From: a virus
Strand: one strand, 5' to 3'
DNA length: 30,007 nucleotides
Virus record (IMG/VR): IMGVR_UViG_3300034198_024649
Location: 1-30,007 of that record
Shown: piece after piece, positions 1-30,007 of the stretch
Position numbering within the stretch: position 1 is the first letter of the stretch
Layout: each line of letters starts with the position of its first letter
Translations under genes and position numbers: made by a program
The notes under the pieces: generated by a model
The model's database searches: none
The model's input: the letters and a program-made list of their open reading frames with translations, nothing else
What the model was told of the DNA's origin: nothing

Positions 1-75
1 TGCAATTTTAAATTTATAAGTTCCTGTTGAACTTAATTTTGGTGATGCAGAACTATTTGATCCTGTTAATCTCAT
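1..75 (-). CDS. Partial CDS, N-terminus of a small fibre-like or unknown structural protein
   Basis: The first 25 codons of a gene that runs off the low-coordinate edge. The readable product starts MRLTGSNSSASPKLSSTG and has no stop in the window. The ATG is preceded on the minus strand by GCTAAGGAAAATAAA, which gives an AAGGA ribosome binding site at good spacing, so I regard it as a real start. The Ser/Thr/Gly-rich composition and the early LTG motif recall the N-termini of the two neighbouring small genes, which also carry 'TG' beta-type motifs. Function is unknown; a small fibre or appendage component is a guess from position. Confidence 0.5.
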   Translation of the reverse strand, partial: MRLTGSNSSASPKLSSTGTYKFKIA

Positions 76-145
76 TTTATTTTCCTTAGCTAAATTCTTG
101 TATTGTTGTCATATTCTTAATCCACCAGTAACTATTAATCCTGTT

Positions 146-223
146 TTACCAGTTTTGTTGTGCTGTTGGTGTTGTTAATGTTTTGCCTGTTATTTTTAGG
201 CCTTTTGCTAATGGTGGTGACAT
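146..223 (-). CDS. Tiny ORF, possibly frameshifted small structural protein
   Basis: A 25-residue ORF starting MSPPLAKGLKITGKTLTT and ending at a TAA. It has a clear ribosome binding site (AAGGAAAT just before the ATG) and lies 22 nt after the 141-residue gene. In another frame, from about position 155 down to a TGA at 109-111, the sequence continues as TGKTGLIVTGGLRI, which resembles the start of the 141-residue neighbour (ITGGLTINGPLRI). Removing one A from the AAAA run at 153-156 joins both parts into a 37-residue protein. This could be an assembly or sequencing error, real decay, or slippage. Function unknown. Confidence 0.4.
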   Translation of the reverse strand: MSPPLAKGLKITGKTLTTPTAQQNW

Positions 224-245
224 TTTATTTCCTTTTTATTTTTCC

Positions 246-671
246 TTATGGTACTGCAGGATAGTTAGTTGATTTGGCATAACTAGCTGTAATTTTGGCG
301 CCAGTATAATTATCTGACCAAGTTGATAACCAAGGCCAATCGCCACCAACACCAGCACTAATTGTTCCTGTAAATATATTAACATATAACCAATTTGCTC
401 CATCCCAATATACACGCTCATCACCATAAATGTAATCTGTTTTGCCATTAGTTGTAGTTGCTGGAGCCATTTTTCTCCAACTTTGACCACCTTTAAATCC
501 AGAACCTGGATTTCCTGGTGTATTATAAAAAGGACCATCCATTAAAACCCATGCTGTTGCATTTGGTTCAGCCGCATTGGCCGGATTATCACTACCTATT
601 ACTGGTGTGGGTGCTTGATATTCTGTAATTCTTAAAGGACCGTTTATTGTTAATCCGCCGGTTATTTTCAT
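246..671 (-). CDS. Small fibre-like protein, 141 residues
   Basis: Unrecognised protein beginning MKITGGLTINGPLRITEY, a short alternating beta-type segment, followed by a Trp/Tyr/Gly-rich region with motifs such as SWRKM, YIYGDERVYWDGANW and DWPWLSTWSDNYTGA. No signal peptide, membrane segment or coiled coil is visible. Small aromatic- and glycine-rich proteins of this kind are common near tail fibre genes of marine T4-like phages, so a virion appendage or fibre-tip role is plausible but inferred. It starts 16 nt after the gp15 stop without a clear ribosome binding site, which suggests translational coupling to gp15. The two following small genes share its 'TGGL..' flavour. Confidence 0.7.
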   Translation of the reverse strand: MKITGGLTINGPLRITEYQAPTPVIGSDNPANAAEPNATAWVLMDGPFYNTPGNPGSGFKGGQSWRKMAPATTTNGKTDYIYGDERVYWDGANWLYVNIFTGTISAGVGGDWPWLSTWSDNYTGAKITASYAKSTNYPAVP

Positions 672-687
672 TTTATTTTAATTATTG

Positions 688-1680
688 TTATGTATTTGTT
701 TCAGTTATTGTGGTTGTAGCTATCCAAGGATCAGTTACATTAGCATTTGAAGGATCCACATCAACGTTAATTTCAACCAATTTTTTCTGAATTGGTCTAT
801 AATCAGTAAATAGATAATTTGTATTTGAATTGGTTGATTGAATTGGTAAATTAGAAATAAAATTACCTTGTATATTAGTTAAATGTAAAACATTATTTTC
901 AAACAATGTTACTGTTGCTGAAGCAACCGCTGTTCCATGTGAAAATCCTTGATATACAATTTCGCCAACTTGATATGTTCCAATTCCTGATGCTGTGTCT
1001 AATGTAAATAAAACTGTATCGTCTGGATTAATTTTATTAAAAATGTTTGTAATTGAATGTCTAATAATACTATTACTTACATCATTAACATTACCAAACA
1101 CATAACCTTTAACCGTAAAGTTTAACGTCCAGATTAAAACTCTAGTTTCTCTATCCCTGGTTCCATAATTATCAACCGGCATGTCAGTTGAATTTAATAT
1201 AATAGGAATTTCTTTAACAATTCCCATTTCTGGAATTAAATTTAATTTAATTGTATAATCTGGTGCAAAGTAAGGAAGAATGTGTTCAATGATTTGTGTA
1301 CCATCTTCAATGTTACGAATATACATATAAAGATTAAAATCAAAATTATATGGAACAGGATTATATTGAGATATAGTTTGACCAGAAGTTGTCTGTGTAA
1401 ACTTTCTAGAATTTGTATTTAACTTTCTGGTATTATCATAAGTCATACCAGTCATTTCAAATGATAATCTTGGTAAAGTGATTTGAATTTTTTTATCTAA
1501 GTTATAATCACCTTCTAAACGCATTACATAATCTTCTTTAGATGCGTAGGCAATAGGTACCTTAAATCTTTCCGCTTCAGAAAGGTCAGGATTATAACGC
1601 ACAAGAGTAATATCATTGAATAGGTTACCAAAACCCACAACAAGTTTACGAATTACTCGATTGTATTGTGTAATCGCCAT
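688..1680 (-). CDS. 15: T4 gp15-like tail completion / sheath-stabilising protein
   Basis: A 330-residue protein that matches my recollection of marine T4-like gp15, the hexameric ring that caps the contractile sheath and tail tube and joins the tail to the head. Recognisable features are the N-terminus (MAITQYNRVIRKLVVGFG), 'NDITLVRYNPDLSEAERFKVPIAYA' as an early conserved block, a central 'PYNFDFNLYMYIRNIEDG' block and 'TRVLIWTLNFTVKGYVFG' near residue 180. Residues about 234-294 form an added beta-rich module ('GEIVYQG...LTNIQGNF') that is also found in gp14. The ATG overlaps the gp14 stop by one base (TAATG), so translation is probably coupled. The order gp13-gp14-gp15 supports the assignment. 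Confidence 0.85.
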   Translation of the reverse strand: MAITQYNRVIRKLVVGFGNLFNDITLVRYNPDLSEAERFKVPIAYASKEDYVMRLEGDYNLDKKIQITLPRLSFEMTGMTYDNTRKLNTNSRKFTQTTSGQTISQYNPVPYNFDFNLYMYIRNIEDGTQIIEHILPYFAPDYTIKLNLIPEMGIVKEIPIILNSTDMPVDNYGTRDRETRVLIWTLNFTVKGYVFGNVNDVSNSIIRHSITNIFNKINPDDTVLFTLDTASGIGTYQVGEIVYQGFSHGTAVASATVTLFENNVLHLTNIQGNFISNLPIQSTNSNTNYLFTDYRPIQKKLVEINVDVDPSNANVTDPWIATTTITETNT

Positions 1681-2564
1681 TATATGTTACCAAAAGGATT
1701 AGATTCGGAGAAATCAATGATTGCATCAGCGTTTGTTTTGATGTATTGATTGTCATAAACTTCTTTGATTGCTGGAGTATCTAATGGATTAAATGTGGTT
1801 AAAATATATTGTGCATTAGATGATGCACCAATAATTTTTTGTCCGTCTATAAATTCACCAGCAATATTGGTTACTGATAAGGTATTTGATGTGGGTATCC
1901 AACCAGAAACAACAGCAACCGCTGTGGCATTTGCGTTAGTATTATCTGGTGCTTGATATACAATTTCTTTAAGTGTATAATGAATATTGTTTCCTACACC
2001 AACATTCAAGTGTAGTGTGTAAGCAGAATCAGAAACAATTTTGTCAATATCATTAACACCTGTTTGCATTCTTTCTTGTGAATATTTAAATTTCTCTAAT
2101 GTAAGTTCGTAAAAATATGGAACCTTTCTACCTAACATAAACATATCTTTAGTATGGTCTGTAAAAGTAATTTCAAATAATTCACCTGTACCATTTAAAA
2201 ACGGAATGTATATTAAATCACCTTCACGGGGACGATTGAAAGTATTTTGTGGAACTCTTTGTGAAAAACTTCTTTTTGAAACAATTACATTGGCACTATT
2301 TTTAATTTCTAAACCAAATTTAGAAAAGAATTCTTTTTCACCAGTATATTCCAAAGCATTTGAAAGATACATTTCCAATGGAAAAGCAGAAGAAAACTTT
2401 TTAACTGGATCTTCACCGTATAATAAATCACGAGCTTGGTCATTATCATTTGGAAGATAATAAGCATCAAAACCCATAATTTTTATGGATTCAACAATTA
2501 GGTCCTCAATTACTCTTTGTTCTTGAGTTGAGTTATAATTATTAAAATATACGGAAGTTGCCAT
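1680..2564 (-). CDS. 14: T4 gp14-like neck protein
   Basis: A 294-residue head-tail connector (neck) protein. In T4, gp13 and gp14 complete the packaged head and form the site where the tail attaches. Family-like features are the N-terminal block around residues 14-50 (RVIEDLIVESIKIMGFDAYYLP), the 'LEMYLSNALEYTGEKEFFSKFGLEI' region at about 63-87, and 'PREGDLIYIPF' followed by 'GELFEITF' at about 112-134. Residues about 194-260 are a module (KEIVYQAP...LSVTNIAGEFIDG) shared with gp15. The ATG lies one base after the gp13 stop, and the gene overlaps gp15 by one base, so the three neck genes form a coupled unit. Confidence 0.87.
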   Translation of the reverse strand: MATSVYFNNYNSTQEQRVIEDLIVESIKIMGFDAYYLPNDNDQARDLLYGEDPVKKFSSAFPLEMYLSNALEYTGEKEFFSKFGLEIKNSANVIVSKRSFSQRVPQNTFNRPREGDLIYIPFLNGTGELFEITFTDHTKDMFMLGRKVPYFYELTLEKFKYSQERMQTGVNDIDKIVSDSAYTLHLNVGVGNNIHYTLKEIVYQAPDNTNANATAVAVVSGWIPTSNTLSVTNIAGEFIDGQKIIGASSNAQYILTTFNPLDTPAIKEVYDNQYIKTNADAIIDFSESNPFGNI

Positions 2565-2565
2565 A

Positions 2566-3339
2566 TCAATTCATGTACCAATCAGTTGGTAACTCATAAC
2601 GATCCTGCATCTCTTGTTCTAACAATTTAATTTCATCTGTGGCTTCTTCATAGATTTTGTCGCCATTTAATGTGACACCGCCTGGTAATTGTAGTCCAGA
2701 GAACTTTTTAAGATTATTTCCCCAAGTTCTTTTGATGAGTGCTGTGGCATATTCTTTTAACCAACGGTCATTCCAAACTTTGGTATAAACTGTTGGGTCA
2801 ATATTAGCATAACATTCGGCAACAATAATTTGTCCTATTGGTGCTTCGGATACTCCCCACGCCCAATCAATATACAACCTCTGCATATGTCTTTGGAATC
2901 GAATAGGAACCTCTCCAGTAAACAATAACTCCAATGAACGTAAGTGTTGTTGTGTTAAGGTATAATTGATGTATGATGCGGAGGTAAAGTCGTAGAGTTC
3001 ATTTAATCTAAGTTGATATCTTAGGTCAAACATAGAAATACTTGCCTGAGAATCTTGCAGTGGAAATATACGAGTTACGCCAACAATTTCCAAAGCATTA
3101 TTGGATTTGTCCATAGCATCACTAAGGTCTAAATATTTTTGGTCAATTTCTTGTTGACCAATGGCTTTGATATAATAAACCTTTTGTAGTCCATCAAAAT
3201 GATAATCGTGCCAATATTGCAAAGCATCATCTACTCTGTCCTCAATTTGGTCATCGTCAATATTAATTTCAATTACTGGAAAGCCTAATCTACGAAGGCA
3301 ATAATCTTTAAAACTTTCTCTATCATTAACAGCTGGCAT
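2566..3339 (-). CDS. 13: T4 gp13-like neck protein (head completion)
   Basis: A 257-residue neck protein of the T4 gp13 family, expected to assemble at the portal vertex after DNA packaging. Recognisable features are the N-terminal 'FKDYCLRRLGFPVIEINIDDDQIEDRVDDALQYWHDYHFDG' region (residues about 10-50), the central 'ISMFDLRYQLRLNELYDF' block, and the C-terminal 'KRTWGNNLKKFSGLQLPGGVTLNG' block followed by an acidic, helical tail. A strong ribosome binding site (AGGAG) precedes the ATG, and a late-promoter-like CATAAATA lies just upstream, overlapping the end of the 170-residue gene. That makes this the likely head of a gp13-14-15 unit. Confidence 0.88.
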   Translation of the reverse strand: MPAVNDRESFKDYCLRRLGFPVIEINIDDDQIEDRVDDALQYWHDYHFDGLQKVYYIKAIGQQEIDQKYLDLSDAMDKSNNALEIVGVTRIFPLQDSQASISMFDLRYQLRLNELYDFTSASYINYTLTQQHLRSLELLFTGEVPIRFQRHMQRLYIDWAWGVSEAPIGQIIVAECYANIDPTVYTKVWNDRWLKEYATALIKRTWGNNLKKFSGLQLPGGVTLNGDKIYEEATDEIKLLEQEMQDRYELPTDWYMN

Positions 3340-3360
3340 TTATAATCTCCTATGATAGGG

Positions 3361-3368
3361 TATTTATG
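3361..3368 (-). promoter_or_regulatory. Candidate late promoter (CATAAATA) before gp13
   Basis: Minus-strand CATAAATA, matching the NATAAATA form of T4-like late promoters as I recall it from marine T4-like phages. It overlaps the TAA stop of the 170-residue gene and lies about 20 nt before the gp13 start, between two expected units. Such a short AT-rich motif can occur by chance. Confidence 0.5.
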
Positions 3369-3876
3369 ATTGCCATGGCAAATCAGGAGTTGTATTTTTT
3401 ATCAAAATTTCTTTATTAATTTCAGCAATTTTTTGGTCACATTTTTCTTCCAAACTATTTTTAATATCTTCAATTGCATTTGAACCATTAATTTTAATTA
3501 ATGTATTTGATGCCCACTCAATAACTGTGTTTTGATTCAACTCATTATATGGAATTAAAGTTGCTGTATTTCCACCAACAAAAGGTATATGAATATTTTC
3601 TAATTTATATTCTTCTGTTACATTAGAATAAATGATATTGTTTAAATCTGGATGTTGTTCCAAATAAGAATCTAATGATACATTTTCAGTATTTGCTTGA
3701 TTGTAAATATTTGCAAAAGTAAATTGGTCTTTAACAAATTTCTTTTCTCCTTTAGCTACCATATCAACAGCAGACACAACATTTGTTGAATCAGGAGGAA
3801 ACATCGAATCGTCTAATGCAAATTGAGGAATAACATTAATTTTGGTAATTGTAAAATTGAATGAATTTAATGCCAT
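3364..3876 (-). CDS. Hypothetical protein, 170 residues, between fibre and neck genes
   Basis: No family recognised. The N-terminus (MALNSFNFTITKINVIPQF) is hydrophobic but alternating, not a signal peptide. The middle contains 'VAKGEKKFVKDQFTFANIYNQ' and 'SLDSYLEQHPDL', and the last third is helical and charged (IEDIKNSLEEKCDQKIAEINKEI), ending TPDLPWQS. One cysteine is visible. The gene starts 17 nt after the cysteine-rich fibre, with an AAGGAG ribosome binding site, and ends against the gp13 promoter motif. Its place directly behind a fibre gene would suit a fibre accessory or assembly factor; that is inference only. Confidence 0.7.
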   Translation of the reverse strand: MALNSFNFTITKINVIPQFALDDSMFPPDSTNVVSAVDMVAKGEKKFVKDQFTFANIYNQANTENVSLDSYLEQHPDLNNIIYSNVTEEYKLENIHIPFVGGNTATLIPYNELNQNTVIEWASNTLIKINGSNAIEDIKNSLEEKCDQKIAEINKEILIKNTTPDLPWQS

Positions 3877-3893
3877 TTATAAATGCTCCTTAA

Positions 3894-6800
3894 TTATGCT
3901 GAACCTAAAGTTGTTACTGTTCCACTCGAACCTTTATATTTTAAAGCTCCGCCATCTATGTACAAGTAACCACCCGAAGAATAAGTGTCTGTTGGAACAT
4001 AACACATATTAGTCATTTTTATTCCTCCATACACATCAACAGCATTGTTTGTTGTATTTGCATATTCGGTTGCTGTTGTTGTACCATATGGATTAAGTGA
4101 TGGTGTAAAGTTTGCTGTATATCTTGCGCAACCAGAAGTAATACGATAGTTGTATAGATATACAGCACCAGCTGCAGACAAACCGTTACTATAACCAATA
4201 GTGTAACAAGCTGGAGCACTAGCTTCATTTGTCGAACAAGTTGTTGCATTAAGCAAACTTCCATTTAAGAAGTAGCGTAAACATCCACTCTGGCGTGATA
4301 ATGCCCAATGATTCCATCCTGTGCAATTTAATCCGCTAGCAGCAAAAAATGCAGTGTAAATACATTGGCAAGTAAAACTCATTTGTGAGGTGTTATTAAT
4401 TCTAACGCATCCACCATTGGACCAACAAGCCCACCAAGCGCTTTGGCCATTATTGTTTGTAAGTAAACTATAACCCCAATACGGCCAGTCAGTTGGATTT
4501 TGTAACCATGTTTCAACTGTAAAATCTCCATTAAATACGTTAACACTATTAGGATTACAGATTCTAACATAATTACTGCTACCAACACATATACTATAAC
4601 CTGTTGCTCCTGGTGGCACAATTGTTGAGTTTCCTAAATTACTGCAAGATTGGTTGGTAATATTGCATCCTGTTACTTCATTTTTAGGAGTAGCACAAGT
4701 ACCTAATGATAAAAATGTAACGCTTGTCCAATTAGTATCACCATATTTTGTTACAGTTTTAGGAATACAAACATTGGTTGCAACAAGATTATTAATTGTT
4801 GCAGTACATGTTACACAAGAGTTTTCTGTAGAAACCAATCTTGATTCTAATGAAGTGTTTGCCCAAATATGGTCGGTCCAAATTCCTTTACCTACACCCA
4901 AACCACCAGTTATTTGCAAAGCTCCAGCCCCAAATCGAGCGTTGTTGCAATTGCTTCTACAAGTACTCAAATCATTTGCAGCACATGAACTATACAAACA
5001 TATAGACTGATTAGTATAATTTTCCGTACAAACAACTTGGTTTAGACCAAGTGTGCTCCATATCATATTGGAGGGACAACATCCATCTGATTTTAATACA
5101 TAACAATTAGGAACATATCCTGTACCACCACCCCAATTACAACCAGCTCTAGCGCTAATTACACAATCCAATGCAGCTGCTGTAAGTTTATTATCAATAT
5201 CACACATAGTACCATATTTTGAAAAATAGGTGTTTGTTGTTGCAACTGATCCTATTAAATTTATGTTAGCGTTATAAGTAGCGGCTAAAACAATTGTATT
5301 ATTTGTAGAATCAACTGAAGATAATGAATAATTTGTATTATCAATATTAATAGTATTTGAAGTGGTTACTGTTCCTGTTGATGAAACGTTGATACCTATA
5401 CCAGTTCCTGCATACGACAATTTGAAATTGGATAGAGGACTCGACCAAGTAGCGCTTTCAGTAGGAGAAAGAGTAGACCAAGGCAAAGCAGTTCCATTAC
5501 AAGTACCACTAGTATAACATAAACGTGCATTACACCACGAAGGATTGGTACAACAACATCCCCAAACATTATCACCAAAACAATATGTATTATTTGTATA
5601 TAATTCAGTAACGACAAAATTCATTACCCAACATGCATTATAACAATTATTTAAATATGTAAATTGAACAGGACAACACACTTGTAGATTTGATATTGCA
5701 TCAGATGATAGATTTAAAATTGAAAATCTATTATCTCCACTAGAATTATATGGAGCAAAAACAATATTTTTTGTATCATTTATAGCAGGATAACCACATA
5801 TAATTTTAGTTTGAGTGGTGCTTCCATCACAAAGAGTATTTGTATAAATTACAGCACCGGTACAACATAAAGCAGAAGCTTGGTAAATAGCCGCTTGTTG
5901 GTTAGATATACAAATAGTGGTTGCACCAGTTCTTGGAATGAGAGAAACTGGTGTCGAATATGTTCCAGTTATTGAACCTAAACTTTGATATTTTAAAGTT
6001 TTATATACATCGCCATCAATAGTAACGTTATTGGCTAAAGGATTTTCAGTAATTTTTAAACTTCTACCTACTACTATTCCTGGATCAAAATTGGTACCGA
6101 CATAAGCTTGTAATGTGTTACTTGTGGTAAATGTTGATGTGATATTAGAAGATGTTAAAACAACATTGTTACTTGTTGAATTGTATAAACTGACTGTTCC
6201 AAAATTTGTATTTCCATTATCTGCTCCAATATTGCCATTGTATGTCAACAACTGATTGATTACACAAGGATTTTCAATACGAGCAATTGTTCCTCCTAGA
6301 ATACCACCACATGCTGTTGTTATGCCGTTCCAATTGTTATTAATCCACCAATTCTCAGCAGCGTTTCTTACAGCAAAAACATACGGCCAATATGATCTAC
6401 AGCAAGTACCATAGGCGTTATCCGATGCACTAAAATTCCAATCATAAGGACTACTAACATTACAAAGTATGCCTGCGGAAAAAGAACAAATTGGTGGATT
6501 ACAAAAACCTACAATAATTTTTTGGCCAGGTCTGAGATAAGAAGAACCTAAAGTATTAGCTTCACAATAAGGATTGTAAAAACATGTATATTGACATGTT
6601 GGAAAACTAGAAGTCCAATTGTTTGGATCATCAGCTATACAAAAACTAAAATAAGATGATGGACTGCTGTTTGCTTGGACTTTTGAAAATAAATCCTGAG
6701 GAGCAACTGTTACAGTTAATGGAACACAAAAAACATCCGGATTCCAAGGTGATCCAACATATTTAACTTTAGCATTAACTACCTGGCCAGGAGTGAGAGC

Positions 6801-7547
6801 TAATATTTTTTGGCCAATTGAAGTGTTTGCAAAATTGACATTACTACCAGAAGAAAAAACTAACCACATTTGATTATAACAATTAACACAGTCCGGTGAA
6901 TAAGGAGCATCACATGGTGCAGTTATGAAAACATTATTTGCTGAATTTATTGCATACGACGGGCTATTTGTATTGGTACTCGGAGTTAATCCTTCAAAGT
7001 AGGTAGAAACAACATAAGAAATTTGGTCAGCATTGCCTAAACTTCTCCAGGCAGTACTAGGGGATTTATTAACGGTTAATTTTCGTAAACAAACATCACT
7101 ATAAGGAGTTAATCCGCCACCACCTGATACAGCCGACCAACTTAATGTTGATCCGTCCGTCTGTAAATATTCTCCTGCGTGTCCTGATTGACTTGGTAAA
7201 GATGTGCCACCGCCACCACCAGTATTAGCTTGATTGTAAGCGGCTTGTGCTAGTGTTGTTGCTGAGTTGGCTTGAGTAAAAGCGGAATTTGCACGACCAT
7301 ATGATGAAGTTGCAGAATTGGTTGCTGCGTTGGCTTGAGTAAAAGCGGCATTGGCTTGAACTCTTGCCCAAGTATCAGTACTTGCTCCGCCAGTACCGCC
7401 GCCACCCGTATTGGCTTGGTCGAAAGCTGCTTGAGTATACCTGAGAATATCAGTATTGGAAACATAAACTCTTCCGTTAGCTGCAATAACTTCTTGATCC
7501 GCAACGGACAAACCGTTTTTAATATTAAAATTGGAATTGGTGGCCAA
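3894..7547 (-). CDS. Cysteine-rich tail fibre / adhesin with LamG-like C-terminal domain (1217 residues)
   Basis: Fibre protein opening MATNSNFNIKNGLSV, which shares the 'NF.(I/V)KNGL' start with the 2942-residue fibre. Residues about 35-110 hold 'QAN' coiled-coil repeats with Gly linkers. Then comes a 'GEYLQTDGSTLSW' beta motif, a long unrecognised beta-rich region (about 150-960), a concanavalin/LamG-like domain (about 985-1150; motifs FTVETWLQ and GWNHWALSR..GCLRYFLNGSL), and a C-terminal 'GGYLYIDGGALKYKGSSGTVTTL' segment of a type I recall from marine phage fibres. I counted 61 cysteines (5%), often in CC or CCC runs, which is extreme for a cytoplasmically assembled phage protein. The start codon is TTG with a GGGGAG ribosome binding site eight bases before it; an upstream GTG leads to an immediate stop in its frame. 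Likely a receptor-binding protein. Confidence 0.85.
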   Translation of the reverse strand: MATNSNFNIKNGLSVADQEVIAANGRVYVSNTDILRYTQAAFDQANTGGGGTGGASTDTWARVQANAAFTQANAATNSATSSYGRANSAFTQANSATTLAQAAYNQANTGGGGGTSLPSQSGHAGEYLQTDGSTLSWSAVSGGGGLTPYSDVCLRKLTVNKSPSTAWRSLGNADQISYVVSTYFEGLTPSTNTNSPSYAINSANNVFITAPCDAPYSPDCVNCYNQMWLVFSSGSNVNFANTSIGQKILALTPGQVVNAKVKYVGSPWNPDVFCVPLTVTVAPQDLFSKVQANSSPSSYFSFCIADDPNNWTSSFPTCQYTCFYNPYCEANTLGSSYLRPGQKIIVGFCNPPICSFSAGILCNVSSPYDWNFSASDNAYGTCCRSYWPYVFAVRNAAENWWINNNWNGITTACGGILGGTIARIENPCVINQLLTYNGNIGADNGNTNFGTVSLYNSTSNNVVLTSSNITSTFTTSNTLQAYVGTNFDPGIVVGRSLKITENPLANNVTIDGDVYKTLKYQSLGSITGTYSTPVSLIPRTGATTICISNQQAAIYQASALCCTGAVIYTNTLCDGSTTQTKIICGYPAINDTKNIVFAPYNSSGDNRFSILNLSSDAISNLQVCCPVQFTYLNNCYNACWVMNFVVTELYTNNTYCFGDNVWGCCCTNPSWCNARLCYTSGTCNGTALPWSTLSPTESATWSSPLSNFKLSYAGTGIGINVSSTGTVTTSNTINIDNTNYSLSSVDSTNNTIVLAATYNANINLIGSVATTNTYFSKYGTMCDIDNKLTAAALDCVISARAGCNWGGGTGYVPNCYVLKSDGCCPSNMIWSTLGLNQVVCTENYTNQSICLYSSCAANDLSTCRSNCNNARFGAGALQITGGLGVGKGIWTDHIWANTSLESRLVSTENSCVTCTATINNLVATNVCIPKTVTKYGDTNWTSVTFLSLGTCATPKNEVTGCNITNQSCSNLGNSTIVPPGATGYSICVGSSNYVRICNPNSVNVFNGDFTVETWLQNPTDWPYWGYSLLTNNNGQSAWWACWSNGGCVRINNTSQMSFTCQCIYTAFFAASGLNCTGWNHWALSRQSGCLRYFLNGSLLNATTCSTNEASAPACYTIGYSNGLSAAGAVYLYNYRITSGCARYTANFTPSLNPYGTTTATEYANTTNNAVDVYGGIKMTNMCYVPTDTYSSGGYLYIDGGALKYKGSSGTVTTLGSA
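4098..4595 (-). other. LamG / concanavalin-like lectin domain within the 1217-residue fibre
   Basis: Residues about 985-1150 show the pattern of a LamG-type jelly roll: a strand ending VNVFNGDFTVETWLQ, a W-rich core, 'NHWALSRQSGCLRYFLNGSL', then 'ACYTIGYSNG' and a 'YLYNYRITSGCARYTANFTP' closing strand. Such domains bind glycans or proteins, which suits receptor recognition. At least ten cysteines fall inside it. Confidence 0.65.
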
Positions 7548-7561
7548 GGTTCACTCTCCCC
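7545..7561 (-). promoter_or_regulatory. Ribosome binding site and TTG start of the cysteine-rich fibre; leader shared with the 2942-residue fibre
   Basis: The minus strand reads GGGGAGAGTGAACCTTG, with TTG as the start codon. The 2942-residue fibre has the same 17 bases with one change (GTG to ATG inside the spacer). The spacer GTG sits only one base after the purine run and its frame stops after nine codons, so TTG is the better start. Confidence 0.7.
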
Positions 7562-7587
7562 TCGTTGAAATAGTGGTATTAATTATC

Positions 7588-7595
7588 TATTTATG
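7588..7595 (-). promoter_or_regulatory. Candidate late promoter (CATAAATA) before the cysteine-rich fibre
   Basis: Minus-strand CATAAATA in the 59-nt gap upstream of the 1217-residue fibre, about 40 nt before its TTG start. It matches NATAAATA and lies in one of the few gaps long enough for a promoter. Confidence 0.5.
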
Positions 7596-7606
7596 CTTTT
7601 CACCAT

Positions 7607-7843
7607 TTAATCCTTATGGTTGGTTATTATAGCTACCGTTCCATCCCAAACCATACGTCCAAGACATGCAACATTCCATTTAGTTTCACCATATTCTTTT
7701 GTGGTTTCCGTAAACAAAGGACTAAAAATTCTAACGTCTGAAGCCAAGTATTCAATCCCATCTTCAAACACTCTCCACATTATATCGGTGTTTCCGCCAT
7801 GTTTGGTATTAAATCTTATGTGATATTTGTGTGGAGATTCCAT
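7607..7843 (-). CDS. Small conserved-type phage protein, 78 residues
   Basis: Begins MESPHKYHIRFNTKHG and contains 'IMWRVFEDGIEYLASDVRIFSPLFTETT', 'GETKWNVACLGRMVWDGTVAII'. This pattern (YHI.FNTK, W.V..DG.E.L, KWN..C) recalls small conserved hypothetical proteins of marine T4-like phages, whose role is unknown to me. No transmembrane segment is visible. The ATG comes one base after the stop of the kinase-nucleotidyltransferase gene and lacks an obvious ribosome binding site, so it is probably translated by coupling. Confidence 0.75.
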   Translation of the reverse strand: MESPHKYHIRFNTKHGGNTDIMWRVFEDGIEYLASDVRIFSPLFTETTKEYGETKWNVACLGRMVWDGTVAIITNHKD

Positions 7844-7844
7844 A

Positions 7845-8705
7845 TTATTTTAAACCCAATTCTTTACGAATCTTTGTGGCTGAAATGGAATGTGTTTTAT
7901 CATCAAAAGTTTCTTGTTCAATTTTATAACCCACATCACGACCATAAGTAATATTTACAATATTGGGTACCACTTGAATTTCGTATTGTCCTTGAAACAA
8001 TGGATCCAAATCACGTTTAATAAGTGACTTGACTTGTTCGATGGCAAAAGGATTAGATCCTTGCCAACCTTGGCAATCACGAATTTGAATAACTACTTGT
8101 CCCGTTTTGGCAATAGAACGTTCAAATAATGCTCTATGCCCTGGATGCCATGGTTGCCAACGACCTAACATCTGAACGGTTTCTTTTTGCCAGTCAAATA
8201 TCGGCCTACGTTTATCCGCCAAAATGTGGTTGCCAATAAACTCAGCCCACTTTTCACAGTTTTGTTCTGTTACTCTAAAGTCATAAACTTCTGGTGGAAT
8301 GAAAGCTTTATTGGTATCCTCAAACCGACCAGCATCAATGGTATCTACCCAAATTGTCCAATCGGCTTTGAAGTTATTACGCATTTCAACCAAAGGTGCC
8401 ACAAAGTCACAGACGACATAATCACCAGAACACTCCATAGCAAATTGTGCCATCCTGAGGCTTTGACGAATACGACCTTCTTTAGAAAAATCCCAATCGT
8501 TGTATTTTTTACGGACTTCATCTGCATTAAACCAATCAACCTTGACTTTAAATTCATCTTCTGAAGTAAAAATAGTTTCTTTTAAAAGTAATCTATTTGG
8601 ATTAATTTTTTCAATATCTCCATTTTCTTCAAGGTATGTTTTTAATGCTTTAGCTAGATATGTTTTACCGGAACCTGGCAGTCCCATAATTAAGATTTTT
8701 TTCAT
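7845..8705 (-). CDS. P-loop kinase (APS-kinase-like) fused to a nucleotidyltransferase
   Basis: A 286-residue two-domain enzyme. The N-terminal domain has a Walker A GLPGSGKT at residues 8-15, 'WFNADEVR', 'NDWDFSKEGRIRQSLRMAQFA' (about 69-88) and 'WVDTIDAGRFEDTNKAF' (about 119-135), a layout like adenylylsulfate-kinase relatives. The C-terminal domain has GRWQPWHPGH (HxGH at 187-190) and ISATKIR (274-280), the two signature motifs of the HxGH cytidylyl/adenylyltransferase superfamily. The substrate is not readable from sequence. It might make an activated sugar-phosphate or alcohol-phosphate donor, or PAPS in the kinase step for the nearby sulfotransferase. It ends one base before the next small gene. 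ATP sulfurylase was considered, but the HxGH context fits nucleotidyltransferases better. Confidence 0.82.
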   Translation of the reverse strand: MKKILIMGLPGSGKTYLAKALKTYLEENGDIEKINPNRLLLKETIFTSEDEFKVKVDWFNADEVRKKYNDWDFSKEGRIRQSLRMAQFAMECSGDYVVCDFVAPLVEMRNNFKADWTIWVDTIDAGRFEDTNKAFIPPEVYDFRVTEQNCEKWAEFIGNHILADKRRPIFDWQKETVQMLGRWQPWHPGHRALFERSIAKTGQVVIQIRDCQGWQGSNPFAIEQVKSLIKRDLDPLFQGQYEIQVVPNIVNITYGRDVGYKIEQETFDDKTHSISATKIRKELGLK

Positions 8706-8725
8706 AATATATTACCTTTAAAAAG

Positions 8726-8947
8726 TTATTCTTCAATAGAAACTTCTTCTGTTGTTTCTTCTTTTGGTTTCAAAGCATCAAGCTGATCTTGAGCTTGTTG
8801 GCCAACAATGTTACGAATAATCCATGCACCAGATTCAGTAGGTAATTTACCTAAAGCTCCTAAAATGAAATTCACTTGGTCAACATTTAATGTTAATTGA
8901 ACAACGATTGGCTCTTGTGGTTCAACATCTTGTATTTGGTCAGTCAT
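8726..8947 (-). CDS. Small phage protein, 73 residues, unknown function
   Basis: Acidic at both ends, with a central amphipathic block 'VQLTLNVDQVNFILGALGKLPTESGAWIIRNIVGQQAQDQLDAL'. The 'LN.(D/E).VN.IL.ALGKLP' pattern is one I recall in many small tailed-phage proteins of unknown role. It has a strong ribosome binding site (AAAGGAG), lies 22 nt after the carbamoyltransferase and 20 nt before the kinase gene, and has no signal peptide or cysteine. Probably a soluble helical protein. Confidence 0.75.
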   Translation of the reverse strand: MTDQIQDVEPQEPIVVQLTLNVDQVNFILGALGKLPTESGAWIIRNIVGQQAQDQLDALKPKEETTEEVSIEE

Positions 8948-8969
8948 TTACTTCTCCTTTAAATTAAAA

Positions 8970-10682
8970 TTACTTCTTATATATCATCTTACCCAACTCA
9001 GGTAAATACAGATATTTGATTTCACTACGAGTGATTGTATCAACAGCATCCGAAAGTGTTTCTACTAACGGATCACCTGCTAGATTAAAACTGGTATTAA
9101 ATAAAATAGGAACACCAGTCTTTTCTTTAAATGCTGAAATGAGTTTGTAATAGTTTGGATTATCTTCCTCACTAACTGTTTGTATACGGCAAGTATTGTC
9201 TACATGAGTGATGCAAGGAATTTCATCTACTTTTTCTGGTAACACATCAACAGCATACATCATAAATGGAGATTCATCCATACCCGCCATATCAAACCAA
9301 TCATTGGCATCTTCTTTTAATACTGATCCAGCAAATGGTCTGAACCATTCACGACCTTTGACTTTGTTTACAATGGCTTTACCATCAGGAACTCTTGGAT
9401 CAAAAAGAATAGAACGATTACCTAAAGCTCTTGGTCCACCTTCTGCACGACCATTAAACAACGCTACAATATTACCATCTTTAATCAGTTCAGCAATATC
9501 TTCTGGAGTAACCTTTTTAGTTTTTAAATCTTTCATTTCTTTTAGAATATCATCTAAATCATCATAATATGGTTCACAAGAAAGATAAACATTTTTTAGT
9601 TTTACTGGCTCAGTACTTTGTGATTGTGCAAACGCTGCCATTCTTGCCAAACCTAAAGCTGTGCCACCATCATGTGAAAGTGGATCAACATAAATGTTAA
9701 AATTGGGAAATGTTTTTTTATAAAAATAATTAGCAACACAATTTAATCCATATCCACCAGAAATAACAATATTGGTTTCACCGGTTTCATCGTGAGCTTT
9801 TTGGATTAGATTGGCAACCAATTCTTGGGTTTCCTGTTGAACATGCCATGCTAAATTCTTTTGTTTGTCGTCCACCATTGTTTCATCGTTTTGCCATTCT
9901 TGTATATTACCATGGCGAATCAAATAAGGAAAACGAAACTCATCAATCATAGCACCCGATGGATAATTTGGTCTCAATAAATTTTTATTTCCTTTTCCGT
10001 TTATAAAAAATGAAGGAATATTTTCATCGTATTGTCCGTATGGCGCCAATCCCATTGTTTTACCTGCTTCAATAAAATGGAAACCTAGGTAATTAGTAAC
10101 TGCTTCATATGCTTTGGTAATGGTAACGGTATCATCAAATTCACGAACACCATTACTATAGGTGATGGAACTTGCATCAGCATAACGTTTATAAACTGGA
10201 GTAATTTCTGTTGGATAAGCGCACAAAAAGATGGATTCAGTTTCGTATCCTGCAGTCGTAGTTTGATAACCAGATTCTTCATCATTAGACATTACTTCTG
10301 TGTGAAATGATCCTGCACCATCCACAATTACTGCTGCAGCAGTTTTAAATCCTGAATTATAAAAAGCATTAGCTGCATGACCAAAATGATGTCGTTGGCC
10401 CATTTTGGTAATTTTAACATTAGGATTAAATTTACGAACTAATGCTGAATATGAATCTTCACCAGTCCAAGGCAAACTACCATATTCCTCATGTGTTCCA
10501 CCAATAACCAACTCATCAATTTTAAAATTGGTTAGAGCATGTAACATAGATTTATATGGATTACCATCATATTTCATATGGGAGAATCGTTCTTCTTCAC
10601 CATAAAATACAATTTTTCCATCAGACACCAAAGCGGTTGAACCATTGTGGCCAGGATTAATGGCTAAGATATTATAACTCAT
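8970..10682 (-). CDS. Carbamoyltransferase, NodU/TobZ family
   Basis: At 570 residues it has the usual full length of O-carbamoyltransferases, which make carbamoyl-adenylate from carbamoyl phosphate and ATP and transfer the carbamoyl group to a hydroxyl, commonly on a sugar. The N-terminal ASKHA/Kae1-like domain shows 'AINPGHNGSTALVSDG' (residues 8-21), 'GEEERFSH' and the metal-site block HHFGHA (98-103), then 'AVIVDGAGS'. Further on are 'GGYGLNCVANY' and 'DPLSHDGGTALGLA'. The C-terminal YrdC-like part has 'NGRAEGGPRALGNRSIL' and 'FRPFAGSVL'. All motifs I would look for are present, so it should be active. Its ATG overlaps the glycosyltransferase stop (ATGA), implying coupled synthesis. The acceptor is unknown. 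Confidence 0.93.
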   Translation of the reverse strand: MSYNILAINPGHNGSTALVSDGKIVFYGEEERFSHMKYDGNPYKSMLHALTNFKIDELVIGGTHEEYGSLPWTGEDSYSALVRKFNPNVKITKMGQRHHFGHAANAFYNSGFKTAAAVIVDGAGSFHTEVMSNDEESGYQTTTAGYETESIFLCAYPTEITPVYKRYADASSITYSNGVREFDDTVTITKAYEAVTNYLGFHFIEAGKTMGLAPYGQYDENIPSFFINGKGNKNLLRPNYPSGAMIDEFRFPYLIRHGNIQEWQNDETMVDDKQKNLAWHVQQETQELVANLIQKAHDETGETNIVISGGYGLNCVANYFYKKTFPNFNIYVDPLSHDGGTALGLARMAAFAQSQSTEPVKLKNVYLSCEPYYDDLDDILKEMKDLKTKKVTPEDIAELIKDGNIVALFNGRAEGGPRALGNRSILFDPRVPDGKAIVNKVKGREWFRPFAGSVLKEDANDWFDMAGMDESPFMMYAVDVLPEKVDEIPCITHVDNTCRIQTVSEEDNPNYYKLISAFKEKTGVPILFNTSFNLAGDPLVETLSDAVDTITRSEIKYLYLPELGKMIYKK

Positions 10683-11635
10683 TTTTTAATGCCTTTTAAA
10701 TCAATATCCGCTACAATTTTTTTATAAATTTCATTGATTTGTTCTTCTTCAAAGTCCATCATTTTATCGTTGAGTCGATTAGCCAACATATTATCTAATC
10801 CGGCCAAACGAATTGGAGAATATTTTCTGACTCCCGGTTTTTCAATGATTTGGAAATAATCTGGATAAGAAGTATTTACTGGAAAAGTTGAACCAAAAAT
10901 GACGGTACCTGGAGTACCAACAGCTCTTGCCATATGTTGTCCAACAGAATCAACGCCAACAAAATAATCACTATTAGCAATCAAAGCTGCCCATTGTCTC
11001 AAATCTGTGGTATAGTTGATAGCAAATTGGTCTTGTGGTAAAACGAATTGAGGTTCACCAAAGAAAATTAAATTATATTTGAGTGATAGTTTTTTGGCTA
11101 ATGAAAGGTATGCTGACGCACTTAAACTTCTGGATTCTTCGTCACCAACATCAACGGTTTGACCTTGTTGATTTTGTGCCAATGGAACAGCACCACGACC
11201 AAATGGTTGAATAATGACCGTTTTGGATTTTTTTTGTTGTTCTTTTAGTTGTCTGATTGTTTCAAGTGCAACTTTTGTTTCACCTTTATTAAATACTAGA
11301 TGAGGAATACCCAAATCGGAATGGTCGGTTGAACCATTAATCTCTCGGTCAAATCCTTCAACCAAAGAAATTTTTTGGTGAAAATATGCAGGATTACGAT
11401 ATGGTTCTGGTGCAACCACGATGTCCGCTTTAGAAATAACATTATCAAATACACCTTTGGTATCGGGGCTGTAAGTTCTATCTTGCAACTCTGGTATACC
11501 CCAATACAAACTATCCCAACCGGCAGAAATAATACTCCAATTTTCGTTTGGATTTAATCTTGCATATTTAAGAAATGCCGGAATAGCTGCAATTACTCGG
11601 CCCGCACCACCATCAATCCAAAAAACCTTATTCAT
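10679..11635 (-). CDS. GT9-like (heptosyltransferase-type) glycosyltransferase
   Basis: A 318-residue GT-B-type protein. The N-terminus has 'VFWIDGGAGRVIAAIPAFLKYA', the acceptor-side glycine loop. The C-terminal half has 'TVIIQPFGRG' and the family signature 'WAALIANSDYFVGVDSVGQHMARAVGTPGTVIFGSTFP', which aligns with the 'D.G..H.A.A...P....FG.T.P' donor site of ADP-heptose:LPS heptosyltransferases. The usual DSG is DSV here. The donor may be heptose or another sugar; it may modify host LPS/capsule or a phage protein. The ribosome binding site AAGGA is clear, and the gene overlaps the carbamoyltransferase by four bases, which ties the two reactions together. Confidence 0.82.
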   Translation of the reverse strand: MNKVFWIDGGAGRVIAAIPAFLKYARLNPNENWSIISAGWDSLYWGIPELQDRTYSPDTKGVFDNVISKADIVVAPEPYRNPAYFHQKISLVEGFDREINGSTDHSDLGIPHLVFNKGETKVALETIRQLKEQQKKSKTVIIQPFGRGAVPLAQNQQGQTVDVGDEESRSLSASAYLSLAKKLSLKYNLIFFGEPQFVLPQDQFAINYTTDLRQWAALIANSDYFVGVDSVGQHMARAVGTPGTVIFGSTFPVNTSYPDYFQIIEKPGVRKYSPIRLAGLDNMLANRLNDKMMDFEEEQINEIYKKIVADIDLKGIKK

Positions 11636-11648
11636 ATTTTCATCCTTA

Positions 11649-12443
11649 TCATTTATGCCAAAAGTCTAACTTCATATCATTATAATACTGTGTTAATTCT
11701 TTACCGATAATCTGTTCTGGTGGTTTAGATGTTTTCTTTACCACAGGTCTAATATCGTGTAAACCTTTAATACCATGGAACTCATCTTTTTCTTCCATTG
11801 GTTTCAAATTATTTATATCGTATTCAAAACGCTCTATTTCTAAGTAATCTTCAATCTGTTTCATTACTTCTAGTGGTTTAGCCACAATATCTTCGTACTC
11901 CAATATCAACATATTCTGTTTATTAAAGTTATAACCACTTTTAAATGCTTGCCAAGATTCTCCAACAACGCCAGAGTTCCAAAGTAATCGACACCGATTG
12001 GTATTATTTACAACAAATCCAGCTTCTCTGAGTTGTTTATCAATAAAAGTGTCGGGGTCTTTGTTGGTCAAAGTAATAAACGAAGCCATTATATCAGGTA
12101 TATTTCGAACTGTACATATCATTTTTGGTTGTTTACCAAGTAATTCTGTTAAAAGTTTACCATTTTTGGCCCATCCACGATTTTTATCAATTACAACGGG
12201 CTTGTTGAGATAAGCATGAGCGACTTGAATCATCGCAGCAACCATATCTTTTCTTTGTTGAGGATTTTTATCTTCTACCATTGTTTGGGTTTGAGGTTCC
12301 CAATTATTATAAAAGTTTAAAACCATACCCAAAACGGGCGATGTGGTGGTCGCATACAGTTTTGGGTGTTGATTTAGTAGTGATGTTAGTAGCGTTGAAC
12401 CGGATCTTGGTAGACCGGATAACATGACCAATTCATGATTCAT
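11649..12443 (-). CDS. PAPS-dependent sulfotransferase
   Basis: A 264-residue sulfotransferase, which moves sulfate from PAPS to a hydroxyl or amine. The 5'-phosphosulfate-binding P-loop is 'LSGLPRSGSTLLTSLLNQHP' at residues 8-27, and the 3'-phosphate site is 'CTVRNIPDIMASFITL' at about residues 110-125 (conserved Arg and Ser). 'ILEYEDIVAKPLEVMKQIEDYLEI' near residues 177-200 is the typical late helix of this family. No signal peptide is present, so it acts in the host cytoplasm. It leads the cassette with the glycosyltransferase and carbamoyltransferase. The start has only a weak GGAA ribosome binding site. Confidence 0.9.
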   Translation of the reverse strand: MNHELVMLSGLPRSGSTLLTSLLNQHPKLYATTTSPVLGMVLNFYNNWEPQTQTMVEDKNPQQRKDMVAAMIQVAHAYLNKPVVIDKNRGWAKNGKLLTELLGKQPKMICTVRNIPDIMASFITLTNKDPDTFIDKQLREAGFVVNNTNRCRLLWNSGVVGESWQAFKSGYNFNKQNMLILEYEDIVAKPLEVMKQIEDYLEIERFEYDINNLKPMEEKDEFHGIKGLHDIRPVVKKTSKPPEQIIGKELTQYYNDMKLDFWHK

Positions 12444-12487
12444 AATTTATTCCAAACAAAACATTACATAATTAAAACAGTTAATAC

Positions 12488-12495
12488 TATTTATT
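12488..12495 (-). promoter_or_regulatory. Candidate late promoter (AATAAATA) before the sulfotransferase
   Basis: Minus-strand AATAAATA fits NATAAATA. It overlaps the TAA stop of the 81-residue gene and lies about 45 nt before the sulfotransferase start. This gap separates the fibre genes from the enzyme cassette, so a separate transcript is plausible. Confidence 0.4.
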
Positions 12496-12739
12496 ATACT
12501 TCTGGAGCGAATGCTTTACCTGCTGTAATAGCATTAGTCAAATCTGATTTATCTGAAGTGTCGGCAACAATGTGTTCACGTTGCATAACGATTTCTAAGT
12601 GTTGATAGTTTCTGCGAACAGTATTATCAATATCTTCAGAATGTTCATTTTTAGCAATCAATTCATTAATTAAACTGACGCTGTCTCTTGCAGCACGCAA
12701 ATCATTTTCTGCCATTTGTTGTGGGGTTAATTGTTCCAT
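12494..12739 (-). CDS. Small helical phage protein, 81 residues
   Basis: Soluble, largely helical protein: MEQLTPQQMAENDLRAARDS, then 'LINELIAKNEHSEDIDNTVRRNYQHLEIVMQREHIV', ending 'AITAGKAFAPEV'. The 'VRRN..HLEI...' and 'AI..GKAF' patterns recall a conserved small protein found in marine T4-like phages next to structural genes; I know no function. A strong AAGGAG ribosome binding site precedes the ATG, 11 nt after the stop of the 1720-residue fibre. It may be a fibre accessory protein because of position; this is inference. Confidence 0.75.
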   Translation of the reverse strand: MEQLTPQQMAENDLRAARDSVSLINELIAKNEHSEDIDNTVRRNYQHLEIVMQREHIVADTSDKSDLTNAITAGKAFAPEV

Positions 12740-12750
12740 TTAAATCTCCT

Positions 12751-15700
12751 TTATATAATGCTTATTAGTGTTCTTATATATTCAACTTTGGTATCAGCAT
12801 AATTTGTAGAAATTGTTACGTTAACGTTGCTTGTATCCACATTAGCATCAATTGTAAACAAGTTTGCCGTTGATAATGTTCCATATTGAGTAATGTAAAC
12901 ATTTCCATTAACGTGTGTTAAGAAAACTTCAGAAGCTTGTACATTTGCACTGGTGTTAGCTTGAATAATATATTTACCCGTTCTATAGCTAGTTTTACTA
13001 AATGAATCTAAAGCGGTCCATGTAATGAGTGTAGAAGTAGCTACAGGATAACTAGCTTTTCCATCACTAATATTACTACAATTATATAGTGTCACCGGAC
13101 CATTAGAACTTCCGCCGCCAGTAGCACAAACGGTTACATTGCCTGTTTGTCCAGATAAAGCAATACCCGAACCAGCATTTAAACAGGTAACACCACCACC
13201 ACCACCACCACTTACTGCTGCACCATTAATTGTTAAGGCACCAGTAGAATCAACTTTGAGTGTGTTACAACCCGCTTTAATAGCAATCGTGTTGGATAAA
13301 CTAGCTGATCCAGCATAATCACCTAAAATAACGTTAGATCCGCCGGTCGTTACTTCACAACCAGAATATTTACCAATGAACGTATTGACACCACCAGAAG
13401 ATAACTTATATCCGGAACTACGACCAATAACAACGCTATTGCAAGCTGTTAAACCTCCTGAGCCTACTCCATAACCAGCTAACCGACCAATAAATATGTT
13501 ATTGTATCCGGTGGTGTTTAGAGCACCAGCAGAATCACCAATGCCAATGTTTTGATTTCCTGTACTGCACTTTAAACTTGCCGGACCAATACCAACGTTG
13601 ACACAACCACAAGTACCACACCTCATTGCACACGCACCTAGAGCAATATTAAAAATACCTGTGGTATTTCCATACATGGCCATCGTGCCATGAGCAACGT
13701 TGTTACAACCGGTGGTATTATATCTTAATGCCTTGATACCATTAGCAACGTTACAATTGCCGGTTGTATTATATCTTAATGCATAATAACCTAGAGCAGT
13801 ATTACATCCTCCGGTGGTATTACTTCTTAATGCAAATGGGCTTAGAGCTAAATTGAAAATACCGGTAGTGTTAAATTGTAGCGCATTACATCCTAGAGCA
13901 GTATTATTACAACCTGTACTGTTACATCTTAATGCATTATTACCTACAGCAATATTACTTTTACCTGTTGTCGTATATCTTAATGAATTGTAACCAACAC
14001 CAATGTTGAAACATCCGGTAGTGGCAGAACACAATGAAAATACGCCATGAGCAATGTTGTTACATCCTGACGTTACTGCTTTTAAGGCATTATTACCTGT
14101 AGCAATATTGTATTTACCAATAGTAACAGAAGAAATTGTTGCTGGAGCAAATACAGTATTATTATTAGCTTTGCAGTATGATGCACCAGCAGCTGTGGCA
14201 CAAACAATAACATTTCCTGTTTGTCCAGATAAAGCAATACCCGAACCAGCATTTAAACAGGTAACACCACCACCACCACTTACTGCTGCACCATTAATTG
14301 TTAAGGCACCAGTAGAATCTACTTTAAGTGTATTACAACCCGCTTTAACAACAATGGTATTACAGAGAGTGGTGCAACCAAGGTAAGTACCAATAATAGT
14401 ATTGTTGATGCCACTAGTAATATATTTTCCTGAACAAGAACCAATAGCAATATTAAAACAACCACAGTTATTAAATAGTGCTCGATCACCAATAGCAACG
14501 TTTTTATATTTTGTTGTGCCACCAGTTTGTCCTGCTGCAAGACCGATAGAAATGTCATAAGATGAACAAGTACTGTATTGGTTGGCCCAAGTTCCTATGG
14601 AAATGTTCTGCGATCCTTTTGTAGCTTGATTTGCACAAGTTCCTATAGAAATGTTACTCTGACCTACAGTTGAATAATTAGCTGCTCCATAACCTAAAGC
14701 AATATTTCTATAACCGGTGGTATTACATTTTAGTGCATACTTGCCTTGAGCAATGTTAAAATTGCCGGTGGTGTTTGATTTTAATGCATAATATCCTTGA
14801 GCAATATTATTACTACCTGTGGAGTTACTTCTTAACGCTCTCTTACCCATTGCAATGTTATTACTGCCAGTACAATTATATGTTAGAGCATTTTCACCTA
14901 AAGCAAGGTTTTGATTACCGGTGGTGTTATATCTTAATGCGCAATCTCCTACTGCAATGTTGCTGGTTCCAAAGGTATTACGAAATAGTGAATATCGGCC
15001 TAGAGCAACGTTGTTACATGCGGAACTGTTACAACCTAATGATCTACAACCCAAAGCAATGTTATGTGATCCAGTAGTGTTAAGTCTTAATGCACAGAAT
15101 CCTATACCAATATTGTCCGAACCTGTGGTTATGGATGTTGCTGTATTACCAGCAATAAAGTTACGAGCACCAGTAGTAATTGAAGTAATGGTAGCAGGAG
15201 CAAATACAGTATTATTATTAGCTTTGCAGTATGATGCACCAGCAGCTGTGGCACAAACAATAACATTTCCGGTTTGTCCAGAAATAGCAATTCCTGATCC
15301 AGCATTTAAGCATGTTACACCGCCGCCTCCCCCTACTGCTGCACCATTAAGTGTTAAGCAACCGGTTGAATCTACTTTAAGTGTATTGGATCCAGCTTGA
15401 ATAGCAATTGTGTTAGATAATGCGGCTGATCCTACATAAGAACCAAATATGATATTATTGTTACCTGTGGCTATACTATAACCAGATTTATATCCTAAAG
15501 CAATATTATTTTTACCAATGGTGTTACTGTAAAACGCCTTATATCCTTTAGCAATATTACAACTACCGGTGGTGTTACATTTTAACGCAAGCTGGCCTTG
15601 AGCAATGTTATTACAACCAGTGGTATTATAATTTAACGCAAAACGACCCTGAGCAATGTTGTTATAACCGCTGGAGTTATTCTGTAATGCCTTATAACCT

Positions 15701-17913
15701 TGAGCAATGTTAAAAGTGCCGTAGGTGTTACATTTTAATGCTTGAAAACCTTGTCCAATATTATGTTTACCAGAGCTGTTAATAGCTAAAGCGCAATATC
15801 CTTGAGCAATGTTGCTACATCCGGAACTGTTATTTTTTAATGCTTGAAAACCTTGGGCAATGTTATCACATCCGGTGGTACTATATTGTAATGCAGTACA
15901 ACCTTGAGCAATATTATTTTTACCAATCGTGTTACATTTTAACGCATTCCGACCTTGAGCAATGTTGTCAGATCCGCTGACATTTTTTCCAAGTGCACAA
16001 TATCCTTGAGCAATATTACCGGAGCCGGTGGTATTATTGTACATTGTGCCACGGCCATGAGCAATATTATTGGTGCCGGTGGTGTTACATTTTAACGCAT
16101 TTTGGCCAACAGCAAAGTTATTGGAACCGGTGGTGTTGCACGTTAATGATCTACCTAAAAATCCTACATTATTACATCCGCTAGTATTGACTGAAAATCC
16201 ACTCGGACTTACAATAAAATTATTATATCCTGTTGATAATCCCGGTGGAGTTATTCCAACAAACAGGGATGAATTAGCATCTAATGAAAGTCCACCTTTG
16301 TTCCAGCAAGAACCATTAACAAACAATCCAGAAGTATTAGCAATAAGGCAATTTGAACCAGCTTGAATTGCTATGGTGTTAGATAATGCGGCTGATCCTA
16401 CATAAGAACCAAATATGATATTATTGTTACCTGTGGCTATACTGCAACCAGAATATCTACCCAAACCAATATTGCATCTTCCTGTTGTAACACCCCTTAA
16501 AGAGAAAGCTCCTAAAGCAGTGTTCTCAGCTGCACCATTTGTAACGCACTGTAGGGATTTATAACCCAAAGCAATATTGTTACAAACTGTTCCTGTTGAT
16601 GTAGCATAATTGCCTAAAGTGCCACAACCAATTGCAATATTGCTGTTGCTACCGGTAATATTTTTTGCTGCTTTTGGCCCAGCAATAAAACTAGAAGATG
16701 CACTAGTCATACAATAACCGGCTTGATATCCCAAGAAAATATTATAACTACCCGTACATTTAAAAAATCCTGCGGATCTACCAACAGCAATATTATGATA
16801 TCCTGTTGTATTATATCTTAGTGCAGCAACACCAACAGCAACGTTTTGACAACCTGTTGTGTTTTTGAAGAGCGATGATTCACCAACACCTATATTTCTA
16901 ACACCCGTGGTGTTACAAGCTAAAGAAGAATGCCCAATTGCAAGATTATAAGAACCCGTGTTGCAATATAATGCATTACAACCTAAAGCAATGTTATTAC
17001 AACCGGTAGTATTAGTTTTTAATGCATATCGACCAAAGCCAATATTATTATTACCGGAGGTAGTATTCTGTAGTGCACCAAATCCTTGAGCAACGTTATA
17101 ACTACCTGATGTTAATCCACATAATGCTGATACACCCAAACCAACGTTATAACAACCTGTTAATCCTGCTGAAGCACCTTTACCAGCATACCAACCAATA
17201 CCAATATTTGCTTTACCTGTTGTTAAATTATATGCTGAGCAGGATCCTAATGCAACATTATTTAAAGCTGTCGTTATTTTAGTTCCACTATATCTACCTA
17301 ATGCAACATTTCCTGAACCTGAAGTTATATTTTTTATTGAGTTTAAACCTACTGCAAAATTATGACATCCAGTACTAGCAGCAGATCCAGCCAAAGCATA
17401 TCGGCCTAATGCAACATTATAATTTCCTATCGTTGAACACCTTAAAGCTTGTTTTCCTAAAGCTATATTGAATGATCCAGTCGATGATGCAAACAATGTA
17501 CACTTACCAATTGCAATATTTCCATTACCTGTAGTCAAACTAAATGCAGTACCTTCACCAATAGCAGTATTCTCATAAGCCGTGGTAATACGAGATAAAC
17601 TATTAGGACCTAAGGCAATATTACATTTACCTGTGGTTAAACTTTGAAAAGTATTGGAACCAATTGAAATATTATTTGCTGCGGTTGTAATTACAGAACC
17701 GGATCCTGTACCAACAAAAAGGTTATTGTTTGCAGTTAATGATACACCAGCAGATATTGTAGTCCAAGAAAGACCGGAACCAGTTGAACATAAAACTTGG
17801 CCTGAAGTTCCTGTGGTTTGCCCAGCAGTTAACGCACCAGAAACAATTAAGTTTGATACGTTTGCTGAACGGGAATTGTCGATTACGGTATTACCGCATA
17901 TTTTAAGTGCCAT
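12751..17913 (-). CDS. Giant repeat fibre (1720 residues) of 17-residue NIAxG..NTTG beta repeats, cysteine-rich
   Basis: Structural protein with a short N-terminal beta segment (residues 1-90), then four blocks of 17-residue repeats with consensus NIAxGxxALxxNTTGxx (about residues 80-510, 560-825, 910-1180, 1262-1535). They are related to YadA-head-type beta-roll repeats common in fibre and adhesin proteins. Blocks are separated by linkers of the type 'TLKVDSTGALTINGAAV', a poly-Gly run, and 'VTCLNAGSGIALSGQTGNV'. A C-terminal domain (about 1605-1720, 'LDSFSKTSYRTGKYIIQ...YITQYGTL') is shared with the 554-residue fibre. I count 78 cysteines (4.5%), frequently at fixed repeat positions. There is no signal peptide or outer-membrane anchor, so it is a phage fibre and not an autotransporter. 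Ribosome binding site AAGGA. Probably a long or side tail fibre. Confidence 0.87.
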   Translation of the reverse strand: MALKICGNTVIDNSRSANVSNLIVSGALTAGQTTGTSGQVLCSTGSGLSWTTISAGVSLTANNNLFVGTGSGSVITTAANNISIGSNTFQSLTTGKCNIALGPNSLSRITTAYENTAIGEGTAFSLTTGNGNIAIGKCTLFASSTGSFNIALGKQALRCSTIGNYNVALGRYALAGSAASTGCHNFAVGLNSIKNITSGSGNVALGRYSGTKITTALNNVALGSCSAYNLTTGKANIGIGWYAGKGASAGLTGCYNVGLGVSALCGLTSGSYNVAQGFGALQNTTSGNNNIGFGRYALKTNTTGCNNIALGCNALYCNTGSYNLAIGHSSLACNTTGVRNIGVGESSLFKNTTGCQNVAVGVAALRYNTTGYHNIAVGRSAGFFKCTGSYNIFLGYQAGYCMTSASSSFIAGPKAAKNITGSNSNIAIGCGTLGNYATSTGTVCNNIALGYKSLQCVTNGAAENTALGAFSLRGVTTGRCNIGLGRYSGCSIATGNNNIIFGSYVGSAALSNTIAIQAGSNCLIANTSGLFVNGSCWNKGGLSLDANSSLFVGITPPGLSTGYNNFIVSPSGFSVNTSGCNNVGFLGRSLTCNTTGSNNFAVGQNALKCNTTGTNNIAHGRGTMYNNTTGSGNIAQGYCALGKNVSGSDNIAQGRNALKCNTIGKNNIAQGCTALQYSTTGCDNIAQGFQALKNNSSGCSNIAQGYCALAINSSGKHNIGQGFQALKCNTYGTFNIAQGYKALQNNSSGYNNIAQGRFALNYNTTGCNNIAQGQLALKCNTTGSCNIAKGYKAFYSNTIGKNNIALGYKSGYSIATGNNNIIFGSYVGSAALSNTIAIQAGSNTLKVDSTGCLTLNGAAVGGGGGVTCLNAGSGIAISGQTGNVIVCATAAGASYCKANNNTVFAPATITSITTGARNFIAGNTATSITTGSDNIGIGFCALRLNTTGSHNIALGCRSLGCNSSACNNVALGRYSLFRNTFGTSNIAVGDCALRYNTTGNQNLALGENALTYNCTGSNNIAMGKRALRSNSTGSNNIAQGYYALKSNTTGNFNIAQGKYALKCNTTGYRNIALGYGAANYSTVGQSNISIGTCANQATKGSQNISIGTWANQYSTCSSYDISIGLAAGQTGGTTKYKNVAIGDRALFNNCGCFNIAIGSCSGKYITSGINNTIIGTYLGCTTLCNTIVVKAGCNTLKVDSTGALTINGAAVSGGGGVTCLNAGSGIALSGQTGNVIVCATAAGASYCKANNNTVFAPATISSVTIGKYNIATGNNALKAVTSGCNNIAHGVFSLCSATTGCFNIGVGYNSLRYTTTGKSNIAVGNNALRCNSTGCNNTALGCNALQFNTTGIFNLALSPFALRSNTTGGCNTALGYYALRYNTTGNCNVANGIKALRYNTTGCNNVAHGTMAMYGNTTGIFNIALGACAMRCGTCGCVNVGIGPASLKCSTGNQNIGIGDSAGALNTTGYNNIFIGRLAGYGVGSGGLTACNSVVIGRSSGYKLSSGGVNTFIGKYSGCEVTTGGSNVILGDYAGSASLSNTIAIKAGCNTLKVDSTGALTINGAAVSGGGGGGVTCLNAGSGIALSGQTGNVTVCATGGGSSNGPVTLYNCSNISDGKASYPVATSTLITWTALDSFSKTSYRTGKYIIQANTSANVQASEVFLTHVNGNVYITQYGTLSTANLFTIDANVDTSNVNVTISTNYADTKVEYIRTLISII
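13309..14130 (-). repeat. Repeat block 4 of the 1720-residue fibre (51-bp units)
   Basis: Roughly 16 imperfect units of 51 bp encoding the NIAxGxxALxxNTTG repeat; residues about 1262-1535. Cysteines recur at xCNTTG and TGCNN. Confidence 0.8.
14374..15186 (-). repeat. Repeat block 3 of the 1720-residue fibre (51-bp units)
   Basis: Roughly 15-16 imperfect 51-bp units, residues about 910-1180. Toward the end the repeat drifts (NISIGTCANQ, DISIGLAAG), closer to classical YadA-head repeats. Confidence 0.8.
15410..15477 (-). repeat. 68-bp exact repeat, copy A
   Basis: Identical by eye to 16376-16443. It encodes the ATGNNNIIFGSYVGSAALSN segment that closes repeat block 2. Exact identity over this length inside diverged repeats indicates a recent duplication or gene conversion. 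Confidence 0.85.
15439..16236 (-). repeat. Repeat block 2 of the 1720-residue fibre (51-bp units)
   Basis: Roughly 15 units, residues about 560-825. This is the most regular block, dominated by NIAQG..AL; ALKCNT recurs repeatedly. Confidence 0.8.
16376..16443 (-). repeat. 68-bp exact repeat, copy B
   Basis: Partner of 15410-15477; closes repeat block 1 of the same gene. Confidence 0.85.
16384..17676 (-). repeat. Repeat block 1 of the 1720-residue fibre (51-bp units)
   Basis: Roughly 24 units, residues about 80-510, more divergent than block 2 and with some longer units (for example the GSAASTG and GASAGLTG insertions). Confidence 0.75.
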
Positions 17914-17942
17914 CTTCGATCCTTTTTGGTACTAGGCTTTTA

Positions 17943-18206
17943 TTATTGTTTTTTTAATTTGTCAATTTGTTTTTGTTGTTCTTTGACTGCCTCAAGTAGA
18001 ATAGCAATAAGTGGCAAGTAAGAAACTGATAATCCTTTGTCTCCTTGCGTTACCAACTCAGGTAATACTTTCTGTAGTTCTTGAGCAATAACACCGTAGG
18101 ACTTGTTTCCTGAGTCTTTCCAGTTGAACGAAACACCATTGATAGTATTTATAATATCCAACGGAGACTGGATTGTTTCCACATTTTCTTTAAACTTAAC
18201 GTCAGA
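17943..18206 (-). other. Peptidase_S74 intramolecular chaperone domain
   Basis: Residues 2856-2942. 'SDVKFKENV' corresponds to the SD.RxK.NI motif, with catalytic Ser2856 and a Lys dyad candidate close by. 'FNWKDSGNKSYGVIAQELQKVLPELV' is the family core, and a C-terminal helix follows (EAVKEQQKQIDKLKKQ). Autocleavage N-terminal to the Ser is the known mechanism of the family. Confidence 0.9.
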
Positions 18207-21200
18207 TGTGGTATTTAAGTCAACGGTAGTCAATGTTCCAGTAGAAGGATTATAGGTTAACTTCGAGCTGGATGTATTGGCCAATGACAAGGTACCAGAA
18301 GTACTCAATGACATTAATGGATATAATGTAACATCGTTAGTAGCATCATTAGTAATTGATATTGATACAGCAGTATTGGCTTGGTTATAAGCCGCTTGTG
18401 CTGAATTGGTAGCAGCATTCGCTTGAGCATATGCTCCAGCGGCAAAATTATTTGTTGCTGTAATTCTAGTATTTTGTCCTAGGTCAACACCTTGAATTAT
18501 AGTAATGTCAGAAGCAGCAGTATTTGCTTTGTTATATGCTGATTGTGCTGAATTGGTAGCAGCATTTGCTTGTCCATATGCTGAAGTAGCATATGAATCT
18601 ACAGCTGTGATTCTGGTATTCTGACCAGCATCTACACCTTGAATTATAGTAATATCACTAGCATTGGTGTTAGCTGAATTATAAGCCGCTTGTGCTGAAT
18701 TGGTAGCAGCATTCGCTTGAGCATATCCGGATGTAGCATATGTGTTGGTAGCATTGGCTTGAGCATAAGCAGCAGTAGAATAAGTATAAAGTTCTACGCC
18801 ATTTACTGTTACTGTACTTGCACCCGAAACATTACCTTTAAAGTAAGAAGCATACGCATTGGCATAAGCAAAACTTGGATGAGCAATATTAATTAAATTG
18901 TTTGCTCCAACTTCTGGTGTATAACCTTTAAAGAAAATATATTCTTTTAGTATTGGGTCTCTTATCAAACCAGTATGTGCATTTGCGCCGTCATTATAGT
19001 GACCAGCAAAACCAATATCAACCGCATCAGATATGTAGTTGCCAAGACCAAGAATAATAAATGGGTCGGTAACTTCTAATGCTGATACTGAAATAGAAGT
19101 TGTATTACCTAGTACAGTCAAGTTACCACTAACAGTCATATCATTACTTACAGATATTGATCCAGAAATTGAACCTCCTGTTAATGGTAGAGCATTATTG
19201 GCTTTATTGTAAGCGCCAGAAGCATAATTGTCTACAGAACTAATGTTAGTAGCATTAGTATTAGCATTATTATGAGCTGTTTGAGCAGAATTTGTTGCTG
19301 CGTTAGCCTGACCATATGCACTTGTGGCGTATGAATTTACGGCAGAAATATAAGTATTTTGACCTAAGTTTACACCTTGGATTACAGTAATTACACCGGC
19401 ATTGGTGTTTGCCAATCCATATGCACCAGAAGAATAATTATTGACAGCCGTAATATTTGTATTCTGTGCATCGTTAATGCCTTGAACATATGTAATGTTG
19501 GAATTTAGATTACTATTTGTTGTATTAGCTTGATTATAAGCTGATTGAGCAGAGTCGGTAGCAGCATTTGCTTTGCCATAGGCTGATGCAGCATAAGAAT
19601 CTATAGCTGTAATTCTAGTATTTTGTTCTAGGTCAACACCTTGAATAATGGTGATTGCTGATGAATTGGTATTAGCTAAACCATAAGCAGATACGGAATA
19701 ACTATTAGTGGCATTTGCTTGGTTATAAGCACCTTGAGCAAAGTTGTTGGTAGCAGTAATATTGGTATTCTGAGTATCATTAACACCTTCAATGATAGAC
19801 ATTCTGTTATTTTGACCAGCATCTACACCTTGAATTATAGTGATTGCACTAGCATTGGTATTTGCTTGTCCGTATGCTGAGGTAGCATATGAATTTGTAG
19901 CGTTAGCTTGTCCATATGCTGATGTAGCATAGGAATCTACAGCTGCAATTCTGGTGTTTTGTGTTGTATTAACATTTTGAATTATAGTAATATCAGAAGC
20001 ATTAGTATTAGCTAAACCATAAGCACCAGCTGCGTAATTGTTAACAGCAGTAATATTGGTGTTTTGAGTGTCATTTACACCTTGGATTACGGTGATTGCA
20101 CTAGCATTAGTATTGGCTTGTGCATAAGCAGACTGTGCTGAGTTTGTAGCAGCATTGGCTTGTGCATATGCTGAAGTTGCATAATTATTTGTGGCATTTG
20201 CCTGAGCATAAGCAGATTGACTGTAAGATTCTACAGCATTGATATGTGTATTTTGTCCTAAATCTACACCTTGAATAATAGTAATGTCAGAAGCATTAGT
20301 ATTTGCTTTATTAAATGCTGAACTAGCAAACGTATCTACGGCAGTGATTCTGGTATTCTGAGCATCATTAACACCTTGAATTATAGTAATGTTGGAAGCA
20401 TTAGTATTGGCTTGGTTATAAGCAGCATGTGCTAAATCATCTGCATCGTGAGCAAGCGTAAATGCTGAATTTGCTTGACCATAGGCCGATTGAGCAGAAT
20501 TAGTGGCAGCATTGGCTTGTGTATACGCTGAGGTAGCATATGAATCTACAGCAGTAATTCTAGTATTTTGACCAAGGTCAACACCTTGAATTATAGTAAT
20601 ATCACTAGCTGTTGTATTTGCTTTATTGTATGCTGATTGTGCTGAGTTTGTGGCTGCATTGGCTTGAGCATAAGCACCAGTAGCATAAGAATCTACAGCA
20701 GTAATTCTAGTGTTTTGAGTTGTATTAACACCTTCTATTACTGTAATATTACCAGCATTGGTATTCGCTTGGTTGTATGCTGATTGTGCTGAGTTTGTGG
20801 CTGCATTAGCATAACTATTTGTTGTATTGGCTTGGTTATAAGCAGATTGTGCCAATTGATTGGCAGCATTTGCTTGAGCATAAGAACTATTAGCACTATC
20901 AAGTCCAGCAATCTTTTGGTAATTGGTGCCATCATTGGTGAATTCCCAATATTTGTCTGTTTCGTTCCATAACAACTTAGTGTTGGCAGAAGAACCTCTA
21001 TTGATTTCAATACCAGAATTTAATGTAGGTGAACCGGTTACATTTGAATTTAATGTAACAATATTATCTTCAATGTTAACATTAATAGTATTAGCATAGA
21101 ATGTTGTACCAGTTACAGTTAAGTTACCAGTAATGTTGGTGTCACCAGTAATTGAACCACCGGAAGAACTAAACTTACTATTGGCAGTATTGTAAGCGGC

Positions 21201-24200
21201 TTGCGCAGAATTGGTTGCTGCATTTGCTTGGCCATAAGCAGAATTTGCATGTAAAAAACCTGCATCTGCTAAAAAGTAAGCATCATTAGCCTTTAAAAAT
21301 CCAAGAGCGGCTGTTCCTTCAATACTATTAATTTTATTATTTTGACTTACATTAACACCTTGTATTATAATAATATCAGAAGCATTGGTATTGGCATTAT
21401 TGTAAGCTGTTTGAGCGGAGTTAGTTGCTGCATTTGCTTGCGCATATGCACTTGCTGCATATGTGTTGGTAAGATTAGCTTGATTGTAAGCAGAACCAGA
21501 ATAAGCTTCAATAGCATTCATTCTAGTATTTTGACCAGCATCTACACCTTGAATAATAGTAATATCAGAAGCGTTTGTATTGGCTTTATTGAAAGCGGCT
21601 TGCGCTAAGTTGACTGGAACGGAAGCATCGAATGTGATAGTCTGTGGTAAAGAATTACCATTACCAGTAATAGAAATTCCATTTTGACCAATAAAATTAA
21701 CAGTATCGAGGCCTGATGCGGTTAATGTTTGAACTCCATTAATTTCCCAATACTTGAATGTTGAATTCATTCCAACTTTAACTACACCAGAACCTAAATC
21801 GGTTACATCAAAACCAGCATCAGAATCAAAACGAATTGTATTAACTTCAACAACTGAATTTGATACTGCATTTGAACCATTAATCATACTAATGGTTAGA
21901 TTGCTTGTATTGGCTCTGTTGTAAGCGGCTTGTGCTGAACTTGTAGCAGCATTGGCCTGTGTATAGGCCGCTTGTGCTGAAACGGTTGCTGCGTTAGCTT
22001 GAGTGTATGAAGTATTGGCTCTTGCATATGCCGCTGAAGCAGAACTTGTAGCAGCATTGGCTTGTCCGTATGCTGATGTAGCATATGTGTTGGTAGCATT
22101 TGCTTGAGCATAAGCAGAACCAGCAAGTGCATCAACTGCAGTAATTCTAGTATTTTGTCCAACATCAACACCTTGGATTACAGTAATGTTACCAGCATTG
22201 GTATTTGCTTGAGCATAAGCAGAACCAGCGTAAGTATTTACAGAACCAATATTGGTATTCTGAGTTGTATTAACACCATGGATTGCTGTAATTTCTGAAG
22301 CATTAGTATTGGCTTGTCCATATGCTGATTGAGCATATGTTTCTATTGATGTAATCTTAGTATTTTGTCCAACATCAACACCTTGGATTACAGTAATGTT
22401 ACCAGCATTGGTATTAGCTTGGTTATAAGCCGCTTGAGCAGAATTGGTTGCTGCGTTTGCTTGTGTATAAGAACCTTGAGCAAAAGCATCTACAGCAGTG
22501 ATTCTGGTATTCTGTCCAGCATCTACACCTTGAATTACGGTAATCGCACCAGCATTGGTGTTAGCCTGATTGTATGCTGACTGTGCTAATTGATTGGCAG
22601 CGTTTGCCTGGTCATAAGAAGAATTGGCTTTGTCTAATCCAGCAATCTTTTGGTATGTTGTACCATCATTGGTGAATTCCCAGAAGTGAGTTGTTTCGTT
22701 CCATAACAACTTAGTATTACTTAATACACCACGATTAACTTCAATACCGGCATCTTGTGTAGGAGAACCTGTCACATTAGAATTCAATGTGATGATATTA
22801 TCCTCAACAATCATGTTTACTGTATTAGCATAGAATGTTGTGCCAGTAACGGTCAAGTTACCAGTAATATTGGTGTCACCAGTAATAGAACCGCCAGAAG
22901 AACTGAACTTAGTATTGGCTTCGTTATAGGCAGCTTGAGCAAATGAATCTACTGCTGTAATTCTGGTGTTTTGACCTAAGTCAACACCTTGGATTACAGT
23001 AATAGCGGTAGCGTTGGTATTAGCCTGATTGTAGGCAGCTTGTGCTGAATTGGTTGCAGCATTGGCTTTAGTGTAGGCACCACCAGCAAAGTTATTAACA
23101 GCAGTAATATTAGTGTTTTGTGTGTTGTCAATACCAAATAAAACATCAATGTTTGTATTAGCATTATTCATTGCACCTTGCAACAAACTAATATTAGTAT
23201 TCTGCGTTACATTTACACCTTGTATTGTCGTAATCTCAGAAGCGTTAGTGTTAGCCTGATTGTATGCTGAAGTTGCATAGTTTTCTACAGCGTTGATGTG
23301 AGTATTCTGAGTTGTATTAACGCCTTGAATAGCAACAATCTCAGAAGCATTGGTGTTAGCTTGACCGTAAGCACCTGTGGAATAAGAATCAATAGCAGTA
23401 ATTCTGGTATTTTGCCAAGCATCTACACCTTGGGTGGTGATAGTATTGGCTTGTGCTGAGTTGGCAGTATTATATGCTGCATTAGCATGATTAGATATTG
23501 CTTGAACTTGTACACTAGAACCAGCAGAGTTAGCAGCATTAAATGCAGCTTGTGCTGAATTGGTTGCTGCATTGGCTTGTGTGTAAGCAGAACCAGCAAA
23601 TGTATTTACAGCAGTAATTTGTGTATTTTGTGTAGTATTTACACCTTGAATAACTGTAATTGAATCTGTATTTGTATTGGCTTGATTATAAGCTCCGGCA
23701 GCATAGTTATTAACAGCAGTAATTTGTGTATTTTGTGTTAAATCTACACCTTGAATTACAGAAATATTTGTATTCTGAGTTAAATTAACACCATCAATAC
23801 CATCTAATCTAGTATTCTGTGTAGCATTTACGCCTTGAATAATAGAAATGTTTGTTGCATTAGTATTGGCGGTATTATAAGCACCTTGAGTAAATGTATT
23901 AACAGCTGTGATATTAGTATTCTGTGTATCATTAACTGATTTAAAATCTAATCCACCGATTGTTGCTGTAGGTGTTGTAATACCACCAACTGTAATTGGA
24001 TCATAGATTATACCAGATTCAGTAAAATCAACTGTTGTTGTTGGTTCAGAATGAACGTTACTAAAGAATGTCCAATTGCCGTTCAGGTGGTTTCTAACGA
24101 CACCAGTATGTTGATATGTACCTTGAACAAAGTGACCAACAACACCAATATCTACTGTATTGGCAGGATTTTCATTTGCTAGATAAATTAATGAATCTGA

Positions 24201-26771
24201 AAGTGTAATATTATTGGCACCAACAGAAGTTGTATTACCAGAAACATATAAATTTCCTGTTACATAAATGTCTTGACCAACAAGAATTGTTCCTGTTACT
24301 GTACCACCAGTCAATGGCAATGCATTATTAGCTTTATTGAAAGCACCGGCAGCATAAGAATCTACTGCTGTAATTTTGGTGTTTTGACTTAAATTGACAC
24401 CTTCAATAATATCTAATCTAGTATTTTGAGATACATTAACACCTTGTAGTGCTATAGTATTTGCTGATGCAGTATTGGCTTTTGCAAATGCAGGTTCAAT
24501 AACTGAATCTGCCGTTACATTTTCCCAACGAGTATTGGCTGCATTATATTTGATTAAGTTATTATTAGTTACACTTGTAATGGAAACATCATTTAATTGT
24601 GATAATGATGATCTGTAACTTGGTCTAACCATAATATGGCCATCACCACCTGCTTTTTTGGTTACCGAAGCAACCATAATATTGAAATCTGGTGCTTGTG
24701 GTTCTGTTGTGGTTAATCCACCAACAACGAATGGATTAGCATAAAGAATATCACCAACATTAAATGCATTGGTGTTAATGTTATGAACTTTACCAAATGT
24801 GGTAATATAACCTTTACCATTATTAGCAATATCTTGAGTAGCGACACCAATAAAATATTCAGGTTTATACCCAACAGACGACATATCATTTGGTGCCGCC
24901 AAGATATTTTCACCAGCAGCACCCGTAAACATAACTGCTTGACCATCGGTGATGGTTGCAGATGCTTTAACTAAAATGTATTGTTCTTGGCCCAACTGTA
25001 ATGTAACGCCATTGGCCATACCCACATCAACTGTAAGGTCTGTTGGATTCCATGCCATTTGTCCTTGTGATACTACAATAGCTGATGCAAGATTTAATTG
25101 AACTGATGCAGCAGTAATACCAAGAGTTGTGGTGTTACCAAGGTTGGTAACATTCTGTAGATTACCACCAAGACTACTTAATGTAATTGTATTTGCTTTA
25201 TTGTATGCTGATTGTGCTGAGTTTGTGGCTGCATTGGCTTGAGCATAAGCACCAGTAGCATATGAATCTACAGCAGTAATTCTAGTGTTTTGTCCTAGGT
25301 CAACACCTTGAATAATAGTAATATCTGAAACGTTAGTATTTGCTTGACTATAAGCACCAGCTGCATACGAATCCACAGCGTTAATTTTGGTATTTTGGCC
25401 AACGTTTACTCCTTGAATTACGGTAATGTCTGAAGCATTGGTGTTGGCTTGATTGTATGAAGATTGTGCAAAAGCATCTACAGCAGTGATTCTGGTATTC
25501 TGTCCAGCATCTACACCTTGAATTACGGTAATCGCACCAGCATTAGTATTGGCTTGACTATAAGCACCAGCAGCATAAGCATCTACTGCTGTAATTTTGG
25601 TATTCTGACCAACATCCACACCTTGAACAATAGTAATATCAGAAGCATTTGTATTGGCTAAATTGTATGCCAAATCAGCATGTGAGTATGCTTCGTTGGC
25701 CAAAGTTCTTGCCACATTATCGGTAGCAGAACCACCTTGTAGTGTGTTGGCAAAATTAAATGCTTGTTGTGCTAATGAAGTACCAGAATTTGCCTGTGAG
25801 TATGCAGAATTGGCATAGTTATTGATAGCAATAATTCTAGTATTTTGAAATGCATCTACGCCTTGTGTTGCTTGAATTTCACTATTGTTTGTATTGGCTA
25901 AAGCATAACCTGAAGCCGCATAAACTCTAACATTTTCAATGGTAGTATTTTGAGAATCATTTACACCTTTAATTGCTGTGATTTGAGAAGCATTGGTGTT
26001 GGCTTGATTATATGCTGAAGTTGCATAAGAATCTACGGCAGAAATATTGGTATTTTGAGTATTCTCAATACCCTTCAAATAGTTTACATTAGCAGCAAGA
26101 GAACTATTAGTTACAATGCCATCAAATGTTGTACCATCATTGGTGATTTCCCATTGCTTGTCCGTTTCAACCCAAAGAATAGAAGTATTAGGTTGATTTC
26201 CACGATTAACTTCAACACCAGAATTTAATGTTGGTGTACCAGTTACATTTGAATTCAATGTAATGGTGTTATCTTCAACGATTAAATTGGTGATATTGGC
26301 GTAAAGAGTTGTACCAGAAACGGTCAGATTACCTGTAACCGTAGTATCACCTGTGATTGTACCACCAGCAGAATTGAATTTAGTATTGGCAGTATTGAAA
26401 GCTGCCTGAGCAAAAGAATCTACAGCAGTAATTCTGGTGTTCTGAGTTGTATTTACACCTTGGATTACAGTAATGTCGGAAGTATTGGTATTGGCTTGAG
26501 CAAAAGAGCTTTGACTATACGATTCGACTGCTGAGATGTGTGTATTCTGAGCCGCATCCACACCTTGTGTGATGACGGTATTAGCCGAAGCCGTATTGGC
26601 TTTATTAAACGAAGCAGTAACATATGGATCGGATGATCCAACGCTGGCTCCATTTTCTAAATTGATTGATTTAACGGTTACGGCACCAAAGGTACCATTA
26701 GCGTTACCATCGAAAACCTGAACACCATTGATGTTCAGGCCATTTTTGACCTGAAAGTTTTTATTGCTCAA
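17943..26771 (-). CDS. Giant coiled-coil tail fibre with C-terminal Peptidase_S74 chaperone (2942 residues)
   Basis: Very long fibre opening SNKNFQVKNGLNING. Most of it is built from units of 35 residues (ANTNASDITVIQGVDxGQNT..ITAVDSYAxxAYxQ) and 14 residues (ANAATNSAQSAYNQ), both multiples of seven, as expected for a trimeric coiled coil; the QNT motif appears about 40 times. Globular beta modules interrupt it: module A at about residues 133-222, 1290-1374 and 1866-1955; module B at about 815-925 and 2527-2640; unique beta domains at about 530-724 and 1623-1720. The last 87 residues (from Ser2856, SDVKFKENVETI ... YGVIAQELQKVLPELV) are a Peptidase_S74 intramolecular chaperone, which trimerises the fibre and then usually cleaves itself off just before that Ser. 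I saw no cysteine in the whole protein. The start is TTG behind GGGGAG; the ATG five bases upstream gives only MNLEQ. Likely the long tail fibre. Confidence 0.9.
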   Translation of the reverse strand: MSNKNFQVKNGLNINGVQVFDGNANGTFGAVTVKSINLENGASVGSSDPYVTASFNKANTASANTVITQGVDAAQNTHISAVESYSQSSFAQANTNTSDITVIQGVNTTQNTRITAVDSFAQAAFNTANTKFNSAGGTITGDTTVTGNLTVSGTTLYANITNLIVEDNTITLNSNVTGTPTLNSGVEVNRGNQPNTSILWVETDKQWEITNDGTTFDGIVTNSSLAANVNYLKGIENTQNTNISAVDSYATSAYNQANTNASQITAIKGVNDSQNTTIENVRVYAASGYALANTNNSEIQATQGVDAFQNTRIIAINNYANSAYSQANSGTSLAQQAFNFANTLQGGSATDNVARTLANEAYSHADLAYNLANTNASDITIVQGVDVGQNTKITAVDAYAAGAYSQANTNAGAITVIQGVDAGQNTRITAVDAFAQSSYNQANTNASDITVIQGVNVGQNTKINAVDSYAAGAYSQANTNVSDITIIQGVDLGQNTRITAVDSYATGAYAQANAATNSAQSAYNKANTITLSSLGGNLQNVTNLGNTTTLGITAASVQLNLASAIVVSQGQMAWNPTDLTVDVGMANGVTLQLGQEQYILVKASATITDGQAVMFTGAAGENILAAPNDMSSVGYKPEYFIGVATQDIANNGKGYITTFGKVHNINTNAFNVGDILYANPFVVGGLTTTEPQAPDFNIMVASVTKKAGGDGHIMVRPSYRSSLSQLNDVSITSVTNNNLIKYNAANTRWENVTADSVIEPAFAKANTASANTIALQGVNVSQNTRLDIIEGVNLSQNTKITAVDSYAAGAFNKANNALPLTGGTVTGTILVGQDIYVTGNLYVSGNTTSVGANNITLSDSLIYLANENPANTVDIGVVGHFVQGTYQHTGVVRNHLNGNWTFFSNVHSEPTTTVDFTESGIIYDPITVGGITTPTATIGGLDFKSVNDTQNTNITAVNTFTQGAYNTANTNATNISIIQGVNATQNTRLDGIDGVNLTQNTNISVIQGVDLTQNTQITAVNNYAAGAYNQANTNTDSITVIQGVNTTQNTQITAVNTFAGSAYTQANAATNSAQAAFNAANSAGSSVQVQAISNHANAAYNTANSAQANTITTQGVDAWQNTRITAIDSYSTGAYGQANTNASEIVAIQGVNTTQNTHINAVENYATSAYNQANTNASEITTIQGVNVTQNTNISLLQGAMNNANTNIDVLFGIDNTQNTNITAVNNFAGGAYTKANAATNSAQAAYNQANTNATAITVIQGVDLGQNTRITAVDSFAQAAYNEANTKFSSSGGSITGDTNITGNLTVTGTTFYANTVNMIVEDNIITLNSNVTGSPTQDAGIEVNRGVLSNTKLLWNETTHFWEFTNDGTTYQKIAGLDKANSSYDQANAANQLAQSAYNQANTNAGAITVIQGVDAGQNTRITAVDAFAQGSYTQANAATNSAQAAYNQANTNAGNITVIQGVDVGQNTKITSIETYAQSAYGQANTNASEITAIHGVNTTQNTNIGSVNTYAGSAYAQANTNAGNITVIQGVDVGQNTRITAVDALAGSAYAQANATNTYATSAYGQANAATSSASAAYARANTSYTQANAATVSAQAAYTQANAATSSAQAAYNRANTSNLTISMINGSNAVSNSVVEVNTIRFDSDAGFDVTDLGSGVVKVGMNSTFKYWEINGVQTLTASGLDTVNFIGQNGISITGNGNSLPQTITFDASVPVNLAQAAFNKANTNASDITIIQGVDAGQNTRMNAIEAYSGSAYNQANLTNTYAASAYAQANAATNSAQTAYNNANTNASDIIIIQGVNVSQNNKINSIEGTAALGFLKANDAYFLADAGFLHANSAYGQANAATNSAQAAYNTANSKFSSSGGSITGDTNITGNLTVTGTTFYANTINVNIEDNIVTLNSNVTGSPTLNSGIEINRGSSANTKLLWNETDKYWEFTNDGTNYQKIAGLDSANSSYAQANAANQLAQSAYNQANTTNSYANAATNSAQSAYNQANTNAGNITVIEGVNTTQNTRITAVDSYATGAYAQANAATNSAQSAYNKANTTASDITIIQGVDLGQNTRITAVDSYATSAYTQANAATNSAQSAYGQANSAFTLAHDADDLAHAAYNQANTNASNITIIQGVNDAQNTRITAVDTFASSAFNKANTNASDITIIQGVDLGQNTHINAVESYSQSAYAQANATNNYATSAYAQANAATNSAQSAYAQANTNASAITVIQGVNDTQNTNITAVNNYAAGAYGLANTNASDITIIQNVNTTQNTRIAAVDSYATSAYGQANATNSYATSAYGQANTNASAITIIQGVDAGQNNRMSIIEGVNDTQNTNITATNNFAQGAYNQANATNSYSVSAYGLANTNSSAITIIQGVDLEQNTRITAIDSYAASAYGKANAATDSAQSAYNQANTTNSNLNSNITYVQGINDAQNTNITAVNNYSSGAYGLANTNAGVITVIQGVNLGQNTYISAVNSYATSAYGQANAATNSAQTAHNNANTNATNISSVDNYASGAYNKANNALPLTGGSISGSISVSNDMTVSGNLTVLGNTTSISVSALEVTDPFIILGLGNYISDAVDIGFAGHYNDGANAHTGLIRDPILKEYIFFKGYTPEVGANNLINIAHPSFAYANAYASYFKGNVSGASTVTVNGVELYTYSTAAYAQANATNTYATSGYAQANAATNSAQAAYNSANTNASDITIIQGVDAGQNTRITAVDSYATSAYGQANAATNSAQSAYNKANTAASDITIIQGVDLGQNTRITATNNFAAGAYAQANAATNSAQAAYNQANTAVSISITNDATNDVTLYPLMSLSTSGTLSLANTSSSKLTYNPSTGTLTTVDLNTTSDVKFKENVETIQSPLDIINTINGVSFNWKDSGNKSYGVIAQELQKVLPELVTQGDKGLSVSYLPLIAILLEAVKEQQKQIDKLKKQ
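18860..19195 (-). repeat. Beta module B, copy 2
   Basis: Encodes LPLTGGSISGSISVSND..TVSGNLTVLGNTTS..., then 'AVDIGFAGHYNDGANAHTGLIRDP'. Homologous to the copy at about 24000-24330 in the same gene. Confidence 0.75.
20905..21175 (-). repeat. Beta module A, copy 3 of the giant fibre
   Basis: Encodes GGSITGDTNITGNLTVTGTT, then 'IEDNIVTLNSNVTGSPTLNSG', 'NRG', 'LLWNETDKYWEFTNDGT'. Very close in sequence to the copy at 22650-22905. Confidence 0.85.
22650..22905 (-). repeat. Beta module A, copy 2 of the giant fibre
   Basis: Same module (GGSITGDTNITGNLTVTGTT ... LLWNETTHFWEFTNDGT), flanked downstream by the same IAGLD.ANSSY.QANAANQLAQ coiled coil as copy 3, so a block larger than the module was duplicated. 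Confidence 0.85.
24000..24330 (-). repeat. Beta module B, copy 1
   Basis: Encodes LPLTGGTVTGTILVGQD..YVTGNLYVSGNTTS, then 'TVDIGVVGHFVQGTYQHTGVVRN'. Pairs with copy 2 at about 18860-19195. Confidence 0.75.
24600..25185 (-). other. Globular beta domain inside the giant fibre
   Basis: Residues about 530-724 break the coiled coil with a single-copy globular segment: 'VDVGMANGVTLQLGQEQYILVKASATITDGQAVMFTGAAGE', 'YFIGVATQDIANNGKGYITTFGKV', 'GDILYANPFVVGGLTTTEP', ending 'SLSQLNDV'. The layout looks like a beta-barrel domain often carried on phage fibres. It may be a mid-shaft knob; binding activity is unknown. Confidence 0.65.
26110..26378 (-). repeat. Beta module A, copy 1 of the giant fibre
   Basis: Encodes GGTITGDTTVTGNLTVSGTT ... 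ILWVETDKQWEITNDGTTF. The N-terminal-most of the three copies in this gene; a fourth lies in the 554-residue fibre. Confidence 0.85.
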
Positions 26772-26785
26772 GGTTCATTCTCCCC
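26769..26785 (-). promoter_or_regulatory. Ribosome binding site and TTG start of the giant fibre
   Basis: The minus strand reads GGGGAGAATGAACCTTG, with TTG as the start. The embedded ATG is one base from the purine run and its frame stops after five codons (MNLEQ). The same leader precedes the cysteine-rich fibre at 7545-7561. Confidence 0.7.
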
Positions 26786-26812
26786 TTGGATTAGATTGTT
26801 TTTATTATTACT

Positions 26813-26820
26813 TATTTATC
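26813..26820 (-). promoter_or_regulatory. Candidate late promoter (GATAAATA) before the giant fibre
   Basis: Minus-strand GATAAATA in the 60-nt gap between the 554- and 2942-residue fibre genes, about 40 nt before the TTG start, the same spacing as at the cysteine-rich fibre. Confidence 0.5.
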
Positions 26821-26831
26821 ACTAATCATTA

Positions 26832-28496
26832 TTATGGTATTGAATTTTTGTGACTTCCAGTGACCAGGGAGTTTCTTTCGAATATAATTTCAACAGTATC
26901 AATAAATGGCGAAAAGTATAGGTTTACCATGCCTGAACCAACAGATGATGTGAATGTTCCCAAAGGAATGCTGGTATACATTTCACCATATTGTGTGACA
27001 TAGGTATTGGAACCATCTTGCATAATTCTCATTTCAACAACGTGTACACCGTTATCAGAACTCATCTGTAATTCATACTTAGAACTTCTGTAAACCGTTG
27101 CATCAAAAGAATCAATTAAGGTGCTTGGATCACCAGCAGTTACATTACCAGAAACACTTGAAGAATAGGGTAGTGAAATTGTGGTATTAGATGTTACTGA
27201 ATTAACAATAATATCCTGTGTGTTGGCTTTATTAAAAGCGGCTTGAGCTAAAGTGGTACCAGTATTGGCTTGTCCATAGGCACCAACAGCATAGTTACTG
27301 ACTGCTGTGATATGAGTATTCTGTGCAAGGTCAACGCCTTGAGTATAGATGGTATTGGCAGAAGCAGTATTAGCAGTATCAAAAGCGGCTTGAGTAAATA
27401 CTTGACTAGCTTCTGTATTTGCCTTATCGAAGGCGGCCTGAGCAAGAGTAGTACCAGTATTGGCCTGATTATATGCTGACTGAGCAAACGTATCAACAGC
27501 TGAAATATTGGTATTCTGAGTTAAGTTTACACCATGTATAATAGTAATATTGGAAGCATTAGTATTGGCTAAACCGTAAGCACCAGAAGCATAAGTTTCA
27601 ACGGCAGAAATGTGAGTATTCTGAGAGTTATTAACATTCCCAGCATAGACAGCAAGGTCTGTGGCTGTATTGGCTTTGTTGTAAGCGCCTTGAGCAAAGT
27701 TATTAACATTGGTAACATTATTATTGGTAGTATTGATGCTAGTATTTTGTGAAGTATTAACTCCATTTAAATAACTTACATTAGCCGATAATACAGAATC
27801 AGTAACGATGTTTTCAAATGTGGCACCGTTATTTGTTAATTGCCAAAGGTCTGCCGTTTCATTCCAAAGAATGGATACATTTGATGATGTTCCACGGTTG
27901 ATTTCTAGACCAGCATTGAGTGTTGGTGTACCTGTTACATTAGAATTTAATGTAACAATGTTGTCTTTGATTAAAACATTTTCAGTATTGGCATAAAATG
28001 TTGTACCAACGACTGTTAGGTTACCTGTAACGGTAGTATCTCCGGTGATTGTACCACCAGAAGATGAGAATTTAGTATTAGAAGAATCATAGGCCGCTTG
28101 AGCCAGAATTCTAGCAACATTATCGGTTGCTGCACCACCAACCAAAGTATTAGCAAAGTTGTAAACAGACTGTGCTGAATTTGTTGCTGCATTGGCTTGT
28201 TCAAAAGCAGCATTAGCTTGGTTATAAGCAGCAACTACTGTAGCATTTGAACCTGCTGAATTGGCTGCATTATAAGCTGATTGAGCCAAATCAATTGCTG
28301 AATTGGCTTCATTAAAAACTACATTTAATTCATCAGTTTTAGCAAGATAATGACCACCAGCAGTAACTCCGTCATGTACAACCAATGTGTTTATATTGGT
28401 ATCAACGGTGAGTTCAGCCAAAGCACCAGTAAACGATGCCGTTTGTGCGGTACTACCTCGTCTAATCTGAACTATTGTTGAATTATTTGCTGACAT
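26832..28496 (-). CDS. Tail fibre protein, 554 residues, with QNT coiled coil and fibre-type ends
   Basis: The N-terminus (NSTIVQIRRGSTAQTASFTGALAELTVDTNINTLVVHDG) matches the short beta domain that starts many phage fibres and receptor-binding proteins (like the major tropism determinant N-terminal domain). Coiled-coil QAN repeats follow, then beta module A (about 143-232; GGTITGDTTVTGNLTVVGTT), then four QNT-type coiled-coil units. A C-terminal domain (about 433-554; 'LIDSFDATVYRSSKYELQ', 'NTYVTQYGEM', 'VEIIFERN') is homologous to the C-terminus of the 1720-residue fibre. No cysteine was seen. The ribosome binding site is weak (GGAAAA), and a perfect TATAAATA late promoter motif lies just upstream. 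Confidence 0.87.
   Translation of the reverse strand: MSANNSTIVQIRRGSTAQTASFTGALAELTVDTNINTLVVHDGVTAGGHYLAKTDELNVVFNEANSAIDLAQSAYNAANSAGSNATVVAAYNQANAAFEQANAATNSAQSVYNFANTLVGGAATDNVARILAQAAYDSSNTKFSSSGGTITGDTTVTGNLTVVGTTFYANTENVLIKDNIVTLNSNVTGTPTLNAGLEINRGTSSNVSILWNETADLWQLTNNGATFENIVTDSVLSANVSYLNGVNTSQNTSINTTNNNVTNVNNFAQGAYNKANTATDLAVYAGNVNNSQNTHISAVETYASGAYGLANTNASNITIIHGVNLTQNTNISAVDTFAQSAYNQANTGTTLAQAAFDKANTEASQVFTQAAFDTANTASANTIYTQGVDLAQNTHITAVSNYAVGAYGQANTGTTLAQAAFNKANTQDIIVNSVTSNTTISLPYSSSVSGNVTAGDPSTLIDSFDATVYRSSKYELQMSSDNGVHVVEMRIMQDGSNTYVTQYGEMYTSIPLGTFTSSVGSGMVNLYFSPFIDTVEIIFERNSLVTGSHKNSIP
27800..28070 (-). repeat. Beta module A copy in the 554-residue fibre
   Basis: Encodes GGTITGDTTVTGNLTVVGTT ... 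TLNSNVTGTPTLNAG ... ILWNETADLWQLTNNGATF. Fourth copy of the module found three times in the giant fibre, so modules have moved between the two genes. Confidence 0.85.
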
Positions 28497-28521
28497 ATTT
28501 TTTCCAAAAACTTATTAAGGT

Positions 28522-28529
28522 TATTTATA
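28522..28529 (-). promoter_or_regulatory. Candidate T4-type late promoter (TATAAATA)
   Basis: Minus-strand TATAAATA, the exact T4 late promoter box. It overlaps the stop codon of the 168-residue gene and lies 26 nt before the 554-residue fibre start. Confidence 0.6.
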
Positions 28530-29031
28530 GCGTTCCATAATCAAACTGAACTGCTGAAGGAGTTTGATCCGTCCATCCATAATCAATATATTGAGCACCA
28601 GTTATTATATAAGTGCCTGAACTTCCACCCGTATTGGCTTGTGCATACGCAGCTTGAGCCAATGTGTAAACCGTATTTACAGAATTGGATGAAGCAATTT
28701 GTTGGGAATTAGTAGAATCAACAGAATCACTAATGTTGGCATCAATAATGATTGTTTTTGATGTTGCATTGGCAGAAATTAATATACCATTTGCTGAACC
28801 AAAACTGAGAATATCAGTATTGGATGACGCAAAAATTAAAGTTGAATCAACATTAATGGTCGAAAAAGAGTCAGTTGGAACACCACTAGTAATGTATGTA
28901 ATTACATTAGAAGAATTTTTATAATACAATCTTCCATCGGCATAGTTAATTGCCAACTCACCTAGTGATAGGTTTGAAGGTATATTACCTGATACTCCTG
29001 AACTCTTTAGTCGTATTGCTGTATTTGCCAT
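28525..29031 (-). CDS. Short fibre-type structural protein, 168 residues
   Basis: The N-terminus (TAIRLKSSGVSGNIPSNLSLGELAINYADGRLYYKNSS) is the fibre-start beta motif ('LGELAIN..DG.L.YK') common in phage fibres. It is followed by a Ser/Thr/Asn-rich beta region, a short coiled-coil stretch 'TLAQAAYAQANTGG' related to the repeats of the large fibres, and a C-terminal 'YIDYGWTDQTPSAVQFDYGTL'. Likely a virion appendage subunit or adaptor. It starts three bases after the upstream stop; the GGTGGAAG in the end of that gene may serve as its ribosome binding site. Confidence 0.8.
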   Translation of the reverse strand: MANTAIRLKSSGVSGNIPSNLSLGELAINYADGRLYYKNSSNVITYITSGVPTDSFSTINVDSTLIFASSNTDILSFGSANGILISANATSKTIIIDANISDSVDSTNSQQIASSNSVNTVYTLAQAAYAQANTGGSSGTYIITGAQYIDYGWTDQTPSAVQFDYGTL

Positions 29032-29034
29032 CTA

Positions 29035-29709
29035 TTAAAAACTTCCACCGTCCTGTGCTACTTCTTCAAAAACCATTTTTTTATCTTTGGCTTTTGTTTT
29101 TTTTGTTGTAGTTTTTTTAACTTCAACGGTGTCTGCAGCAGGCGGTGTTTGTAGTTCGTTGATTTTATTATTTAAATCAACAATTTGATTGCTCAAATCT
29201 ACAAGTTTATTATTTAAGTTTTTAATATCATCTTCTTTTTGTTTAACAACTTCTTTAGATTTAATCAATTCATTCTTAAATGTATCAATATGCTGAACTT
29301 GGTGTTTAACTCTATCATATTCCATTTTGATTTGATTCAAAACATTTACCTGATTTTTAAGTTCATTAATAACGGTATCTCTACCTGTTATATTATTTTT
29401 TAATACTTCAATTTCATTTTTTAATTGTATTTCTTTTTGATTAAATTCGTTTTTTAAAGTTGTTTCTTTTGAAGAAATCTCACTTCTTAATGCCGCTTCT
29501 TTTTCCGCTTGAGTCTTTAAACTTTCCTGGGTAATCTGTTCATTTTGTTTTTTAAATTGTTCATTTGATTTTTGAAGCTCTTGTAACACCTCGTTGGTAA
29601 TTTTGGCATTTGCCTGCATCGAGATGTTACGAAGAACTTGTTCATTCAATGTAGAACTCATAATATCTACATAATTTTTTAAATACTTTTCATTCAATTC
29701 ATTACTCAT
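29035..29709 (-). CDS. Long coiled-coil protein with basic tail, 224 residues
   Basis: Almost wholly helical from residue 10 to 190, with many heptads rich in Lys, Glu, Gln and Asn (for example 'ELQKSNEQFKKQNEQITQESLKTQAEKEAALRSEI', 'LNNKLVDLSNQIVDLNNKINELQ'). A Lys/Thr-rich stretch follows (VKKTTTKKTKAKDKK) and the end is MVFEEVAQDGGSF. No cysteine or membrane segment. The same DGGSF ending closes the partial gene upstream. The role is not known; a virion structural or assembly protein is likely from its place between fibre-type genes. A strong AGGAG ribosome binding site sits at 29710-29725. Confidence 0.8.
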   Translation of the reverse strand: MSNELNEKYLKNYVDIMSSTLNEQVLRNISMQANAKITNEVLQELQKSNEQFKKQNEQITQESLKTQAEKEAALRSEISSKETTLKNEFNQKEIQLKNEIEVLKNNITGRDTVINELKNQVNVLNQIKMEYDRVKHQVQHIDTFKNELIKSKEVVKQKEDDIKNLNNKLVDLSNQIVDLNNKINELQTPPAADTVEVKKTTTKKTKAKDKKMVFEEVAQDGGSF

Positions 29710-29749
29710 TTCAATCTCCTATCATTAATTAATTATATAGTTTTACTAA

Positions 29750-30007
29750 TTAGAACGATCCACCATCTAAAGCATATGCATAACGGACTTCTTTAGAAGC
29801 TGCATTGTAGAATACTAACGCATCATCTGTTTCTTGTGTTACCATGTAACGAACTGGGTCAACAAAGAATCCTGATGTTGTAGCATCTAATGCACTACCG
29901 GAAGCATTGAATATAATGCTATTATTTCCTTGACTTGTCTCACCGGCAAGGGAACCAATTGCGATAGAATATTGACCTTGTTCAAATTTACCAGCTCTAT
30001 TACCTAA
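29750..30007 (-). CDS. Partial CDS: C-terminus of a YadA-head-like phage structural protein
   Basis: The last 85 codons of a gene that begins beyond the window. The product contains 'GNRAGKFEQGQYSIAIGSLAGETSQGNNSIIFNASGSALD', which are YadA-head-type AIGxxAG repeats, then 'TTSGFFVDPVRYMVTQETDDALVFYNAASKEVRYAYALDGGSF'. The 'SGFFVDPVR' block directly after head-type repeats is familiar from phage and giant-virus fibre-like proteins. It ends with the same DGGSF as the next gene. Probably a fibre or whisker-like appendage. Confidence 0.75.
   Translation of the reverse strand, partial: LGNRAGKFEQGQYSIAIGSLAGETSQGNNSIIFNASGSALDATTSGFFVDPVRYMVTQETDDALVFYNAASKEVRYAYALDGGSF

Follow-up and report, generated by a model that had tools for sequence, protein, structure and literature searches.

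What are cysteines doing on the surface of a repetitive phage fibre? The question is raised by a protein encoded in a 30,007-nucleotide (30-kb) IMG/VR virus record, here called the window, in which the main genes all lie on the minus strand (Table 1). The protein, which belongs to a T4-like phage, resembles tail fibres and adhesins, and 78 of its residues (4.5%) are cysteine, 53 of them within the units of a 17-residue repeat. This enrichment is real, since most other ORFs of the window contain only 0-1.4% cysteine, the exception being a second cysteine-rich ORF, and a 2942-residue S74-chaperone fibre encoded at 17943-26771, with QANTNASDITVIQGVD-type repeats, contains none at all. Reassignment of cysteine codons was considered and rejected because the remaining window ORFs avoid these codons.

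Table 1. Features of the window and of three cyanophage loci discussed in the text (coordinates of the last three rows are those of the respective locus)
Feature	Coordinates	Strand	Details
Genes of gp13/14/15 type for a T4-like neck and tail	688-3339		
Second Cys-rich ORF	3894..7547	minus	1217 aa with 61 Cys (5.0%); NTTG repeat absent
P-loop kinase + nucleotidyltransferase-like fusion	7845..8705	minus	APS-kinase-like score; NMNAT/cytidylyltransferase-like domain
NodU/Nol-like carbamoyltransferase	8970..10682	minus	Pfam PF16861/PF02543, PHROG 1601
GT9-like (heptosyltransferase-fold) glycosyltransferase	10679..11635	minus	Pfam PF01075 30.3 bits, cut-off 22
Sulfotransferase family protein	11649..12443	minus	Pfam PF13469 E 8.8e-18
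Fibre/adhesin ORF	12751..17913	minus	1720 aa; virion structural/tail spike families matched in PHROG
Repeat block 4	13336..14109	minus	unit list
Repeat block 3	14404..15114	minus	unit list
Repeat block 2	15457..16170	minus	14 uninterrupted units; stretch used for AlphaFold2
Repeat block 1	16423..17673	minus	unit list
Cys-rich proteins, S-SSM7 (L330)	7920-10313		
Cys-rich proteins, S-CAM1 (L331)	8320-11120		
Cys-rich proteins, P-SSM2 (L463)	10261-13127		

The initial annotation had described the repeat as NIAxGxxALxxNTTGxx. The 17-residue unit is indeed present, but an iterated position-specific scan places 61 copies between 13336 and 17673 rather than the roughly 70 first estimated, and these fall into four blocks separated by linker modules. 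Arrays of the form NxAxGxxALxxNTTGxx together with a phage origin characterize the phage NTTG-repeat fibres, and both are found here. A search of PDB sequences with the fibre returned a single, chance match to a pectinesterase, neither Pfam nor NCBIfam holds a model for it, and searches for close relatives of its C-terminal domain and for a near-identical phage found none.

The fold of the repeat was predicted with AlphaFold2 from the 14 units of block 2 together with 39 viral relatives, giving a model with a pLDDT of 84.9 in which every coil has a single short strand (unit positions 2-4). Foldseek comparison with the PDB gave weak matches only; a structural aligner placed the heads of trimeric adhesins at the top, with UspA1 at Z 18.7 (rmsd 2.1 over 204 residues), BpaC at 16.6 and CbpF at 16.4, and the P-SSM2 fibre was found among the matches to viral models. 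This model supports the earlier proposal that each unit forms one coil of a beta-roll. Most likely the roll is left-handed and of the YadA-head type, its coils exceeding the usual length by a few residues, and the fibre is probably trimeric. The likeness to UspA1, BpaC, CbpF and the YadA heads comprises the predicted coil fold, a conserved glycine after the inner strand and variable outward positions, with Z scores of 16-19 over about 180-204 residues for the first three. In contrast to the heads of the trimeric autotransporter adhesins, which have 14-15 residues per coil, the window repeat has 17, belongs to a phage protein without a membrane anchor and carries cysteine at its predicted outward positions; with 17 residues per unit, its fold is like that of the YadA head rather than a strict member of that group.

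Within the unit, cysteine is concentrated at certain positions. A position-by-position count gives five in column 6, eight in 7, four in 10, 15 in 11, three in 13, one each in 14 and 15, 11 in 16 and five in 17, with none in columns 1-5, 8, 9 and 12, so that the core is free of cysteine and the residues are nearly confined to six variable positions. The distribution over the 17 columns is far from uniform (chi-square 103, P ~1e-14), in agreement with the regularity first noticed. Two main places had been singled out, just before and just after the NTTG motif, and the corresponding columns 11 and 16 do hold 26 of the 53 cysteines, but their lead among the six variable columns compared is modest (chi-square 11.5, P=0.04). 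The cysteine columns are the high-entropy columns of the unit and, judging from the modelled fold, would point outward. Their counts track the positions of alanine and serine in cysteine-free relatives (Spearman 0.99, six columns). The simple idea that cysteine replaces alanine or serine fits the window but fails for the HTVC-type fibres, in which columns 7 and 10 dominate. A diversity-generating retroelement, an idea prompted by a T4-like phage protein encoded nearby (26832-28496) that has Mtd_N, the N-terminal domain of the major tropism determinant, is an unlikely source of the variable cysteines, since lysine, glutamine and glutamate also occur at the variable columns; family searches of the window revealed no reverse transcriptase.

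Regular columns in a stacked fold invite the thought that thiols line up along the fibre, as had been proposed at the outset. The beta-roll of BpaC rises 4.8 Å per coil (PMC9543794), and at this spacing equal positions stack, so thiols can stack only if adjacent coils share a cysteine column. Such sharing occurs at the level of chance. Same-column cysteines in consecutive coils of the window fibre number six against 6.2 expected by permutation, with a longest run of two, and in 108 cysteine-rich relatives they number 324 against 331.6 ± 16.2. Close pairs are in fact depleted in these relatives (observed/expected 0.47 for columns 7-10, 0.54 for 10-11 and 0.55 for 16-17), and the number of cysteines per coil is under-dispersed (variance 0.591 against 0.655 ± 0.012). 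Serine and asparagine display no such avoidance or under-dispersion; arginine displays it in part. Thiol ladders are rejected by these permutation tests in both the window and the 108 relatives, and any arrangement of the cysteines in register along the fibre, be it as disulfides, metal sites or ladders, is very improbable.

The cysteine-rich repeat fibres form a separate class. Relatives were collected in a biased sample, by a scan for a cysteine-containing unit, and in an unbiased one, by the same unit with cysteine not required. In the latter, repeat cysteine is missing from 78 of 114 relatives, a dozen or so carry 0.3-1.4 per unit, and it is this absence from most unselected relatives that makes the cysteine-rich fibres distinct. 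Only one bacterial genome contig was found to hold the cysteine unit. The 17-residue repeat recurs, with identities of about 29-46%, in PSSM2_298 of P-SSM2, gp2.52 of SPO1, gp52 of HTVC111P, gp48 of HTVC112P and gp37 of CRP-1. HTVC111P and HTVC112P resemble the window in having repeat cysteines, and both have a GT9-like gene directly downstream of the fibre, whereas the repeats of P-SSM2, CRP-1 and CRP-7 lack cysteine and SPO1 has only two. Cysteine in this class takes the place of alanine and of acidic residues, its density falling as that of Asp/Glu in the variable columns rises (rho -0.57 over 221 repeat-fibre proteins of the loci retrieved), although the HTVC-type fibres are not depleted in acidic residues. 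The arrays are combined with many different C-terminal modules. Conservation at cysteine sites, as judged from a small number of close pairs, is about average (0.41), so the position of cysteine is not strongly conserved; positions turn over among relatives while the density stays similar. The subfamilies of NTTG-repeat fibres also differ in their cysteine columns, and the column profiles vary between enzyme subtypes (chi-square 424, phylogeny not being controlled).

These enzyme subtypes belong to a family of glycosyltransferases encoded beside the fibres. In a Pfam scan of the genes just downstream of cysteine-rich fibres, glycosyltransferases dominate (GT group 1 in 9 of 82, GT9 in 7 of 82), and those families are absent among the families listed for neighbours of cysteine-poor fibres. 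The GT9-like family was defined by profile searches, with subfamilies other than that of the window scoring around or below the Pfam PF01075 cut-off. A GT9-like gene is present at 38 of 120 loci with cysteine-containing fibres and at 1 of 96 cysteine-poor loci (P=3e-10), the latter being a 160-residue fragment; for the unselected sample alone the figures are 5 of 11 and 1 of 86 (P=4e-5). Counted against a role in glycosylation, about 68% of the cysteine-containing loci lack a GT9-like gene within the stretch retrieved, which in many cases ends early.

The association was also read from the enzyme. A reverse scan that started from the enzyme alone, with no condition on the fibre, gave among its best 80 loci 71 with an upstream ORF, 68 of which are repeat fibres; all 68 have repeat cysteines and mostly lie 0-28 bp from the enzyme gene, and 64 of these HTVC-type fibres are non-redundant. 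For two further enzyme subfamilies, again with the best 80 loci each, cysteine is present in 25 of 25 and 26 of 26 NTTG fibres, and many loci in these scans contain unrelated ORFs with up to 13% cysteine. An ORF with at least 3% cysteine is found at 42 of 49 and 35 of 37 well-flanked loci among these best 80, compared with 6 of 91 cysteine-poor controls; the remaining 7 and 2 loci, with no cysteine-rich ORF, are counted against glycosylation. The scans include some near-duplicate loci, so that the counts are not all independent. Cysteine-rich structural proteins are tightly coupled genetically to GT9-like genes, though genetic linkage by itself does not identify the substrate of the enzyme. 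At one further locus (L117), a cassette resembling that of the window, with additional glycosyltransferases, immediately follows a cysteine-rich fibre.

In the window, the only two cysteine-rich ORFs flank a cassette of sulfotransferase, GT9-like, carbamoyltransferase and kinase genes. The GT9-like and carbamoyltransferase genes overlap by 4 bp, and the kinase-nucleotidyltransferase fusion may produce an activated sugar or another kind of donor. The sulfotransferase gene and a gap of about 300 bp separate the fibre from the GT9-like gene, which was counted against glycosylation. In the second cysteine-rich ORF, a stretch near the C-terminus weakly matches a LamG-annotated phage protein.

The GT9-like protein of the window scores above the gathering threshold of PF01075, and its AlphaFold2 model (pLDDT 91.2) has the GT-B heptosyltransferase fold. 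Its best match in the PDB is the GT9 structure 3tov (Z 24.0), followed by WaaF (21.7), TibC (21.4) and WaaC (19.6), then by chains of the plant NDH supercomplex at about 19, after which the scores drop to 13. WaaC and WaaF are its closest PDB relatives by sequence (WaaC profile E 0.016) and fold, and they act on lipid A-core sugars, whereas the phage gene is coupled to cysteine-rich proteins of virion type. The closest functional model is provided by TibC and Aah, which share the GT9-like fold and act on the beta-solenoid adhesins TibA and AIDA-I. TibC, which heptosylates serine on a beta-helix adhesin, is a dodecamer with a four-cysteine iron finger (PMC4358343); this finger, a mark of the bacterial autotransporter heptosyltransferases (BAHT), is absent from the window protein, which contains no cysteine, and the acceptor proposed here is cysteine in place of serine.

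We consider it slightly on the probable side that the fibre cysteines serve as acceptors in an S-linked glycosylation carried out by the GT9-like glycosyltransferase that the phage encodes. In such a system, the cysteines would be spread singly over the outer face of the beta-roll, the GT9-like enzyme encoded two genes downstream would attach a sugar to their sulfur, and the sulfotransferase and carbamoyltransferase would probably modify the resulting glycan further. The fibre would then leave the cell sugar-coated, with roughly one site per coil, and the coat could serve in shielding, stickiness or receptor mimicry. Dispersed single cysteines, a similar density at labile positions and subtype-specific columns all suit attachment sites, and the placement of the window's two cysteine-rich ORFs on either side of its cassette also speaks for glycosylation. 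We infer the fibre as substrate, cysteine as acceptor, the nature of the sugar and the biological role from genes and models, and the phage system resembles that of TibC with cysteine in the place of serine. The loss of acidic residues in the most cysteine-rich fibres is not accounted for by glycosylation, and no explanation for it was found.

Known heptosylation of adhesins is on serine, and sugars linked to cysteine sulfur have to date been described mainly in small bacteriocins. Sublancin and glycocin F are S-glycosylated in this way and resemble the proposed fibre modification in their Cys-S-sugar bond, but they are small secreted peptides modified by GT2-family enzymes, and are neither fibres nor substrates of GT9. 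In the open-access papers searched we found no precedent for a cysteine-glycosylated virion protein or a GT9 enzyme acting on cysteine, and nothing relevant on cysteine-rich phage fibres or phage S-glycosylation.

The principal alternative is that the glycosyltransferases remodel the O-chain of the host lipopolysaccharide, thereby excluding other phages, and lie beside the fibres in a shared host-recognition cluster, the cysteines having some other use such as surface stickiness. This is the published reading for the glycosyltransferases of pelagimyophages, in which cysteine is not mentioned (PMC7029224), and the variable cluster between the fibre genes and gp13/gp14 is indeed rich in both types of gene. 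It nevertheless seems unlikely to us. A GT9-like neighbour is nearly absent from cysteine-poor repeat fibres (1 of 96), scans that start from the enzyme lead to cysteine-bearing fibres every time (68 of 68, 25 of 25 and 26 of 26, best 80 loci each), and O-chain remodelling gives no reason for a coupling to cysteine across unrelated families, the distance in the HTVC type usually being no more than tens of bases.

The thiols might instead be the functional groups themselves, isolated among tyrosine, phenylalanine, arginine and few acidic residues in a reactive or sticky surface for multivalent binding of host envelopes, metals or particles, or for disulfide exchange with host proteins. The substitution of cysteine for alanine and acidic residues at outward positions, the negative correlation with Asp/Glu, the labile position at similar density and the avoidance of pairs, which keeps thiols free, would all be expected of such a surface, yet it leaves the GT9-like coupling unaccounted for and sits poorly with the undepleted HTVC-type fibres; we think it decidedly unlikely, a little more so than O-chain remodelling. 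That the enrichment is a neutral compositional by-product, or reflects an unusual reading of TGT/TGC in this virus, agrees with cysteine positions that are labile and follow alanine and serine frequencies, but hardly deserves credence when cysteine codons are nearly unused in the other window ORFs and the cysteine-rich class recurs with the enzyme in many unrelated contigs.

SAR11, Prochlorococcus and Synechococcus are the most abundant bacteria of the ocean, and the glycosyltransferase, heptose and carbamoyltransferase genes found in their phages are usually explained as modifiers of the host wall. A fixed association with cysteine-rich structural proteins points to a different target, the surface of the phage itself, and offers a means of spotting glycosylated virion proteins by their sequence. 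Extended to such phages, S-glycosylation would be the work of a widespread GT9-type system, with a heptose pathway in some phages, acting on cysteine-studded virion proteins, both repeat fibres with roughly 1-7% cysteine and others with 8-13%; this broader reading strikes us as plausible, if a little short of probable. If it is true, phage fibres with a sugar coat can be told by their cysteine content, and the 'LPS genes' that such phages carry gain a virion substrate.

An out-of-sample check was offered by P-SSM2, whose repeat units are free of cysteine although it has a GT9-like gene, so that the glycosylation model predicts another cysteine-rich protein nearby. PSSM2_304 and PSSM2_306 (10.1% Cys) lie just upstream of that gene. 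Enzymes of the window subtype adjoin unrelated proteins with 8-13% cysteine, as also seen in P-SSM2, S-SSM7, S-CAM1 and S-CAM3, and three such proteins each are found in S-SSM7, S-CAM1, S-CAM3 and Sf-FS3. Aeromonas phage HJ05 has a protein with 4.1% cysteine directly upstream of its GT9-like gene; Vibrio phage D505, with a tail protein of 2.3% cysteine directly downstream, is a weaker case. Genes for heptose synthesis occur in the same cluster in P-SSM2, S-SSM7, S-CAM1 and S-CAM3. The proteins beside the GT9-like genes of S-SSM7, S-CAM1 and P-SSM2 number two or three, with about 260-360 residues and 8-11.5% cysteine, and these clusters also contain genes for a carbamoyltransferase and for heptose synthesis, together with genes annotated as 'cysteine dioxygenase', which may relate to thiol chemistry.
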